Source: Spirosoma fluviale (GTDB taxonomy: Bacteria; Bacteroidota; Bacteroidia; Cytophagales; Spirosomataceae). Taken from it: a stretch of 64,000 nucleotides of DNA. Under the pieces are notes generated by a model that had not been told where the DNA came from, searched no databases, and worked only from the letters and a program-made list of their open reading frames with translations. Within the stretch, counting starts at the first letter, position 1. Each line of letters begins with the position of its first letter. Below are positions 1 to 64,000 of this stretch, one piece after another. The DNA lies in the NCBI RefSeq assembly GCF_900230225.1, contig NZ_OCNH01000002.1, positions 1,212,793-1,276,792 of the forward strand, in the 5' to 3' direction. The position numbers and the translations under genes are program-made.

Positions 1-787
1 AGATAATGGCGTTGATTCCCGATACCTGATTGAACACCGCAAACAACACGGCCAGCATAACGGGGGTCTTATACGTTTTCGAAAACAGACGGGGGGAAAT
101 CGCCGAATCAACCTGACTCTGCTTAATAGCGCGGAAGGTTTGCTCGGCGGTGTCCGGATCAATCAGATTCAGCACCTCACGAGCCTGGGTCACATTCCCT
201 CTTTTCAGCAACAGCCAGCGGGGACTTTCCGGAATGTAGAGTACCGCAAGCAGGAAAATAATGGAAGGCACTGCCTGAATGCCCAGCATCCAGCGCCAGG
301 CTTCTGTTCCAATATCGGCGAGTAGAAAGTTGGACAGATACGCAATCAGGATGCCAAAAACGACATTGAACTGAAACATGCCCACCAGTTTTCCGCGCGA
401 TTTGGCTGGTGAAATCTCAGTGATATACATGGGTGCAGCCACCGACGATGCGCCTACGCCCAATCCTCCCAGCAGTCGAAAGAGCAGGAAAACGCCCCAA
501 CTGGGTGCCAGCGCTGTACCCAGTGACGCGATAAGGTAGAGAACGGCAATGCCAAACAGCGTTTTCTTGCGACCCAACTGTTCGGCTGGAATACCCCCCA
601 GCATCGACCCAAGTACCGTACCGATGAGCGCAATGGATACGGTGAGGCCATGTTCCCAAACACTGAGATGCCATAGGGTCTGGAGTGACTGCTCAACCCC
701 GGAAATAACGGCCGTATCAAAGCCAAAGAGGAAGCCGCCCAGCGCGGCAGTAACAGACCAGAAGAGGATGTTTGTTTTTCGATTCAT
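1..787 (-). CDS. Sugar porter family MFS transporter, N-terminal part (runs off the window)
   Basis: The reverse strand is open from an ATG at 787 to the window edge, giving about 262 residues of a proton:sugar symporter of the XylE/GLUT type in the inner membrane. The first helix carries the family's GGFLFGFDTAVISG signature. It is followed by a loop with GRKK between helices 2 and 3, the MYITEISPAKSRGKLVG motif after helix 4, and PESPRWL after helix 6. The last visible residues, FNQVSGINAII, belong to the conserved helix 7 sugar-binding motif. The family is usually 440-500 residues, so about 40 percent is missing. It lies directly downstream of, and on the same strand as, the sugar-sensing hybrid regulator at 978-3647, which probably controls it. 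The substrate cannot be named from this part. Confidence 0.93.
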   Translation of the reverse strand, partial: MNRKTNILFWSVTAALGGFLFGFDTAVISGVEQSLQTLWHLSVWEHGLTVSIALIGTVLGSMLGGIPAEQLGRKKTLFGIAVLYLIASLGTALAPSWGVFLLFRLLGGLGVGASSVAAPMYITEISPAKSRGKLVGMFQFNVVFGILIAYLSNFLLADIGTEAWRWMLGIQAVPSIIFLLAVLYIPESPRWLLLKRGNVTQAREVLNLIDPDTAEQTFRAIKQSQVDSAISPRLFSKTYKTPVMLAVLFAVFNQVSGINAII

Positions 788-880
788 CGAGTTGAAAATC
801 GTTTATGACGTTTTCGATGAATCAAATCTCCAGAAACTATAATGCCTTCTCCTTCAAACTCCTTTCAAAAAACACTAAAG

Positions 881-977
881 TTGATACATTAACTAATGTG
901 CTGATTATCAGCAGTAATATAGGTGGAGCTTTGTCTATTTAATGTAATTTTGATACAACGCCTGTAAAATTGATACA
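881..977. promoter_or_regulatory. Three TTGATACA direct repeats upstream of the transporter
   Basis: The octamer TTGATACA occurs at 881-888, 950-957 and 970-977, all in the same direction. The last two start 20 bp apart, about two helical turns, and the first lies 69 bp away. The flanks are also similar (AAAGTTGATACATTA and AAATTGATACATTA). Directly repeated half-sites about 20 bp apart are usual for AraC-type DNA-binding domains. The hybrid regulator upstream ends in such a domain, so these are candidate operators for the transporter. The third copy abuts the regulator's stop codon. Function is inferred. Confidence 0.5.
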
Positions 978-3647
978 TTATGAATTTCGCCAGTCTGAAG
1001 GAGTTTGACCCACTTTCTGCCGAAAGAAGGTTGCAAAGTAAGCGGGGTCTTTAAATCCTAAGGCATAGGCGATTTCAGAGATATTCTTTGCCTGGTCACC
1101 CAGGAGTTGTTTGGCCTTCTTAATCCGGTAGTCCGCGATATAGTCGTTTACATTTTTGTTGGTCAGCGCCGTAATTTTCCGGTAAAGCTGTACTCTTGAC
1201 ATCCCCAGTTCACGGCTCAGGTTTTCGACCGATAACTGATTACTATTGATGTGTTTTTCGAGTAATAATTCAAAGTCGAGTAAAAATTTTCGCTCCTTCG
1301 ACTGCACTTGCTGTGGGTTCGTGATTTCATTGGAAAACCGCCTTCTCATGCGATCCCGATTGCCAAGCAGATTCCTGACCTTTACTTCCAGCAGCTGCTG
1401 GTTAAACGGCTTGGGGATATAGGCATCGGCACCGGCTTCGGTACCTTCCAGCTGATTTTCCAACCCTCCCTTGGCCGTTATTAAAATCACGGGAATATGC
1501 GACGTCCGGAAATCCTCTTTTACCCGCTGCGTCAGCCAGATTCCACTCTGACCGGGTAGGGTGACATCACTTAAAATGATGTCCGGAATATTCTGCAAAA
1601 TAAGCTCCCACCCTTTTTCGGCGGTTTCGGCGGGTAGAATACGGTAGCTTCCGGCGAACCGGCTTTGTAAAAAAGTCAATAACTCGCTATTGTCTTCAAT
1701 GATCACCATCGACTGATCGGCACTCGACGCTGCGTCAACAACCCGAGTGTCTGTCTCGGTCTCCACGCTATGATCAAACGCCGGAGTGGCTGTTAGCTGT
1801 ATTGGGTCCTGTGGCGGGCTGTAGGGTAAAGTGATTGTGAACGTGGTGCCTTTTCCCTGTTCTGACGTTAACGTTATTTCACCCTGATGGAGCAGCACAA
1901 ACTCCTGCGATAAGGCCAGGCCTAACCCGGATCCTAAGGAAGCGGATTGACTGCCCCGGTAGTATAAATCAAAGGCATGGGCTTTGTCGATAGCATCCAT
2001 GCCAACACCATTATCGGTTATGATCAGTTTTATACTGTCGGCTGAGCGCGTCAAAGACACATGGATCAGGCCGCCGGGAGCGGTGTACTTAAAGGCATTG
2101 GACAGCAGGTTAAATAGAACTTTATCGAGTTTTTCGGCGTCGAAGGTGTAGGGGAGTTCAGGCAATTGATGGATAAACTGTAAATCGATCTGCTGTTTTC
2201 GGGCTGTAAACGAAAAGTCATTCACAATTTCCTGAATGAATTTTACCAGATCGTGGGTAGCGGTAAGCAGCTCTATTTTTCCGGCATCAATTCGCCGTAA
2301 ATCCAAAACCTGATCAACTAGCTTCAACAGGCGATTAGCATTTTTTCGAATAAGCTCCAGCACTCGTTTCCCTTCTTTACCATCATAGGTTTTTCGATTG
2401 AGTAAATCATCCGCCGGGGTTAGAATCAGGCTGAGTGGCGTTTTGAATTCATGAGAGATATAGGAGTAAAAGCGCATCTTATCTTCGGTAGCCTGCCTGG
2501 CCTGCGCCGATATTCGTTCAATTTCCTCTTTTTGTTGAGCCAGCACCTTATTGGATTGCTGTTTTTCACGCAATAGCGATAAAAGGACTGCGCCAAACAG
2601 GACGACAAGGGTTAATAATGCGAGGAGAACACCAACTGCTTTTTTTTGTGAAGAATAGATCCGACTCAGATCCAGTAATTTGTACGTCTGTCTCTCGATC
2701 GACTGCTGCTGTTCCCTTATTTTTTGGTACTGGGCCAACATTATCCCCACATTATCTGGGTTGATAACCGTCGTAAAAAGTTTGTTTTCCCGTTTGAAAG
2801 GCTTTTTGGTTAAGATGCTGACGGCGTTCTTGATGGCTTCTTCACCACCGGCCGGGTATAAGATTGTCGCGTCGATCAACCCTTTTTTTACTAAATCAAG
2901 TCCTTCATTTTTACCTGCCAAGCCATCAACACCAATTAGTTTAATCTTCTTTCTCAGGCCCAACGATTGGCAGATTTCCGACACAATTAAGGCTAAGCGA
3001 TCATAGTGCGCGTAGATTAATTCGATTTGAGGGTGTGCTTTTAAATAGGCGGGTAAGGTTTGATCAAGCTGGTCGTTTTGCCAGATAATACCGGAATAGG
3101 TAATGGCCGGATACTTCTTCAAGGCCTGGACAAAGCCCAGGTGACGATCAATGGAGGGAGACGTATTCGGGGCCGCACTAATTTCCAGAACGGTTCCATG
3201 TCCTTTGAGCAGTGTATTCGCGTATATACCCGCGTTTTGGCCGACCAGGTAATTTTCGGCCCCTACGAAAGCGGTATACTTGGTGGAAGAAATGCGTCGA
3301 TCTAAAATAATGACGGGTATACCAGACAGATACGCCTGGTTGATCGAAGACGTATTGGCATCTTTCTCATTGGGCGACACAATTAATAAATCGACTTTCT
3401 GCGTTACAAACTCCTGTATCTGTTCATTTTGTTTTTTGGAATCACCATTCGCTACCTTCATCTCCATCGACATATCCGGGTAAAATGAGAGCTCTCGTTT
3501 CATTCCCTGATACATGTCTTTTCGCCAATTATCACTCATCATGCATTGCGAAAAGCCAATGGTGTATTTAGGTTTTTCCTTCTGAGTACAAGAAATAAAG
3601 AACACGAACGCCAATATGCAGAATTTAGAATAGGTAGCCATGGCCAT
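978..3647 (-). CDS. Hybrid two-component system protein: periplasmic sugar-binding sensor, histidine kinase, receiver and AraC output
   Basis: This 889-residue protein combines a complete signalling chain. Residues 1-20 form a lipoprotein-like or uncleaved signal (FFISC, Cys20). Residues 27-315 are a LacI/ribose-binding type periplasmic domain (YTIGFSQCMMSDNWR, IPVIILDRR, KLIGVDG). A membrane helix lies at about 337-359. HisKA has its phosphoaccepting His at about 399 (YISHEFKTPLSLI). HATPase shows NLLSNAFKYT, DNGVGM and GSGLGLALS. A receiver at about 655-770 has IIEDNSE and ILSDVTLPG, and a C-terminal AraC helix-turn-helix (about 785-889) ends with the usual GFKDPAYFATFFRQKVGQTP. Known members sense mono- or oligosaccharides in the periplasm and switch on uptake genes. 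The same-strand sugar transporter downstream is the obvious target. Confidence 0.95.
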   Translation of the reverse strand: MAMATYSKFCILAFVFFISCTQKEKPKYTIGFSQCMMSDNWRKDMYQGMKRELSFYPDMSMEMKVANGDSKKQNEQIQEFVTQKVDLLIVSPNEKDANTSSINQAYLSGIPVIILDRRISSTKYTAFVGAENYLVGQNAGIYANTLLKGHGTVLEISAAPNTSPSIDRHLGFVQALKKYPAITYSGIIWQNDQLDQTLPAYLKAHPQIELIYAHYDRLALIVSEICQSLGLRKKIKLIGVDGLAGKNEGLDLVKKGLIDATILYPAGGEEAIKNAVSILTKKPFKRENKLFTTVINPDNVGIMLAQYQKIREQQQSIERQTYKLLDLSRIYSSQKKAVGVLLALLTLVVLFGAVLLSLLREKQQSNKVLAQQKEEIERISAQARQATEDKMRFYSYISHEFKTPLSLILTPADDLLNRKTYDGKEGKRVLELIRKNANRLLKLVDQVLDLRRIDAGKIELLTATHDLVKFIQEIVNDFSFTARKQQIDLQFIHQLPELPYTFDAEKLDKVLFNLLSNAFKYTAPGGLIHVSLTRSADSIKLIITDNGVGMDAIDKAHAFDLYYRGSQSASLGSGLGLALSQEFVLLHQGEITLTSEQGKGTTFTITLPYSPPQDPIQLTATPAFDHSVETETDTRVVDAASSADQSMVIIEDNSELLTFLQSRFAGSYRILPAETAEKGWELILQNIPDIILSDVTLPGQSGIWLTQRVKEDFRTSHIPVILITAKGGLENQLEGTEAGADAYIPKPFNQQLLEVKVRNLLGNRDRMRRRFSNEITNPQQVQSKERKFLLDFELLLEKHINSNQLSVENLSRELGMSRVQLYRKITALTNKNVNDYIADYRIKKAKQLLGDQAKNISEIAYALGFKDPAYFATFFRQKVGQTPSDWRNS

Positions 3648-4129
3648 GATTAAACGAAATTAGCCATTCAGATGATTAGATATACTAATCAAATTTGTCA
3701 ACTTATTGAGGCTATAGTACAAATTTAAGCCTTAATCTTTAATGTCTATTTAGATAAATTCATATTATAGTCTGAACAATCAGGGAGTCAGCATCAGACC
3801 ACAGGAAAGTTTCGAACCAAAGGCGTATGCAGCTGATTGTGTTGGATAATGACTAAAAAATTAACGTCTCACTGAAACGCTCCCGCTTGAGACGAATACA
3901 CTTTCATGTGTCTTCTTTTTGAATGGGACGTTTAATCGGGCTGCCTGGTAAAGTACTGTCAATGACTATCCGTTGCCTAGGAATGGACCAGTATCTTATC
4001 TTTACTCCGGTTTCAAACCACAAGCTTACGTGTTTATTCTTTGACTGGCCTATCCCGTTTGGGTAGACTAGTTTTTCGCCTGGCTGCCCTATTTGGACTT
4101 ACTAACTCCGGAACGAACCGTACAGCCGG
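3648..4129. other. Intergenic region with one repeat element
   Basis: This is the divergent spacer between the hybrid regulator and the short response regulator. Apart from the dispersed element at 3824-3981 it is AT-rich and carries no convincing reading frame. Promoters for both flanking genes must lie here, but no clear TTG/TAnnTTTG pair was found. Confidence 0.6.
3824..3981 (+). mobile_element. Dispersed MITE-like element, copy 1
   Basis: The left end begins CGTATGC at 3824 and the right end is a decayed match (CTATCCGTTGCCTAG). Between them lie GTCTC (3866), AACGCTCCC, GAGAC, the small hairpin ACAC-TTTCAT-GTGT, CTTCTT and GGGACGTTT. The outer ends are inverted relative to each other, and AAACGCTCCC pairs with GGGACGTTT apart from mismatches. 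The same layout recurs at about a dozen places in the window. No coding capacity is present. Confidence 0.7.
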
Positions 4130-4498
4130 ATGTTGGTCAGTAAACAGCCCCTTATGGCACTGCCTTCTTTTGAGTCGCTTCAATCGCCGTCCGATGTGGT
4201 CTGTCTCGTTGATGATGACGCTGATTATCGCCTGCTGGTTGAAATCGTCTTTAAGCGATACATGCCGTCCTATTCGTTACGTTTGTTCACGAGTGGCCAG
4301 AATTTCCTGGATGCCTTAAAGAAACAACCCCACTACCGCTCCCTTCCGGTTGTGATGATGAGTGCGGATGCTTCCCATTCGGAGATAACTAGTTTTTATG
4401 AAGCCGGGGCTATCAGCTATCTCTCCAAGCAGGCGGATGTCAACCGGCTTAAAGACACTCTACTACTGGCCTGCCAACACGCCAATAAACGTGGATAG
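4130..4498 (+). CDS. Response-regulator receiver protein lacking the phosphoacceptor block
   Basis: The 122-residue product starts like a CheY-type receiver (VCLVDDDADYRLLVEIVF, acidic pair present) and ends like one (SLPVVMMSADAS, then YLSKQADVNRL with the conserved Lys). The strand-3 segment with the phosphorylated Asp and following MP motif is absent: SGQNFLDAL runs straight into KKQPHYRSLPVV. About 25-40 residues appear to have been lost in frame. Its neighbour at 4512-4937 retains the segment (VLSDINMP). The protein therefore cannot be phosphorylated in the normal way and is either a pseudo-receiver or a decaying gene. A second in-frame ATG at 4154 could be the true start. Confidence 0.75.
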   Translation: MLVSKQPLMALPSFESLQSPSDVVCLVDDDADYRLLVEIVFKRYMPSYSLRLFTSGQNFLDALKKQPHYRSLPVVMMSADASHSEITSFYEAGAISYLSKQADVNRLKDTLLLACQHANKRG

Positions 4499-4511
4499 GG
4501 CTTAATGTTGA

Positions 4512-4937
4512 TTAACCGACAAAGTCAGGCGACGTACATTCCTGCCAGTAGTCGATTATTTTTCGCATCATCTGTTCGAGTTTGTCCAAACTGCTGGGCT
4601 TGACAAAAAAGCCCTGGACTGACTTGGAGTAGGCGTCAATGACGTGTTGCTGCTCGGCGCTGGTGGTAAAGAATAAGTAGGGAATGCATTTTAAGCGCAG
4701 GCTCTCATTGGCATGTACTTTCTCTCGGAGTTCGAGTCCGCTTAATTTGGGCATATTGATATCCGACAGAACGATGAATGGCTCAATATCGGTCGACAGT
4801 AAGTAGGTAAGCGCTTCTTCAGGATCCTGGAAAAAGATAATTTCATTTCGAATGGCTAGTTTTTTAATGGCCTGCGTTAACAGGATCTGGTCGTCCTCAT
4901 CATCTTCAATAACAATGATGGGTCCTTTCTTATTCAT
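4512..4937 (-). CDS. Single-domain response regulator
   Basis: The 141-residue protein is a receiver domain with no output domain. The acidic pocket is IEDDEDDQILL, the phosphoacceptor is Asp59 (IVLSDINMPKLSG), the switch residue region is FFTTSAEQ, and the conserved Lys follows in GFFVKPSSL. It is the form usually called CheY-like or Rcp1-like in Cytophagales, where many such proteins act with orphan kinases. It converges with the degenerate receiver at 4130-4498, leaving 13 bp between the two stop codons. No kinase is adjacent, so its partner is unknown. Confidence 0.92.
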   Translation of the reverse strand: MNKKGPIIVIEDDEDDQILLTQAIKKLAIRNEIIFFQDPEEALTYLLSTDIEPFIVLSDINMPKLSGLELREKVHANESLRLKCIPYLFFTTSAEQQHVIDAYSKSVQGFFVKPSSLDKLEQMMRKIIDYWQECTSPDFVG

Positions 4938-5343
4938 AAGCGGTAGGGGAAATAAATTTTGCGTGTAGCCATGGGCTGCTGGTGTAACGACACTCGCCGA
5001 CCATTCGTTGCAAACCCAACGGTAGCGTCATCCGTGCCCCCAGTGTTTATAGGCTCAGCTAGTTGCAGTATGTAAGACGCTATCTATCCTAAGTGACAAA
5101 CCAATTGTAAAACAGGCGTATGCGACTAACTGAAGTTGACAAACATTAAAAAGTGATTGTCTCATAAAAAGCTTCCACTAGAGACGAAGAACCTTCATGA
5201 ACCTGCTTCTTAAATGAGGGTAAAGAAAGGGTGTATGGGCAAGAATTTAATGGGAAAAGCATCTACGAAAGCCCCGAAGAGCACATGACTGGCATCTGGA
5301 AATGAAAACGGCCAGCCTCTGGGACTGACCGGTGAGAAGGCGT
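4938..5343. other. Intergenic region with one repeat element
   Basis: The stretch separates two minus-strand genes. It contains the truncated dispersed element at 5117-5230 and no supported gene. The 5' end of the response regulator's transcript must start in the right-hand part of 4938-5100, but no strong promoter match was seen. Confidence 0.55.
5117..5230 (+). mobile_element. Dispersed MITE-like element, copy 2 (right end lost)
   Basis: The left end is CGTATGCGAC followed by GTTGACAAACATTAAAAA. It continues with TGTCTCATAAAAAGC, GAGACGAAG, TTCATGA and CTGCTTCTTAAATGAGGG. The right terminal repeat cannot be found after 5230, so this copy is truncated. Confidence 0.65.
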
Positions 5344-5673
5344 TTATCTTTTAGTCTTTTCAACCACCTTCACCAGCCTGTAACGTATGCTTGATCCATC
5401 CATCGGTGGGTTTTCAACCCGTTCCCGTTTGACGGTTAGTGTGTATTCGAAACCTTCTTCGTAGGCAAAGCCTTCAATGCCAGAGTAATGCAACGTCCAG
5501 GTAGGGTTTTCCTCCATTTTGACCCACAGGCACTTCTGTGGACCGACACCTGTACAATCTTTATAGTGATCAGCTACACGCATCGTAATGGTTTCGGGTT
5601 TTAAATCATTTTTGTCACAGGCCGAAAACAGAAGGAGAAGGCAAACCGAAAGTAAACGAATGCTGTAATTCAT
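5344..5673 (-). CDS. DUF4377 domain lipoprotein
   Basis: The 109-residue product has a lipoprotein signal (LLLLFSACDK, lipid-bearing Cys about 19). The rest fits DUF4377: a C-T-G-V-G-P-Q-K-C segment with two cysteines, a central W-T-L-H-Y-S-G-I-E-G-F motif, and a terminal VENPPMDGSSIRYRLVKV strand. The domain is often found alone or fused to META/HslJ domains in Bacteroidota envelope proteins, and its molecular function is unknown. It is likely anchored in the periplasm or outer membrane. The next upstream gene (5816-6262) also encodes a lipoprotein on the same strand, with 142 bp between them. Confidence 0.88.
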   Translation of the reverse strand: MNYSIRLLSVCLLLLFSACDKNDLKPETITMRVADHYKDCTGVGPQKCLWVKMEENPTWTLHYSGIEGFAYEEGFEYTLTVKRERVENPPMDGSSIRYRLVKVVEKTKR

Positions 5674-5815
5674 GGTTGTTTAACCGGGTGAATGGTGGAT
5701 GAATTTTCTGGCAAGACTCCTTTTCGAGGAATTCGGTTGTATCCAGGTAAATAAACGCATCACAAGGATTTCATTTGGACGGTTTCAGCAGTTTTCACGG
5801 CTAACAGTCATGGCT

Positions 5816-6262
5816 TCATAGAACAATTGATACTTTACTGAATTCATAGGCTGGTAAGTCCTGAGCCCGGCCCAAATCCAAATACATTCGGTTCTGATTA
5901 ATCAGTACGCCAGGATCACGCACATACCAGTTGTCTTCTCTGGGTTGTGCATTGGTTTTAATCAGTAGACCATAATCAGACTTTTCAATTGTATAATCAA
6001 CCTGGTCGGTCTGAATACCGTCTTGGATAAGGCGGATCCAGTTCTCATCGATAATCAGTTCCACATTCGGTACAGAGGGGTTAGGAATCATCGTGGATAC
6101 CTTAATCAGCTTCCACTTACCCGGTAACCACCGCCTGGCTTGCTGTAAATCCAGTGTATATTCTTTCAGGGGATAGGCCTGGGGGTCAACCGGGTCTGTT
6201 TTGTGACAACTGATGATGCCAAAAGTGACTAGTAGCCATAAGCTCAACACACTTGTTTTCAT
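5816..6262 (-). CDS. Small lipoprotein, lipocalin-like fold suspected
   Basis: The 148-residue product begins with a lipoprotein signal (LVTFGIISCHK, Cys about 19). The mature part has the GKWKLIKVS opening typical of lipocalin-like domains in Bacteroidota, followed by alternating beta-strand segments (VELIIDENWIRLIQDG, YGLLIKTNAQ, NRMYLDLGRA). I do not recognise a more specific family. Placement in the envelope is inferred from the signal. Confidence 0.7.
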   Translation of the reverse strand: MKTSVLSLWLLVTFGIISCHKTDPVDPQAYPLKEYTLDLQQARRWLPGKWKLIKVSTMIPNPSVPNVELIIDENWIRLIQDGIQTDQVDYTIEKSDYGLLIKTNAQPREDNWYVRDPGVLINQNRMYLDLGRAQDLPAYEFSKVSIVL

Positions 6263-6450
6263 TGATCAAGGAGTTAGTTCGTCTTTCTATATGACCCCAG
6301 TTAAGGTAATATGGTTGGATTGCAGACTGTTGAGTAATCGGTACTATAGTAGCCGAAGGATGAAAAATAGTCAGATAACGGGTTTGTCTGTTTAAATCCT
6401 GGTTTTACTATCTGTCTGTCTAACTCAATTCGTAGCACACGCTTGATTAA

Positions 6451-6930
6451 TTACTGATAAGTGATCGTGTAAAAGTAGGTGCCCATCACACCCACCGGGG
6501 CGCTGCGCTGAGTCGGAAAAGCACGTGAATTCGTGCCCGGCGTTTCATCAACTAACTTGCTGGTAGTGCAGCCAGCCAAGGCCGTACAATGCTGCACGGT
6601 TCGGTAGCGCAGGTTATTCCGGGTAAGGGCATTATCTAAGCCCACCAATCCCATCACGGCCCCTACACTGGGGTTAGCGCTAGCGGATAGCCGGCCTGAT
6701 CCAATTGAAAGCTACTTCGGTTAACCACTTGATCAGCAATCACCAGCCGGGCATTCAGGGTGTGACCGACATACGTTAACTCAAAACAGGCGGGCCTTAC
6801 TTGACTGGATCCAGCCGAATCCAGCTCGTTCGAAATGGCGCTCAGACTAACTTCAGTGAGCTGATCATGGGTGTGGAAGAATTGCGCCTGTGGCGGGCGG
6901 TGTAGACGGCGAGGGGCTATGAAAAGCCAG
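6451..6930 (-). pseudogene. Remnant of a secreted protein gene, frameshifted and cut at its 5' end
   Basis: Two adjoining reverse frames give one continuous protein-like sequence. The upstream part (about 6905 to 6705) reads LHRPPQAQFFHTHDQLTEVS and later ACFELTYVGHTLNARLVIAD. The downstream part (about 6720 to 6451) reads SGRLSASANPSVGAVMGLVG and ends GVMGTYFYTITYQ. The first frame runs into a stop near 6675, while the second is open across the join, so a frameshift near 6715 has split the gene. No start codon exists, because the 5' end stops at the right end of a dispersed element (6931-6968). The family is not recognised. Confidence 0.5.
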
Positions 6931-6968
6931 TTTTTTACTAGTTGTCTATTCTATTCCGTAGCATTCGG
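6931..6968 (+). mobile_element. Dispersed MITE-like element, right terminal repeat only
   Basis: TTTTTTACTAGTTGTCT followed by TATTCCGTAGCATTCGG matches the right terminal inverted repeat of the complete copies (consensus TTTTTAATAACTGTCAAC then CTATTCGTAGCATACGG). It lies exactly where the gene remnant at 6451-6930 loses its 5' end. Confidence 0.55.
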
Positions 6969-6976
6969 TCATGTTC

Positions 6977-7459
6977 TTAGGGCTTTGCTCTCCCAATAAA
7001 TCGACCATTTCCCAGCAAGAAATTGATAGCTCTGCCAACGTTTCGGTCAATACTTTCCTGGCTTTTCAGCTTAGTTATGTAGCGCACGATCTCGTGTTGC
7101 AGCGAAGGGCGTAAGCTCTCAAATATTGCCTTGGCGGGTGGGTTGGCCTGCAGTGCTTCCCTTAACTGGGGGTGAAGTTTCAGGCGTCGGTCGGTGGGGT
7201 CAACCTCGATCATAATCTCAAGGGTCTCACCAATTCGTTTGGGCGAATTTTTCAGCATACTGGTGTTGATGTAAAGCCGCCAGTCGCCACTGTATTTGAC
7301 TAAGGTCTGTTGGTAGGGCAGTTGGTTGATAGTGCCACGTACCGGAATTTTCCCTTTTTGGTTGCTGGCGTGGCTAAGAATCGGCTCTAAAATCTCTTGG
7401 GGTACAAACACAAAGGGGTTCACGCCGATTATGTTGAGGTCAGCAGTAAAGTTGTACAT
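6977..7459 (-). CDS. DUF1905 / YdeI-OmpD-associated domain protein
   Basis: The 160-residue cytoplasmic protein has an N-terminal DUF1905 beta-barrel-like domain (about 1-95: FVFVPQEI, GKIPVRGTINQLPYQQTLV, YINTSMLK, GETLEIMIEVD). A C-terminal helical segment of the YdeI/OmpD-associated type follows (about 100-155: HPQLREALQANPPAKAIFESL). The two domains occur together in many soil bacteria; the biochemical role is not established. No operon partner is evident. The start codon at 7459 gives the usual length for this arrangement. Confidence 0.85.
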   Translation of the reverse strand: MYNFTADLNIIGVNPFVFVPQEILEPILSHASNQKGKIPVRGTINQLPYQQTLVKYSGDWRLYINTSMLKNSPKRIGETLEIMIEVDPTDRRLKLHPQLREALQANPPAKAIFESLRPSLQHEIVRYITKLKSQESIDRNVGRAINFLLGNGRFIGRAKP

Positions 7460-7569
7460 GGGATTTTTTTAGTAACTCGACAGGACGGCTGCCGCAAAGA
7501 GTTACCTCATTAACCAGTAAATTAGTTTGTAGAGTTCTCAACACTTACCCCCCTAAAATCAGGTAATTA

Positions 7570-7648
7570 GCGTATTGGTTGTCTTGTAGATCAATTCATG
7601 GACTAATAAGCGTTTTTTAAACATGTCCACTACTATCCATAGCATACG
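7570..7648 (+). mobile_element. Dispersed MITE-like element, right-half fragment
   Basis: GCGTTTTTTAAACATGTC followed by CACTACTATCCATAGCATACG (ending 7648) reproduces the right half and right terminal repeat of the complete copies. The left half is too diverged to delimit, so the left coordinate is approximate. Confidence 0.5.
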
Positions 7649-7745
7649 GTTTAACAGATCCTAGAAAAGGTCTCTACTCCTTTGTATCCTACCGATGGTC
7701 ATTCAAACATCCTTACGAATTCATAACAGGATGTCCTATAAAAAA

Positions 7746-7770
7746 TGGTGGCCCATAAAAAGGGCCACCA
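7746..7770. terminator. GC-rich hairpin, possible terminator
   Basis: TGGTGGCCC and GGGCCACCA form a perfect 9-bp stem around the loop ATAAAAA. It lies downstream (minus strand) of the first precursor-peptide gene, about 270 bp away, and so may end that transcript. No U-tract follows on the minus strand, so this is tentative. Confidence 0.4.
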
Positions 7771-8042
7771 ACTCTCTATTCAGGCAGCCCGGAAAAATAC
7801 TGTTTACGCCTAAACCGACGTATAAATCTGAAGTCCAAAAACATAACTCAAAGCAATGACCGGTAACGAGAATGTTTCTAATCATACGCTGAGTTATAGG
7901 CAAGAACGATTAAAAATCAGGTGAGGGCTACTCGACTGTTGACCACAAAACACCTATCGCAGTCTGTGCCCAGGGGTCTATTCGTTTAAACTGACTATAT
8001 AGACCAGTACCTGCCTCATGCAAAAGAAACATGGAGCCAAGC

Positions 8043-8189
8043 TCATCCCTCAGTACTGCCAAAGCCATCGACGGCTGAACCACCCTTAAGGGTGAGTTTT
8101 TTAACGTTGCCCAGCTTATTGAGCTTGGGCGATTTGTAGCTCCGTTTGGGCTGGGGTGTTACGAGGTTTATTTTTTTCGGGGGATTCAT
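8043..8189 (-). CDS. Lasso-peptide-like precursor peptide, copy A
   Basis: A 48-codon gene starts at the ATG 8189 and ends at 8043. Its leader contains RSYKSPKLNKLGNVKKLTL, which places Tyr, Pro, Leu, Gly and Thr at -17, -14, -12, -8 and -2 if cleavage follows Leu34. That is the spacing of characterised lasso leaders. The predicted core is KGGSAVDGFGSTEG, with Asp at position 7 as a possible ring acceptor. It starts 37 bp downstream of a T9SS-secreted protein gene (8227-9459). The leader is nearly identical to copies B-D, but the last residues differ (STEG rather than SFG). No maturation enzymes are encoded nearby. The peptide could instead be an unmodified secreted or regulatory peptide. Confidence 0.75.
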   Translation of the reverse strand: MNPPKKINLVTPQPKRSYKSPKLNKLGNVKKLTLKGGSAVDGFGSTEG

Positions 8190-8226
8190 GAACTAGGTGA
8201 TAAGTGAATAAAATAAATGAGACTAC

Positions 8227-9459
8227 CTACGGCCTGACCATCCGCACCAACCAAGCCGGCCCATTGGTCGTTTCGACCCGCAGCAGGTAGCTCCCGGCCG
8301 GCAGCTCGCCCAGCCCTACCCCGTTGAGCACCCCCGGTTTATCGGTCTGCCGCACCACGCGCCCCAACCCGTCAATGATCTGATAGGCGGTGTAGGTGAT
8401 GGCTGGCTCAATGGTGGCTTCGCCCCCGGAAGTCAACGGGTTGGGAAACAAAACGGACGGGTTGTTCTCCCGGCTGAGGGCAATGATCGAGCTACGGGTC
8501 TGAGTGCCGTTGCGGTCGGTCTGCACCAGCCGGTAGTAGTTGATACCGGCCAGGGGTTTCCCATCCAGATAGCTGTAGGTCAAGGCAAGATGCGAGTTTC
8601 CCCCGGTAGCCTGACTGGGTATGGTGGCGATGGACTCAAAGCTGCGGGCATCCCGGCTGCGCTCGATCTGGAAGTGGGCGTTTTCCACCTCCATGGCCGT
8701 TTGCCAGCCCAACAGTGCCCCCGCTTCGGTCATGCGCCCATTGAAATAAAGCAATGTGACGGGCAACGGGGTATTTAGACTCACTGACTCCGTAGGCTGA
8801 CTGTAGGCGGTGTTGGTGGTGGTGAGCAGGCAACGGTAGAAAAGGGACGACGTTACATTGGTGGTGTAGGTGGCTCCCGTTGCGCCGGGTAGGTTAGTCC
8901 AGGCACTGTTGTTGGACGATGACTGCCACTGGTATTGCATCACCGACCCGCTGACGTTGACCGACAACGTGGTGGGGTAGTTGTAGCTGCCCGAGGTGGC
9001 ACTGGCTCGCGTAATCAACCCCTGCACAGTGCCCGTCAGCAGTCCATTGTTGATCAGGTTGGCGCTGGCCGATAGATCGGAGCGGATATACAGCTGGCCG
9101 TTGGCGTTGAGGGCGGCATTGGCGTTGAGCGTGGCCGTGCCCGTCACCGATAGCAGGCTGTTGAGGGTGCTGGTTCCGGTATTGTGATTGAAAACCACTG
9201 TAGCTACGGTGGCCATGCCGGTGCCGCCGTAGGTGACAGGGCCGGTGAACTGACCGGCAGCAAGGCTGAGCGAACTGTTGTTAGTCAAGGCACCGCCCCC
9301 GTAGACGAGCTGCACGGCCCCGGTACCGCCCACGCGGGTATTGGGGCTAATGGTCAGAGTAGGCTGGGCCATTGTGCTGCCGACGATGGCCAGCAGCAGC
9401 CCGAGCGCCAGCATCCGGTTAGGCCGGAGAGCAACCGCTAAGCGTAAAGGATGATGCAT
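8227..9459 (-). CDS. T9SS-secreted surface protein with C-terminal sorting domain
   Basis: I take the start at 9459, where a signal peptide begins (MLALGLLLAIVGSTMAQ). The frame is open farther upstream but encodes no signal there. The 410-residue product has an N-terminal beta-rich repeat region rich in T, N and G (TGTATLNANAALNANGQLYI), an immunoglobulin-like segment (VMQYQWQSSSNNSAWTNLPG), and a beta-sandwich of the kind that precedes T9SS tails (LPVTLLYFNG, FQIERSRDARSFESI). It ends in a type A sorting domain (VLFPNPLTSGG, GSYLLRVE). It should be exported across both membranes and attached to the surface. The precursor peptide copy A follows after 37 bp. Its sorting domain differs from that of the three genes at 12066-17309. 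Confidence 0.85.
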   Translation of the reverse strand: MHHPLRLAVALRPNRMLALGLLLAIVGSTMAQPTLTISPNTRVGGTGAVQLVYGGGALTNNSSLSLAAGQFTGPVTYGGTGMATVATVVFNHNTGTSTLNSLLSVTGTATLNANAALNANGQLYIRSDLSASANLINNGLLTGTVQGLITRASATSGSYNYPTTLSVNVSGSVMQYQWQSSSNNSAWTNLPGATGATYTTNVTSSLFYRCLLTTTNTAYSQPTESVSLNTPLPVTLLYFNGRMTEAGALLGWQTAMEVENAHFQIERSRDARSFESIATIPSQATGGNSHLALTYSYLDGKPLAGINYYRLVQTDRNGTQTRSSIIALSRENNPSVLFPNPLTSGGEATIEPAITYTAYQIIDGLGRVVRQTDKPGVLNGVGLGELPAGSYLLRVETTNGPAWLVRMVRP

Positions 9460-9498
9460 ATAAATGAAGGAAATATATGAATACCATAGAGAAAAGTA

Positions 9499-9529
9499 CC
9501 GGGCTGACTGACAGTGGCCGTCAGCCCGG
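9499..9529 (-). terminator. Hairpin between the collagen-like gene and the T9SS gene
   Basis: CCGGGCTGAC and GTCAGCCCGG form a perfect 10-bp stem with an 11-nt loop. It lies 175 bp after the stop of the collagen-like gene (9704) and 40 bp before the start of the next gene (9459), in the position expected for a terminator or an mRNA 3' end. Confidence 0.55.
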
Positions 9530-9703
9530 TTGTTGATGTTATTTTTCGATAACAAAGCGGTACAACGAGGTTCGGTTATGACCGGTGAAGGAGAACCCGA
9601 ATGCCGCCAACAGGACAAGCGAATGAAAATTCACCTACTCTATCATCGGCTTTTTGGGTCCCGCCGTTACGGTTATACTGACTTGAAAGAAGGAGTTCAC
9701 CCT

Positions 9704-11320
9704 CTACCGTATCCGCACAATTTGCACGTTGCTACTACCATCGGTGCTGGTGTAGGCAATGGTACTGTCGCCGAACGACTGGGCGCGGAAGCTCAGGTTA
9801 TCACCTGCCGACAGATACACGACGGTTTGCAACAACGAGTGGTTTTTAAGGAATAAGCTGCTGCTCGAACTGTCGTATGTAGTGAAAGCAAGCGGATAAG
9901 TACCCGCGTTGGGCGACGTACCGAAACGGCTGTTCTTATCGAGTACCACTTGATAGCCAATATTGAAAGCCCCATTGGAGCCGGATGACACCCCCACGAA
10001 ATTTCCCGTAATCTGATACCAACCGGCTCCCTCGCTCCCCACAGTGAAGGTGGTGCCGTTCCAGGTGTTGCTACCCGTAAGGACGGCATTCGCTCCATTG
10101 CTGGATGGAAAGTTGAGCGTCGTAAAAGTTGACCCGGTGCTTAGCGACGAAATTGCCTGCTGTGAAGTGAAAGCTGTGCTAACTTCCACATTGGGGTAAG
10201 CCGTCGGTATAGAGGGGGAACCCGCCAAAAAGCCCCAGCTTGTGCTGCCACTGCCATTGGTTATGAGCACTTGCCCGTTCGTGCCCCGGCTGGTGGGTAA
10301 ACTGAAGCGGTTGCTGCCGCTGTTGACAAATACCCCGCTGCCGCTGAGATATACCCCGTTGCTGCTGCCGTTGATATCTACCCCGTTGCTGACATATACC
10401 CTGCTGCTGCTGCTGCCGTTGAGAAATACCCCGTTGCTGCTGCCGTCGATCAATACCCTGCTGCCGATGATATCTACCCCGCTGTTGCTCCAGCTTAGGG
10501 CCGTGTTGGTGCCGCCTGCGCCATAGCTCAGCTTACCACCCGTTAAGCCGGATAAATGGGGGCCGTCTGTGCTGGCATCATACTTCAGGAAATGGTTGCC
10601 GTTGCTGGCTGCGCGTAAACGCAGCGCATTGTCGTTCAGGCCGAGACTGCCGGTACCGGCAAAATCCAGCGTGTTGCCGCCCAATGTAATGGTGCGGTTG
10701 CCGGTTAGCGTTCCGTCGGTCGTGTAGAGACTGGCCCCACCGCCCGCGCTGGGCGTTGTCCACTGCGTGTTGTAGTTGGCGCCGTCAATTTTGCTCAACA
10801 CCTGCCCGGTGGTGCCGCCCGTGGGTACGCCCTGTCCGGCGGGGCCGGTAGCACCTTCCGGGCCAGTTGCTCCTGTTAAGCCGGTATCACCTTTATTACC
10901 CTGTATGCCTGGCGCTCCTGTTGATCCAGCCGGGCCAGTTAGGCCAATGGGGCCGGTCGCTCCTTCGGGTCCTGTAGCACCAGGTAGACCAGTCGCGCCA
11001 GTGTCGCCTTTGTCCCCTTTCGGGCCGGTAGTTCCCGACGCACTCAGCGAGGTCCAGGCCGTGCCATTGTAGAAATAGAATCCGGCAGTGCCGTCAGTCT
11101 GGTACACCAACAGACCCGTAGCCGGGCTACTGATGAGTCCACGCTGCTGGGCGTTCATACGGGGCACGAGTATACCCTGGTTAGTACTCTTTACGTCGAG
11201 CAGGGCCGAGCCGTCGGCCGTTGAGCCATCGGTGTTGATCGACAGCGAGCCGGTCTGAGCCTTGGCTGAATAAAGACTGCTCAGGGTGAGCAGCGCAAAA
11301 AGTAAACGTGTACAGGACAT
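9704..11320 (-). CDS. Secreted collagen-like protein with C1q/TNF-like C-terminal domain
   Basis: The start at 11320 gives a good signal peptide ([17 protein letters not shown]) and 538 residues. After a region typical of Bacteroidota surface proteins ([17 protein letters not shown]), residues about 99-165 are uninterrupted Gly-X-Y triplets ([19 protein letters not shown]). A degenerate repeat of [12 protein letters not shown] type follows at about 265-340. The last 150 residues resemble a C1q-like jelly roll ([40 protein letters not shown]). Collagen stalks carrying such heads usually form trimeric surface fibres. There is no evident T9SS tail. The region upstream duplicates the tail of the AraC gene at 19314, suggesting it once lay behind a similar regulator. 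Confidence 0.85.
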
Positions 11321-11435
11321 AGAAGAGGGAGTAGATATGAAAAAGCGAGTAAACAGATAAGAACGGGAAATACGGTTGTCAGACTGGCATAGTGAATCCA
11401 GTACCACGTGCACGGGGTAGGAGATGACATAAAAC

Positions 11436-11562
11436 CAGGTAAATGCTTAATGGAATCGTACAGACAAATTTTCTGTCAAAGAACACGCTTTAAAGACCAA
11501 GACTCCGTCATATTTGGGCCACCCTTCCAGAATAGATCAATTAAATGGCAAATAGTGTTGCA
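11436..11562 (-). repeat. Duplicate of the region following the AraC regulator gene
   Basis: This stretch matches 19205-19313 closely (shared AAGACTCCGTCATATTTGGG, then CCAGAATAGAT and AAATGGCAAATAGTGTTG). In both places it lies between the 3' end of an AraC coding sequence and the start of a cargo gene, here the collagen-like gene and there the cupin gene. It therefore marks a duplicated regulator-plus-leader unit and may include the cargo promoter. Confidence 0.75.
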
Positions 11563-11650
11563 TTACGTTCGGTTGGCCATGTACTCAGTGGGCGTTTGCT
11601 GGTAGCATTGCCAGAAAACAGTGATAAAATGTGAGGGTGTGCTAAACCTA
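11563..11650 (-). pseudogene. 3' fragment of an AraC-type regulator gene
   Basis: The reverse strand encodes RFSTPSHFITVFWQCYQQTP then TEYMANRT and a stop at 11563. This matches the last 28 residues of the intact regulator at 19314-19721 (GFSSPSHLTTVFRQYYQQTP). Everything upstream of the final helix-turn-helix is missing, and the fragment is fused to the remnant at 11648-11683. It is a decayed duplicate. Confidence 0.75.
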
Positions 11651-11683
11651 TTCGGAAAGTCGGGCCACGACGGGCCGGGGCAT
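11648..11683 (-). pseudogene. 5' remnant of a cassette secreted-protein gene
   Basis: An ATG at 11683 begins MPRPVVARLSE and then meets a stop at 11648. The first eight codons equal the start of the secreted-protein gene at 12066-13931 (MPRPVVARP). The surrounding DNA (11660-12065) is a near-copy of 13905-14313. The copy breaks off here and joins the AraC fragment, so a cassette was deleted between two repeats. Confidence 0.65.
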
Positions 11684-11735
11684 GATAGCTGGTAGAGGCA
11701 GGTACACGGTTACAGGAAAAGGTGATGTATTGGAC

Positions 11736-11774
11736 AAGGTCAGCCCCTTACCGCTTGGGCAAAGGGCTGGCCTT
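11736..11774 (-). terminator. Conserved hairpin downstream of precursor peptide copy B
   Basis: AAGGTCAGCCCCTT and AAAGGGCTGGCCTT form a long stem with a GC loop. The matching hairpin at 13984-14022 reads AAGGCCAGCCCCT on the left arm: the single change turns a G-U pair into a G-C pair and keeps the stem. It lies about 115 nt after the stop of copy B, so it could be a terminator or processed mRNA end. Confidence 0.5.
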
Positions 11775-11888
11775 AGTAATGACTGGGCTTGCCCCAACCG
11801 GACAGGCTCAATTTTTTAGTGATCTGGGCGTTCCAGCCCTGAGCAGGCCTCGTTGATACGCCCGGTCGACCAGGCACTCACCGCTCCC

Positions 11889-12032
11889 TCAACCAAACGA
11901 GCCAAAGCCATCGACGGATGAGCCACTCTTGAGGGTGAGTTTTTTGACGTTGCCCAGCTTATTGAGCTTGGGCGATTTGTAGCTCCGTTTGGGCTGGGGT
12001 GTTACGAGGGCTATTTTTTTCTGGGGATTCAT
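11889..12032 (-). CDS. Lasso-peptide-like precursor peptide, copy B
   Basis: The ATG at 12032 opens 47 codons. The leader ends RSYKSPKLNKLGNVKKLTL, with Tyr -17, Pro -14, Leu -12, Gly -8 and Thr -2 relative to a core KSGSSVDGFGSFG. A Lys1-Asp7 isopeptide would give a 7-residue ring, the smallest ring size I know for lasso peptides. The gene begins 33 bp after the stop of the T9SS protein gene at 12066-13931, with no Shine-Dalgarno sequence, as is common in Bacteroidota. Compared with copies C and D most nucleotide differences are silent, which argues that the peptide is translated. Maturation genes are absent from the window. Confidence 0.78.
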   Translation of the reverse strand: MNPQKKIALVTPQPKRSYKSPKLNKLGNVKKLTLKSGSSVDGFGSFG

Positions 12033-12065
12033 ACACTAGAAGAGGATTGGATAAAACAACTGAGA

Positions 12066-13931
12066 CTACTGAACCACTAACCGGTGCTGGCGGGTTTGCC
12101 CCCGCTCCTCTACCGTCAGTACATACACGCCTGCAGCCAGAGAGCCACTGGCTTTCAAGAGCAGATTACCCGACTGGAGGCCCATTTTCTGGAGGGGGAT
12201 GGCCCGTCCCTGGGGGCTAAAAAAGCCCAGAATGGCCGTCTGAGGTTCATCCAGCCGCAGCACAAAGCCGCCTTCATGGACGATGGGGTTCGGATACACC
12301 CCGTAGGCTTCATCCCGAATCACCACCGAAACGGCGGGATAGACCGTGGCCTTGCCCGACAAATCCGTTTGGGTGAGCCGGTAGTACGAGGTACCCATAA
12401 AAGGCGTCTGGTCGGTGAACTGGTAGTGTTTGATGGCCTGACTGTTGGTGGCCTCGGCGGGGATTTGGCCCACGGTCTCGAAGTGAACAAGGTCTTTGCT
12501 ACGGTCGAGTTGAAAGCCTTTGTTATCGGTTTCCAGGGAGGTCGTCCAGGCTAGATCCACGCTGTGGTTGGGCTGGGCCTGGGCCGTAAAGGATACTAAA
12601 GCTACGGGTAAGGGAGCGGTTACACTGAGCGATGCGGTGGCTGTTGCCGTTGCCGAACAGCCCGGTGTGGTGCCCGTGACCGAGTAGGAGGTGGCCGTGG
12701 TCAGGTTGGTGACCACCAGGGGGTTGGCGCTTGTGCCATTGTTCCAGCTATAGTTGGTGGCACCTGTGGCGGTGAGGGTGACGTTGCCACCTGATGTGAT
12801 GGTCAGGCTGGGCGTGGCGGTAATGCTCACCGAAAGGCTACCGGTTGCAGTCATCACTTGATTGGTACCCGATTGAGCCACAGCCACAAACGTCCCGTTG
12901 CCGTAGGTAACCGAGTTCCAATAATTAGCCTGTGCCGCCGTTTGGGCCGTCCAGGTGATACCATCCGGGGAGGTCATTATCTGGTTGGTGCCCGACCGAG
13001 CTACGGCCACAAACAGGCCATTGCCGTAGGTGACCGAGCGCCAAGGATTAGCCTCAACCGCCGTTTGGGCCGTCCAGGTGATACCATCCGGGGAGGTCAT
13101 TACCTGATTGGTGCCCGATTGAGCCACAGCCACAAACAGGCCATTACCGTAGGTAACTGAAATCCATGTGTTAGCTTCAGCCGCCATTTGGGCAGTCCAG
13201 GTGATACCATCGGGGGAGGTCATCACCCGATTAGTTCCCGATTGAGCCACGGCCACAAACAGACCCTGGTTGTAGGTGACCGAAGACCATGCGTTAGCCT
13301 CAGCCGCCGTTTGACCTGTCCAGGTGATGCCATCGGGGGAGGTCATCACCCGATAGGTACCAGTACCAGCCACGGCCACAAACAGACCCTTGCCGTAGGT
13401 GACCGAGTTCCATGTATTTAACTCAGCCGAGGTTTGACCTGTCCAGGTGATGCCATCGGGGGAGGTCATCACTTGAAAGCCTGATCGAGCCACGGCCACA
13501 AACAGGCCGTTGCCGTAAGTGACCGAGAGCCATACAGCGCTCCCAGCCGCCGTTCGGGCTGTCCAGTTGATACCATCAGGGGAGGTCATCACCTGGTTGG
13601 TGAGGGGACCTTGCATACCCACAGCGACGAACAAGCCATTGCCATACGTGACCGAAGTCCAATTACCCTCAACCGCCGTTTGGGCTGTCCAGGTTGAGCC
13701 ATCGGAGGCACAGGCCAGCGTCTGGCCAAATACGGCCAGTGGGGAGACCAACGTAATCCCAGCCCACAGCACCAGCCAGACTACCAAACGCAGACCGCTC
13801 AGGGGCCGTTGTCGATGCGGGGGGGGGCCAATGGGCTGGCAACCCAAAACCGGGTAGAGGGCTGAGTTAACATCGGCTCCTTGCCGAAACGCCGAGACTG
13901 ATAAAGGCCGGGCCACGACGGGCCGGGGCAT
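12066..13931 (-). CDS. T9SS-secreted beta-propeller-like repeat protein
   Basis: I choose the start at 13931 (MPRPVVARPLSVSAF), because the upstream extension to 14045 overlaps the hairpin conserved at 11736. The 621-residue product has a late membrane-like signal (VVWLVLWAGITLVSPLAVFG). Seven repeats of about 41 residues follow, each built on W-x-S-V-T-Y-G-N-G-L-F-V-A-V and MTSPDGITWT, consistent with propeller blades. An Ig-like segment (TPSLTITSGGNVTLTATGA) and then a 175-residue C-terminal module (SFTAQAQ to RLVVQ) end in a T9SS type A tail (YGVYPNPIVHEGGFVLRLDE). That module is almost identical in the genes at 14314 and 15799. Precursor peptide copy B follows after 33 bp. Confidence 0.86.
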   Translation of the reverse strand: MPRPVVARPLSVSAFRQGADVNSALYPVLGCQPIGPPPHRQRPLSGLRLVVWLVLWAGITLVSPLAVFGQTLACASDGSTWTAQTAVEGNWTSVTYGNGLFVAVGMQGPLTNQVMTSPDGINWTARTAAGSAVWLSVTYGNGLFVAVARSGFQVMTSPDGITWTGQTSAELNTWNSVTYGKGLFVAVAGTGTYRVMTSPDGITWTGQTAAEANAWSSVTYNQGLFVAVAQSGTNRVMTSPDGITWTAQMAAEANTWISVTYGNGLFVAVAQSGTNQVMTSPDGITWTAQTAVEANPWRSVTYGNGLFVAVARSGTNQIMTSPDGITWTAQTAAQANYWNSVTYGNGTFVAVAQSGTNQVMTATGSLSVSITATPSLTITSGGNVTLTATGATNYSWNNGTSANPLVVTNLTTATSYSVTGTTPGCSATATATASLSVTAPLPVALVSFTAQAQPNHSVDLAWTTSLETDNKGFQLDRSKDLVHFETVGQIPAEATNSQAIKHYQFTDQTPFMGTSYYRLTQTDLSGKATVYPAVSVVIRDEAYGVYPNPIVHEGGFVLRLDEPQTAILGFFSPQGRAIPLQKMGLQSGNLLLKASGSLAAGVYVLTVEERGQTRQHRLVVQ

Positions 13932-13983
13932 GATAGCTGGTAGAGGCAGGTACACGGTTACAGGAAAAGGTGATGTATTGGAC

Positions 13984-14022
13984 AAGGCCAGCCCCTGACC
14001 GCTTGGGCAAAGGGCTGGCCTT
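13984..14022 (-). terminator. Conserved hairpin downstream of precursor peptide copy C
   Basis: AAGGCCAGCCCCT pairs with AAAGGGCTGGCCTT across a GC-rich loop. It is the counterpart of the hairpin at 11736-11774, with one compensatory change. It sits about 115 nt after the stop of copy C and 50 bp before the next gene's chosen start at 13931. Confidence 0.5.
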
Positions 14023-14136
14023 AATAATGAATAGGCTTGCCCCAACCGGACAGGCTCAATCTTTTAGTGACCTGGGCGTTCCAGCCCTGAACAGGTCTCG
14101 TTGATACGCCCGGTCGACCAGGCACTCACCGCTCCC

Positions 14137-14280
14137 TCAACCAAACGAGCCAAAGCCATCGACGGATGAGCCACTCTTAAGGGTGAGTTTTTTGACGTTG
14201 CCCAGCTTATTGAGCTTGGGCGATTTGTAGCTCCGTTTGGGCTGGGGTGTTAGGAGGGCTATTTTTTTCTGGGAATTCAT
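14137..14280 (-). CDS. Lasso-peptide-like precursor peptide, copy C
   Basis: The ATG at 14280 opens 47 codons. The product differs from copy B only at residue 3 (Ser for Pro) and residue 10 (Leu for Val), both near the N-terminus and away from the recognition motif. The core is again KSGSSVDGFGSFG. It lies 33 bp after the stop of the T9SS protein gene at 14314. The following 230 bp, including the hairpin at 13984-14022, are shared with the region after copy B, showing that peptide gene and downstream DNA were duplicated together. Confidence 0.77.
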   Translation of the reverse strand: MNSQKKIALLTPQPKRSYKSPKLNKLGNVKKLTLKSGSSVDGFGSFG

Positions 14281-14313
14281 ACACTAGAAGAGGATTGGAT
14301 AAAACAACTGAGA

Positions 14314-15444
14314 CTACTGAACCACCAACCGGTGCTGGCGGGTTTGGCCCCGCTCCTCCACCGTCAGTACATACACGCCTGTAGCTAGGGAGCCGCTGGC
14401 TTTCAAGAGGAGGTTGCCCGACTGGAGGCCCATTTTCTGGAGGGGGATGGCCCGTCCCTGGGGGCTAAAAAAGCCCAGAATGGCCGTCTGGGGTTCATCC
14501 AGACGTAGCACAAAGCCGCCCTCGCTAACCACCGGGTTCGGATACACCCCGTAAGCGTCCTCCCGAATCACCACCGAAACGGCGGGATAGACCGTGGCCT
14601 TGCCCGACAAATCCGTTTGGGTGAGCCGGTAGTACGAGGTGCCCGTGAAAGGCGTCTGGTCGGTGAACTGGTAGTGTTTGATGGCCTGACTGTTGGCGGC
14701 CTCGGCGGGGATTTGGCCAACTGTTTCGAAGTGGATAAGGTCTTTGCTGCGGTCGAGTTGAAAGCCTTTGTTATCGGTTTCCAGGGAAGTCGTCCAGTTG
14801 AGTTGGACGGAGTTTTGGGTTGTTGTTTTGGCTTGGAAGTTGATCAGCGTCACGGGCAGGGCCGAGGCCACGGACTTCATGACTTTGCTGTCTTGAGAAA
14901 CGGCCACAAATACCCCATTGCCGTAGGTAACCGAATACCAGGCATCATTGGTGGCGGCTATTTGGTTGGTCCAAGTGATTCCATCGGGGCTGGTCATGAC
15001 TTTGCCGCTGGACGAAACGGCCACAAATACCCCATTGCCGTAGGTGACTGAAGACCATTGATTATTGGATGCGGCTGTTCGGCTGGTCCAGGTGCTGCCA
15101 TTTGGGCTGGTCATGACTTTGCCGTCGTACGAAACGGCCACAAATACCCCATTGCCGTAGGTGACTGAAGACCAGACACTAGTGGATGCGGCTGTTCGGC
15201 TGGTCCAGGTGACCCCATCGGGGCTGGTCATGACCGGGCCGTATTGGGAAATGGCCACAAATACCCCATTGCCGTAGGTAACCGACTGCCAGACATTAGT
15301 GGATGCGGCTGTTTGACTAGTCCAGGTGGTTTGGGCGTGAGTGGCTAAACAGCTCAGCAGCCAGAAGGCTAAGACCCAGCGGGTAGAGGTAAGCAAGTTC
15401 AACACGGTTTCTCGCTTGGGAGCGATACGTAAAAAATGAGCCAT
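14314..15444 (-). CDS. T9SS-secreted short beta-propeller-like repeat protein
   Basis: The start at 15444 (MAHFLRIAPKRE) places a signal ending WLLSCLATHAQ at residue about 38; an ATG 18 codons upstream is also possible. Four repeats of about 41 residues follow (VWQSVTYGNGVFVAI, MTSPDGVTWTS), a shorter version of the array in the gene at 12066. The C-terminal 175 residues (LPVTLINFQAK to RLVVQ) form the shared module with a T9SS type A tail (YGVYPNPVVSEGGFVLRLDE). Four blades are few for a closed propeller, so it may oligomerise or be partly deleted. Precursor peptide copy C begins 33 bp downstream. Confidence 0.85.
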   Translation of the reverse strand: MAHFLRIAPKRETVLNLLTSTRWVLAFWLLSCLATHAQTTWTSQTAASTNVWQSVTYGNGVFVAISQYGPVMTSPDGVTWTSRTAASTSVWSSVTYGNGVFVAVSYDGKVMTSPNGSTWTSRTAASNNQWSSVTYGNGVFVAVSSSGKVMTSPDGITWTNQIAATNDAWYSVTYGNGVFVAVSQDSKVMKSVASALPVTLINFQAKTTTQNSVQLNWTTSLETDNKGFQLDRSKDLIHFETVGQIPAEAANSQAIKHYQFTDQTPFTGTSYYRLTQTDLSGKATVYPAVSVVIREDAYGVYPNPVVSEGGFVLRLDEPQTAILGFFSPQGRAIPLQKMGLQSGNLLLKASGSLATGVYVLTVEERGQTRQHRLVVQ

Positions 15445-15537
15445 AGAAGGGAGAGAAGAAGTTGGCACCAAACGATTATTGGCCAATGCTTTGCGCAAAC
15501 CGGTTTTAAACAGTAGTGTAATTAGTGTTAACCAATG

Positions 15538-15604
15538 AGCCCCCTGAGTATTGATTGAGTGCGCCTATCAAGGACAGAGGCACTCAATGAATACTCAGGG
15601 GGCT
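15538..15604 (-). terminator. Strong hairpin terminator after precursor peptide copy D
   Basis: Left arm 15538-15566 (AGCCCCCTGAGTATT, then ATTGAGTGC) pairs with right arm 15578-15604 (GCACTCAAT, then AATACTCAGGGGGCT). There is one mismatch and a two-base bulge in a stem of about 25 bp. It begins 18 nt after the stop of copy D. It should end the transcript of the 17309-15622 unit, making each protein-peptide pair its own transcription unit. Confidence 0.7.
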
Positions 15605-15621
15605 ATTACAAAGCACATTCC

Positions 15622-15765
15622 TCAACCAAACGAGCCAAAGCCATCCACGGATGAACCACTCTTGAGGGTGAGTTTTTTAACGTTGCCCAGCTTATTGAGT
15701 TTGGGCGATTTGTAGCTCCGTTTGGGCTGGGGTGTTACGAGGGCTATTTTTTTCTGGGGATTCAT
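15622..15765 (-). CDS. Lasso-peptide-like precursor peptide, copy D
   Basis: The ATG at 15765 opens 47 codons giving exactly the copy B peptide, although the DNA differs at several third positions (GTC/GTT, GGC/GGT, GTC/GTG, AAG/AAA). This is what selection on the protein would leave. Leader and core are as in copy B (core KSGSSVDGFGSFG). It begins 33 bp after the C-terminal module of the frameshifted gene at 15799-17309 and is followed by the strong hairpin at 15538-15604. Confidence 0.78.
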   Translation of the reverse strand: MNPQKKIALVTPQPKRSYKSPKLNKLGNVKKLTLKSGSSVDGFGSFG

Positions 15766-15798
15766 ACACTAGAAGAGGATTGGATAAAACAACTGAGA

Positions 15799-17309
15799 CT
15801 ACTGAACCACCAACCGGTGTTGGCGGGTTTGCCCCCGCTCCTCCACCGTCAGTACATACACGCCCGCAGCCAGAGAGCCACTGGCTTTCAAGAGCAGGTT
15901 ACCCGACTGGAGGCCCATTTTCTGGAGGGGAATGGCCCTGCCCTGGGGGCTAAAAAAGCCCAGAATAGCTGTCTGAGGTTCATCCAGCCGAAGCACAAAC
16001 CCGGTTTCGTTGGCCACCGGGTTGGGGTAAACTCCGTAGGCTTCATCTCGAATGACTACTGAAACGGCGGGATAAACCGTGGCCTTGCCCGACAAATCCG
16101 TTTGGGTGAGCCGGTAGTACGAGGTGCCCGTGAAAGGCGTCTGGTCGGTGAACTGGTAGTGTTTGATGGCCTGACTGTTGGCGGCCTCGGCGGGGATTTG
16201 GCCCACGGTCTCGAAGTGAACAAGGTCTTTGCTGCGGTCGAGTTGAAAGCCTTTGTTATTGGTTTCCAGGGAGGTCGTCCAGGCCAGATCGACGGTGTGC
16301 TGGGTGGTGGCCGTAGCGGAGAAGGAGACCATGCTGACGGGCAGGGCGCCACTAGTATTGAGTCGGGCGATGCGGTTACGGCCCGTGCCGTTGTAGCCGG
16401 TAAACTGCCCCCCAATCAGGATCTTGCTATCCCCTGCACCGCTACACTCTGAACACCACTATTGGCCCCCGTGCCGGGGTTGAAGCCCGTGTCCAGACTG
16501 CCATCGGCGTTCAGGCGGGCGATGCGGTTGCGGCTCGTGCCGTTGTAGGTGCTAAATTCTCCTCCAATAAGGATCTTGCCATCCCCCTGCACCGCCACAC
16601 TAGCAACATTACTACTGGGGCCCGTGCCGGGGTTGAAGCCCGTGTCCAGACTGCCATCGGCGTTCAAGCGAGCGATATAGTTGCGCCCCGTGCCGTTGTA
16701 GGTGGTAAAGGTCCCTCCAATCAGGATCTTGCCATCCCCCTGCACCGCCATACTATAAACATTACTATTGGCTCCCGTGCCGGGGTTGAAGCCCGTGTCC
16801 AGACTGCCATCGGCGTTCAAGCGAGCGATATAGTTGCGCCCCGTGCCGTTGTAGGTGGTAAAGGTCCCTCCAATCAGGATCTTGCCATCCCCCTGCACCG
16901 CCACACTAGTAACAGTACTACTGGGGCCTGTGCCGGGATCGAAGCCCGTGTCCAGAGTGCCATCGGCGTTCAAGCGAGCGATATAGTTGCGGCCCGTGCC
17001 GTTGTAGGTGGTAAAGGTCCCTCCAATCAGGATCTTGCCGTTCCCCTGCACCACCATACTCTGAACAGTACTAGTGGTCCCATCCCCGTTGCCAAAGCCC
17101 ACATCGGTGGGGTTAAAGGTGGGGTCGATACTGCCATCCTGGGCCTTAGACAGACCCGTGCCGATCAGCAACAGGGCCAGCCAGCAGGTCAACCGCCGGA
17201 TAGTTCGTAGCCAGCCGGTGCCGCTCCCTGAGCGGGCCGGGGTTTGGGTGGTGAGTGGTTGGGGAGTGGATACTCCCCGCAAGCGGGCAGACTTTAGTGT
17301 TGGTTGCAT
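15799..17309 (-). pseudogene. T9SS-secreted delta-60 repeat protein gene, frameshifted in a G-run
   Basis: The start at 17309 gives a signal with TCWLALLLIGTGLSKAQ. Five repeats of about 56 residues follow (DGKILIGGTFTTYNGTGRNY, IARLNADGSLDTGFNPGTG), matching the delta-60 beta-propeller repeat. At 16431-16434 the codons for VQGDGKIL have only four G where the other repeats have five. Translation shifts and stops after SVAVQGIARS. The sixth repeat and the C-terminal module (MVSFSATATTQHTVDLAWTT to RLVVQ, T9SS tail YGVYPNPVANETGFVLRLDE) continue in another frame to 15799. With one G restored the gene would be open throughout. It could be a mutation, a phase-variable run or a sequencing error. 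Confidence 0.82.
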
Positions 17310-17843
17310 ATATGAGAGGTGAAGAAGAAATTGCCGATTCCCTTCTTTGTCGGATCATCGGGTATTCAGAATAACTGACCGGCTGCGACCGTCCGTAGCT
17401 GCGGTACAATACTATATTTTAAAGTAATTAAACCGATAAAAGTCAATGAGTTAAGGCCAAAATTTCCTTTTAACGCGGGGCCGCCCGGCGGTCGATTGAC
17501 TGAAATGAAAAGGCTGCGTGATAATTTCACTTTTTCGACCTTTACAAACGTTCCATCCGGGGTGGCGAACCACTTGCCGTTCGCGTAATCAACTTGGATG
17601 CCGTCGGACAGCCGATGCTGAGCGTTTTCACGAAACCTGCTGATTTAATGAGTTTGTTCTTAGGGTCCAGGTAATGCCGTCGAGACTGGTCATGACCCCG
17701 TTGCCTACCAGGGGGTATTGGGGCTCATAGTCAAAGTAGGCAGAACCCGTGCGCTGCCGGTTATGGCGCTAGCAGCAATAGGAGAAAATGTGGTCTCCTA
17801 AAAAGTCGTAAGTCGTTCAATGAACACAGTACCGTGTGCCGCC
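17310..17843 (-). other. Region of cassette debris between the delta-60 gene and the cupin gene
   Basis: No intact gene is present. At about 17640-17720 the reverse strand reads NGVMTSLDGITWTLRT, a leftover of the MTSPDGITWT repeat used in the genes at 12066 and 14314. From about 17620 down to 17375 a second open stretch without a start codon reads RLSDGIQVDYANGKWFATPD, whose family I do not recognise. Both suggest another lost cargo gene. Confidence 0.5.
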
Positions 17844-19169
17844 TTAGACCATCTTGCCAGATTCATCCCACTCCTTCTTCATTGTCTCTTTAAACTGGAT
17901 GAAATTCATGTCAGAGTTCGGTATAAACTGATCAATAGTGCCATCATCATACACAAAATCGAAGAACGGATAGTGACCACTATCTGCCTCATCATACATA
18001 TAGCACTGGATGGTGATGCACGGTTTTCCGCCTATTGCTGCATTGTTTTGTAGCTTATGGGTTTGGTTCAGCAGCGGACTGATCCAGGTTACTTCGTCCT
18101 TCACAAACGAAGCTTTGGCAAAGGGCACTACGTTTACCGAACGATCTGTGGAGTTAGGAGTAACAGTCTCGTTTGCCAGAAAGGGGAACAGTAATACGTT
18201 AATCTCTCCTGACAAAACCCGGATAATGGCATTGGCACCGGCGTGCTGGTGTATTGGCGAATGGCATTGCGGGGGCCAAATTTCCATTACAAATGGAATA
18301 CCCGGCGATTCTCCACCTGCGTTACCGAGAGTAATGCGGAGATAAACTGCTTTCGAATCTGACCCGAATTCGCCTGATTTATCCTTTAACGTCTTGTAGC
18401 ACCAGCCAGTCTCCGTTTCAATACTGTGCTTTATAGCATCACTGAAAGCAGGAAAGTCGGGGGTATCTAAAACAAAATTTTGGCCTGCCACAATATCATA
18501 CAGCTTTTGGCCTTCCGTCGAAAGCGCAGCCTTAGGCATTACCCTGTTAGCAGCCACATCTTCCATCGTAAGCGTGTCCGTATTCTTGACCACAAGCGGA
18601 ACTTCACCGACAACAGGATCGCGAAGCAGGCGCATCGGCTGCACAGAATGACTCACTAAAACTTGTGAAATATGCCAAAAACCCTTGGTTTTGGGCATAT
18701 TTTTCTGATAGCAGAATACTTGGGTCTCGAACCTTGCCTCCCCACGGCCAAAACGGATACTTACATAATTATTTTCTTTGTCAACGTTGCGGACATCAAG
18801 ACTAATCCAGTAGAATGCATAATCACTTTGCACTATACCGAAAGTATTGCTCTCCACAATCGCCCCTTCCACGTTCAGCCGTGTGGTTTCGCTGTCAATG
18901 TCAAGGTAAAAAAGCTCCCCGTTACTATCGGGGTCCGTTTCCTGATTTGTTGATAAGTCGGAAGTACGGAACGCGATACGAAGTGGCTGGATGGGCAGTA
19001 CCGGTTCTCCAACGCAGTCAGAAAAGCGTTGACTGGCTTTAAAGATGTACGTGCCCTGTCCCTCAATCAGTAAAGGAGTGGGCTCTGCAACATCGCCCTG
19101 CTCGCTGGTTTCCTGGACCTTAAAGACCTTTTCGCGGGGAATCTTGTACTGCGCGTTATAAGAAGACAT
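17844..19169 (-). CDS. Cupin protein related to cysteine dioxygenase
   Basis: The 441-residue protein has no signal peptide. The C-terminal half (about 230-441) resembles the cysteine dioxygenase cupin: HSPIHQHAGANAIIRVLSGE supplies the His-x-His pair (His307, His309), and His371 (NQTHKLQN) is the likely third ligand. The N-terminal 220 residues contain beta-strands but no family I recognise. Cysteine dioxygenases are about 200 residues, so this is a two-domain variant with unknown substrate. The gene sits 144 bp downstream of the AraC regulator on the same strand, within the same duplicated regulator-plus-cargo layout seen at 11436. Confidence 0.75.
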   Translation of the reverse strand: MSSYNAQYKIPREKVFKVQETSEQGDVAEPTPLLIEGQGTYIFKASQRFSDCVGEPVLPIQPLRIAFRTSDLSTNQETDPDSNGELFYLDIDSETTRLNVEGAIVESNTFGIVQSDYAFYWISLDVRNVDKENNYVSIRFGRGEARFETQVFCYQKNMPKTKGFWHISQVLVSHSVQPMRLLRDPVVGEVPLVVKNTDTLTMEDVAANRVMPKAALSTEGQKLYDIVAGQNFVLDTPDFPAFSDAIKHSIETETGWCYKTLKDKSGEFGSDSKAVYLRITLGNAGGESPGIPFVMEIWPPQCHSPIHQHAGANAIIRVLSGEINVLLFPFLANETVTPNSTDRSVNVVPFAKASFVKDEVTWISPLLNQTHKLQNNAAIGGKPCITIQCYMYDEADSGHYPFFDFVYDDGTIDQFIPNSDMNFIQFKETMKKEWDESGKMV

Positions 19170-19204
19170 GTAGGAATGGAAAAAAATAGATAAACACTAC
19201 TTAG

Positions 19205-19313
19205 AAGCACCTAGGTAAATGTTTCCCCAAAGAACAGGCTTTAAAAACAAAGACTCCGTCATATTTGGGCCACCTTTCCAGAATAGATAAATTAAATGGC
19301 AAATAGTGTTGCG
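19205..19313 (-). repeat. Partner of the duplicated region at 11436-11562
   Basis: The segment between the AraC stop and the cupin start is repeated upstream of the collagen-like gene. Shared landmarks are AGACTCCGTCATATTTGGGC, CCAGAATAGAT and ATGGCAAATAGTGTTG. Conservation across two different cargo genes suggests a promoter or operator for the AraC protein. Confidence 0.7.
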
Positions 19314-19721
19314 TTAGGTTCGGGTGGCCATGTACTCAGTAGGCGTTTGCTGGTAGTACTGCCGGAAAACAGTAGTGAGATGTGAGGGTGAGCTGAAGCC
19401 CGTCCGGTAAGCCGTTTCGGTTATGGTATGGCCTGCACGCAGCAACTCGACGACTTTCCGCAGGCGACACTGCCGGATCAATTCAACAGGCGTTAGCTGA
19501 ATGTGGCTCTTCACCCGTCGGTACAGCGTTCTCCGGGGCATACCCAGTTGGACTGCCAGCCAGTCGACATTGACCACGGCTACGGAGTGATCCAGGTACT
19601 TGTCCAGCAGACAATAAATCTGGTCGATAAAGGCAGACTGGTTTCGGTGCAACTTTGTGGACACAGCAAGCCAATTATTCCGCTTCCCAGACGGAATATC
19701 TGTATGGTGTAAACTCGTCAT
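19314..19721 (-). CDS. Short AraC-family transcriptional regulator
   Basis: The 135-residue protein consists almost only of the AraC/XylS DNA-binding domain (about 35-132). The first helix-turn-helix includes VDWLAVQLGMPRRTLYRRVK. The second includes ITETAYRTGFSSPSHLTTVF and ends RQYYQQTPTEYM. No sensing domain is present, so it may respond to a partner or act constitutively. A truncated duplicate of its 3' end lies at 11563-11650, and the DNA after both is shared. It probably controls the downstream cupin gene and possibly the secreted-protein cassettes. Confidence 0.88.
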   Translation of the reverse strand: MTSLHHTDIPSGKRNNWLAVSTKLHRNQSAFIDQIYCLLDKYLDHSVAVVNVDWLAVQLGMPRRTLYRRVKSHIQLTPVELIRQCRLRKVVELLRAGHTITETAYRTGFSSPSHLTTVFRQYYQQTPTEYMATRT

Positions 19722-20050
19722 TAACTAGAGAGGTGTGGTAGTAAATCGCCTTTCGCTGAACGTTGATACTAAATACCCAAGTAGGAAAGGGAGCCAACAC
19801 GAGCTGAGAACAGCCAGCAGGCGGACTACTTAACTTTTAGATGGTTCAAAGGTAGCTTATTGTCACTCGTTTAGTCTGTCATATTTGAGACAGATCATAT
19901 CAAGTTTAAGCCACTTATTTGATTTTAGTGATAATTATATAGCATATTATTAATTTATCGTTTACTTATTATAAAGTAGGTAGGTGTTTAGTAGTAAAAT
20001 CTTTAAAGACGGGTTTGAAATGAAGTACCATCTTAAACCTGTTTCACGAA
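19722..20050. other. AT-rich intergenic region
   Basis: This stretch upstream of the AraC gene is strongly AT-rich around 19900-19990. It holds no supported gene or clear inverted repeat. It presumably contains the AraC promoter. Confidence 0.5.
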
Positions 20051-20500
20051 CTATTTAAGATAACGATAGGCTATATACGCAATGCCTTGCTGCAATGGGC
20101 CGCTTGCCGTGGACCGATACGAGTGAAGCACCTTTACTAACTGAAAGGCTAAATGATTAATACCATAATGGAAGGTGCGAGCAAATAACCCCAGCATTAC
20201 CAACGTCCCTCCCCAGCCTGCCCAAGCCGGTTCTCGTTGCCCAACCAATTTCGCTAAAGGACTATCGCTGGACACAAGAGGATATTACCAGCCAGAAAAA
20301 GACTATAAGCCGTCGTCACTTGAGTAAGTAATTGGTCAAACGCTTTAAGTTGTTGGGAAAGAAGAACTCAAATTGGACCAGTAAGACTTGGGCAAGAAGT
20401 AGGAGCAGTGGCGCGATAATCATGGAAGTACCTACGATCCAACGACCAGGAAACCAAAATGGAGTGGCTTCGATGGAAGCGAGGCATTAGCCTACAAATG
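20051..20500 (-). pseudogene. Degenerate gene for a small membrane protein
   Basis: Successive reverse frames join into one membrane-protein-like sequence. From about 20490 one frame reads ATPFWFPGRWIVGTSMIIAP then LLLLLAQVLLVQFEFFFPN. Near 20340 the frame changes to DQLLTQVTTAYSLFLAGNIL. Near 20280 it changes again to SPLAKLVGQREPAWAGWGG and runs to LQQGIAYIAYRYLK and a stop at 20051. At least two frameshifts are needed and no start codon is evident. The hydrophobic stretches suggest three or four membrane helices. The family is not recognised. Confidence 0.45.
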
Positions 20501-20828
20501 CGCTACAATGACCTTCTATTTTTAAACCCACAGATTACATAGGTCATTAACCTAATAGCCTGGCGGTTGTAAAACTCGACATGAGGAATCTATCATACAA
20601 TAATTTTTCATAGCTGTATAGCTCAATCAGCTGCATATGGATGAGGGGTAGCTAAAACTAATTGATAGTAAGTTGGTTCATCTCTTCGTGTGTGAGGGTT
20701 CAGTGTAGGGCGGAAGGGACGGTACCCACCAACCAATGCCATTTTAGGATGCTGACCTTAGTAGGTTCTTTATCCCTTTTCCAGAACGGCTGCTGTCCTC
20801 ATTTAAAGCAAGAAAACGACTACGATCG

Positions 20829-21233
20829 ATGAAGAGACGCCGTCCTGACTCTCCAAAAACTCAGCCGTCCCTATCCGGAAAGGAACGTGAGCCGTCCCAC
20901 CAATTGGATTTACTCGTTCATGACCTGCGCAACTGCATCAGCGCCATTCGTTTTGCTCAGTACTTTCTCGATGACAAGCTTAGTTTAAGTCCCCATCAAC
21001 TAGCGGCCTACCAGGCGGTCTTAAGGAGTAACCTGAGCCAGGCCACCGGATTGATGGACCAGTTCCTGCAGGCAGCGCCCGTCCCCAGCAAACAAGCGAT
21101 TGCTACGGCTCCATCCCGGACAGCGTTACTAAAGCATCTGTCTGGCCAGTTGCCTCAAGTAGTTGATTCGGAGAGTGCCGATCAGTTAGCCCACCTCAAA
21201 AAGTTGGTCGAAATTGGTCTTCAAGGTGGCTGA
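20829..21233 (+). CDS. Orphan histidine-kinase dimerisation-domain protein without an ATPase domain
   Basis: The 134-residue product contains an H-box (LVHDLRNCISAIRFAQYFLD, residues about 29-48), followed by a second helix (YQAVLRSNLSQATGLMDQFLQ). This forms the four-helix-bundle half of a HisKA domain. No HATPase N or G boxes follow before the stop. It could be phosphorylated in trans, act as a phosphotransfer protein, or be the stump of a truncated kinase. No cognate regulator is adjacent. Confidence 0.65.
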   Translation: MKRRRPDSPKTQPSLSGKEREPSHQLDLLVHDLRNCISAIRFAQYFLDDKLSLSPHQLAAYQAVLRSNLSQATGLMDQFLQAAPVPSKQAIATAPSRTALLKHLSGQLPQVVDSESADQLAHLKKLVEIGLQGG

Positions 21234-21521
21234 GCCGAGGGATCAACTGATTGCCTGGCGTTTATGCCTCTGACAAGGCGGTTGCTTCCGGGGTTATGTC
21301 GAAACCCATATGGGCTTGCTCCCACTTTTTCTAGGGTGTCGTGAAACCAATTGAGCGTTAGGTTGTGTGGGACTACTTAAGCCGCGCTGGCGGGTACAGC
21401 CACTGGTCCCGGCACAGCCTGCCGCTGCGGGGGAACCGGGCTTAATGGTACGGGTAAGATAATCGTCCCACAAAACGCTCTTTTAGGAATCGTCTGAAAG
21501 CCAAAAAATTAAGCTGAAGAC

Positions 21522-21743
21522 CTATATATCCAGCAAGCCTCGTTCGCTATATACATTCTCTTCTTTCAATAGCGCATCGACTTGCCTGTCAAGTTTGGGC
21601 AAGTACAGGGCCTGGATATAAACAACATCCACCGGATTGAAGGAGACCCCCCCGGCTAACTCGTAGCCACTCGACAACCGATCCACGACTTGCGATTCGA
21701 GCAGTTCCAGAGTCTCGGCGGCTTCAACGACATATAACTTCAT
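21522..21743 (-). CDS. DUF1737 domain protein
   Basis: The 73-residue protein matches DUF1737. A short strand (KLYVVEA) is followed by a helix ending VVDRLSSGYELAGGVSFNP, then a strand with YIQALYLPKL. The domain is small, cytoplasmic and of unknown function, and occurs alone in many bacteria. The acidic C-terminal tail (KEENVYSERGLLDI) extends beyond the usual domain. Neighbouring DNA shows no operon partner. Confidence 0.75.
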   Translation of the reverse strand: MKLYVVEAAETLELLESQVVDRLSSGYELAGGVSFNPVDVVYIQALYLPKLDRQVDALLKEENVYSERGLLDI

Positions 21744-22764
21744 AGTAGTAAGAATTTGGTCAATAGGCTGGCCCTGCTAAGAGCTGACCTGTATGTACTA
21801 CTAACTACTTGACTTATTAGTTTTCAATTGCGCTGTAATCACATCTTTATTACCCTTCACGTACCCCTCTGCATACAGTGATCGCCTGCCTGAAAATCTC
21901 AACATACCCTTCTGAGTGAGCCATATCAGACTCCTAAATGTTTAACTTAAAGGGCATTTATTTGAAAAGCTTGTTTTAATAACTTTCAACGATTATCCCT
22001 GGCATACACCCTACTAGCACCTCGGTCTTGACAGTTCGAAGCTAAGTGGGTACTTTTTAGTAGGGCTGCTATTAAAAAGCGAACCCGCCAGACGTGATGT
22101 CAGTAATGACAGGCTTATCAGCCATAAGGCGTCCCTATACCTAATAAGGTAGCTGAGAACCAAAATCGACAGTGCCGGAAAAAGACAACGTGACCATTGG
22201 AAAACTAGTAGTCTATTGAGTGATATTGTCGTACGGTGTAAATTCAAAGACTGATTTCTCTGGCCGGAAATAAACAAAACGGTTGATCAGGAGGGGTGAC
22301 CTTCAATGTATAGTCGATTGAATGTCGATTGAAAATCAGCTGTATGGCTTACCGTAAATGAGAACGCTCCCTTATAAAGACTTGCAAAAAAAGTAAGTTT
22401 ACTTTCGCTATCTGGTACATTGGCCGGGCCGCCCCGTTGGTAGTGGGAAACCTCTGAACAGTGATAAAAAACCCGTGTCTCTTTAGATTATATATTTTTG
22501 ATCATATGTGATACAGTGACTGAAAAGAATTCGTATATACTGCCCAGGGCGGATCTTTAGACCTGGTGGGGTGACTTGCGGATGATTATATATAGTTAGA
22601 TTATGAGCCGCTTACTAACCAACTCAAGGCAGCGCACCAGCAGAGCCAGGGCCAGTTTGTTACAGGACTAGATACCTTCACCCTAAGGCAACCCCGGTTG
22701 GTCAACTTGGGGCCCAGGACTGGCCCAGCTAGTGTATGCTCACCAAACCTGATTTTTAAACCCT
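21744..22764. other. About 1 kb without a supported gene
   Basis: Reading frames here are short, lack family resemblance and change composition along their length. A near-tandem GTCGATTGAATGTCGATTGA lies at about 22313-22332. A weak resemblance to the dispersed element (GAACGCTCCCTTATAAAG) is at about 22362. The last 200 bp must contain the promoter of the kinase at 22765. Confidence 0.5.
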
Positions 22765-24993
22765 ATGATCCACTTACAGCAGGAATTTTACCAAGCTCAA
22801 CGGGCCAGTGAACCCCTCTTCGATTTCATCCAGCGCTATGCCCTGGAAGGCGCATGGTACTGGGATCTGGAAAACCCCAACCACCGCTGGCTCAATGCCA
22901 AGTGCTACGCCCTGCTGGGCTACGGACCCGATGAGCGGCCCGACTGGCGCGAACTGATTCATCCCGACGATCGCCGAGCGGCAACCCAGCCTATCCCGGA
23001 CAAATTCGATCCCGCCAACCAGGCACCGGAGGTGTCCCTGCGCTACCTCCACCGGGATCAGCGCGTGGTGCTGGTCACCTACCGCCCCTGGATCGTGCGC
23101 AACCGGCAGGGGGCACCCACTCGACTCGTCGGCGCGCAGACTTTGGTTACCTACGCGGTCGCTCCAAGACTGCTGACCCCTGAGCAACACAGTATATTCC
23201 AGGGGATTCTGGCGAACCAGTCGGTATACATAATGAAAACGAATCTGGCGGGTCAGTACACTTTCATGAATGAGTACTTCAGCCAGGTATTCGAAGGCCA
23301 GCCGCGGGAGCTGCTGGGCACCCTGGCTCTGGATTCCATCTACGCCGATGATCACGGGGCCTGTATCGAAGCGGTTACCCGGTGCCTCTACCAGCCCGGC
23401 CAGGTCTGCCAGGTGCGGCTCCGCAAACCCCTCCCCCAGGGGGGACTCCGCCATACCCAATGGGAATTTATCGCCCAGACCTCGGCCCTGAGTCAGGCCA
23501 CCGAACTGCTCTGTATTGGCTACGACGTGACCGAAAAAGTCCAGCTCCGAAACGATCTGAGCCGGGTGATGAGCACCACCCGGGAGGCCCTGGTGAGCCT
23601 GGCCCCGGACGGACGGCTGCGCTACGTGGCCCCCAGCTGGGCCAGGCTCTACGGGTACAGCTCCGACGAAATGGCCGGCCAGGCTTTCGCGGCCTTGGTC
23701 CATGCCGAGGACCGGGGGCACTGGGCGTCGGCCCTGGGGGCGGTGATCGAGGGGGGCACCGGGCTTACCCTGGATTTACGGATCCACCACCAGAACGGCA
23801 GCTGGGTCTGGAGTGCGGCCCAAATCAGCATCGATGGGCTGGGGGAGGAGCTCTTTATCACCTGCTCTGACATTACCGAGCGCAAGCGGGCCCAGCAGGC
23901 CGAGCTGGAGAGTGAACTGCGCTTTCGGGACCTGGCCGACAATGTGCAGGAGATCTACTGGATTCGCCATCTGCACGAGCCCCGGTTTTTGTACCTGAAC
24001 CCGGCCTACGAGACCTTCAGCGGGTTGAGCTTGCAAAGCGTCTACGAGGACCCCCTTTCTTTCCTGGATTGTGTCGTCGAGGAGGATCGCCCCCTGGTAG
24101 GGCAGGCCTTAATGGGTCCGGCCCCCCACGGCAGCATTCGCTTCCGGATCCGCCACCGGGCGGGCCGCCTGTACTGGATGGAGACCCGGCTCTTTTTGCT
24201 CGAAAATGAGCAGGGCATCCCCCTCCGGCGCATCGGAGTGGCGACCGATATCACCACCCTGATCGAAAAGGAGCAGCTGCTGACTCAATCGCTGGCCAAC
24301 GAGAAAACCTTGAATCGGCTGAAGTCGCAGTTTATCTCGACGGCCTCCCACGAATTCCGCACGCCCCTAATGGTGATCAGTTCGAGTGCGGAGCTGGTGA
24401 AACACTACGCGAGCCTGGAGGCTGCCCCTCCGGCCACCACCCTGATTCGTAAGCATGCCGATACGATTTATCAGCAGTCGTTATCCCTCAGTGAGCTGAT
24501 CGACGATACCTTGACGCTGAGTAAAATCGAGGAAGGTCAACTGGTGGTTCATCTGGAAGCGACTGACCTGGTGGTCCTGAGTGAGTCGTTGATCAGCCTG
24601 AGCTTTGCGGATCGGGCTGATCGTCGGCAGGTAACGGTGCGGGTGGTAGGCTCTGCGGTGGGCGTTTTTGTGGATAAAAAGCTGCTGGGTCATGTGCTGA
24701 CCAATTTGCTCTCGAATGCCTTCAAGTTCTCGTCGACCAATCCGGTCCTGACCCTGCGGTATGAGCCGTCGGTGGTTACGCTGTCGGTCAGCGACGAGGG
24801 AATCGGCATCCCCGAAGCGGACCGGCCCTTTCTATTCGGTAAATTCTTCCGGGCCAGTAATGCGGGTCACATTCCGGGAACGGGTCTTGGCTTGTCAATC
24901 TGTCGGGAGTACATGCGCCTGCAGGGGGGAGAGCTGGAACTGGAGAGCAGAGTGGGGCGGGGCAGCGTTTTTACCGTCAGCCTGTCGCTCTAG
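22765..24993 (+). CDS. Soluble multi-PAS sensor histidine kinase
   Basis: The 742-residue protein has no membrane segment. Four PAS domains lie at about 18-130, 142-257, 262-376 and 384-498; several keep the PAS_3 style (WYWDLENPNHRWLNAK, YGYSSDEMAGQ, DITERKRAQQ). HisKA has His529 (STASHEFRTPLMVISSSAEL). The HATPase shows NLLSNAFKFSS, DEGIGIP, FGKFFRAS and GTGLGLSI. The catalytic half is closely similar to those of the kinases at 53015-55015 and 59671-61800, so these are paralogues. No response regulator is adjacent. The gene is notably GC-rich compared with the flanking DNA. Confidence 0.95.
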   Translation: MIHLQQEFYQAQRASEPLFDFIQRYALEGAWYWDLENPNHRWLNAKCYALLGYGPDERPDWRELIHPDDRRAATQPIPDKFDPANQAPEVSLRYLHRDQRVVLVTYRPWIVRNRQGAPTRLVGAQTLVTYAVAPRLLTPEQHSIFQGILANQSVYIMKTNLAGQYTFMNEYFSQVFEGQPRELLGTLALDSIYADDHGACIEAVTRCLYQPGQVCQVRLRKPLPQGGLRHTQWEFIAQTSALSQATELLCIGYDVTEKVQLRNDLSRVMSTTREALVSLAPDGRLRYVAPSWARLYGYSSDEMAGQAFAALVHAEDRGHWASALGAVIEGGTGLTLDLRIHHQNGSWVWSAAQISIDGLGEELFITCSDITERKRAQQAELESELRFRDLADNVQEIYWIRHLHEPRFLYLNPAYETFSGLSLQSVYEDPLSFLDCVVEEDRPLVGQALMGPAPHGSIRFRIRHRAGRLYWMETRLFLLENEQGIPLRRIGVATDITTLIEKEQLLTQSLANEKTLNRLKSQFISTASHEFRTPLMVISSSAELVKHYASLEAAPPATTLIRKHADTIYQQSLSLSELIDDTLTLSKIEEGQLVVHLEATDLVVLSESLISLSFADRADRRQVTVRVVGSAVGVFVDKKLLGHVLTNLLSNAFKFSSTNPVLTLRYEPSVVTLSVSDEGIGIPEADRPFLFGKFFRASNAGHIPGTGLGLSICREYMRLQGGELELESRVGRGSVFTVSLSL

Positions 24994-25250
24994 TAAGGTC
25001 ATTGGGCCCACGGGGGCTTTCTTTGAGAACTCGCGTTTACTCGTTGCTCATATTCACTCAAGTAACGGCATTCGGATGTATGACGAGGGGGGCGGGTAAG
25101 CAACCATCGACTGAGTTCAAAAAGCTAAATTTATCTATAGCTAAACAACCGGCATTCAGTGCTCGTCGATAAGAAATGTCAATGTAGGGGGGCAAGTAGA
25201 TGCGCGAGCTTGTTCCAAACGAGTTTCCGTTTTCCGGGCAACGTATAGAC

Positions 25251-25463
25251 TCAATAGTTCCTAAATGCGGGCGTCAACTCGTGGTTAGCGGACTTCATGC
25301 CAGCCTCACGAAACATCCTGAAAACGCTTTCAGGAGCAATCCTTATCCGCTGAGCGGGGTCATTTTCGTACGTGGTGTCTACGGTTTGCGCGAGGGTGAG
25401 CCCTGAGCATACCAGCGTTATCAAAGCCGAAGTTGCCAATAGAAAAACCGATTTTCCATTCAT
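25251..25463 (-). CDS. Short putative secreted protein, possibly a truncated gene
   Basis: The 70-residue product has a convincing signal peptide (VFLLATSALITLVCSGLTLAQ) and a 45-residue mature part (RIRIAPESVFRMFREAGMKS) with no recognised family. The mature region looks like the beginning of a longer secreted protein, and the stop at 25251 may be a truncation. No similar open frame continues the sequence downstream. Confidence 0.5.
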   Translation of the reverse strand: MNGKSVFLLATSALITLVCSGLTLAQTVDTTYENDPAQRIRIAPESVFRMFREAGMKSANHELTPAFRNY

Positions 25464-25561
25464 CGTGTCGTCATTCGTTAAGCTTGTAGGATGTTGCGGG
25501 AGGCTACGTCATAAGCATACATCTTCCCGGAGCAAGTTGGGCAAATTTCTACCGGAAGCGT

Positions 25562-25885
25562 TTACCCTGAAATCCGTAAGGAGCGGATAAGGGAACCATC
25601 CAGTTCAAGGTGGTAGTGCATAACCGCCGGGCTACCGGGGAACGTGCCGCTTACGTCGACGGTCAACTCGGCTATGGAGCCGGTTTGATTGAAATCGATA
25701 GGTTTTAGCTGCATATGGTACTTTTCGGTCGCCTGCTGTATCCATTGCTTAATTTCGTCTCGGCCCGAATAGGACGATCCTTCGTCGGAAACAGTGGCTT
25801 CTGCGGTAAAAAACGCAGCAAAGGCGGTGCTGTCCAGCTCGTTCTGTGCCTTAATGAGGCCTTGTATGTTGTCAGGGAGTTTCAT
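25562..25885 (-). CDS. SnoaL-like / NTF2-fold protein
   Basis: The 107-residue protein follows the SnoaL-like pattern. An N-terminal helix (QGLIKAQNELDSTAFAAFFT) is followed by TAEATVSDEGSSYSGRDEIK, a helix (WIQQATEKY), and antiparallel strands ending VMHYHLELDGSLIRSLRISG. Members are small enzymes or binding proteins of varied function. It is encoded 63 bp downstream of the SDR gene on the same strand and probably shares its transcript. The divergent HxlR regulator at 26866 is the likely controller of the pair. Confidence 0.85.
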   Translation of the reverse strand: MKLPDNIQGLIKAQNELDSTAFAAFFTAEATVSDEGSSYSGRDEIKQWIQQATEKYHMQLKPIDFNQTGSIAELTVDVSGTFPGSPAVMHYHLELDGSLIRSLRISG

Positions 25886-25948
25886 AGCTGTAAAGTTTAT
25901 AGTTGATTAAGATGGCTGTGTGTCAATACCCGTTTGACAAATCCTGGC

Positions 25949-26737
25949 CTATACCGTGGGTATGGTGCCGCCGTCAATGACAAATTCGGTGCCGGTCAGA
26001 TAGGCCGCCCGGGGCGAAACCAGGAATCCGACCAGCTCAGCTACTTCCTGTGGCCAGGCGGGTCGGCCGAAGGGAATGCCGCCCAGGGCATCCATCACCC
26101 CCCTGGCAGCCTGTTCGGCAGTTCCCTCTGAGCTTTCGGCGATACGCTCCATCATCCGGCTCGATGCGGTGGTCATAATCCAGCCCGGCGATACGGTGAG
26201 CACGCGCACCCCTTTCGGAGCCACTTCGTTGGAAAGGCTTTTGCTGTAATTGACCAGGGCCGCTTTTGCCGCGGCATAGGGCAGTGTGGAGTCGTATAAA
26301 GGCAACTTCGCCTGGATAGACGCGATATGGATAATAACCCCTTCCCCCCGCCTGATCATGCCCGGCAATAACCCGCGGTCCAATCGCACGGGCGCCAGCA
26401 GATTGGTCTGGAAGGATGATTCCCAATCCTCGTCGGACAGTGCGGCAAATCCACCAGCCGGTGTTTCTGAGCCACCCATATTATTGACCAGGATGTCCAG
26501 ATAGCCAAATGTAGCGAGTATTTCCTCGATCACTTTCCGGGTGCCGTCGGGTTTGCTTAAATCGGCAGCGATGAAATGGATGCCATTCGTTTCATCTTCC
26601 GGCTTGTTGCGGGCGGTAATGATCACCGTGGCACCCGCTGTCAACAGCCGATCGGCGATGGCCTTACCCGTTCCTTTGCTACCGCCGGTAACCAGGGCAA
26701 TTTTGCCCGCCAGTTCGTTTTCAATGTTAGCCTCCAT
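25949..26737 (-). CDS. Short-chain dehydrogenase/reductase
   Basis: The 262-residue protein is a classical SDR. The nucleotide-binding motif is VTGGSKGTGKAIADRL (about 16-31), the structural motif is NNMGG, and the catalytic residues are Ser140 (IHIASIQ), Tyr154 and Lys158 (YAAAKAALVNYSKSL). The late PGWI segment and C-terminal YLTGTEFVIDGG are standard. It reduces or oxidises a carbonyl or alcohol with NAD(P)H; the substrate cannot be read. It is divergent from the HxlR gene at 26866, with a perfect palindrome in the shared promoter region. Confidence 0.93.
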   Translation of the reverse strand: MEANIENELAGKIALVTGGSKGTGKAIADRLLTAGATVIITARNKPEDETNGIHFIAADLSKPDGTRKVIEEILATFGYLDILVNNMGGSETPAGGFAALSDEDWESSFQTNLLAPVRLDRGLLPGMIRRGEGVIIHIASIQAKLPLYDSTLPYAAAKAALVNYSKSLSNEVAPKGVRVLTVSPGWIMTTASSRMMERIAESSEGTAEQAARGVMDALGGIPFGRPAWPQEVAELVGFLVSPRAAYLTGTEFVIDGGTIPTV

Positions 26738-26810
26738 AACGGTCTTGATTTGTTCAGGACAAAATTCGGTAGTACGACAGGCGCTGACAAGTACGGACTT
26801 ACGAATCAGG

Positions 26811-26830
26811 TAGGGATAAATTTATCCCTA
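26811..26830. promoter_or_regulatory. Perfect 20-bp palindrome between the SDR and HxlR genes
   Basis: TAGGGATAAATTTATCCCTA is its own reverse complement. It lies in the 128-bp divergent spacer, 36 bp before the HxlR start and 74 bp from the SDR start. A dyad here is the expected operator for the dimeric HxlR protein, giving autoregulation and control of SDR/SnoaL. Function is inferred. Confidence 0.6.
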
Positions 26831-26861
26831 TTGAGCTGCCCCGCGCATATGGTTATCTTTG
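26831..26861 (+). promoter_or_regulatory. Candidate Bacteroidota promoter for the HxlR gene
   Basis: TTG at 26831-26833 and TATCTTTG at 26854-26861 match the TTG / TAnnTTTG promoter with 20 bp between them. The predicted start point is at or next to the ATG at 26866, so the mRNA would be leaderless or the true start lies farther in. The -33 element abuts the palindrome at 26811-26830. Confidence 0.45.
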
Positions 26862-26865
26862 TCGT

Positions 26866-27225
26866 ATGTACGAACGAAAGACACTGCCCGAGCTGAACTG
26901 CGGGCTCGACCTGGTTGGCGAAGTTCTTTACGGAAAATGGAAGATGCGGCTTTTGTGGTTTATCCACGAAGGCTTTCAGCGCCCCAGCGAGCTACAGCGG
27001 AAAATTCCGGGGGCGTCCCGGCGCGTGCTGAACGTACAGTTGAAGGAACTGGAAAGCCACGAATTGGTGGGGAAAGTGATTTACCCGGTTGTCCCGCCCA
27101 AAGTGGAGTATTATCTCACCGATTTCGGGAAATCACTCATCCCCGTTATTGACGCCATCGGGCAGTGGGGCGATCAGCATGATGACCATTTGCGCACACT
27201 TATTCTTAAGAATACGAAGCCTTAG
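26866..27225 (+). CDS. HxlR-family transcriptional regulator
   Basis: The 119-residue protein has the HxlR winged helix. Cys11 lies in the usual N-terminal position (ELNCGLDLVGEVLYGKWK). The recognition region is RPSELQRKIPGASRRVLNVQ, followed by the wing (LVGKVIYPVVPPKVEYYLT) and a C-terminal dimer helix (VIDAIGQWGDQH). Members sense aldehydes or oxidants through this cysteine and repress neighbouring detoxification genes. It is divergent from SDR/SnoaL. It converges with a second HxlR gene at 27252, with 26 bp between the stops. Confidence 0.92.
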   Translation: MYERKTLPELNCGLDLVGEVLYGKWKMRLLWFIHEGFQRPSELQRKIPGASRRVLNVQLKELESHELVGKVIYPVVPPKVEYYLTDFGKSLIPVIDAIGQWGDQHDDHLRTLILKNTKP

Positions 27226-27251
27226 AAGCTATTTAAGTTAATCGCTCTCGT

Positions 27252-27608
27252 TCACACTTCCCCCGAGAGGATTTTTTTCCGGTGTAATTCACCCCAGCTA
27301 CGCAGTGATTCAATGACCTCGCCAAGGGTTTCACTATGCGGGGTTAACATGTACGTGACTTTGACGGGATAGGTATCGTACACCGTTCGTTTGACCAACC
27401 CGTTTACCTCCATATCGCGTAACTCCTTAGAGAGCATTCGGTCCGTGATCCCGTGGACTTCTTTGGAAATTTCGCCAAACCGCTTCTCTCCAAAGGTTAG
27501 GGCCACAATAATTGGCAGCTTCCATTTGCCATTCAACACGTCCAACGCATCCCGGATAGGCCGCAATATACTGATACACTCTGCGTGCTTAAGTTCTGTC
27601 GTTTCCAT
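27252..27608 (-). CDS. HxlR-family transcriptional regulator (second)
   Basis: The 118-residue winged-helix protein carries Cys12 (HAECISILRPIRDALDVLNG), the conserved KWKLPIIVALTFGEKRFGEI, the recognition segment GITDRMLSKELRDMEVNGLV, and a C-terminal dimer helix (VIESLRSWGELHRKKI). It is divergent from the pirin-YceI genes, and three copies of a CTATACT dyad lie between them, so it probably regulates both directions. It shares only family-level similarity with the HxlR at 26866. Confidence 0.93.
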   Translation of the reverse strand: METTELKHAECISILRPIRDALDVLNGKWKLPIIVALTFGEKRFGEISKEVHGITDRMLSKELRDMEVNGLVKRTVYDTYPVKVTYMLTPHSETLGEVIESLRSWGELHRKKILSGEV

Positions 27609-27655
27609 TTCAGATAGATGTCATAGTGAGCTGGATAACAGCCCTGTTCTGTTTA

Positions 27656-27706
27656 CTATACTCAAGTATAGGGCTATACATGAGTATAGTACTTACAAAA
27701 GTATAG
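27656..27706. promoter_or_regulatory. Three tandem dyads between the HxlR and pirin genes
   Basis: CTATACTCAAGTATAG (27656-27671) has perfect 7-bp arms. CTATACATGAGTATAG (27674-27689) has perfect 6-bp arms. ACTTACAAAAGTATAG (27691-27706) keeps one arm. The starts are 18 and 17 bp apart. Tandem dyads beside a HxlR gene are strong candidates for its operator, possibly bound cooperatively. They lie 48 bp from the HxlR start and 67 bp from the pirin start. Confidence 0.65.
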
Positions 27707-27772
27707 CTTACTGTGTAAATTTGCATCATCAATGACGAGCGAAATTTTCCGCCGTTTTAAAAAGACAGGAGC

Positions 27773-28645
27773 ATGAATAGTCATCGAAAAATCGTCCAAA
27801 CATATACTCCGCCTACTCAACAGGGGTTTTTAGGGCCTGGTCATTTGGCCAGACCGGTTATTCAGGTCGACTTCATCCAAAGTGATCCGTTCATTATGTT
27901 GATGGATGATCGACTCAACAAGCAGGATGAGCAGCCCGTGGGCGGTCCGCACCCCCATGCCGGTTTTGAAACCGTATCCCTGCTATTGGAAGGCGATGTA
28001 GGTGACGAAGCCCACCGGATGAAGGGGGGTGATCTACAACTCATGACGGCAGGGAGTGGTATCGTCCATACCGAAACCATCGAAGGAAAAGCGTCGATGC
28101 GCCTGTTGCAGTTATGGCTGAATCTACCCAAAAAAGACCGCTGGGCTACGCCACGGGTACAGGATCTGCCTTTGGAGAAGGTGCCTATTATAACCCACGA
28201 CGGCACAACTATAAAGGTCTACAGCGGTTCGCTGGCAGGCCTGACTTCACCGATCCGGAATTATACACCCCTTATTATTGCCGATATCCACTTGCAGCCC
28301 GGCACGACCACCGTGCAACACCTCCCTGCCTCCTTTACCACGTTTCTCTATGTCCTTGAGGGGAGTTTGCAGGTGGGCGACGAAGCCAAAGAAATCCATC
28401 AGGATCAAGTCGGTTGGCTGGATAGACAGGCCGAGGAGACCCTGAGCGAACTCAAGCTGACAAGCGGGGAAACCGGAGCCCGGGTCATTCTTTACGCCGG
28501 AGAGCCGCAAGGGGATGCCATCGTGTCGCACGGTCCCTTCATCGGCGATACACAGGAGGACATTCAACGACTCTATCGGGAATACCGGCAGGGTAAATTA
28601 GACCACATCGCAACCGTGGAGGCTTCGCAACGGATTCTCTGGTGA
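27773..28645 (+). CDS. Pirin family protein
   Basis: The 290-residue protein is a bicupin of the pirin family. The N-terminal cupin holds the metal ligands: PHPHAGFETVS gives two His and GSGIVHTE gives the third His and the Glu. The C-terminal cupin (IIADIHLQPGTTTVQHLPAS) lacks a ligand set, as usual. Bacterial pirins bind iron and act as quercetinase-like dioxygenases or as redox-responsive partners. It is followed by YceI (92 bp gap) and lies divergent from the HxlR gene at 27252. This arrangement is common in Bacteroidota and points to oxidant or electrophile stress. Confidence 0.93.
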   Translation: MNSHRKIVQTYTPPTQQGFLGPGHLARPVIQVDFIQSDPFIMLMDDRLNKQDEQPVGGPHPHAGFETVSLLLEGDVGDEAHRMKGGDLQLMTAGSGIVHTETIEGKASMRLLQLWLNLPKKDRWATPRVQDLPLEKVPIITHDGTTIKVYSGSLAGLTSPIRNYTPLIIADIHLQPGTTTVQHLPASFTTFLYVLEGSLQVGDEAKEIHQDQVGWLDRQAEETLSELKLTSGETGARVILYAGEPQGDAIVSHGPFIGDTQEDIQRLYREYRQGKLDHIATVEASQRILW

Positions 28646-28737
28646 GGCCAATCCCGGTTTCTCTTTTAAAAATGGCGTTGCTTACGGCAGGGTCTCCAGA
28701 CGTACTAAGTAAAAACAGAACAATAATTTAAAATCAT

Positions 28738-29286
28738 ATGTCAACGACAAAATGGGTCCTTGACCCCACGCACAGCGAATTAGGCTTTAAGATCAGACAT
28801 TTAATGATCAGCAATGTCTCGGGTTCTTTCCAACAGTTTCAGGTAGCCGTTGAAACCCAGGATGACGACTTTAGTACCGCTCAAATACGGGCGACCGCCG
28901 AGATTGCTTCCATCCATACCAACAATGAGCAACGCGACCATCATCTGCGTAACTCCGATTTTTTTGAAGCCGAAATCTATCCCCAGTTAAGCTTCCAATC
29001 GACAAAAGTTGAGAAGCTATCCGATGATACCTTCACCGTCTATGGGGAGTTAACCATGAAAGGCGTTAGCAAACCGGTTAAATTATCGGTCGAGTACAGT
29101 GGCGTAACGAAAGACCCCTGGGGGGGCGTTCGGGCGGGCTATACCATCAGCGGAAAAATCAACCGCAGCGATTGGGGCATTACCTTCAATGGCGTACTGG
29201 AAACTGGCGGGGTAGCACTGGGTGAAGAAGTAAAGATTAACAGTGAAATTCAACTGGTCAAACAGCTTGAAACGGTAGTCGCCTAA
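28738..29286 (+). CDS. YceI family protein
   Basis: The 182-residue protein shows the YceI lipocalin-like barrel from its first residues (WVLDPTHSELGFKIRHLMIS). The conserved block EIASIHTNNEQRDHHLRNSD follows, and then WGGVRAGYTISGKINRSDWG. YceI proteins bind isoprenoid-type ligands in their barrel. This one lacks a signal peptide, so it is predicted to be cytoplasmic, which is common in Bacteroidota members beside pirin. It probably shares a transcript with the pirin gene and ends at the hairpin at 29302. Confidence 0.93.
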   Translation: MSTTKWVLDPTHSELGFKIRHLMISNVSGSFQQFQVAVETQDDDFSTAQIRATAEIASIHTNNEQRDHHLRNSDFFEAEIYPQLSFQSTKVEKLSDDTFTVYGELTMKGVSKPVKLSVEYSGVTKDPWGGVRAGYTISGKINRSDWGITFNGVLETGGVALGEEVKINSEIQLVKQLETVVA

Positions 29287-29301
29287 CCATAGGTATCGTA
29301 G

Positions 29302-29359
29302 TAAGCAGTCGTTTAAATTCCGGGCCAGATAGTGACCCGGGTATTTAAACGACTGCTTA
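29302..29359. terminator. Long hairpin terminator after YceI
   Basis: TAAGCAGTCGTTTAAAT (29302-29318) and its exact reverse complement (29343-29359) form a 17-bp stem; inner CCGGG and CCCGG add further pairing. It starts 16 nt after the YceI stop. The stem is AT-rich at both sides and so could act in either direction. Confidence 0.75.
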
Positions 29360-29573
29360 GTCGTTTCCATGCTAGCCGAGCACTACCGAAAGGGTTAGAT
29401 TGGGTACTTCCCCCAGCCTCGACAAGGTCAGCCGATAGCAGAGCCGAACTACAGCTAATTTGCTGCCAGTTGAGGACGCTTCAATGAAGGTGCTGATCGA
29501 GACTACGTCTGGCTTAATGTAGTTAATTAAAAAAAGGGAAGGGTCAAGAGACTATTCTCATGCGTTTCTTTCC

Positions 29574-29685
29574 ATATGCGACAGAAAGTCGTTGACAGTT
29601 AATTAAGAAAAAATGTCTCGAAAAAACGCTCTAGTTGTTGAAAAACTAATTATTAATACCTCTTCTCCCTATTTCGCAGCATACG
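29574..29685 (+). mobile_element. Dispersed MITE-like element, both ends present, shortened interior
   Basis: The left end ATATGCGAC with GTTGACAGTTAATTAAGAAA and the right end TTATTAATACC with CGCAGCATACG are inverted repeats of each other. The interior keeps TGTCTCGAAAAAACGCTC but lacks the CTTCTT arm, giving about 112 bp instead of about 160. Confidence 0.65.
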
Positions 29686-29722
29686 GATGCAATCAACTGA
29701 CAACTGACTATTAGGCGAATCT

Positions 29723-29759
29723 TCTCGAAAATGATCTTTATCAGTACACATTTTCGAGA
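29723..29759. repeat. 11-bp inverted repeat upstream of the serine recombinase remnant, res-like
   Basis: TCTCGAAAATG (29723-29733) and CATTTTCGAGA (29749-29759) are exact reverse complements separated by 15 bp. The second arm ends 17 bp before the recombinase ATG at 29777. Serine resolvases bind dyads of this sort just upstream of their own gene, so this is a candidate res subsite. Confidence 0.55.
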
Positions 29760-29776
29760 CCGTTTCGGCTATTTTT

Positions 29777-30056
29777 ATGTTATTTGGCTACGCACGTGTA
29801 TCAATCGCACGGCACCGGCCGCCCGTCGGCGGACCGGCAAGATTTGATCCGCGAGCATACTAAAGCGGGCTTGGCCGCAGCACGTGCCCGGGTAGGAGGC
29901 CGTCCTAAGGGGCTGACTCCGGAAGCGCAAGTAAAAGCACGAGCGGTCAAGACGATGTATGCCAATAAACTGAACACGATTACTGAGATTGGCCTGTTAT
30001 TTCACATAAGTCGAGCGACGGTTTACCGGTACTTAGCCTGGCAAGAGGTAAAATAA
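29777..30056 (+). pseudogene. Internally deleted serine recombinase (resolvase/invertase) gene
   Basis: The ATG at 29777 begins MLFGYARVS, the universal N-terminus of small serine recombinases; that frame then drifts into nonsense. One frame over, from about 29816 to the stop at 30056, lies the normal C-terminus: QDLIREHTKAGLAAARARVG followed by GGRPKGLTPEAQ and a helix-turn-helix (EIGLLFHISRATVYRYL). Complete proteins are about 185-200 residues. The missing 120 or so hold the rest of the catalytic domain, so recombination activity must be lost. The start-proximal deletion left a frameshift. The remnant lies between dispersed-element copies ending at 29685 and 30147. Confidence 0.85.
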
Positions 30057-30077
30057 ACGTTGATTTATGTTAGACAT

Positions 30078-30147
30078 TGCTTCTTAAAAAGGGCGTTTAA
30101 TTGGACGTCTTGTTTTACGAACTGTCAACTACAGTTTGTAGCATACG
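30078..30147 (+). mobile_element. Dispersed MITE-like element, right half
   Basis: TTGCTTCTTAAAAAGGGCG then TTTAATTGGACG, ACTGTCAACTACAG and TTTGTAGCATACG reproduce the right half of the complete copies up to the terminal CATACG at 30147. The left half is absent. Confidence 0.65.
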
Positions 30148-30252
30148 GTTGCAACCGCAACAGCGGTGATGCGCGGTTCCCCGCCGGGACATTCCGACCG
30201 TAACCGTTCAGATTATAGCAATACCGTCAATTGTAAGTATAAGATCAACTTT

Positions 30253-31212
30253 TTAATTGACTTGTAGGGCCAGGGTTGAACGGTTATACGCCCCAAAGCA
30301 GCCAAGCCCCCCCTGAACAGTTGTTGGAACCAGCACTGGTTCAGCGAAAGGGTTGTCGCCGACTGAACGCTGACGGTCTATGGCTTCATGATAGCGATAA
30401 TAATTCTCATCCACGTTGAGCAGGTACGCATATAGAGGCCCCCGGGCTAAGCTGGATTGCTGTTGCCCATTGATCCATAAGTAATTAATAGCCAGACGGC
30501 CCCGTCCTGAACGCATTGCCTGGCCGTCGCGGCCCACATCAGTCAGCATGGCAGCTGAACTAAAGGTCCAATCACCCCATAGTAGCCCCGTTGAATCCCG
30601 GACTGGCGTGTTAGGGCCTGGCTGGAACCGAAAGTTGTATGTATACGCGTTATTCCCCGCCACCCGGTAGTAGTTGGTCTGCCGAGCGGGGTCTTGCCAG
30701 TGCAGCCGCGCATAATAATCTTTACGGATCAGACCATACTCGTTGATGGTCGATGAATCCAATTCGACCTGATCCAGCTGTACGGGCTCAGGAACGGTGC
30801 AGCTGGCCCTGATTTGCCGTCCGTCGGGTACCTGCACGGTCAGCGTATAGCGTTTACCCGCCACAATGGCCAACTCACTGGCCAGAGCCCGGTACAGAAT
30901 GGACATCGTTCCGTAATTATAGGGATCAGCTCTGCGTTGCAGGCGCAGGATCACCGATTGGCTTCCGTCGGATAAGGTAACGGTCGCATTGGGGATGTCT
31001 AGGTCGTTTTGATTGCCTAGGCCTAAAATGGGTAAGCTGCGGCTGACCCGGGCCGCCAGGACCGTATCCTGAGGAGATATAAAGCAGGTGACCACGACTT
31101 GTTCCCCTTCGCCTACCACCCCTTTGGGATCAACTTCTTGACGTAGGCTGCCACAACCCATCAGCAGTAGAAGGGGTAATCCGAACAACAGGTATGCAGG
31201 GTTCATCATCAA
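30253..31212 (-). CDS. DUF4249 domain lipoprotein
   Basis: The 319-residue protein starts with a lipoprotein signal (LLFGLPLLLLMGCGS, Cys about 20). Its body has the DUF4249 pattern: VVVTCFISPQDTVLAARVSR, NATVTLSDGSQSVILRL, KRYTLTVQVPDGRQI and a late YHEAIDRQRSVGDNPFAEPV. DUF4249 lipoproteins partner with TonB-dependent receptors at the outer membrane, probably as ligand-binding or lid components. Its ATG overlaps the receptor's TGA at 31209-31212 (ATGA), so the two are translationally coupled. Confidence 0.92.
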   Translation of the reverse strand: MMMNPAYLLFGLPLLLLMGCGSLRQEVDPKGVVGEGEQVVVTCFISPQDTVLAARVSRSLPILGLGNQNDLDIPNATVTLSDGSQSVILRLQRRADPYNYGTMSILYRALASELAIVAGKRYTLTVQVPDGRQIRASCTVPEPVQLDQVELDSSTINEYGLIRKDYYARLHWQDPARQTNYYRVAGNNAYTYNFRFQPGPNTPVRDSTGLLWGDWTFSSAAMLTDVGRDGQAMRSGRGRLAINYLWINGQQQSSLARGPLYAYLLNVDENYYRYHEAIDRQRSVGDNPFAEPVLVPTTVQGGLGCFGAYNRSTLALQVN

Positions 31213-33632
31213 AATTTGAAATTATAGCTGAAGGCCGGCACTACAGGAAATACCGAATAACGGAACAGGCCAGTCCGGCTAGGCTGGTTGCCACCACCTA
31301 CCGATTCCAGTTGATAGAAGAACGGATTCCGACGGTTGTACGCATTGTAAAGGCTGAACTCCCAGGTCCGCTCGTGATGCTTCTTTCGCTTATGAAATTG
31401 AATGCCCACATCAAACCGGTGGTAGGCCTCCGCCCGGAAACTGTTCTTTTGTTGGCTATAATCACTGGTGAGCGGGCCGTAATCAAAGAGGGGAGCCACC
31501 AGGGCGGGGATATTATTCTGTCCATATATGGAGCGAAGTCCGGGCAAATGGCGATAACCGCGATAGTTGGCAACTGGCAGGGTCAGGGCATTGCCTGTCC
31601 CATATACCCACGTTCCCGACAGGGTGATTCGTTTACTCAACTCGTATATGCCCACCAGGGAAATATCGTGGCGTCGATCATAGCGGGGGAAGAAGGGCCG
31701 TCCGCCGTTGAGGTCCGCGAATTGCCATTGGGTCCAGGAAAGGGTATAACCGGCCCAGCCGGACAATCGTCCCGTTTTACGCTGGAAAAGTACCTCGGCT
31801 CCGTAACTCCAGCCTTTGCCCGCCGTCACATTGTCTTCCCAACGCACCCGTTCGGCCGAGGTGGGATCATCGATAAGCAAAAAACTAGCCCCTTCTTTAT
31901 AGTTGATTATGTTTTGCATGTTTTTGTAGTATCCTTCTACGGTTAGGGCAAAGCCAGACCCCAGCGCGAAATTATCCGGTAGATCTTTGGCTACTCCGAC
32001 GGCTACTTGACGCGACTGCTGAGGGGCTACCCGATCCGTAGTAGGTACCCATAAATCCGTAGGCAGACCAATCCCCGTGTTACTGAGTAAATGGATGTAT
32101 TGATTCATGGTGGCGTAGGAGGCTTTTACCGATAGACCCGGACGGAGTTGATAGGCGGCCGACAGGCGAGGCTCGGGGCGGACATACTGGCTGGACCCTT
32201 GCGAAAACAGGCTCAGTCGTACCCCCCCGTTGATCCGCCAGCGTTCGCCTGGTCGCCAGGTATCTTCCGCGTAAAGACCCGACTCCAGGGCGTAAATAGC
32301 CTCCACATCCCGTCTGTACTCATTGGCCGAGGCATTTTGTACCACTAACGCACTGGGCGTAAAGCGGTGGAAAATGGCTTGCGTACCGAAACGTAGGGTA
32401 TGTTTAGTAGAGAGAAAGTAGTCAAAATCCAGCTTGGCCGACACATCCCGAATGCCCGAAGTGTAACGAAGAGACGTCGTGGCCGTATCCGAACTGCGCG
32501 TATCGGATGAAATGGTAAACTGGTAATTACTGTAGATCAAGGATAAATTCGAGAAGAGCTTTTGATTCACCACGTGGTTCCAGCGGAGCGTACCCGTGGC
32601 ATTGCCCCAGCCAATGCCCACGTCGGTCTGCTCCTGGCCATCCCGGGCGTAAAACCGATCCCGCCCGAAATAGCCACTCAGGTAGAGCTTGTCTTTGGGA
32701 CTAAGCTCGTAATTGGCTTTGGCGTTGAAATCGTAAAAATAGTAACCCGCTTTCGTCTGTCCATTACTGGCCGCGTTGATGAGCGGAGCGGCAATCACGT
32801 CCAGATAGGTCCGCCGACCGGACAGCAGAAAGGAGCCCTTCTTATTGCTGGTCAGCGGCCCTTCGAGCGTGAGCCGACTGGCAATTAGTCCAATTCCGCC
32901 CTCCCCGTGGAGTTTATCTTTGTTGCCATCTTTCATCGTTAAGTCGATCACCGATGAAAGCCGCCCCCCATACCGGGCCGGGAAGCCGCCTTTGGTCAAT
33001 TCGACGCTTTTCAAAGCATCCCCGTTAAAGACGGAAAAGAAGCCAAACAGGTGGTTGGCATTGTAGACGGTGGCTTCGTCAAGAATAATTAAATTTTGGT
33101 CCGGTCCTCCGCCCCGCACATAAAGGCCCGTTTGGCCTTCTGACCCTTTTTGAATCCCCGGCATCAGTTGCAGCACCTTCAGGACGTCTTTTTCTCCTAA
33201 GAAGGCAGGAATCTTTTTGATTTGAGCAATGGGCACATCAATGCGGCTCATCTGGACCGTTTCGCTAACCGGGTCCTGGCTGGTAGCTGCCTTTACCTGA
33301 ACCTCCGATAAAGCTTGTCCGGGTTGGAGAAACACCGTCAGGGTTTTGTTTTGCTGAAGCGCCACGACTTGCAAATTGGTTTGGTAACCAACAAAGGAAA
33401 AGGCGAGCTGCAGGTGTTCGCTGGGGGGGAGTGTCAAGGAATAAAAGCCGTAGGTATTGGTGGTGGTACCGATGGCGGTACCGGGCAGGTAAACATTTAC
33501 GCCGGTCAAGGCTTCCTGACTGCCCACTTCCCGAACGTAGCCACTAATGGTTAATCGGTTTGCCGGATGTTGCGCCTGTACGTTTCGATAGGAGAGATAA
33601 CAAGAAAGGAAAACAAGTAGAAGTAGGCGCAT
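31209..33632 (-). CDS. TonB-dependent receptor with carboxypeptidase-like N-terminal domain
   Basis: The 807-residue protein has a signal peptide (LLLVFLSCYLSYRNVQAQ) and a carboxypeptidase-regulatory-like domain (about 27-115: ISGYVREVGSQEALTGVNVY). The plug (about 125-235) carries LYVRGGGPDQNLIILDEATVYN and GGFPARYGGRLSSVIDL. The remainder is a beta-barrel ending in an aromatic-rich PAFSYNFKF. It imports an unknown ligand through the outer membrane with energy from TonB. It precedes and overlaps the DUF4249 gene. A second receptor of the same subfamily lies at 49675-52317. Confidence 0.95.
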   Translation of the reverse strand: MRLLLLVFLSCYLSYRNVQAQHPANRLTISGYVREVGSQEALTGVNVYLPGTAIGTTTNTYGFYSLTLPPSEHLQLAFSFVGYQTNLQVVALQQNKTLTVFLQPGQALSEVQVKAATSQDPVSETVQMSRIDVPIAQIKKIPAFLGEKDVLKVLQLMPGIQKGSEGQTGLYVRGGGPDQNLIILDEATVYNANHLFGFFSVFNGDALKSVELTKGGFPARYGGRLSSVIDLTMKDGNKDKLHGEGGIGLIASRLTLEGPLTSNKKGSFLLSGRRTYLDVIAAPLINAASNGQTKAGYYFYDFNAKANYELSPKDKLYLSGYFGRDRFYARDGQEQTDVGIGWGNATGTLRWNHVVNQKLFSNLSLIYSNYQFTISSDTRSSDTATTSLRYTSGIRDVSAKLDFDYFLSTKHTLRFGTQAIFHRFTPSALVVQNASANEYRRDVEAIYALESGLYAEDTWRPGERWRINGGVRLSLFSQGSSQYVRPEPRLSAAYQLRPGLSVKASYATMNQYIHLLSNTGIGLPTDLWVPTTDRVAPQQSRQVAVGVAKDLPDNFALGSGFALTVEGYYKNMQNIINYKEGASFLLIDDPTSAERVRWEDNVTAGKGWSYGAEVLFQRKTGRLSGWAGYTLSWTQWQFADLNGGRPFFPRYDRRHDISLVGIYELSKRITLSGTWVYGTGNALTLPVANYRGYRHLPGLRSIYGQNNIPALVAPLFDYGPLTSDYSQQKNSFRAEAYHRFDVGIQFHKRKKHHERTWEFSLYNAYNRRNPFFYQLESVGGGNQPSRTGLFRYSVFPVVPAFSYNFKF

Positions 33633-34149
33633 ATTCCGGATGGATCATTGTCAAAAACGTTAACGCTGAATAGCCATCGATTATATGAAGATATTAATGT
33701 ATTTTTAATCTACCTGATGGTTGTCGTTAGTGGGTCTTTAGCGTTAAGATGTCTGCATAAACAGTGCAGCCCATCCAGTAAACCCCTATGAATGAGACCT
33801 ACTTTGAGATGAGTAATTTCAGGTGTTCTGAAGGGACCACTTGGAAAAGCCCGAGTACTTTATAGTTCCTGTGCAGGAACGGTTATTCAATGGGTTGAGT
33901 CCCCGGCTAGTCAGGGAATCGAATGGCTTTGGTATACCAACCTGAGTGGTCCTTTTAAGGAAGCTCCTGTGCCAAATTAATCACCCGGTTGCTACTTGGG
34001 TGGTGCTACCTACGTTTTCCGGTAAAACACCAGGCCGTAAACTGGAGAGAAAATTAGTGGCAGCCCCCACGTTTTTCGAGTGCAGACTAACGGCATGTCT
34101 TCGAAGTAGGTAAAGGAGTCGAACCAGCTTATCAAGCAAGAGGCACACC
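33633..34149. other. Intergenic region, no gene seen
   Basis: About 500 bp without a supported reading frame. GGACCACT near 33834 and AGTGGTCC near 33944 are inverted relative to each other but about 110 bp apart, with no other sign of an element. It lies upstream of the TonB receptor and downstream of the DUF5916 gene. Confidence 0.5.
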
Positions 34150-36333
34150 CTACACATTCAGCCAGTAGGACAGCTTAACGACGAAAGCCCGGTTTTTGCT
34201 GGCCAGGGAGCCAGGGAGGTAATTCTCCTGATACACAATAAACAGGTCGGAAACGGGTGCGTAACGCCATTGCAGCCGGGCATTCAGGTTGACGTTGTTC
34301 GTCTGGTTGTTGAACTGCATAAAGGTGGTCAAAAACAGCTTCCGACTGAAGGTCAGCTCGGCACGGGGTCCCAGCAGTAGGTAACGTACAGATTTGTAAG
34401 GCTCCGGTAATCGGATGTCATTGTATTCTGCCGATAAGCTCAAGGTACCGTAAGGCTGAAACCGGTACTGCGTCGTAGCCACCAGGTTGGTGTTGGTGCC
34501 ATTAAAATAGCGACCCGTGTTCCCGTCAATCTGAGCGTTCAGCCGCTTGCGCTGGTCAGAGCCATAGTGACCGAAAAACCCCCTGACCCGGTAGCTGGTG
34601 TTTTCGCCTAGTTCGAGGCCGTTGGAGTTGGTGGGATCGTAGGGGAAAAACAGGTAGGTATACCCGGTAAAATACCCAACATAGGCATCGGAGGTGTTTC
34701 TGAACTGGACCGAATAGCCATAGTTTGCTTCCCGGTCCGTAATCCGGCCATCCGCATTTTGGATTAGATTACTACTTAGGTAGGTGCCGTGCGAAATGAC
34801 CATGCGGGTTCCCGGAACATAAAACGTCGTTGTGGTTTCCCCTTCATAGCGCCAGTAGCCCAGGCGGGGTACGTAGCCGATGTCATTCACCAGATAGTTC
34901 GTTCCGATATATTCATAGGAGCCAATGGCCGAAAAATTCCGACTGGTGTAACCCAGATTGGCCCCGTAGGTACGGGCATCGGTGAGTTTATAGGGCTTAA
35001 TGGCCTGGTGATAAAAGAGCTTGCCTGTCCACTTATTGTTGGCCGTCTGGAGGTTGTAGTCCAGTCCGCCAATCCGCGTAAATCGGCTACTGTCCGATGG
35101 CTGGCTCACGCTCTGTCGGTTCACTAAGATCGCGGCTAAGTTCGATCGGCCCAACACTTGACGTTGTACGACACCTACCGTATAATTTTCGCCCGAAATG
35201 CCTTTGTCGGATTGTGACGCCGTTTGGGTGTTAAGCAACCCAACGCGCCAGCTTTTGCCTACTTTTCCGCTGAGCCTGACGCCGTAAGAAAGCGGGTTCT
35301 GAACGATAACGCCCGTGCTGGTGTCGCGTCCGATGCCAATCCGCCGACTGAAAAAAGGCTGTGATCGCGACGAGCCGAAGTTGGCAAACAAGTCCTGGTT
35401 CTCGATAAAGAACTGTCTCCGTTCGGGATAAAAAAGCTCGAATCGACTCAGATTTGTTACTTGTTGATCCGCTTCCACCTGCGAGAAATCAGGGTTTACG
35501 GTTAGATCCAGGTTCAGGGAAGGCGTAATGCCGATTTTAGCGTCGAAGCCAATACCATTAGTTAACGTCTGTTTCCCTCCCTCATTACGGGCATCGATGA
35601 AACGGCCACTGAGGTAGGGAATAATGGATAGGTTAGGACCCGGAGCTGGAAGCGGTGTGGCGAAACGGATGGTATCGGCAAAAGCCAGCGACGAAGGCGA
35701 TTGGGCAACGGGTACCCGTCTCCAGGCCGATCGCTGGTTATTTTTGACATCATTTCGCACAAAGTTGGCCAGCATGTACCGCGCCCCGCTACGGTAGCGA
35801 ATGCTTTTGAGGGGAATCATCATTTCGCCCTGCCACCGGTCGGCAAACACTTTGACGGCTGAGCGCCATTTGTTGTCCCATTCGGGGGCCACCTGTTCGC
35901 CATTATAGATCTGCCCTTCTCGTTCCACGCCCAAAGGGGTCAACTGAAAGGTAAAGCCATTAAGGCGGTCACCAAAGGGGTCGATGTAGGCCGAAAAGTT
36001 GTCGTTGGTATCCCATATGAAATCCCGCTTGAGCGAAGTGACAACAAAGGGTTTATCCCGGTTTTTATCGTAACAGACCACGGCCAGATAAAGAAAATGG
36101 GTATCGTAGCTCATCCGGACTTCCGTGCGGTTATAAGCCGGCAGGGTATCGTTGGGGAAATTCTGGGTGAAATCAGTGGCGATACCAGCCCGTTGCCAGA
36201 CCCCTTCCGAGAGGTCTCCGTCGATGCGGATTAATGAATCGGTGGATGTGACAGGCAGCGATTGGGCTAAGCTCTTAATGGGCACGATCAGTCCCATTAA
36301 CAGGATGAAAAGCCGACCAAAATAGGGAAGCAT
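34150..36333 (-). CDS. DUF5916 outer-membrane protein with CBM9-like N-terminal domain
   Basis: The 727-residue protein has a signal peptide (FILLMGLIVPIKSLAQ). The N-terminal 200 residues match the CBM9-like domain that begins this family (RIDGDLSEGVWQRAGIATDF, EVRMSYDTHFLYLAVVCYD). The rest is a DUF5916 beta-barrel (NLDLTVNPDFSQVEADQQ, PERRQFFIENQDLF, FSRRIGIGRD). The family is outer-membrane and of unknown function, often encoded near regulators or peptidases. It stands alone here. Confidence 0.92.
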   Translation of the reverse strand: MLPYFGRLFILLMGLIVPIKSLAQSLPVTSTDSLIRIDGDLSEGVWQRAGIATDFTQNFPNDTLPAYNRTEVRMSYDTHFLYLAVVCYDKNRDKPFVVTSLKRDFIWDTNDNFSAYIDPFGDRLNGFTFQLTPLGVEREGQIYNGEQVAPEWDNKWRSAVKVFADRWQGEMMIPLKSIRYRSGARYMLANFVRNDVKNNQRSAWRRVPVAQSPSSLAFADTIRFATPLPAPGPNLSIIPYLSGRFIDARNEGGKQTLTNGIGFDAKIGITPSLNLDLTVNPDFSQVEADQQVTNLSRFELFYPERRQFFIENQDLFANFGSSRSQPFFSRRIGIGRDTSTGVIVQNPLSYGVRLSGKVGKSWRVGLLNTQTASQSDKGISGENYTVGVVQRQVLGRSNLAAILVNRQSVSQPSDSSRFTRIGGLDYNLQTANNKWTGKLFYHQAIKPYKLTDARTYGANLGYTSRNFSAIGSYEYIGTNYLVNDIGYVPRLGYWRYEGETTTTFYVPGTRMVISHGTYLSSNLIQNADGRITDREANYGYSVQFRNTSDAYVGYFTGYTYLFFPYDPTNSNGLELGENTSYRVRGFFGHYGSDQRKRLNAQIDGNTGRYFNGTNTNLVATTQYRFQPYGTLSLSAEYNDIRLPEPYKSVRYLLLGPRAELTFSRKLFLTTFMQFNNQTNNVNLNARLQWRYAPVSDLFIVYQENYLPGSLASKNRAFVVKLSYWLNV

Positions 36334-36508
36334 AATGTAGTGTTCGTAATGCAGACAAAGCTACGGCACCTACCGCCATTCGCAAACCACTCCTGATGGT
36401 TATAGGGTCTGATTCAATTAATTTACCGAACTCGATCATGGGTCACTTTGCCGTTTTATACGGTGGCCTTAGCATTATCCTATCTGCTTTATCCCGTATA
36501 AAGCCCAG

Positions 36509-37690
36509 CTATCTGTTCTTTTTTTGGTTTAGTTCTTTCTCAAGATCGCTTTCCTCGTTCTGGTTAGTAATGCTGTCCGGGGCTAACCGAAAGACACGTG
36601 GCTTTCTCTTCCGGACTGAATGAGAAACTTTAGCCAGATCGTGACCACTCCCTTTCCTCATCTCGGTAACCGATTTCTGTTCACTGTCTTGAGGTGTTGG
36701 CCGTCTGGTCAAATCCGTACGCTGGTCGGCCTGCTGCTGCGTTCTGTTCCGCTCAGTCGGGGTGTGAAGGTGCCCCCCGGGAGGAACACGGGAAGCAGAT
36801 ACGCTATCACTGACCGTGCGGGAAGCAGATGAAGCAATCTCTGAATCCACTGCGCTTGGTAGAGGCTGCCGACTGGCTCCCAACGGGTTCCAATAGAGGT
36901 AAGCTATACCGGCTAATCCAGCCAGTGTAAACAATAGTAACAGCCCTAGCTTTTGACTAACTCTGCTTGACGATTGACCAACGGATGAGTCATTTAGTAT
37001 CCGTCTGCCAGGCCATTCAGACAAGCCCACCCAGCCTAACCAGCCACTCGCCTGGCCTCGTAAAGGCAGCGTCCGAGTCGTGTAGGGCGTTTGGATCAAC
37101 AAGCGGGCCGTATGTTGACCAGCACGGCCAGGTGTATAACGAACGCAGATAGTGCTCCCTTCGAAAGCGGGTATAAGTGTTAGGTTAGCTGTGTGGTGAG
37201 GATTTTTACCAGCCGTAGCCAGTGAAAACTGTTGGGGATTGTCAATTGAGAGAACAATCGGTGTGTGTGCCCCTTGCTGGATAATCGTCAAATTAATAGA
37301 ACCAGACTCCTGCGGTTCGGTTTGAGGGAAAGTTATCGCTGAGTGACTCGTAAAGAGTTGGGTTTCAATCGCCACGTTCAGAATGAGAACTTCATTAGTT
37401 GGGTCGCGTAGTGTAACGCGACCATTGATGAGCCCGGATCCTGTAGCCACCAGCGTAAGCGTTGCCCGAGCTAGATAGCTGCCGTCAGACTGTAGAACAT
37501 AGTGGAGCGTTTGGCTTGACTTAGGCGTGGTTTCAGCTGAAGTAACCAATAAATAACCCGGTGAGACATCGATAAGCAGTTGGCCGGCTCCTTCTTCCGG
37601 TCCTACCGTAGACTCCACCGGAAATGTATATTCACGATCTCGAAAGTGATAGCTGCGAATGATTGTTGCGGAAGGGTATCTAAAAGGCAT
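36509..37690 (-). CDS. Membrane-anchored protein with Ig-like repeats and charged tail, function unknown
   Basis: The 393-residue protein has no N-terminal signal. Residues about 10-225 form two or three beta-rich segments of Ig-like character (GQLLIDVSPGYLLVTSAETT, SGSINLTIIQQGAHTPIVLS, GQHTARLLIQTPYTTRTLPL). One membrane helix lies at about 248-267 (LGLLLLFTLAGLAGIAYLYW). The last 120 residues are polar and strongly basic, ending ELNQKKNR. I do not recognise the family. Without a signal peptide the Ig-like part would lie in the cytoplasm unless the protein inserts by another route. Confidence 0.7.
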   Translation of the reverse strand: MPFRYPSATIIRSYHFRDREYTFPVESTVGPEEGAGQLLIDVSPGYLLVTSAETTPKSSQTLHYVLQSDGSYLARATLTLVATGSGLINGRVTLRDPTNEVLILNVAIETQLFTSHSAITFPQTEPQESGSINLTIIQQGAHTPIVLSIDNPQQFSLATAGKNPHHTANLTLIPAFEGSTICVRYTPGRAGQHTARLLIQTPYTTRTLPLRGQASGWLGWVGLSEWPGRRILNDSSVGQSSSRVSQKLGLLLLFTLAGLAGIAYLYWNPLGASRQPLPSAVDSEIASSASRTVSDSVSASRVPPGGHLHTPTERNRTQQQADQRTDLTRRPTPQDSEQKSVTEMRKGSGHDLAKVSHSVRKRKPRVFRLAPDSITNQNEESDLEKELNQKKNR

Positions 37691-38454
37691 AATGGTTACA
37701 TGTTACATAGTTACAACCAGGACTTTAGCTAAACGAGGGGCCGCTGTGTGGTCGATTTAATGAATAGAGGAAAGGGTGAATATGAAGTAATTATATTTTA
37801 TCGATTGAATATACAGTATAAGTAGGAATAAGATTTCATCTGCCTATTTGAAGTGAGATCCAACTTATTAGAGGACAATCTATTGGAGTGAAATTATTTT
37901 GAAAAAGTGCGGAGCCCGTAGGCTACTAACTGGCTTTGAGAACTATTCTCCAGGAATTTGTAGTCAAGTGGCAAACCCGGATTATACTGCTTATAGAGTT
38001 GTTCGACACCGGATAAGGCCTGGCTTTCCTTTCCGGCGGCAATACGGATGATCAACTCACCATGGTTAACATAGTAGGAACTGAATGGGATAGTGCGGTA
38101 AAATGACCATTCATGACATACGCTTCCTCTATCCTGGTGATGATTAGTTATATATATCTATTATATCTATAGAATAATTATTGTATTGCCAGTAAAACAT
38201 TGGCAGTAAGCTCTTTGGGTGATAATTACTCAATCTGTCTACACCACCCCTTAGCCCAATTAGTCCCGACAATCAAAAAATCAACCCTTTATTACCCCCG
38301 CCTGCTTCGACCAGGCGCCCCCCTTCAATCGAGGCCAGCGGCTGCTCCGTAGCCCCGCCTGCGATGCGCTCTGTTTCCCCCTGTTTCGGCTCTGCCCGAG
38401 TCGGTAACCGCTGCACCAGCTAACGATCATCCAATCTATCTACCCCTTTTTCGT
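37691..38454. other. Long intergenic region, no gene seen
   Basis: About 760 bp between divergent genes, AT-rich around 37780-37860 and 38140-38180 (ATATATATCTATTATATC). No reading frame with family resemblance was found. It presumably carries promoters for both 36509-37690 and 38455-40941. Confidence 0.5.
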
Positions 38455-40941
38455 ATGCCACTCTTCTTTACCCTCCGCTCTGGCTCGGTCCACTCTGGCC
38501 TGAGTCAACTTCTGGCTTTTTTAGCCTGCTGCGGCCTCAGTCTACTCACGGGCTGGGCCCAAACAAGTTATGTAACCCCCGCAGGCGCCGGCCAGCAGAC
38601 CGGCACCGACTGGGCCAATGCCCTGCCCGGTACGGCCCTGCAAGCCCGTCTGGCCAGTGCGACCCCGGGCGCGGTGTTTCGCCTGGGGGCTGGTCTCTAC
38701 AAGCCCGCCCAAGCCGGGCTGCGGGCCCTATCCTTCCTGATTCCCTCGGGTGTTCAGGTCTACGGCGGCTACCAGGGTAGCGGGCCCGCCCCGGATCAGC
38801 GCGTCAACTTCGCCATCGCCGACCAACCCAGCAGCACCACCCTGTCGGGCGATATTGATAACAATAACCAACTGGACGGTGGCAACAGCGAGCACGTCGT
38901 TGTCTTTTCCCACGCTTCCGAGCAGACCCGCCTGGACGGCGTGGTCATTACGGGCGGTAACGCCTGGAGCCAACCCTACCGCAATCCCTCCCAACTCAGT
39001 TCCCATATTGGCGGAGGGGGCGTCTACAATGATGCCTACGGGGGCGATAGCAGTCCCACCCTGGAGAACTGCCTGCTGGTGAACAACAAGACGAGTGGTA
39101 GTGGCGGGGCTTTGTTCAATGATCTCCAGAACGGTTCCAGCCGACTCAAGCTGATCAACACCGACTTCATCAACAATTCGGCCGAGCTGGGGGGCGCCTG
39201 GTATCAGTATGCCGATAACAGCAGTGGGCTGAGCAGTCTGGCTACCAACTGCCGTTTTCTCAACAACACGGCCCAGGCCGGGGGAGCGGTGTACACGGCC
39301 GTCTCCTTCGAATTTAGTTCAGGTGGCGGATCCATCGCCCCCCGGTACATAAATTGTAGTTTCAGGGCCAATACCGCTACCGACCGGGGGGGCGCTTTCT
39401 ACACCACGTCCCGGGGCACCAACTCCTTCACCGCCCTGATCACCTTGCTTAACTGTACCCTGAGCGGTAATGCCGCACCCAGGGGAGGAGCCGTATACAA
39501 TACGGCTGTACCGTTGTTTGTCCGGGCCGTACTGGTCATAAGCCAGGTTGACCTGCTCAACTGCATTGTCTGGAATAATGGAGGCAGCAATGCCCTGGTA
39601 AATGACGATTATGTTCGGCCCCCGGGGGTGACCAGTGGGGGGCTAGGCTTTTGCAGCTCGACCAATGGCCTGTTGGAAGCGGGTGCCGTGCTGACTTCAG
39701 GAACGGATAACCGGTTCATCACCAGTTCGCCCTTCGCCAGTGAGGAGAGCCTGCAACTGGACGCCTGTTCGCCGGCCATCAACGCCGGATCGACGGCGTT
39801 GTACACGAGTCTAAACGGCCCGGCTACCGATCTGGCGGGCAATGCCCGGATTTTCCCTACCGGGGGCAAACTGGATCTGGGTGCCTATGAATACCAGCAG
39901 GCCAGCGCCTGTCCCACCGCTTTGCGGGTGACGCAGTACCGGCTCATCAATGCCGATACCGATCAGCCAATCGGTGAACTCACCCCGGGTGCCGTACTGA
40001 ATCTAACCAGTCTGCCCACACGTCATATCAACATCCAGGCGGTGACCGAACCGGCCACGACGGGCTCGGTGGTGTTTTCTCTGAGTGGTCAGCAGACCAA
40101 TCAAAACACGGAGACGGTAGCGCCGTACGCCCTGTTTAGCGACAACCAGGGCGATTATCAAGCCTGGACCCCAGCCGCGGGGAGTTACAGCCTAACGGCC
40201 ACTCCTTATGCGGGCCCGGGGGGTACAGGTGCCATCGGAACGCCCTTAACGGTGTCCTTTACGGTGTTGGATCCGCCCAGTGGTCAGCAACTGAGCCAGT
40301 TTTGGCTCATCAATGCCGAAACCGATCAGCCCATCCGGGAGTTGACCGATGGCCAGGAACTGGACCTGTCCAAGTTACCGACTCGGCAGCTCAACATCCG
40401 GGCCCTGACCGAACCGGCAGACCTGGGCTCGGTGGTGTTTTCGCTGAGTGGCCGCCAAAGCTACCAGCAGGTGGAAAACGTAGCTCCCTTCGCTTTATTC
40501 ACCGATAACGGTGGAGATTATGCCGGCTGGACACCGGAGTTGGGCAGCTACAGCCTGACAGCAACACCCTACAGCGGGTTTGGTGGTACGGGGGCGACGG
40601 GCACATCCCTGACGGTACACTTCACGGTGATTAACTCAGGAGCTGCTCGCCTGGCGTCCGATGGAATTGGGAAGCCTCTGACGGAAGGCTGGCAGGTTCG
40701 GGTGCTGGGCAACCCGGTAACCGGCAACGAGGTGGTGGTTGAAGTCCGCGGAGCCCAGGGAGAGTCCCTACGCTATGAGCTTCTTGATGGAAGTGGTCGG
40801 TCGGTGCAGACCCATCCCATTAAGCAGGCAGGCTGGTTGGAGCACCAGACGTTGAACCTCGGCAGTCAGGGGGCTGGTTTACTTTTTCTGCGGGTAAGCA
40901 CGCCGACCCACAGCCAAACGGTGAAAATCCTGAAGCAGTAA
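38455..40941 (+). CDS. T9SS-secreted beta-helix adhesin-like protein
   Basis: The 828-residue protein has a signal peptide (LLAFLACCGLSLLTGWAQ). A right-handed beta-helix region (about 35-480) has repeated N-N-x-A-x-x-G-G-A motifs (FINNSAELGGAWYQY, LNNTAQAGGAVYTA). It closes with a choice-of-anchor Q type end (ACSPAINAGS, DLAGNARI, LDLGAYEY). Two 110-residue repeats follow (LINADTDQPIGEL, GSYSLTATPY). A T9SS type A tail (VLGNPVTGNEVVVEVRG to TVKILKQ) completes it. It should be exposed on the cell surface. The C-terminal repeats, tail and terminator are shared with the gene at 41417. Confidence 0.88.
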   Translation: MPLFFTLRSGSVHSGLSQLLAFLACCGLSLLTGWAQTSYVTPAGAGQQTGTDWANALPGTALQARLASATPGAVFRLGAGLYKPAQAGLRALSFLIPSGVQVYGGYQGSGPAPDQRVNFAIADQPSSTTLSGDIDNNNQLDGGNSEHVVVFSHASEQTRLDGVVITGGNAWSQPYRNPSQLSSHIGGGGVYNDAYGGDSSPTLENCLLVNNKTSGSGGALFNDLQNGSSRLKLINTDFINNSAELGGAWYQYADNSSGLSSLATNCRFLNNTAQAGGAVYTAVSFEFSSGGGSIAPRYINCSFRANTATDRGGAFYTTSRGTNSFTALITLLNCTLSGNAAPRGGAVYNTAVPLFVRAVLVISQVDLLNCIVWNNGGSNALVNDDYVRPPGVTSGGLGFCSSTNGLLEAGAVLTSGTDNRFITSSPFASEESLQLDACSPAINAGSTALYTSLNGPATDLAGNARIFPTGGKLDLGAYEYQQASACPTALRVTQYRLINADTDQPIGELTPGAVLNLTSLPTRHINIQAVTEPATTGSVVFSLSGQQTNQNTETVAPYALFSDNQGDYQAWTPAAGSYSLTATPYAGPGGTGAIGTPLTVSFTVLDPPSGQQLSQFWLINAETDQPIRELTDGQELDLSKLPTRQLNIRALTEPADLGSVVFSLSGRQSYQQVENVAPFALFTDNGGDYAGWTPELGSYSLTATPYSGFGGTGATGTSLTVHFTVINSGAARLASDGIGKPLTEGWQVRVLGNPVTGNEVVVEVRGAQGESLRYELLDGSGRSVQTHPIKQAGWLEHQTLNLGSQGAGLLFLRVSTPTHSQTVKILKQ

Positions 40942-40962
40942 GCCATTGTTCTCCATACATTC

Positions 40963-41008
40963 AATGCTAAAGCGCCCACCTGCAATTGCAGGTGGGCGCT
41001 TTAGCATT
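40963..41008. terminator. 46-bp perfect palindrome, terminator
   Basis: The left half AATGCTAAAGCGCCCACCTG plus CAA is followed immediately by its exact reverse complement. The RNA would fold into a stem of about 21 bp with almost no loop, 22 nt after the stop of the beta-helix gene. The equivalent but imperfect structure follows the paralogue at 43891-43926. Confidence 0.75.
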
Positions 41009-41033
41009 GGCGACTCAGTGAATCAGACTGAAA

Positions 41034-41295
41034 TTAAAAAAGTGGGTATCTCGAAGAACGCTGGTATTACGTCATAAAATTGTTTAAAAACTGTTCCATT
41101 AACGGTGATCGAAACTCCAAATTTTTTCGTCACCGGAATCGGTTGAAGAGTCGTATCGATCAGTATGATGACCTGCTGACTAGTAGTAGCTTCTTGTATG
41201 GCGTAAGGCCGAAGCGGCCAAATGCCTGAGCAATAGCCAACTGTTTTCAGCCTGCTTCACTGAGTTCGACACAGCGCCGTCGAAGGGCTTCGTAA
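41034..41295 (-). pseudogene. Probable remnant of an IS630-type transposase N-terminus plus an unknown open stretch
   Basis: From 41295 the reverse strand reads EALRRRCVELSEAG, a stop, then KQLAIAQAFG. This resembles the helix-turn-helix opening of IS630 transposases. In another frame, from about 41195 to 41034, it reads QQVIILIDTTLQPIPVTKKF then GVSITVNGTVFKQFYDVIP, which I do not recognise. No terminal repeats could be located. Confidence 0.35.
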
Positions 41296-41344
41296 TCATT
41301 TTTTTTATAGCTTGCATTAAAAGTAAGTCTATATTCATTATAGG

Positions 41345-41364
41345 CTTATTGGCGAGCCAATAAG
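41345..41364. promoter_or_regulatory. Perfect dyad upstream of the 41417 gene
   Basis: CTTATTGGC and GCCAATAAG are exact reverse complements separated by GA, ending 52 bp before the ATG at 41417. The position suits an operator; no regulator is encoded nearby. Confidence 0.45.
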
Positions 41365-41416
41365 TCGGTTGCTTGTTGGCGCTTAAAACTCTATTTTATT
41401 CACTTTTATTAGCATA

Positions 41417-43864
41417 GTGCGTATGACTCATCGCTTTATTTATTCAATTCTTTTTACCCTGTTTGGTGCCTGGTTAACCGTTACGGCCCAAACGGCTATT
41501 TTCAGTGCCAGCTCATCGGCCCTGCTAAGCAGTTCGCAACTGGCAGACTGCCCGGCTCCGTATGAAGAGAGGAATGGCCTGGTCGTCATTGAAGCCGAAA
41601 ACCTCAACCTGCCCTCAGGCTGGCAGAAAAAAACGACCGCCCCCCGCTACACCGGTAGCGGCTATATCGACTGGGGCAACGCCGAAAACTTTTCCCAACC
41701 CGGCATCGGCCTCATCGAAACCACCATCAAGATCAATATGGCTGGCAAGTATACCTTCCAGTGGCGTAACCAGGTGGGTAGAGGCACGGTGCTCACCGAT
41801 CATAACGACACCTGGCTGCGCTTCCCCGACGCCAGTAACTTCTACGGGGAACAAGGCACCCGCAAAGTGTACCCCTACGGCAGCGGTAAGACGCCCAACC
41901 CGAACGGGGCAGGGGCCGACGGCTGGTTCAAAGTGTACTTCAACGCGGGTATTCAGGACTGGGCCTGGAACAGCTTCGTCAGCGACAACGACCCGCACTC
42001 GGTGATCGTCGAGTTCAACACACCGGGCGTATACAAGCTACAGCTATCGGCCCGGTCGGCGAATCACCTGATCGATCGCATGGTGCTCTACCATTCGTCG
42101 GTAAGTGCCTCAACGGCTCAGTCGCTGTCGACGGGGGAAACGACCTGTTCGGGCACCACGCCGGTTGCCAACCGTCCGCCGGTGGTTGCCAGCCCGCTAG
42201 CCGATCAGACGGCTCAGGTGGGTACGGGTTTCAACTACACCTTTCCCGCAACTGCCTTCAGCGATCCGGACGGTGACGGCTTGAGCTACTCGGCGAGTTT
42301 GTCGGGTGGGGGGGCACTACCCTCATGGCTCCAGTTCAACGGGGGCAGCCGGACCTTCAGCGGTACCCCGCCCAGCGCCACCTCACTAGCCATCCGGGTA
42401 ACGGCCAGCGACGGTCGGGGTGGTCAGGTTTCGGACGAGCTGACGCTGACGGTCAATCCGGCGACGGACAACCCGCAGTCGGTGGTAAGTTTCAGTCTGA
42501 TGAACGCCGACACCGAGCAGGAGATTAAGGTGCTGACCCCTGGGGAGCAACTTAACCTGGCCACGTTGCCCACGCGCAACCTGAACATCCGGGCCAACAC
42601 GAATCCTGCCACGGTGGGCTCGGTGGTCTCCGTTTTGAGCGGGCCGCAAAACCAAACGCAGACCGAGACCGCAGCTCCCTATGCCCTGTTTGGGGACAAC
42701 GCTGGTAATTATAATGCCTGGACACCTGCTCTGGGTAGCTATTCCCTGACGGCTACTCCTTACTCACAAGCAGGCGGCACCGGCACGGCTGGTACGGCCC
42801 TGACGGTGAATTTTACCGTGATCGACCAGGCGAGTACCTCACAGCGGCTGACCCAATTATGGCTCATCAATGCTGATACGGACCAGCCCATTCAGGAGTT
42901 AACCGCCGGTACACAACTCAACCTCTCGACGCTGCCCACTCGTAATCTCAACATCCAGGCTATTACCGAGCCCGCCACGGTTGGTTCGGTCGCCTTCAGC
43001 CTGAGTGGTCAGCAGAGTTACCAAGTCGTCGAAGGGGTGGCCCCTTATGCCCTCTTTGGAGACAACGCTGGTAATTATAATGTCTGGACACCTGCTCTGG
43101 GTAGCTATTCCCTGACGGCTACTCCTTACTCGGCAGCAGGCGGCACCGGCACCGCTGGTACGGCCCTGACGGTGAACTTTACCGTGATCGACCAGGCGAG
43201 TACCTCACAACGGCTGACCCAATTATGGCTCATCAACGCCGATACCGATCAACCCATCCGGGAACTGACCGATGGGCAGGAGCTGGACCTCTCCAGTCTG
43301 CCCACCCGTAATCTGAACATTCAGGCCGTTACCGAGCCCGCCGTGGTTGGCTCGGTGGTCTTTGAGCTGAGCGGTCGGCAGACCCGTCGGCATGTGGAAA
43401 CGGTGGCACCTTATGCCTTGTTCACCGATAATCAGGGCAATTATGCCAACTGGACGCCTGAGCTGGGCTCTTACACGTTGGTGGCCACGCCCTACTCGGG
43501 AGCGGGTGGCACCGAAACGGCCGGTACGCCCAAGCGCGTCTCCTTCCTGGTGACCAATCCGGGGGCGGCCCGACTGGCCGCCGGGCGAGTGGAGGGTCCT
43601 GTGGAGACCCCCTGGCAGGTGCGCGTGCTGGGCAACCCGGTGCTGGGCAGCGAGGTGGTGGTTGAAGTTAGCGGAGCCCAGGGGAAGTCCCTACGCTATG
43701 AGCTTCTTGATGGAAGCGGGCGAGCAGTGCAGACTCAACAGATTGAGCAGCCGGGCTCACTGGAGCACCAGACGATGCGCATCGGCAGTCAGGGGGCTGG
43801 TTTACTTCTTCTGCGGGTGAGCACGCCGAGCCACAGCCAAACGGTGAAGATCCTGAAGCAGTAA
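41417..43864 (+). CDS. T9SS-secreted multidomain surface protein (carbohydrate-binding-like, cadherin-like, tandem repeats)
   Basis: The 815-residue protein has a signal peptide (ILFTLFGAWLTVTAQ). Residues about 45-230 form a jelly-roll like those of carbohydrate-binding modules (LVVIEAENLNLPSGWQ, KYTFQWRNQVGRGTV, GVYKLQLSARSANHLID). A dystroglycan-type cadherin-like domain follows at about 250-350 (PLADQTAQVGTGFNYTFP, LQFNGGSRTFSGTPP). Three 120-residue repeats come next (LINADTDQPIQELT, PTRNLNIQA, APYALFGDNAGNYN). A T9SS type A tail ends TVKILKQ. It is a likely surface lectin or adhesin. It is a partial paralogue of 38455-40941, sharing the repeats and tail with a different N-terminus. Confidence 0.88.
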   Translation: MRMTHRFIYSILFTLFGAWLTVTAQTAIFSASSSALLSSSQLADCPAPYEERNGLVVIEAENLNLPSGWQKKTTAPRYTGSGYIDWGNAENFSQPGIGLIETTIKINMAGKYTFQWRNQVGRGTVLTDHNDTWLRFPDASNFYGEQGTRKVYPYGSGKTPNPNGAGADGWFKVYFNAGIQDWAWNSFVSDNDPHSVIVEFNTPGVYKLQLSARSANHLIDRMVLYHSSVSASTAQSLSTGETTCSGTTPVANRPPVVASPLADQTAQVGTGFNYTFPATAFSDPDGDGLSYSASLSGGGALPSWLQFNGGSRTFSGTPPSATSLAIRVTASDGRGGQVSDELTLTVNPATDNPQSVVSFSLMNADTEQEIKVLTPGEQLNLATLPTRNLNIRANTNPATVGSVVSVLSGPQNQTQTETAAPYALFGDNAGNYNAWTPALGSYSLTATPYSQAGGTGTAGTALTVNFTVIDQASTSQRLTQLWLINADTDQPIQELTAGTQLNLSTLPTRNLNIQAITEPATVGSVAFSLSGQQSYQVVEGVAPYALFGDNAGNYNVWTPALGSYSLTATPYSAAGGTGTAGTALTVNFTVIDQASTSQRLTQLWLINADTDQPIRELTDGQELDLSSLPTRNLNIQAVTEPAVVGSVVFELSGRQTRRHVETVAPYALFTDNQGNYANWTPELGSYTLVATPYSGAGGTETAGTPKRVSFLVTNPGAARLAAGRVEGPVETPWQVRVLGNPVLGSEVVVEVSGAQGKSLRYELLDGSGRAVQTQQIEQPGSLEHQTMRIGSQGAGLLLLRVSTPSHSQTVKILKQ

Positions 43865-43890
43865 GCCATTGTTCTCCATACATTCAATGC

Positions 43891-43926
43891 CAAAGCGCCC
43901 ATCTGGAATACCAGGTGGGCGCTTTG
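43891..43926. terminator. Hairpin terminator after the 41417 gene
   Basis: CAAAGCGCCCATCTGG (43891-43906) pairs with CCAGGTGGGCGCTTTG (43911-43926) through 16 positions with one G-U pair and a four-base loop. It is the counterpart of the palindrome at 40963-41008, and the 27 bp between stop codon and hairpin are nearly identical in both. Confidence 0.75.
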
Positions 43927-43966
43927 ACTTAGGCGACTAACTAAGTCTGATAGATCGGAAAAACAC

Positions 43967-44036
43967 AGTCTTAACAAATGCTCCCACCTGAGACGATAGA
44001 GTGTTCATGTATTATCTCAGATAATCGGGCATTTTG
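43967..44036 (+). mobile_element. Dispersed MITE-like element, core only
   Basis: AGTCTTAACAAATGCTCCC, CTGAGACGATAGAG, TTCATGTATTATCTCAG and CGGGCATTTTGC match the core of the complete copies. Terminal repeats are not recognisable. It lies between the convergent ends of the 41417 gene and the TonB receptor, so it may serve as part of their 3' ends. Confidence 0.55.
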
Positions 44037-44048
44037 CGAGATGAGATT

Positions 44049-46352
44049 TTACCAAAAGTAGGTTAGGCTAAGCCGAGCAAAAAAAGGTGTTCCGGGAGTA
44101 AAATGAATCTCCTCGACCGGAGCCGCTTCCCCTTTTAGGCGGCTTTCGGTAGCAAACTGGGTTTCTTTCCAGCGGGTATTCAGTAGATTCTGCACCGACA
44201 GTCCTACTGTATAATTTCTCTTTGCACCTCCATGCCGGGCATAATTCACTTGCATATCGGTTACAAAGTACCCCTTGGCGACAATCGTATTGTCCTCATT
44301 CGCTGGTCGGTTGGCCATATACCGGTAGCGTAGCGAACCGCTCAACCCATAGGGTGTTTGTAATGATAGGCCGCCTGTTGAGGTAAACACAGGGGCTAGA
44401 GGAAGGCGGTTTTGACCCGCTTCGGCATCCAGAGAACGAGGGTTAGCGGTGTTCAAATCAATATCCGCATAGAGGGTTTTAGTGAGTTGATAGCGAACAG
44501 ACAGATCAATACCCGCTCGACGAGATCGGCCACTGGGCTCTACTACACCTTCGTCACCTACATAGACAAACTCTTGAGCTAGCCACAAATACCAGGCAGC
44601 CGCGTTGAAAAGTAGTTTAGGGAATGGTTTAATGATAATGCCTAAATCAGAGCCGTAGCCACCCGGCAAAATCTCACCGGTACGCCGGAGCGGCCCGTTT
44701 TGGGCCGTAACAACACGGGCATCATTGGAATGGAATCCTTTGCCGGTATTCAGATAAAGCTGGAATTGAGGATTAAACGTGTAATAGAAATTCAGTTTGG
44801 GCGAGACAACCGCTTGCGTCGCGCGCTTTATCGTACCGGCCGGGGTCGCGCTCGACACGGCTAACAAATCTTCGTACTGGCTACGAAAATAATCAACTCG
44901 TACTCCCGCATTCACCGTAAACCGACTAGAAATCTGAACCAATTCATCCGCGTAAAGAGCCGCATTGATTTCGTTGACGTTCCCCAGTTGAATCTGATTC
45001 AAGATTTCAACCCGATTTCTGGTGTGTGACAGTTCGGTACCATGCGTGATATCCTGCCGGTATTGGGCACCCAAGGTCGTGGTCCAACTGGTTTGTCCTA
45101 GATTAGCCTGAGTAGCGTAACTACCATTGTAACCAAACAGATTCCGATGCTCTTTTTGCCGAATCTGATCACCATTGATGCTGTCTTTTAAGAAAAAAGT
45201 GAAATTGGAATACAGTTCAAAATTGTAGTTGGCGTAAAAGAACTGATTCTTAATGATATGGTTTCGTGGAGTCACCGTTACCAGTTGCGCGTTAAAATTA
45301 GTCCGGCTGGTTTCTCCGCCTTCGGTGGGGTCGATAGAGCCGAACCAATCCGTTACCCCCGATTCAATGGCACGGTCAGGAATCTGGCCGGAGTGATTCC
45401 ACTTACTCCAGAAAGTAGAGCCTGTTAGCGTTAGGTTCGTATGGTCGGAAACATGGCCGTGATATTTGCCGACAACGTTTAATCGCTTAAAATGCTGGGG
45501 ATTATCGAAATAGGAATTCGAGTAAGAATATTCAGATGCCAGATAAGCCGATTGGTTTTTGGCCCGTCCTTTTTGCCCTAATAAATCCAGTCCGGCTACC
45601 GCCCGATACGTATTAAATTGACCTATTTCCAGTTTGGCAAAAGAACGATCCAACCCCGTACGCGTTCGAAAATCTACCCAACCCGCTGTGGCTAGATTAC
45701 CTTTGTCCGTAGTGTAAGGGCCTTTTTTAAAGTCCACTCCTTCGACTAGCTCAGGAATTACAAAGTGTAGATCGGCATATCCCTGTCCGTGGGCATGCGA
45801 GACCATGTTAACGGGCATACCATCCACGGTCAGGCGAATGTCTGTACCATGGTCCAGGTCGAACCCCCGCAGGAAAATCTGCTCCGCTTTTCCCCCTCCA
45901 GCATGCTGCCCAATAAACAACCCCGGAACCAACCTCAGGATTTCCTGTGAATTGACAATAGGTCGTAACTTAATATCTAAACTACTGATCAACTGCTGAT
46001 CATGGGGCCGCTGAGAGGATACGACCACTTCGCTCAAGTCAACTGATGACGTGGCTAATAGCGTTTTAACCGTGGTAATCTGGTCGTCAATGATCGAAGC
46101 GTTAATAACCTGGCTTTTATAGCCTACATGGGATAGCTCGACCTTATAAGGTGACGCTACCAGCCCATCAAAGCGATACTGGCCCAATTCGTTGGTTAAC
46201 ATGGCCTTACCCGATCCCGTTAGTTGGACGGTGACACCCCGAAGAGGTAAGTTAGTAGACTGGTCATAGACGGTGCCGACTAACGTACCTAAATGGGCAT
46301 ATGCAGAGACGCTGATTAGCAGCGAAACTATACAGTAAATGAGTTTTTGCAT
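44049..46352 (-). CDS. TonB-dependent receptor
   Basis: I take the start at 46352 (MQKLIYCIVSLLISVSAYAH), a cleaner signal peptide than the ATG six codons upstream. The 767-residue protein has a carboxypeptidase-like N-terminal domain (GTLVGTVYDQSTNLPLRGVT) and a plug with VPGLFIGQHAGGGKAEQIFL, GFDLDHGTDIRLTVDGMPVN and a His-rich MVSHAHGQGYADLHF. The barrel ends in ARLSLTYFW. The GGGKAEQIF / DHGTD type is often found beside DUF4198 or metal-handling genes, and a broken DUF4198 gene lies directly upstream at 46393. Metal or metallophore uptake is a guess. Confidence 0.93.
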   Translation of the reverse strand: MQKLIYCIVSLLISVSAYAHLGTLVGTVYDQSTNLPLRGVTVQLTGSGKAMLTNELGQYRFDGLVASPYKVELSHVGYKSQVINASIIDDQITTVKTLLATSSVDLSEVVVSSQRPHDQQLISSLDIKLRPIVNSQEILRLVPGLFIGQHAGGGKAEQIFLRGFDLDHGTDIRLTVDGMPVNMVSHAHGQGYADLHFVIPELVEGVDFKKGPYTTDKGNLATAGWVDFRTRTGLDRSFAKLEIGQFNTYRAVAGLDLLGQKGRAKNQSAYLASEYSYSNSYFDNPQHFKRLNVVGKYHGHVSDHTNLTLTGSTFWSKWNHSGQIPDRAIESGVTDWFGSIDPTEGGETSRTNFNAQLVTVTPRNHIIKNQFFYANYNFELYSNFTFFLKDSINGDQIRQKEHRNLFGYNGSYATQANLGQTSWTTTLGAQYRQDITHGTELSHTRNRVEILNQIQLGNVNEINAALYADELVQISSRFTVNAGVRVDYFRSQYEDLLAVSSATPAGTIKRATQAVVSPKLNFYYTFNPQFQLYLNTGKGFHSNDARVVTAQNGPLRRTGEILPGGYGSDLGIIIKPFPKLLFNAAAWYLWLAQEFVYVGDEGVVEPSGRSRRAGIDLSVRYQLTKTLYADIDLNTANPRSLDAEAGQNRLPLAPVFTSTGGLSLQTPYGLSGSLRYRYMANRPANEDNTIVAKGYFVTDMQVNYARHGGAKRNYTVGLSVQNLLNTRWKETQFATESRLKGEAAPVEEIHFTPGTPFFARLSLTYFW

Positions 46353-46392
46353 GGAATTGACGAGCTTCATTCGATTATCGACAGGCCAAACG

Positions 46393-46606
46393 TTAGACTA
46401 CCCCAGTAGCGTTGCCAGTCAGCCTCTTTAGTGTTGGCACCTTAATAATAGGATCTAACCCATCTTCTTGCAGGTATAGCAGGAAACTATCAACTCGCAT
46501 GGACAGGTATTTATTTGTATTGGCAAACGCCACTAAATGAGTACCGGGCCTGGTTACTTTGAGGGTACCAACCAATGAAAGCAAGAAGCAGGTAGATTCG
46601 TTTCAT
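46393..46606 (-). pseudogene. DUF4198 domain protein gene with internal deletion
   Basis: An ATG at 46606 begins MKRIYLLLAFIG, a signal peptide. One frame over, the sequence jumps to GTLKVTRPGTHLVAFANTNK then FLLYLQEDGLDPII, the typical late part of DUF4198 proteins (a Gly-Thr-x-x-x-A strand followed by the F-x-x-Y-L-x-E-D-G-L helix), and stops at 46393. Complete proteins are about 220-270 residues, so most of the domain is missing and the junction is out of frame. It precedes the TonB receptor by 40 bp on the same strand, so the two were probably an operon. Confidence 0.65.
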
Positions 46607-47145
46607 TTCTCAAAGGTAGAGCTTGTTGCAAAAAACACGCGGTCTAATTGACTCGCTTACTGGCTAAAATGAATATGTCCTTTCCACTGTGTTTGTTGTC
46701 GAAAATGGCGTATTTGTGACTAACGTACCAACTAATGTGGTGAAAGCCCCTTTGTTTCTATCACATTAGTTGATCTCAGTAACTCCTCCCCAACATGAGA
46801 AGATCAGTTACAAATGACTCAGCTCCTAAATAGGGATTTTTTTGAAACACTGCTTCTCTCAATTGCTTAGATGCCTTTAGATTCTGATGCACAGAAGTTC
46901 TGCATCAATAGCGATAGTAAAAAGGGAGCTTTAATGTCTTACTACACAACCATTCAACGGCTTACTCATTAGGCTGTTCTGAATCTTTGTATAGTTGTAA
47001 TTAATTAACCTAGTTAATCGTAAGATTTAGTCGTATTATTCTCTTCAAGTTAACTAGTCGACTCACCGCTAGTGGTTTTAACGGAAATGGATTAAACGCA
47101 GAACTTGAGAAGCAGGCGATTCCAGGTACCCCATAAGGCTCTTTT
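46607..47145. other. Intergenic region with an inverted repeat
   Basis: About 540 bp between divergent genes without a supported reading frame. The only structured element seen is the 10-bp inverted repeat at 46730-46771. Confidence 0.5.
46730..46771. repeat. 10-bp inverted repeat in the divergent spacer
   Basis: AACTAATGTG (46730-46739) and CACATTAGTT (46762-46771) are exact reverse complements with a 22-bp spacer. The spacing is wide for one operator but could hold a pair of half-sites. The same 10-mer occurs once at 891-900, probably by chance. Confidence 0.35.
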
Positions 47146-48366
47146 ATGACTACTCTCTTCAAACTTGCCTCCCTAATCAAGTCGTTGAGTCGATTGAAAC
47201 ATCCTTTTCCAATAGTTGCCATGGGGTACATCCTGATTGGGTTTGGCCTTGCCTTAACCGCCTGTACGCCCAAGTCCACCCTCCTCGTTAAACCGGTGGC
47301 TACGCCCCCCGCAGCGGTGACAGCGACAACACCCCCCACGGTGATCGTTACGGCTCCGCTTTTGTACGTTGCCGGTTTTGACAGTAAGCTATACGCGCTG
47401 GATACTACAACGGGTACCCAGCGTTGGGTATTTCGGGCCGATACGTCCTTCGAGTCAAGTCCGGTAGTCGCCTATGGAATGATCTATGTTGGTTCTAATG
47501 ACAGCAAACTCTACGCTATCGATGCGACAACGGGACAACAACGGTGGGCGTTTAAAACGGGCGACTTCGTCCACTCCAGCCCGGTAATTGCCGATGGGAT
47601 CGTTTATGTAGGCAGTCAGGACGGTAAACTCTATGCCATCGACGCAACAATTGGCAGCCTGCTCTGGGTGTTTACGGTTGGCTTTGGACTTTATTCGAGT
47701 CCGGCGGTAGCTAACGGACTGGTCTATATCGGCGGACAGGATAATCAGGTTTACGCGATCGACGCTGGTAATGGCCTGTTACGCTGGAAATTTACGGCCG
47801 ATGGTTATTTTTTGTCCAGCCCGGTGGTGTCAAACGGACTCGTGTACATTGGCTGCAGCAACAGTAAGCTCTATGCCATCGACGCAGCCACGGGCCGTCA
47901 ACGTTGGTTATTTCTGGCGGCTGCGGGTATCGATGCCAGTCCGGTAGTGGCCAATGGGCTGGTCTTTGTAGGCAGTTATGATTATAACCTGTATGCGCTT
48001 AATGCAGCATCGGGTCAGTTGACATGGAAGTTTCCTACCCAGGGCATACTTTATGGCAGTCCGGTGGTAGCCGATAACGTGGTGTATGTCGGTAGCCGCG
48101 ATCATAAGCTTTATGCGATTGACGCCCTTACGGGTAAACAACGCTGGTCATTTGCCACCAACTTCGATATTTATTCCACGCCGGTCGTGGCAAACGGGAC
48201 CGTGTACATTGGCAGTAACGACTTTAATCTATATGCCGTGGATGCCGCTCTGGGCCGTCAGCGGTGGGTGTTTAGAACCGGAGATGTGGTGGTGTCCAGT
48301 CCCGTTTTTGCGCAGAAAAATGCCGTCAAAGGGGCTTATCCAACCGTTAGCGGAGCGGGTAAATGA
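47146..48366 (+). CDS. PQQ-type beta-propeller repeat lipoprotein
   Basis: The 406-residue protein is built from about eight 40-residue blades, each with the pattern S-P-V-V-A-N-G-x-V-Y-I-G-S followed by KLYAIDATTGQQRWAF. This is the PQQ/BamB-like propeller repeat. A lipoprotein signal lies at about 26-45 (MGYILIGFGLALTACTPKS). The ATG at 47221 would therefore give a standard lipoprotein, while the ATG at 47146 adds 25 residues. No quinone ligands can be assigned, so a scaffold role like BamB is as likely as an enzyme. It precedes the DUF4249/TonB receptor pair on the same strand by 68 bp and may be co-transcribed. Confidence 0.88.
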   Translation: MTTLFKLASLIKSLSRLKHPFPIVAMGYILIGFGLALTACTPKSTLLVKPVATPPAAVTATTPPTVIVTAPLLYVAGFDSKLYALDTTTGTQRWVFRADTSFESSPVVAYGMIYVGSNDSKLYAIDATTGQQRWAFKTGDFVHSSPVIADGIVYVGSQDGKLYAIDATIGSLLWVFTVGFGLYSSPAVANGLVYIGGQDNQVYAIDAGNGLLRWKFTADGYFLSSPVVSNGLVYIGCSNSKLYAIDAATGRQRWLFLAAAGIDASPVVANGLVFVGSYDYNLYALNAASGQLTWKFPTQGILYGSPVVADNVVYVGSRDHKLYAIDALTGKQRWSFATNFDIYSTPVVANGTVYIGSNDFNLYAVDAALGRQRWVFRTGDVVVSSPVFAQKNAVKGAYPTVSGAGK

Positions 48367-48434
48367 CGCCTTGAGTCGGGTAGCAGAATGCTCTTTAGTC
48401 CAGTAAGGTAGATCGTATTTCACTCAACGCAGGT

Positions 48435-49634
48435 ATGCTTTTTTTCTCACGGTTCAGTCGGTGGATCAGTTTAAGTTGGGTACTGCTCAGTCTACACGGG
48501 TGCATCAATGCGTATGATCCGGACCTGGCGCTCAATGCCAATCTGGTGGTGGTCAGCGGCATTATCACCGACCTTGATGAAGCGCAAACCATTCGTCTGA
48601 GCCGGTCCCGTTCCAACGCCGACAGCAGCAACGTAAGTATCCCAATTCAGCGGGCCAACGTTACCGTAACCGCAAACGGCACAACGCCCATAACCCTGAT
48701 TGAAGTATTGCCCGGTACCTATCGGCTTCCGGCTGATTTTCGGGGAAAGGTAGGGAATACCTATCAACTCCGTTTTCAAACGACCCAAGGGGCTGTTTAT
48801 GAATCATCGGTAGAAACCATGGTATCCGTTCCACCCATTCTGCGCGTTTACGATCAGTTCAATCCGCAGGGACCCCGAAAAACGGCCGATGGCCTGCCAG
48901 TACCCGCCAACGATATTTACCTCGACCTGCAGGATCCCGCCAATGACCGTAACTTTTACCTCTGGCGGTGGCGGCTCTATGAGCTACAGACCTGGTGCGC
49001 TACCTGTCAGCAGGGGCGCTACGTGGTGCGCGATATTGGCCCGGTGGGAGCGGGGCCAATTGATATTATCGGCTGCATTCGGGATACAACCCTGGGAACA
49101 ACCAACCGCTTCGATTATCCCTGCCGGGGTTTGTGCTGGGACATTTTTTATAACATCGACATCGACGCTTTTTCGGACGTGTACACCAACGGGCAACCAC
49201 AGGCGGGTCATAAGGTGGCTAGTATTCCCATCTACCAGCGCGACCCGGCATTGATTGTTGTTGAGCAGCTTTCCATCTCACCCAATGCGTACCGCTACTA
49301 TCGGCTGTTTGCCGAGCAGGTTCAGAACACCGGAACGCTGGCCGATTCGCCCCCGGCACCCATTTCGGGAAATATCCGGAACGTCAATAATTCGTCAGAA
49401 AATGTAGTGGGTTATTTTTCGGCATCTTCGGTGGCCGTCGGTCGACACAAGATCAAACGGCAGGACGTCAACACGGGCTTGTTTCAGGGTCTTTTTTACG
49501 CCATCAACGGCCGAGCCCCCCGGCTGGAAACATCGCAGCCGGGTAGTAGTCCATTTGGCAGCAGTGCTTCCTCGGCCCTTTGTATTTCCAGTGACAGCCG
49601 CACGAGCCAGTTACCACCCGGCTGGAATGAATAA
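48435..49634 (+). CDS. DUF4249 domain lipoprotein with cysteine-rich insert
   Basis: The 399-residue protein has a lipoprotein signal (WVLLSLHGCINAYDPDL) and the DUF4249 pattern (LVVVSGIITDLDEAQTIRLS, NVTVTANGTTPITLIEV, GKVGNTYQLRFQTTQGAVYE). Compared with the gene at 30253 it has an 80-residue longer centre with five cysteines (WCATCQQGRY, IIGCIRD, YPCRGLCWDIFYN), probably disulphide-bonded. It lies 40 bp upstream of the TonB receptor at 49675, the reverse of the gene order at 30253-33632. Confidence 0.9.
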   Translation: MLFFSRFSRWISLSWVLLSLHGCINAYDPDLALNANLVVVSGIITDLDEAQTIRLSRSRSNADSSNVSIPIQRANVTVTANGTTPITLIEVLPGTYRLPADFRGKVGNTYQLRFQTTQGAVYESSVETMVSVPPILRVYDQFNPQGPRKTADGLPVPANDIYLDLQDPANDRNFYLWRWRLYELQTWCATCQQGRYVVRDIGPVGAGPIDIIGCIRDTTLGTTNRFDYPCRGLCWDIFYNIDIDAFSDVYTNGQPQAGHKVASIPIYQRDPALIVVEQLSISPNAYRYYRLFAEQVQNTGTLADSPPAPISGNIRNVNNSSENVVGYFSASSVAVGRHKIKRQDVNTGLFQGLFYAINGRAPRLETSQPGSSPFGSSASSALCISSDSRTSQLPPGWNE

Positions 49635-49674
49635 ACATTGTCCACATTCAGTGCCTGAAGGCCGCCTGTTTATA

Positions 49675-52317
49675 ATGACCAGATTTATCCTCTTTCTGTG
49701 TTTATCCCTGTTCGCGGGAACCTGGGCATTGGCGCAGGCCACGTTCCGGCTTTATAACGGCAAAGCTCCCGGTTCCGAACACTGGACATGGACCGAGCAG
49801 ACCGAACCGGACAGTCTGTCGAAGACCTCTATGGTTACGAACATTGTCAACCCCTCCATCACGGCTTTTCTGCCTGAAAAATCGGTGGCTACCAGCACCG
49901 CGATTCTGATTTTTCCGGGTGGGAAAAGACCGAATCAGGCCCCCCGCGTAAGAACGAGTGTTCAGGCCGCACTCACTCGGCCCAATGCGTTTCGGGTTAG
50001 TGGAACGGTGCGCGACTCGGCAACAGGGCTTCCGCTGTCGGGCGTTGCCATTGTCATCGACTATCGGAAGCACCTTTCGGGCACCAACACCAATGCGGAG
50101 GGGCACTATACCATTGAGGTGCCGTCGGGCAATCATATCCTGATTGCCCGGCTGGTTGGCTACACGCCCGTTCGGAAGGAAATTCATCTGGTCGACGATT
50201 CACTCATGGTCGATGTAGCCCTGATTAGCGTGGCAAGTCAGCTGGAAGAGGTCGTTGTCACGACCAAAGGCTTTGATCAGACCTTACGCCAGCCTATGCT
50301 CGGGGCCAATCAATTAAACATCAATACCTTAAAGAAACTGCCCTCGGCATTGGGCGAAGTTGATCTGCTGCGTGGGCTGCAAATGCTGCCGGGTGTGACG
50401 AGCGTGGGGGAGGCCTCCAATGGGGTCAATATTCGGGGAGGCACTACCGACCAGAATCTGATTCTGCTGGATGAAACGCCTATTTTTAACCCGACGCATA
50501 TGTTTGGGCTGTTCTCGGTATTTCCGCCCGATGTTATGAGTACGGTCGATTTATACAAAGGGAATGTTCCGGCCCGGTTCGGAGGTCGGGCCGCGTCGGT
50601 GCTCGATGTGTCCCTACGGAATCCTACTCTGGATCAGTTCAGCCTGTCCGGAGGGGTCAGTGTGGTGTCGAATAAACTCACCGCCGATCTACCCATCGTG
50701 CCGGGGAAATTCGGCCTGCTGATTTCCGGACGAGGGGCTTTCAACGATTTTTTGCTCCCCATCGTGTCCGACAGGCTGGCTAATATCCGGGCAAAGTTCG
50801 GCGATGGGGTACTGAAGGCATTCTGGCGAATCGATAACCGAAACACGCTGACCGTGACGGGTTACACCAGCCTGGATTTGTTCAGGACGGACTTACTGGC
50901 CAATCTGCCCAATGTAACCGGTACATCGACCCGTTACAATCATCAGACAATCAACGTGATGGCCCGCTGGTTTCGAACGCTTTCGTCCCGACTAAACTGG
51001 CAAACGACGGGTGTGTATGGGTATTATATACCCAAAATTTTATCGTCGGAACTAAGCGGTAACCTGGTCACCTTACGCTCCTCGGTGCTACAGCGTCAAC
51101 TGAAATCAAACCTGAATTACCAGCTAACCAATCAGAAGCTTGAATTTGGTATCAGCGGAACGCATTACCAGCTTGAACCGGGAACACTCCTGCCCGGCCA
51201 GAGTGATCAGGTTAACTACGTGACAACCCCCACTGAAAAGGCCCTCGAACTAGCTCTGTACGCTGACTATGAACGAAGTCTAGGGACACGACTGGCCATA
51301 TCGGCCGGGCTGCGTTTCTCTCAGTTTCTCGCCTTGGGGCCATCGCTGGTGCGACACTATAGGGTGGGGGAGCCCCGCGACGATTTCTCGGTCACCGACT
51401 CCACTCGTTACGCGGCCGGGCAGATTACCCAACGCTATGGCGGGCCTGAACCCCGGCTGGGTATTCGCTATACACTGGGGGCTAATTCATCGGTTAAGTT
51501 CGGCTACAACCTGATGCGGCAGTACCTGCAAGTGGTCACCAACACCACCACACCCCTGCCCACCTCCCGCTGGAAAACGTCCGATCCCAACGTACGGCCC
51601 CAGGTTAGTCAATTAGTGACAGCAGGGCTGGTTCATTCCTTTAAAAATAATATTTACGAGCTAACCCTGGAAGGCTACTACCGGTTTACGCAACATATCA
51701 TCGATTACCGTCCGGGAGCGGACTTTTTATTACAGCCTTACCCCGAAACGCAATTGTTGCAGGGGCGCAGCAAGGCGTATGGCGTTGAGTCGATGATTTC
51801 TAAAAAGAAAGGAGAGCTGACGGGGTGGTTGAGTTACACCTATGCCCGGACGCTCAATCAGGTAAACGAAGGCCCCACGGTGCAGGAGAGCGTCAATAAT
51901 GGCAACTGGTACCGGGCTAACTACGACCGGCCGCACGCCGTAAATGCCAATATGACAATCGACGTAGATCGCCACAATAGCTTCAGTTTCACCTTTGCCT
52001 ATAGTACGGGTCGCCCTTATTCGACGCCGACCGGTTTCGTGACGATCGATGGAGCGCAGTATCCATACTATGGCGTTCGTAACAACAGCCGATTGCCTGA
52101 TTATCACCGGCTGGATTTCAGCTGGAATATTTATAACCCAGGTATGAAGGCCAGGCGATGGGAGGGCCGTTGGGCCTTCACGGTGTATAATCTGTATGGC
52201 AAAAAAAATGCTTACTCTATTTTCTTCAAGGCAGAGAATGGTAAAACCAACGCCTATCAGTTACAGATTTTTGCCGCGCCCATAGCCTCCCTGTCGTATA
52301 ATTTTGTGTTTAAGTAG
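49675..52317 (+). CDS. TonB-dependent receptor fused to an esterase-like N-terminus
   Basis: The start at 49675 gives a signal peptide (LFLCLSLFAGTWALAQ). The next 75 residues are not receptor-like. LYNGKAPGSEHWTWTEQ, IVNPSITAFLPEKS and TAILIFPGG resemble the start of secreted alpha/beta-hydrolase esterases of the acetylxylan-esterase group, up to their first strand. In frame, from about residue 105, a normal receptor begins: FRVSGTVRDSATGLPLSGVA (carboxypeptidase-like domain), a plug (GVNIRGGTTDQNLILLDETP, KGNVPARFGGRAASVLDVS) and a barrel ending SLSYNFVFK. The receptor's own signal is missing, so it probably depends on the borrowed one. Total 880 residues. Confidence 0.88.
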   Translation: MTRFILFLCLSLFAGTWALAQATFRLYNGKAPGSEHWTWTEQTEPDSLSKTSMVTNIVNPSITAFLPEKSVATSTAILIFPGGKRPNQAPRVRTSVQAALTRPNAFRVSGTVRDSATGLPLSGVAIVIDYRKHLSGTNTNAEGHYTIEVPSGNHILIARLVGYTPVRKEIHLVDDSLMVDVALISVASQLEEVVVTTKGFDQTLRQPMLGANQLNINTLKKLPSALGEVDLLRGLQMLPGVTSVGEASNGVNIRGGTTDQNLILLDETPIFNPTHMFGLFSVFPPDVMSTVDLYKGNVPARFGGRAASVLDVSLRNPTLDQFSLSGGVSVVSNKLTADLPIVPGKFGLLISGRGAFNDFLLPIVSDRLANIRAKFGDGVLKAFWRIDNRNTLTVTGYTSLDLFRTDLLANLPNVTGTSTRYNHQTINVMARWFRTLSSRLNWQTTGVYGYYIPKILSSELSGNLVTLRSSVLQRQLKSNLNYQLTNQKLEFGISGTHYQLEPGTLLPGQSDQVNYVTTPTEKALELALYADYERSLGTRLAISAGLRFSQFLALGPSLVRHYRVGEPRDDFSVTDSTRYAAGQITQRYGGPEPRLGIRYTLGANSSVKFGYNLMRQYLQVVTNTTTPLPTSRWKTSDPNVRPQVSQLVTAGLVHSFKNNIYELTLEGYYRFTQHIIDYRPGADFLLQPYPETQLLQGRSKAYGVESMISKKKGELTGWLSYTYARTLNQVNEGPTVQESVNNGNWYRANYDRPHAVNANMTIDVDRHNSFSFTFAYSTGRPYSTPTGFVTIDGAQYPYYGVRNNSRLPDYHRLDFSWNIYNPGMKARRWEGRWAFTVYNLYGKKNAYSIFFKAENGKTNAYQLQIFAAPIASLSYNFVFK

Positions 52318-52318
52318 G

Positions 52319-52490
52319 CGTATGCTAGATCCTAGAGCTGACAATCCTATCATCGAAGAAGTAATTAAAGAATAAAGTCTGCTAAAAACGCTCCCGCGTG
52401 AGACTAAGAGACGTTCGTATATCCGCTTCTCAAATGGGGCGTATTTTTAATAACTGTTAACTACTATCCGTCGCATACGCAACTGCATAA
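52319..52490 (+). mobile_element. Dispersed MITE-like element, complete copy
   Basis: The left end CGTATGCTAGATCC with AGCTGACAATCC and the right end TTTTTAATAACTGTTAACT with CTATCCGTCGCATACG are inverted repeats. The core has AGTCTGCTAAAAACGCTCCC, GTGAGAC, GCTTCTCAAA and TGGGGCGTA. It begins directly after the receptor's stop codon. Confidence 0.7.
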
Positions 52491-52607
52491 AGTGCCAGTG
52501 GTGGCCTATTACCTAGTTACTACAATTTTGTATTTACCGATTAACCTGGTATATAATTGTATTAACTTGTTTTAATTTATTCAATTAGGTACGAAAATTT
52601 TATAGCT

Positions 52608-52763
52608 ATGTCTGACAATGACGGAAAAGAAGAAACGATGCAAGCGGATCAGAAAGACCTGTTCCGTGAACTCTCACGGGAGCAGGCAGAAGCCGAGAAA
52701 GCACTAGAGGAAGAGCAGGAACGATCAGGAAGCGCAAAGCCGCAGGATGAGAGCGATGATTAA
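52608..52763 (+). CDS. Small highly charged protein, 51 residues
   Basis: The ATG at 52608 opens 51 codons (MSDNDGKEETMQADQKDLFR, ELSREQAEAEKALEEEQERS, then an acidic tail ending DESDD). It is rich in Glu, Asp, Gln and Lys with one predicted long helix. It is flanked by an AT-rich promoter-like region and an excellent terminator hairpin (52772-52814), which supports a real transcription unit. The family is not recognised. Confidence 0.6.
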   Translation: MSDNDGKEETMQADQKDLFRELSREQAEAEKALEEEQERSGSAKPQDESDD

Positions 52764-52771
52764 CAAAGTAC

Positions 52772-52814
52772 AAAAAAGCCAGTAATGCTGTAATAGGTCA
52801 CTACTGGCTTTTTT
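52772..52814. terminator. Rho-independent terminator, bidirectional
   Basis: AAAAAAGCCAGTA (52772-52784) pairs perfectly with TACTGGCTTTTTT (52802-52814), giving a U-tract on either strand. It begins 9 nt after the stop of the small gene at 52608. Confidence 0.8.
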
Positions 52815-52821
52815 CAAGACC

Positions 52822-52987
52822 CGTCTGTTACGGACTGTATTGGCCAGATATTAAAATGTCATTGTCTTATAAAAACGCTCCCATGCGAGACACTTGAGCT
52901 TACATGCGTCTGCTTCTTAATTGGGGCGTTTAACTGGACGGTTTGTTTTAATACCAGTCAACCACTATTCGTAGCATACGGCATACG
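52822..52987 (+). mobile_element. Dispersed MITE-like element, best-preserved core
   Basis: The core reads TTGTCTTATAAAAACGCTCC, CATGCGAGACACTTG, TGCGTCTGCTTCTTAAT and TGGGGCGTTTAACTGGACG. The right end is CCACTATTCGTAGCATACGG; the left end (TTACGGACTGTATTGGCC) is diverged. AAACGCTCC and GGGGCGTTT pair across about 45 nt with one G-U pair. Confidence 0.7.
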
Positions 52988-53014
52988 TTCTTTATAATAA
53001 TAGCGCTGCTACTA

Positions 53015-55015
53015 TCAACCTTTCAAGGGAAAGGTGATGGTGAACGTCGTCCCAATACCTTCGGTACTGTCGACCTCCAGATAACCCTGCATGAGTTCCA
53101 CATATTCTTTACAGATAGCTAACCCTAAACCAGTCCCCCTGATCTGGTGCACATTGCTGGCCCGAAAGAATTTGCCGAATAAGTACGTCAGATCTTTTTC
53201 CGGGATACCGATTCCCTGATCAGTCACGGCTAGCCGTACCGTGTGTTCAGAAAATTCAATAGCCAGTCTGGGGTTAGTAGAGGAAAACTTAAAGGCATTG
53301 GATAAGAGATTGGTCAGGACGTGACTCATTAGCTTGGCATCAATAGATACCTCTATCGGATCACCCAGTACACTTACCGCAACTTGTGAGCTATCCTCCC
53401 GGTTTGTAAAATCAGATACGATAACCTGTCGCACGAGTGCCACTAAATCGATCTTCTGTAATAACACGTGAATTTTACCCTCATCTAGTTTGCTCAGGGT
53501 CAGCGTGTCCATAATTAACGCATCGAGCCCTGTTGTCCGCTCGAAAATGACATTCAGGTGCTTTGTCAGTAAGGCTGTGAACGGCGTTTGTGGCTCCCGA
53601 CTTAAGTAATACCGGACTAACTCCACACTGGAGCTAATGGTCGTCAGGGGTGTTTTGAATTCGTGAGAAGCGGTGGTAATGAACTGCGATTTTAAGGCAT
53701 TAAGATCCTGTTCTTTCTTGAGGGTTTCTTCAAGAGTATGTTCTTTTTCCAGGATTGACGTAATGTCAGTGCTGATGCCAATTCGGCGCGATGGCCTACC
53801 ACCCTCCTCATGAATGCCAAAAGCACGGACCCGGAGCCATCGCCAGCTGCCGTCCCGATGACGGGCTCTGAACTGGTAACTGAGTGACTGCTCAACTTCT
53901 TGAAAAGCCCTCAACACCGTATTCCGATCCTGCTCAAAGACAAATTCTAAAAATGCGGTCTCATCGGAAAACAACGGCTGAGGGGATAACCCGCTAAAGG
54001 CTTCATAAGCGGAATTGATGTAGAGGAACTTGCATTCCCTCAGATCGCGAATCCAGAATATCTCCTCCATGTTATCGGCTATCTGCCGAAAGCGCTCTTC
54101 ACTTTCCCGTAGTGCCGCTTCCGCCTGCCTCCGGTCAGTAATATCAGTCAAAGTACCACTCAGACCATCTGCCTCCTGGTGTTTGTTAAGCGTCTGTCGG
54201 ATAAAGACTTCCACATAGCGAATCGAACCCGTTTTATGGCTTAAACGAACCACGGGTTGGTCTAAAGGTTGTTGACCGATCCTGACCTGTTCCAGATACG
54301 TCTGAATACGTGGCCGGTCGTCCTCAATAACAAAGTCCAGCAGCAGGCGACCCTGAGATTCCGCAACGGAGTAGCCCGTAATGGTTTCCCAGGCCAGATT
54401 CAGAAAGAGCCAGTTTCCATCCAGTCTAGCCTGAAAAACAACCTCTTTCATGGTATTGATCAGAAGCGAACGCAGGCTATGCTCCCTGCGTTCGTTCTCC
54501 TGTGTTCGCTCCAACTCCCCGGTTTTTTTTCGCAGGCTAAGCAGCGTAACAACCTGTCGGGCCAGTATGGTTAAGCTTTTTGCCTGAGCAGACGTGAGCT
54601 GGTTTGGTTTATTATCAATAACACACAGGGTGCCCAGCGCCCAGCCCTCTTCGGTAACGAGGGGTACACCGGCGTAAAAAATAACTCCGGGTTTCTGGTA
54701 GACAAGGGGGTTCTCCGAAAATCGTCTATCCTGGGTAGCATCCGAAACCACCATCATTTTATCGGGCTGCTGAATGGCATGGGTACAAAAAGAGAGGTGC
54801 CGGTCGGTTTGTAAAGGAAGAAACCCATGTCGGGACTTAAACCACTGTCGATCCCGGTCAATAAACGAAATCAATGAAATTGGCATACCACAAATCTGGG
54901 CGGCCAGATGCGTAATATCATCATATTCCAGTTCGGGCAGCGTATCAATGATGGTGTAGGTATCTAAGTTGGCCAAGCGGTCAAGTTCGGGTTGCTGGAA
55001 TGTAAGCGTGTGCAT
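53015..55015 (-). CDS. GAF-PAS-PAS sensor histidine kinase
   Basis: The 666-residue soluble kinase has a GAF domain (about 22-160: ISLISFIDRDRQWFKSRHG, GVPLVTEEGWALGTLCVID). PAS domains follow at about 185-297 and 305-422. HisKA has His451 (TTASHEFKTPLTTISSSVEL), and the HATPase carries NLLSNAFKFSS, DQGIGIP, FGKFFRAS and GTGLGLAI. It is a paralogue of the kinases at 22765 and 59671. No regulator is adjacent, although the RR/HK operon lies about 600 bp upstream on the same strand. Confidence 0.95.
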   Translation of the reverse strand: MHTLTFQQPELDRLANLDTYTIIDTLPELEYDDITHLAAQICGMPISLISFIDRDRQWFKSRHGFLPLQTDRHLSFCTHAIQQPDKMMVVSDATQDRRFSENPLVYQKPGVIFYAGVPLVTEEGWALGTLCVIDNKPNQLTSAQAKSLTILARQVVTLLSLRKKTGELERTQENERREHSLRSLLINTMKEVVFQARLDGNWLFLNLAWETITGYSVAESQGRLLLDFVIEDDRPRIQTYLEQVRIGQQPLDQPVVRLSHKTGSIRYVEVFIRQTLNKHQEADGLSGTLTDITDRRQAEAALRESEERFRQIADNMEEIFWIRDLRECKFLYINSAYEAFSGLSPQPLFSDETAFLEFVFEQDRNTVLRAFQEVEQSLSYQFRARHRDGSWRWLRVRAFGIHEEGGRPSRRIGISTDITSILEKEHTLEETLKKEQDLNALKSQFITTASHEFKTPLTTISSSVELVRYYLSREPQTPFTALLTKHLNVIFERTTGLDALIMDTLTLSKLDEGKIHVLLQKIDLVALVRQVIVSDFTNREDSSQVAVSVLGDPIEVSIDAKLMSHVLTNLLSNAFKFSSTNPRLAIEFSEHTVRLAVTDQGIGIPEKDLTYLFGKFFRASNVHQIRGTGLGLAICKEYVELMQGYLEVDSTEGIGTTFTITFPLKG

Positions 55016-55599
55016 TTCGAGGAAAGATGTTGAATGTGTCTAAAAATGATGATTGTCGATGACCGTCTGCTTTGGACAAGGAATGGAGAAGCAGCAGTTA
55101 CCCAGCGCCTTTTTCTAAACGGCCGCTTTACATTGCGTATAGACTGAAACAGTCTCGCCCTCGGGTATTTAATTTTATGATAAGGACAACCGGAGCAAGC
55201 TGCCTAGGACAAAGAGCCACTGACTATAAAAGCTTATTTTAGTTGCAAGCCTTAACTAGTCATATTCTAGATACAAGGTGTTACAAGTTTTCTTTTCTTA
55301 AAATTAATCACTTAAATATTAACAAATGCTGATATGTATTCAATAAAATGAATTTATTCGTCACCGAGTAGATTTCGGCTCGTTGGGAAGCACCTACTGT
55401 CTCAACCGAGATACCGGAAAGGAACCGTATGTGATTGATTGAGCTGCGGTGACCGGTTCAGCGGCTGGTCTTGGCGGGGACCCGCACATAGGGGTGCGGG
55501 ACTATCTGACTACTATTATAAATAACTGTCTCACTAAAGGCACCCCCATGAAACGCAGAAGCGTTCATGCGTCTGCTTCTTAAACGGGGCATTTAATGA
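55016..55599. other. Intergenic region with one repeat element
   Basis: About 580 bp separating two minus-strand kinase genes. AT-rich at 55240-55370. It contains the element core at 55528-55597 and otherwise nothing recognisable. Confidence 0.55.
55528..55597 (+). mobile_element. Dispersed MITE-like element, core only
   Basis: TGTCTCACTAAAGGCACCCCC, CGTTCATGCGTCTGCTTCTT and AAACGGGGCATTTAA match the core. It ends two bases before the stop codon of the kinase at 55600, so on that strand it forms the start of the 3' untranslated region. Confidence 0.6.
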
Positions 55600-56901
55600 T
55601 TAGGTTGAAACGGACTCGGGTGATTCCTGATTGTTCAAAAAGCGAATTCGAATCAAGGTGCCGTGGCCAACGGTGGTTTCAATATCCATACTCGCTTTTA
55701 AAAACTCACACAGGCGCTTGACGACAAAGAGGCCAATCCCTTCACTATCCGAGGATTGACCATTATTCTTTTGTTTGAACTGCGTGTCGGGTACTTCACT
55801 ACTGGGGTAGCTCTTGGGGCCATCGGGTTGCTGAATGCTGGTGGGTTCAGATAGGGGCTTGAGTTGGGTAGCCAGTAACCCGACGGGGCCGCTACTCAGG
55901 CCCGGCCCCGTATCCTGCACACTCACCAGCCAGCGCGTTTCGTTCTCGGCTGACCAGGAGACACTAACCGACCCTTTGTGCGTATACTTCAAGGCGTTTA
56001 CCAGTAGATTCTGTACGATTCGTTGCACCTTGACCGGGTCACTCACGACGGGTAAATGGTCAGGACCGTCGGCCCTCAGAATCAACTTCCGGGTATGGGC
56101 AAATCCCTGAGCGCTATCTACAATATCGCGTAGTAGCTTGGCGGCATCAAACGACTTAATATCAACCGTCTCCAGACCGGCTTCCAGACGGGCATGATCC
56201 GTCATTTGGTGTAACATGTGCTGAATCGTCCCTAAGTTCCGGTTGAGCATATCGACGTACTGATCCCGCTCGTCCGCTTCCGCAGGCATCTTCAGTAACG
56301 TGGCGGCACCGAAGAGAACGCCGAAACTGGCGCGTAAGTCATGGGACGTTTGGCGCAGATGCTCCCCCCGTTGCCGACTTAATTCGTTGACCTGGTCCAG
56401 GGTGTGCTGAAGCGTTTGCGCTTGCTCGGCTGCGCTGGTCTGCCGGAGTTGATCATAGTACAGGACGCTGCCGGTAGTAGCCTCCTTGACTAATCGGAGT
56501 AGTTGGCCATGAACCTGAATAATCACCTGGGGTCTTGTGTCAGGATAAAGATCAACGTACTGCTTTATCTCTTCGGCCAGAATGTCGTAGAAGTTAGCTA
56601 ACTCATGGGTCAATTCTTTGAGGGAATACCCGCGTTGCCAGCGGTGTAGGCCATGCTGACCCGCTCGTTCGACGGGGTCTGTTTCTGGATCCTTTCCCAT
56701 GAGCCATTGCCCCAGAATATTGAGCAGCACGGGCATCTGATCATAAAACTCCTCCCGGCCAAAGCTGTTACGGGTATCCATTCCCGCATCGTTAGCACAT
56801 CGAAGGCGCCATTGGTTCAGGATAGCTTCCCGACGGGAGTAGAGTATATACTCGGCTATCTGCTTGAGTTGGTCGTTGTCTTCTTTATCTTTCTTAGCCA
56901 T
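55600..56901 (-). CDS. Sensor histidine kinase with RsbRD-like N-terminal domain
   Basis: The 433-residue soluble protein starts with a helical domain (about 10-145) resembling RsbRD/RsbT co-antagonist N-domains (REAILNQWRLRC, LHRWQRGYSLKELTHELANF). HisKA has His187 (QTSHDLRASFGVLFGAATLL); the usual Pro after the Arg is replaced. The HATPase begins NLLVNALKYTHKG and DTGPGLS. An unusual polar insert of about 60 residues (PLSEPTSIQQPDGPK) separates it from EGIGLFVVKRL. It lies 49 bp downstream of the response regulator at 56951 on the same strand, so the two are an operon and probably cognate. Confidence 0.92.
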   Translation of the reverse strand: MAKKDKEDNDQLKQIAEYILYSRREAILNQWRLRCANDAGMDTRNSFGREEFYDQMPVLLNILGQWLMGKDPETDPVERAGQHGLHRWQRGYSLKELTHELANFYDILAEEIKQYVDLYPDTRPQVIIQVHGQLLRLVKEATTGSVLYYDQLRQTSAAEQAQTLQHTLDQVNELSRQRGEHLRQTSHDLRASFGVLFGAATLLKMPAEADERDQYVDMLNRNLGTIQHMLHQMTDHARLEAGLETVDIKSFDAAKLLRDIVDSAQGFAHTRKLILRADGPDHLPVVSDPVKVQRIVQNLLVNALKYTHKGSVSVSWSAENETRWLVSVQDTGPGLSSGPVGLLATQLKPLSEPTSIQQPDGPKSYPSSEVPDTQFKQKNNGQSSDSEGIGLFVVKRLCEFLKASMDIETTVGHGTLIRIRFLNNQESPESVST

Positions 56902-56950
56902 CAGTCAACTCAATAATTTTACGATTACCTATACGCTTTAGGCACCAGAA

Positions 56951-57382
56951 TTAATAAAATGGTTTAGGAGGTAGGGTAGATATTTGCCACCAGAAATTGT
57001 GTAGAACTGTGAAATAATCCAGCCATTGCCGGGGGTCGGATGACTTAACCAGGTAGGACGAACACCCCAAGTCGTATGATCCTTTAACATCTTCCTTTAA
57101 GTCGGAATGGCTAAAAATAACGATAGGCAATAAATGAGACACCTTACTTTGTTTGATCGCTTCCAGGCATTGCCACCCATCATCCCGCCCAGGCAGATAC
57201 AAATCCAGTAAAATCAGGTTGGGTAATTGGCGCTCGCTTTGCGCATGCAGATAGTCTAATGCCTGGTTCGGGTTTCTGACCCAAACGGCTTCGGTGTCCG
57301 GCATACTACTTGCCATAGCGGCTCGAATTAATGTCCATTGATCATCACGGTCATCAACGACAAGAATCTTTTTTTTACGCAT
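56951..57382 (-). CDS. Single-domain response regulator
   Basis: The 143-residue receiver has the acidic pocket VVDDRDDQWTL, the phosphoacceptor Asp60 (LILLDLYLPGRDDG), the switch region IVIFSHSDL and the conserved Lys (SSYLVKSSDPRQW). There is no output domain. It is the first gene of a two-gene operon with the kinase at 55600-56901, suggesting a phosphorelay or feedback role rather than direct transcription control. Confidence 0.93.
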   Translation of the reverse strand: MRKKKILVVDDRDDQWTLIRAAMASSMPDTEAVWVRNPNQALDYLHAQSERQLPNLILLDLYLPGRDDGWQCLEAIKQSKVSHLLPIVIFSHSDLKEDVKGSYDLGCSSYLVKSSDPRQWLDYFTVLHNFWWQISTLPPKPFY

Positions 57383-57468
57383 CAGCTTAAGAAGTTAGAC
57401 GGATTAATATAAAAGTAGTCAAACAATTGATGATAAAACCGTAATATGTTTTCAGGCATGATAGAAAC

Positions 57469-57570
57469 GTATGCTGCGAGTAACATTGGACAGTTATTAA
57501 AAAGTAGATGTCTCGCAAAAACGCTCCCATGTGATACGAAGCATCATCTTAGCCCATTGACGGGGCTGCA
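57469..57570 (+). mobile_element. Dispersed MITE-like element, left two-thirds
   Basis: The left end is CGTATGCTGCGAGTAAC with GGACAGTTATTAAAAAG. The core reads GATGTCTCGCAAAAACGCTCC, ATGTGATACGAAGC and GACGGGGCTG. The right terminal repeat is missing. Confidence 0.65.
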
Positions 57571-57735
57571 GATCCTGCCAATCGATCGTTTCCCTGGCAT
57601 TGGTTAGCTGGGAATAAGATCGATGGAGGTCAGGTAATCCGTCGCAAACCACCTCTCAAATTGGCGCAAACGCCCACGACACGACAAACAAGGCTGCTTT
57701 ACCTTTGTTGGATACTACTTGACTGGTAAACAACC

Positions 57736-58293
57736 ATGAGCTGGATCAATAAGCAAGTGCTCTTTATTCAAGGGGGAGGAAGTCAGGAAGACTATGAGGC
57801 CGATAAACACCTCGTTGCTTCGCTGAAAGCGCTTTTAGGCGATGCGTATCGTGTGCATTATCCGCGCTTAGCTACCGATGAGTCGGTTCCGGATTTAGGC
57901 AGGATCAAGCAGATTGGCCACCAAATTTCGCGGATTGAGGGCGAGCTTATTCTGGTCGGACACTCTTTAGGGGCTTCCATGTTATTGAAATACGTTTCCG
58001 AAAGCGAAGTCAAGATAAAGCCCATAGCTATTTTTCTGATGGCTACCCCGTTTTGGAGCGGTGATGAAGACTGGAAAGAAGGCTTTAAGTTGGCAGATAA
58101 TTTTGCGGATAAGGTGGCCAGGGAGCTGCCTGTCTTTTTTTACCACAGCCAGGATGATGACGAGGTGCCCTTTGCTCACCTCGCCCTTTATCGGCAAAAA
58201 ATGCCTTGGGCAACTTTCCGCGAACTACCCAGCGGAGGTCATCAACTGGGTAATGACCTCACTCGTGTAGCCAATGATATTAAATCCTTATGA
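57736..58293 (+). CDS. Alpha/beta hydrolase of the RBBP9/YdeN type
   Basis: The 185-residue protein has the short hydrolase fold of the RBBP9/YdeN group. The first strand is VLFIQGGGSQ, the nucleophile motif is LVGHSLGASMLLKY (Ser about 79), the acid is in FFYHSQDDDEVPF, and the His is in LPSGGHQL (about 169). Members are serine hydrolases with poorly known substrates. The dihydrofolate-reductase-like gene follows after 25 bp and is probably co-transcribed. Confidence 0.9.
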   Translation: MSWINKQVLFIQGGGSQEDYEADKHLVASLKALLGDAYRVHYPRLATDESVPDLGRIKQIGHQISRIEGELILVGHSLGASMLLKYVSESEVKIKPIAIFLMATPFWSGDEDWKEGFKLADNFADKVARELPVFFYHSQDDDEVPFAHLALYRQKMPWATFRELPSGGHQLGNDLTRVANDIKSL

Positions 58294-58318
58294 ACAGGAA
58301 AGCACTTAACTCAATACC

Positions 58319-58870
58319 ATGAGAACGGTGACATTTGGAATAAATATCAGCCTGGATGGCTATTGTGACCACACGCTGTTCAAGCCCAGTGAAGAGGTGC
58401 ATGCGTATTTCACCAGCCTGCTGAACGAGGTTGATCTGCTCTTTATGGGTCGGATCATGTACCAGCTCATGTTTCCCTTTTGGGCCGATGTAGCCAAAAA
58501 CCAATCCGGCTTAGCCGATGAAAATAGGTTTGCCCAACGACTGACGGCTATCGATAAAGTGGTTCTTTCACAATCACTGGACAAGGTGGAGGATAACACG
58601 CGAATCGTTCGTAGCAACCCGGTCGAAGAACTCCTCAAACTGAAACAGCAACCCGGCCGAAAAATTTCTGTAGACAGTGTAAGTCTGCTTCCGGAATTGA
58701 TCGCAGCAGGCCTGATCGATGAATTTCATCTGGTTGTCCATCCGGTGCTGGTGGGAAGAGGTAGACAATTGCTCGATGGGGGCAGCCTTCCGGAAAATTT
58801 AGATTTAAAACTGGTTGACACGATCGTTTTCAACTCTGGCTGTGTGGCGCTTCAGTACTTGACCCAATGA
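58319..58870 (+). CDS. Dihydrofolate reductase family protein (RibD C-terminal-like)
   Basis: The 183-residue protein matches the RibD C-terminal/DHFR-like family. It has VTFGINISLDGYCDH at the start, a central DLLFMGRIMYQLMFPFW, then VVLSQSLDKV, an ISVDSVSLLPELIAAGLIDE segment where many members have GGV, and FHLVVHPVLVGRGRQLLDGG near the end. These proteins bind NADPH and reduce unknown substrates; they are not the essential folate enzyme. It follows the hydrolase gene closely. Confidence 0.9.
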   Translation: MRTVTFGINISLDGYCDHTLFKPSEEVHAYFTSLLNEVDLLFMGRIMYQLMFPFWADVAKNQSGLADENRFAQRLTAIDKVVLSQSLDKVEDNTRIVRSNPVEELLKLKQQPGRKISVDSVSLLPELIAAGLIDEFHLVVHPVLVGRGRQLLDGGSLPENLDLKLVDTIVFNSGCVALQYLTQ

Positions 58871-59032
58871 GAACAAGCTTTACGGCAAGCGCAATAGCTC
58901 TCTAGTTACGGCGGCTCAATGAATAGCCTACGTACAGGCTATTTCAATATTCACTATACAACATATGAATTATTATTATTTTAGTATCTTTCACCTCAAT
59001 AAACAACCTTTATCTCCTTAATCGCTTTAGCT

Positions 59033-59404
59033 ATGTCTGCCTCTCTTCGCAACACAATTGCTTGGATTCTACAAGTAGTACTAGGGTTATTTTTCATGTT
59101 TTCGGGCTTCAATAAACTACGCGACATGTCCTCTACGGTAACCATGTTTGGTAACCTGGGGCTACCGGGCCTATTGGCTTATGTGGTGGGGGGAGCCGAA
59201 TTGCTGGGCGGTATTGGCCTGCTGGTACCGCGTCTAACCCGTTTTGCCGCCATGGGTTTACTGATCATCATGATTGGAGCGGTCTTTATGCATGCCACGA
59301 AGATTCCCGGCGGTCTCGCTGGTGGTATACCGGCCCTGGTCTCCTTAATTCTGTTAGGCGTACTGGTGTGGCTGCGGCAACCCATAACACCTACTACAAC
59401 CTAA
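59033..59404 (+). CDS. DoxX family membrane protein
   Basis: The 123-residue protein has four membrane helices. The first contains the family motif LQVVLGLFFMFSGFNKLRD. The second is LPGLLAYVVGGAELLGGIGL. The third is AAMGLLIIMIGAVFMHATK and the fourth is GIPALVSLILLGVLVWL. DoxX-like proteins sit in the inner membrane and are linked to redox or thiosulphate metabolism in some species, but the role here is unknown. It stands alone, followed by an element fragment at 59421. Confidence 0.9.
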   Translation: MSASLRNTIAWILQVVLGLFFMFSGFNKLRDMSSTVTMFGNLGLPGLLAYVVGGAELLGGIGLLVPRLTRFAAMGLLIIMIGAVFMHATKIPGGLAGGIPALVSLILLGVLVWLRQPITPTTT

Positions 59405-59420
59405 AGCGAGTAAAATAACC

Positions 59421-59500
59421 GTCTCTTCAATCGCTCCTGCTTGAGACGAAAGAGCTTTTATGTTAGGCATCAGTATGTAGCCCTTTAGAGAAACGTTTAA
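59421..59500 (+). mobile_element. Dispersed MITE-like element, diverged core
   Basis: CGTCTCTTCAATCGCTCCTG, CTTGAGACGAAAGAGC, TTTTATG and AGAAACGTTTAAG match the core loosely. No terminal repeat is visible. It lies 17 bp after the DoxX stop. Confidence 0.5.
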
Positions 59501-59670
59501 GTAAACGGGTCTGAGAAGGGGAATACACTTTCCTGTCATCCTTATTTTCAACAGTCGTTTGCCGTTACCTCCAGGTAATCAAAAAAGAAGCAGCAAAGGT
59601 CTTTTAATATAAAGTAATAATATATAGTTTAGCTACTAACTATACTAGTTGTTACTTTTTACACCTGTAC

Positions 59671-61800
59671 ATGCTGCCTAACATATACTTGTTTACTAAA
59701 CGGCGTCTAATTGATCTTACCTTCCTGGGGGCGGCTTTGTTACTACTAGGGGGCCTTGGGATGTTAGCGACTCTGCTTTACCGACAGCAACAAGATCAGG
59801 AATGGGTGATACATACCGACCAGGTCATTGATCAGCTCAAGGCACTGGAAGCCAGGGTAGTGGATGCCGAAGCCAGCACTCGGGGCTACGTAGCGACGGG
59901 CGATACAATGTTTCTCCAACCTTACCATCAGGCCCTTCCTCAGATAGCCACCAGGCTGAAGACACTAACCCGACTGGTGGCCGATAATCCCGGCCAAATA
60001 CGAAAAGTGCAGCAGCTGGAGCGAGTAGTAAGCAATAAGATAGCCATCCTTTCCGAGCTTAAGCGGCCCAATGGATCGGCTAAGGCCTTATTGCCGATTG
60101 GTAAACAACGCATGGATACGGTCCGTAAGCACATAGCTACCCTCATCCAGGTGGAACAGCAGCTCCTGCGTACTCGCCAGCAGGAGCTACAGGCCGATTA
60201 CGGGGCGACCAGTCGGTTGATTTGGCTGTTGTTGGTGCTGGCCCTGGTAAATGGCGGGTGGTCTTACTGGCTGGTTGGCCATGAGTTCAACCGTCGGAAA
60301 GAGGTCGAGCAACGCCTTGAAAGCAGTCAGCAACGCTACCGCTCTCTGGTTGAGCACCTGAAAGTAGTGGTCTTTCAAACCGATTCCCGTGGGCGATGGA
60401 CTTATTTAAATCCTGGCTGGGAGAACCTCACCGGCTTTCCGGTGGAGGCCTCCCTGGGGGACTATCTGGTGAATGCCGTGCTGGATGAAGACCGCTTATC
60501 TACTCAGCAACTGTTGGAGCAGATTCAGGCGGGAAGCTGGCCACCGGATGGCTCCCTGTTGATTCGCTTTCGTCATCGAACCGGTGGCTATCGCTGGCTT
60601 GAGGTGTTGATGGCTGGTACATTCGATGACCAGCAGCAATTTGTGGGTCTGACGGGTACATTACTCGATCGAACCGAAGCCAAGCAGGCCCAGCAGGCTC
60701 TCGTAGAAAGCGAACAACGCTTTCGGGCGATTGCCGAAAATGTGGATGAAATCTTTTGGGTGCGCGACATCCACAGCCCAACGTTTCTGTACATGAACCC
60801 GAGCTTTGAACGCTATACCGGCATCAGCCTGGAAACGGTTTATGCCCATCCGCTGGCTTTTACCCAGGCGATCGTTGAGGAAGATCGACCGCTGGTGCTG
60901 GAAGCGTTTATGAGCCAGCAGCCCCGCCATGCTTTTCGCTTCCGGGTACACCACCCCAACGGTACGATTCGCTGGCTAAGTACGCGCATATTCACCAAAA
61001 AAAACGAAGCCGGCCAACTCACGCGACGAATGGGCATGGCCACCGACATAACAGCGGCCCTGGAAAAAGAACGGCGGCTGGAAGAGTCCCTGGCGACCGA
61101 ACGGTCATTTAATGCCTTAAAGTCCCAGTTTATTGCAACGGCCTCTCATCAGTTTCGGACTCCCTTGACGGCCATCAAACTGAGTGCCAGTCTCATCCAG
61201 CGGTATCTTCATTCCGGTGCGGGCAGTGTGCTGACGTCTAAAATTCACAAGCAGCTCGCTACGATTAACCATCAAGTCATGACCCTAACGGAGTTAATCA
61301 ATGATACACTCACGCTGAGTAAGATTGAAGCCGGTCAACAACGGGTCGAGCTAGCGGCCATCGATTTACTTAAGTTAAGTGAAGAAGTGGTCAGCTTGTT
61401 TGAGAATCGGGAAGATGGGCGTCAGGTAGAGCTAGCCGTGCAGGGAGAGCCAGTTCGAGTGAGTGCGGATAAAACGTTGTTGAGCCATGTGCTGACCAAT
61501 CTGCTCTCGAACGCCTTTAAGTTTTCCTCAAGCAACCCACAGCTATCGATTGTCTATGAGTGTCATCAGGTACGGGTATTGGTCCGTGATCAGGGCATAG
61601 GTATTCCCCAGGCTGATTTGGCTCACTTATTTGGTAAATTCTTCAGAGCCAGTAACGCCGGGGGCATTTCGGGGACGGGTCTTGGTTTAACCATTTGTCA
61701 GGAGTATATGACCCTGCAACACGGTCGGATTGAGGTAGCCAGCACCGAAGGGGAAGGCACTGTGTTTACGGTTATGTTAAGTTTGGCGGCTACTGAGTGA
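59671..61800 (+). CDS. Membrane CHASE3-PAS-PAS sensor histidine kinase
   Basis: The 709-residue kinase has a first membrane helix (about 14-36), a periplasmic CHASE3-like domain (about 40-178, with VVDAEASTRGYVATGD), and a second helix (about 183-203). Two PAS domains follow (about 218-335 and 345-462). HisKA has His493, in TASHQFRTPLTAI: Gln replaces the Glu that normally follows the phosphoaccepting His and that both paralogues in this window keep. The HATPase carries NLLSNAFKFSS, DQGIGIP, FGKFFRAS and GTGLGLTI. No regulator is adjacent. Confidence 0.95.
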   Translation: MLPNIYLFTKRRLIDLTFLGAALLLLGGLGMLATLLYRQQQDQEWVIHTDQVIDQLKALEARVVDAEASTRGYVATGDTMFLQPYHQALPQIATRLKTLTRLVADNPGQIRKVQQLERVVSNKIAILSELKRPNGSAKALLPIGKQRMDTVRKHIATLIQVEQQLLRTRQQELQADYGATSRLIWLLLVLALVNGGWSYWLVGHEFNRRKEVEQRLESSQQRYRSLVEHLKVVVFQTDSRGRWTYLNPGWENLTGFPVEASLGDYLVNAVLDEDRLSTQQLLEQIQAGSWPPDGSLLIRFRHRTGGYRWLEVLMAGTFDDQQQFVGLTGTLLDRTEAKQAQQALVESEQRFRAIAENVDEIFWVRDIHSPTFLYMNPSFERYTGISLETVYAHPLAFTQAIVEEDRPLVLEAFMSQQPRHAFRFRVHHPNGTIRWLSTRIFTKKNEAGQLTRRMGMATDITAALEKERRLEESLATERSFNALKSQFIATASHQFRTPLTAIKLSASLIQRYLHSGAGSVLTSKIHKQLATINHQVMTLTELINDTLTLSKIEAGQQRVELAAIDLLKLSEEVVSLFENREDGRQVELAVQGEPVRVSADKTLLSHVLTNLLSNAFKFSSSNPQLSIVYECHQVRVLVRDQGIGIPQADLAHLFGKFFRASNAGGISGTGLGLTICQEYMTLQHGRIEVASTEGEGTVFTVMLSLAATE

Positions 61801-61926
61801 ATTAGACAAGTCGTTCTTTACATTGTGTCCTGTCTGTCATCCTCCTCAAGTGGGACAGGGTGAACCCGGAATATGTAATTTGGGCTTGTCGGTAACTTTC
61901 TTATAAAATTTCAACCCTCATCAAGT

Positions 61927-62205
61927 ATGAAAACTTTTCATGTTGCTATTGACCTCCGCTCGTTTTTGCTAGGCGCGCTTGCTCTGGGCGGCCTACTGAC
62001 GCTAACCAACTTCAAGCCCGCCCACGATGGCCAGCCCGACCCGACGGTTCTGGATACACGCCGGTTTCAGGTTGTGGCTAGCGATCGACAAATGATTATT
62101 CTGGACACGAAAACGGGACGATTCATTCTCGATCCATTTAGCACCACCAAACCCAAATGGGTGGTTGGCGATTTTGAGGAGCTACAAAAGCCGGGAGGTA
62201 AATAA
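61927..62205 (+). CDS. Small exported or membrane-anchored protein, function unknown
   Basis: The 92-residue product has a hydrophobic N-terminal segment (SFLLGALALGGLLTLTNFKP) that may be a signal or anchor. A short beta-rich part follows (RRFQVVASDRQMIILDTKTG, RFILDPFSTTKPKWVVGDF). The motif D-R-x-M-I-I-L-D-T-K-T-G recalls single blades of beta-propellers or small bacteroidotal secreted proteins. I do not recognise a family. Confidence 0.65.
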   Translation: MKTFHVAIDLRSFLLGALALGGLLTLTNFKPAHDGQPDPTVLDTRRFQVVASDRQMIILDTKTGRFILDPFSTTKPKWVVGDFEELQKPGGK

Positions 62206-62297
62206 AAGACCTAATAAAAAAAGCATGATCGTAAAAGTTACAATTCCACCAGGACCAACCGTGTTTAAACTAATCGATAAGACAAGGCTCCAAAAAG

Positions 62298-62331
62298 GTG
62301 TTTTAGATTTGTCTTGGCAGATCTAAAACAC
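62298..62331. terminator. Hairpin between 61927 and 62402 genes
   Basis: GTGTTTTAGAT (62298-62308) and ATCTAAAACAC (62321-62331) form a perfect 11-bp stem with a 12-nt loop, about 95 nt after the stop of the small gene. Upstream AAAAAGG and downstream AAGC leave no clear U-tract, so it is a possible terminator or attenuator. Confidence 0.45.
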
Positions 62332-62401
62332 AAGCTAACCCATTATTGGATGAGGACACGTTGGACTGATCGCTTCACCGCTCCTGATCGCTTTAGGTTT
62401 A

Positions 62402-63730
62402 GTGACCCACATGGCGTTTATGCTCTATGCGTATTCAACTGGCTATTTCCAGCGACTTGAGGCCTGGGTCTACGATATTGATGGCAATCCCAAAGGACTC
62501 CTGGTTAGTGCCAGTGATAACAAGATTAGACTCTGGCAGCAACGGCGTTGTATCACTACGCTAGTCAGCCCTCAGGATATAGTACGGTGCCTGAGCCTTT
62601 CAACTGATGGCGCGGTTTTAGCGTCGGGAGCAGTAGATCATTCGATTTTACTATGGTCGGTTTCCCAGGCCCGGCCCATTCGGCGGCTATTGGGGCATCG
62701 TGGGATCGTCACTCAGGTCTACATTAGTCCTGATCGACAGTGGCTTCTTAGCCAAAGTATGGATAGCACCCTTTGTATCTGGCAGTTACCGACGGCAAAA
62801 CTCATTAAGCGCCTGCCTGCCTGGAACACGGGTTTTTCGGTAAGTCCATCGGGCCAGTTGGCTTATTGTGATCGGCAGGCCAATCTTACGGTAATTGATC
62901 TGAAGACTCAGGCCGTTTTGTGGCAGGTGCCCCAAGTACCAGGCAAACCACAGTTTTCGCCAGCTGGTGATCAGGTAGCCTGGATCGACACGGCAAGTCA
63001 CTGCTCCGTTTTTAACTCCCTTACGCACCAACGAATCGTTACCTTCGCATTGGGAGCTCACACGAACTGGAACATTAGCTTTACCCCCGACAGCAAACAA
63101 CTGTTGACAAGTAAATGGGGCGGAGCGATTGAGTTATGGAACTGGAGGCAGGCCAAGCGACTGACGCAGTTTTACGCTTATACACTAGCGGGCGTTGAGG
63201 ACTTACGCTTTGACGAGTTGGGTCGACTCCAAACAGCGGGTAATGGCTCGATTAGATACTGGGATTTATCTTCTCAGCGACTGCTATTCTCCATCGGGGA
63301 CGGTGCTTACCGTAAAGTTCTGTTGAATTGGTTTACCGTTTGGCTGGTGTTAACCTTAACCGTTAGCTATGTTGTTTTGGGATCGGCCCACGACCCTACC
63401 TATGCGCAATACACTATCTTGGGAATACTAACGCTATGGAGCCTGGGCCTGCTTCTTGTGGTGGATCAAGTACGTTCATGGCTAGAGCGTTGGGCGCTTG
63501 GCGGATTATGGGTTATGGTTGGCCTTACCTTGCTTTCCTTCTTGTTGTATTACGTTGCGTTCATCTCATTGGTGACCCTCCCGATTGGCTTCTATTTTGG
63601 GTATGTCTATCTACTTAAGCCATCGCCTACCCGTTGGTCCAACAGCTTACTGCCTCTAGGGTTATTGTTGGCCAGTACATTCTTTGTATTTAGCTCACTG
63701 GACGACGTCGTGTTCTATCTATCTTTTTAA
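62402..63730 (+). CDS. WD40-repeat protein with C-terminal membrane domain
   Basis: The 442-residue frame starts with GTG, and ATG follows at 62411. Residues about 20-310 hold six or seven WD40-like blades (LLVSASDNKIRLWQQR, VLASGAVDHSILLWSVS, GHRGIVTQVYISPDRQWLLS, LLTSKWGGAIELWNWRQ). From about 312 there are four or more membrane helices (FTVWLVLTLTVSYVVLGSA, YTILGILTLWSLGLLLVV, WVMVGLTLLSFLLYYVAFIS, LPLGLLLASTFFVFSS). Upstream codons in the same frame (GLIASPLLIALGLVTHMAFM) would make another helix but lack a start, and the ATG at 62351 is in another frame. The 5' end may be frameshifted. Confidence 0.75.
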   Translation: MTHMAFMLYAYSTGYFQRLEAWVYDIDGNPKGLLVSASDNKIRLWQQRRCITTLVSPQDIVRCLSLSTDGAVLASGAVDHSILLWSVSQARPIRRLLGHRGIVTQVYISPDRQWLLSQSMDSTLCIWQLPTAKLIKRLPAWNTGFSVSPSGQLAYCDRQANLTVIDLKTQAVLWQVPQVPGKPQFSPAGDQVAWIDTASHCSVFNSLTHQRIVTFALGAHTNWNISFTPDSKQLLTSKWGGAIELWNWRQAKRLTQFYAYTLAGVEDLRFDELGRLQTAGNGSIRYWDLSSQRLLFSIGDGAYRKVLLNWFTVWLVLTLTVSYVVLGSAHDPTYAQYTILGILTLWSLGLLLVVDQVRSWLERWALGGLWVMVGLTLLSFLLYYVAFISLVTLPIGFYFGYVYLLKPSPTRWSNSLLPLGLLLASTFFVFSSLDDVVFYLSF

Positions 63731-64000
63731 GTCGAAGAATAGCCAACTCTTTTGGGGTCAAGGTGATTGGAACCCAGCATTATGTGCTGCACTTGTCTGA
63801 TTCTCAAAAAACTATTGATTCCCGGTATACACTCCAACTAGAGACTGCTCCTTAATTAGTATGTTTAAACAAATTGTATTGCCAAACGATAAACGCTCAA
63901 AATTATAGCCCTTTACCAGTGCGTAATTCATTCGGGCGACACGTCACAAAAAATAGACGCCTTTGGCTACAACAAACACGGCCCACAACCGCAGCTTTGC
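63731..64000. other. Intergenic DNA to the window edge
   Basis: No gene is supported. A decayed trace of the dispersed element (GAGACTGCTCCTTAATTAG then TATGTTTAAAC) lies at about 63840-63872. Confidence 0.5.

Follow-up and report, generated by a model that had tools for sequence, protein, structure and literature searches.

The analyzed window, i.e., the whole stretch of 64,000 nucleotides from Spirosoma fluviale, contains four short minus-strand genes (copies A to D) which are located behind genes for type IX secretion (T9SS) surface proteins (Table 1). As stated in the sequence-only reading, the four ORFs are translated cleanly into nearly identical peptides of 47 to 48 amino acids.

Table 1. 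Coordinates of the precursor genes, their upstream cargo genes and the maturation cluster.
Feature	Position	Strand	Remarks
Terminator-like hairpin with T-run	7746..7770	−	273 nt downstream of copy A; match to the consensus only
Lasso precursor copy A	8043..8189	−	48 aa, core KGGSAVDGFGSTEG; NF033521 19.5 bits
Shared 169-nt block	8058..8226	−	matches precursor, spacer and stop codon of the cargo in B and D at 89% identity
T9SS cargo of copy A	8227..9618	−	TIGR04183 30.9 bits (cut-off 23); stop codon 37 nt before precursor ATG
Lasso precursor copy B	11889..12032	−	47 aa, core KSGSSVDGFGSFG
T9SS cargo of copy B	12066..14045	−	EPTP/DUF6242-type repeats, C-terminal sorting domain; TIGR04183 29.0 bits
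Lasso precursor copy C	14137..14280	−	47 aa, core as in B (KSGSSVDGFGSFG)
T9SS cargo of copy C	14314..15498	−	repeats related to those of B; TIGR04183 29.6 bits
Lasso precursor copy D	15622..15765	−	47 aa, peptide identical to B
Sorting-domain ORF upstream of copy D	15799..16332	−	TIGR04183 31.9 bits
DUF5122 beta-propeller ORF	16416..17309	−	upstream of the D sorting-domain ORF, different frame
Lasso cluster	contig C4, about 403-407 kb		order cyclase, nucleotidyltransferase, B2, B1/RRE; with its own precursor copy

The leader residues Tyr18, Pro21, Leu23, Gly27 and Thr33 and a core starting at Lys35 were found at the positions claimed before, with a spacing which we take to be that of the leader of fusilassin, an actinobacterial lasso peptide. 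The NCBIfam lasso-leader model NF033521 narrowly reached its cut-off of 19 on the window copies (19.3 to 19.5 bits), in which its motif of Tyr-17, Pro-14 and Thr-2 is present, and this supports the earlier assignment to the lasso-type precursors. The acidic residue noted at core position 7 recurs as Asp7 in 52 of the 53 distinct genus cores that are long enough to include this position.

The precursor peptide is under selection. Between copies of different loci, pS ranges from 0.44 to 0.93 and pN from 0.09 to 0.24, determined for the 28 codons starting at the leader Tyr. Within these codons B, C and D are separated from each other by 1 to 5 silent and 0 replacement changes, so that the claim of mainly silent differences holds from the leader Tyr onward, whereas peptide C still differs from B and D by two residues (P3S and V10L). 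For copy A, 2.5 to 3.5 silent and 4.5 replacement changes were counted against B, C and D, and a silent excess is therefore not valid for this copy by raw count. Chance ORFs were ruled out by the copy number, the silent-change pattern between loci and the leader model.

No match to B1, B2 or cyclase models from related clusters was found in the window at E-values up to 0.1, in agreement with the earlier statement that maturation enzymes are missing there. Of the two options given with it, orphan precursors or enzymes encoded elsewhere, the latter is supported: a PqqD/RRE protein, a B2 protease and a lasso-type cyclase were found together on contig C4, by which precursors without enzymes were ruled out. 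The four window genes are true lasso precursors. The B1 protein of this cluster scored 65.7 bits with PF05402 (cut-off 23.4) and resembles TbiB1, an RRE of solved structure (E 2.4e-8); with NF033536 it reached 66.1 bits and did not attain the cut-off of 80. The B2 protease was identified by NF033537 (74.9 bits, cut-off 33), and the Cys and His motifs are present in 16 and 15 of 17 B2 rows, respectively. For the cyclase, PF00733 gave 115 bits (cut-off 21), and the best NCBIfam model, NF033535, gave 325.7 bits, which is below its curated cut-off of 525. The cyclase N-terminus is MGGIAG or MSGIAG in 24 of 26 rows and MSGLAG in one, with one start unread. The nucleotidyltransferase belongs to PF14907. 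The precursor of the cluster itself stays under the NF033521 cut-off of 19 (17.7 bits), and among the cluster genes scanned no transporter or exporter could be recognized.

The lack of an RRE protein or cyclase in the genome and its relatives had been named as evidence against the lasso assignment; here, precursor (E <= 0.01) and orthologous cyclase (E < 1e-200) were detected in the same 27 of 36 genus genomes (raw counts from one genus). B2 exceeds its cut-off in 26 of these 27 and also in G019. Among the nine genomes that lack the system, G025 (82%) and G028 (71%) are incomplete.

The distance between the T9SS sorting-domain gene and the precursor is 33 to 59 nt for all four window copies and for seven of the eight copies found in the genome, with a genome-wide total of 67 TIGR04183 matches in 7.8 Mb. 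The four copies outside the window are diverged (56-74% identity), and the one on contig C13 has no T9SS cargo upstream. PF18962 remained below its cut-off of 27 for all four window cargoes. The DUF5122 ORF possibly encodes the N-terminal part of the D cargo. Cargo and precursor are predicted to be co-transcribed. The promoter and terminator scan yielded no clear excess of matches over shuffled sequences (5 against 7.2; 16 against 12.0, sd 3.7).

Elsewhere in the genus, a sorting-domain gene precedes the precursor in 46 of 64 rows, or in 46 of the 60 assessable ones after removal of three rows cut by contig ends and one weak second row. By score, 35 of these 46 sorting domains are close to those of S. 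fluviale and 11 are far. Fourteen assessable precursors have no T9SS cargo upstream, two of them lying between the cyclase and lipoprotein genes. In S. fluviale itself, three cargo-like sorting domains (36-38% identity) are without a precursor. A conserved N-terminal cargo domain as a common partner was not supported; the N-terminus of the C4 cargo, the one query used, matched only cluster cargoes of the closest relatives.

Copies B, C and D arose recently: they share blocks of 680 to 889 nt, comprising precursor and sorting domain, that are 90-95% identical, and the cargoes of B and C have related repeats. Since every sorting domain is homologous as well, a single ancestral cargo-precursor pair could have been duplicated, with precursors merely hitch-hiking and their adjacency meaningless. 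Copy A does not fit this explanation, as the same precursor block is joined here to a gene with a strongly diverged sorting domain, which has 34% identity with the sorting domain of the C4 cluster cargo. The 169-nt match breaks off at the base adjoining copy A's own stop codon, and nothing more than precursor, spacer and stop codon is shared with the other copies. The adjacency is also kept across the two sorting-domain score classes, in a distinct PorU2 branch (sys2) that has its own precursors, and in Runella with its swapped order precursor-cargo-cyclase. Hitch-hiking is considered most improbable.

A PorU2 gene and a gene for an unclassified lipoprotein adjoin the lasso cluster in 26 of 27 genomes; in G008, cyclase and precursor are kept and the linked PorU2 and lipoprotein are absent. 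These two genes beside the cluster, like the T9SS cargo genes directly upstream of the window precursors, were overlooked in the sequence-only reading. The C4 PorU2 was identified by NF052324 (1003 bits, cut-off 450), which NCBIfam names only as a putative sortase. PorU2 and lipoprotein models from related clusters gave no match in the 64-kb window at E-values up to 0.1. The AlphaFold model of the lipoprotein has a mean pLDDT of 74.3 and a pTM of 0.66. Its best PDB matches were a Parabacteroides lipoprotein, a YmcC-like protein and LolA proteins, with E-values of 1e-4 or weaker and TM-scores of at most 0.42.

In a sample of 48 distinct loci with a cyclase, taken from other genera, PorU2 was found within about 10 kb of the cyclase at 33 loci, 31 of them with the lipoprotein, and 15 loci had no PorU2 nearby; only 21 loci contained any sorting-domain gene. 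In a PorU2 tree calculated by a quick method with midpoint root, 24 cluster-linked genus rows and three from Runella and Arundinibacter form one branch, with eight unlinked PorU2 apart. In genera further away (L180-L182, L191), the linked PorU2 fall outside both the linked and the unlinked group of the genus, and the linkage to lasso genes is therefore not the property of one PorU2 branch.

The location of precursors behind surface-protein genes and of their enzymes beside the sortase-like PorU2 suggests an undescribed link between lasso peptides and T9SS. We consider it probable that a lasso peptide matured in trans works together with surface cargo of the T9SS and that PorU2 and the lipoprotein are its partners. 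The four window precursor genes would then be part of operons of T9SS surface-protein genes, and their products would be matured in trans by the single C4 cluster. The leader would recruit B1, B2 would cleave it ahead of the core Lys, and the cyclase would link the core N-terminus to Asp7, giving a predicted 7-residue ring. For such cyclised cores, the calculated [M+H]+ values are 1213.548 (copies B, C and D), 1250.565 (A), 1241.580 (C4, C13 and C10b) and 1269.611 (C10a). The mature peptide, with its putative lasso topology, would act with the cargo encoded just upstream, and PorU2 and the lipoprotein would be its surface-side partners. That the peptide physically interacts with cargo or PorU2 cannot be proved by gene neighborhood.

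An ordinary secreted antimicrobial or signal, for which cargo, PorU2 and lipoprotein would be targets, receptors or immunity factors, is regarded as unlikely. Most characterized lasso peptides act on other bacteria, and the dedicated, diverged PorU2 and lipoprotein, both with unlinked paralogues elsewhere, would fit a resistant-target or immunity pattern; for example, the lasso could inhibit the PorU-type enzymes of rivals, the linked PorU2 being a resistant variant. However, EPTP/DUF6242 repeats, DUF5122, ice-binding-like and DUF5050-like cargoes all precede precursors with a near-constant core in one genome, a multiplication unexpected for immunity genes, and the C25 catalytic His and Cys of PorU2, positioned by motif and not by structure, are conserved in all 45 rows. 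A regulatory or quality-control element of T9SS export, such as a timing signal sensed once the cargo is at the surface, appears quite improbable: one precursor per cargo operon, the conserved core and the weak LolA/YmcC-like fold similarity of the lipoprotein would agree with it, but a sensor or regulator is absent among the cluster genes scanned.

The partnership of lasso peptide, cargo and PorU2 could also be a chemical one. The ring Lys of the core is nearly invariant, and covalent tagging of the cargo through it is possible. PorU2 would remove the sorting domain and the ring Lys side-chain amine would attack the thioester as acceptor, resulting in a released or cell-bound cargo-lasso conjugate instead of, or beside, the A-LPS attachment of Porphyromonas, and every cargo operon would supply a tag of its own. 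This complete scheme seems unlikely. The idea that Lys1 strictly marks PorU2 linkage was only partly upheld, with exceptions both ways: three PorU2-bearing loci have cores without the Lys-x5-Asp motif (L208, L211, L226), and ten loci without PorU2 have cores with it (L186, L195, L196, L199, L207, L222, L223, L225, L230, L231). In Dyadobacter the Thr-to-Lys spacing is variable, and Gly1/Lys2/Asp8 is therefore an equal reading there.

Lasso peptides are known above all as free small molecules, and many of these are antibiotics. The coupling of precursors to surface-protein genes and of enzymes to a sortase-like T9SS component, in the genus and several related genera, points to a role of lasso peptides at the cell surface. 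PorU2 gains a testable partner, and the regions behind T9SS cargo genes become a place to seek lasso precursors far from their cluster.

No paper joining a lasso peptide and type IX secretion, and none on orphan lasso precursors and their leader peptides, was found in the open-access library searched, and PorU2 was unmentioned among the T9SS literature matches listed. For Amoebophilus a putative lasso cluster was described, in passages that contain no T9SS link for it (PMC8831229). The system described here resembles the split B1/B2/C lasso peptides with an NF033521 leader in its YxxP...LG...LT leader, RRE-type B1, B2 protease, asparagine-synthetase-like cyclase with no Cys at position 2, and Asp acceptor in the core. 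It differs from them by several remote precursors per genome, most of them behind T9SS cargo, by the pairing of the cluster with PorU2 and lipoprotein with no exporter recognized, and by Lys at core position 1, which is usually a small residue in lasso peptides.

The predicted 7-residue ring is shared with the xanthomonin-type lasso peptides, which belong to another phylum and have another core, whereas the acceptor here is Asp. Paeninodin-type clusters contain an HPr-kinase and a nucleotidyltransferase for tailoring. The PF14907 nucleotidyltransferase of the C4 cluster corresponds to the latter. An HPr-kinase-like gene is present in the scanned cluster of one relative, and others have ORFs of comparable size in that position; in contrast, the C4 cluster has no such ORF between B2 and the nucleotidyltransferase. 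In T9SS type A sorting, attachment is carried out by the PorU/PorZ/A-LPS complex (PMC10202324). Both systems have cargo that carries type A sorting domains, and both have a PorU relative of the C25 family with Cys and His, but here it is PorU2 instead of PorU, and it is tied to lasso biosynthesis.

The four lasso precursor ORFs first read from the sequence (copies A to D; 8043-8189, 11889-12032, 14137-14280 and 15622-15765, minus strand) were all recovered, and each of them reaches the cut-off of the lasso leader model NF033521, narrowly (19.3-19.5 vs. 19 bits). The peptides are near-identical: B and D are the same (47 aa), C differs at two positions, and A (48 aa) has another core end. Since no maturation enzymes are encoded in the window, the sequence-only reading had taken these genes for orphans or for precursors served by enzymes encoded elsewhere. 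A search outside the window for B1 (RRE/PqqD protein), B2 (leader protease) and the asparagine-synthetase-like cyclase decided for the latter, as all three are present together on contig C4 of the same genome.

Lasso cluster of S. fluviale (locus L020, C4:398000-415000; coordinates within L020)
Feature	Coordinates	Strand
PorU2	780-4100	+
Lipoprotein	4097-4798	-
Cyclase	4963-6906	+
PF14907 nucleotidyltransferase	6913-8085	-
B2	8144-8581	-
B1/PqqD	8553-8846	-
Lasso precursor	9036-9176	-
T9SS cargo gene	9219-10262	-

The C4 B2 scored above the curated cut-off of its model, B1 is similar to the solved RRE TbiB1, and the best NCBIfam model for the cyclase was the lasso cyclase NF033535, with a score below the cut-off of that model. 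Of 26 cyclase rows of the genus, 24 start with MGGIAG or MSGIAG and one with MSGLAG (one start not read). The readable starts contain no Cys, which glutamine-dependent synthetases carry at that position. No exporter was found among the cluster genes scanned.

Among the 36 Spirosoma genomes, the precursor was found in 27 and an orthologous cyclase in the same 27. Neither was found in G010, G012, G016, G018, G019, G023, G025, G028 and G031, of which G025 and G028 are incomplete and G019 holds a distant cyclase (E 5e-23) plus B2. B2 exceeded its cut-off in 26 of the 27 system-bearing genomes and was absent in G026 (80% complete). A single-sequence search detected no B2 in nine cluster loci (L114-L117, L119, L120, L124, L133 and L129, which stops at a contig end). 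Since all nine genomes encode B2 at another place, this protease would likewise be supplied from a separate locus in roughly one third of the genomes. We consider it very likely that precursors and enzymes together make up a true lasso system that works in trans.

In L118, B2 and the nucleotidyltransferase are separated by an HPr-kinase-like gene (11017-11949; PF07475 28.3 bits, cut-off 33.3). L114, L126, L128, L132 and L134 have an ORF of comparable size at that site or between the nucleotidyltransferase and B1; the C4 cluster of S. fluviale has no such gene. This suggests a further modification of the lasso product in those species. In L135 (G011), the cyclase has an in-frame TAA and PorU2 is split over two ORFs; three precursor matches are still present in that genome.

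The S. fluviale genome (7.8 Mb, 99.98% complete) contains eight precursor copies at E <= 10: four in the window, two on C10 and one each on C4 and C13. Common to the seven distinct peptides are Tyr18, Pro21, Leu-Gly-Asn-Val-Lys, Thr-Leu-Lys, Gly-Ser and Val-Asp-Gly-Phe-Gly. Copies at different loci differ at many silent but few replacement sites (pS 0.44-0.93, pN 0.09-0.24); the peptide is therefore under selection, which is less clear for A vs. B-D (2.5-3.5 silent and 4.5 replacement differences).

Each window precursor begins 33-37 nt after the stop codon of an ORF ending in a T9SS (type IX secretion) type A sorting domain (TIGR04183), here called cargo. Terminator-like sites were found in none of these spacers; one is located 273 nt behind copy A. 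In the whole genome, seven of the eight copies follow a sorting-domain gene (spacers 33-59 nt). The C13 copy, the exception, has upstream of it a Hint-like gene (PF01079, 28.9 bits vs. a cut-off of 29.7) and, by eye, a terminator-like hairpin. As the 67 TIGR04183 matches (58 marked over cut-off) represent roughly 1% of an estimated ~6,500 genes, chance adjacency is very unlikely. With the C-terminal 179 residues of the C4 cargo as query, ten matches were obtained in the genome. A precursor stands behind each of the six best (at least 51% identity, query included), and none of the eight known copies lies behind the three intermediate ones (36-38%). The weakest match, at 34% identity, is the sorting domain of copy A's cargo.

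For the rest of the genus, the surroundings of 63 of 67 precursor matches were taken, and a local search there gave 64 rows. A sorting-domain gene was found upstream in 46, ending 65-191 nt (406 nt in one case) before the leader Tyr codon; by score to a model of the S. fluviale sorting domains, 35 of these domains are close and 11 distant. The other 18 rows comprise three cut by contig ends, one weak second row and 14 without a sorting-domain gene, including L060 (second) and L095, where the precursor is located between cyclase and lipoprotein.

Two further TIGR04183 matches lie on the + strand of the window at ~40711 and ~43634 (C8:1253503 and 1256426); genome and window searches found no precursor beside them. 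Upstream of copy D, the sorting-domain ORF (15799-16332) and a DUF5122 propeller ORF (16416-17309) are in different frames, so this cargo may be frameshifted.

The DNA match of A with B and with D is limited to 169 nt (89% identical), comprising the precursor, the spacer and the stop codon of a B-type cargo. It ends at base 8226, adjoining the stop codon of copy A's own cargo (8227-8229), and no DNA match was found between this cargo gene and those of B or D upstream. Over 680-889 nt, covering precursor and sorting domain, B, C and D are 90-95% identical; further upstream, the cargo repeats of B and C are related to each other and not to D. These boundaries suggest that the precursor was transferred as one unit, either alone or together with the sorting domain, to the ends of T9SS cargo genes.

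The other genomes of the genus yielded 54 distinct cores (one, in L071, a long run-on reading). Lys1 was found in 52 of them, and Gly3 and Ser4 in all; of the 53 that extend to position 7, 52 have Asp there. One core without Lys1 consists of the four residues HAGS. Leader ORFs with this core and no acceptor Asp occur in two genomes (L109, G021:C37:99180; L111, G014:C25:60250), with a similar short match at G001:C1:6798142, and are perhaps decoy leaders. The other (GAGSVNLDEG...) belongs to a separate cluster, L138, where neither PorU2 nor cargo was found in the stretch examined; a second such cluster, L137, has the core GEGSLNYDEG.... On these small numbers, Lys cores within the genus belong to the T9SS-linked system and Gly cores to the separate type of cluster. 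Outside the genus, exceptions occur in both directions.

In 26 of the 27 system-bearing genomes, a match to PorU2, a putative T9SS sortase (NF052324), was located 1.4-2.1 kb from the cyclase, with the lipoprotein gene in between; G008 has neither. In that genome, as judged by eye, a precursor (L070, C17) lies upstream of a TypA-like GTPase gene, and a B1-like ORF overlaps this precursor or comes close behind it. PorU2-type matches at other places occur in all 36 genomes. In the PorU2 tree, eight unlinked sequences (one from S. fluviale, seven from genomes without the system; those of G025 and G028 were not placed) form one branch, and the 24 linked ones form another together with three Runella and Arundinibacter sequences (support 100 each). 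All 45 PorU2 rows retain the catalytic His and Cys. The lipoprotein, with an invariant lipobox Cys (21 rows), gave a strong match (at least 327 bits) in the 26 genomes with linked PorU2; a weaker paralogue (~197-246 bits) occurs in most genomes, including the nine without the system. Its fold is weakly LolA/YmcC-like, and no NCBIfam match was obtained at E <= 0.1 for the three members searched. Since the unlinked paralogue of S. fluviale (C4:1585393-1586079) adjoins a sorting-domain match on the same strand (C4:1583766-1584005), the family may be T9SS-linked in general.

A third PorU2 branch, sys2, comprises five genomes (L139-L143, L152-L155) and is apart from the linked and unlinked branches. 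Its PorU2 genes lie beside a lipoprotein gene and a second precursor type (core KGGSxxD). Four of the five genomes have a sorting-domain gene there, and four have diverged B1 or B2 genes close by. No separate cyclase was found at these loci with the S. fluviale cyclase as query. G032 carries a sys2-like set with PorU2 in three pieces.

In the family, a related cyclase was found in 91 of 222 genomes (11 of 36 genera). From this set, 56 loci of other genera (16 + 40; 48 after removal of eight duplicates) were sampled, including Runella, Fibrisoma, Arundinibacter, Persicitalea, Rhabdobacter and Dyadobacter. A PorU2 match was present in 33 of the 48 (31 of them with the lipoprotein), a sorting-domain gene in 21 and a precursor in 42, of which 37 have a Lys-x5-Asp core.

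A functional partnership of the lasso peptide with T9SS cargo and PorU2 is likely. That PorU2 tags the cargo covalently with the peptide is possible, at a rather low probability; a lasso partner without a covalent link to the cargo fits the data equally well. According to a review of T9SS effectors (PMC10202324), PorU forms a thioester with the cut cargo, and the attacking group is A-LPS, another primary amine, an amino acid or a short peptide. In the case of covalent tagging, the almost invariant ring Lys of the lasso peptide would offer the amine for attack on such a PorU-type thioester.
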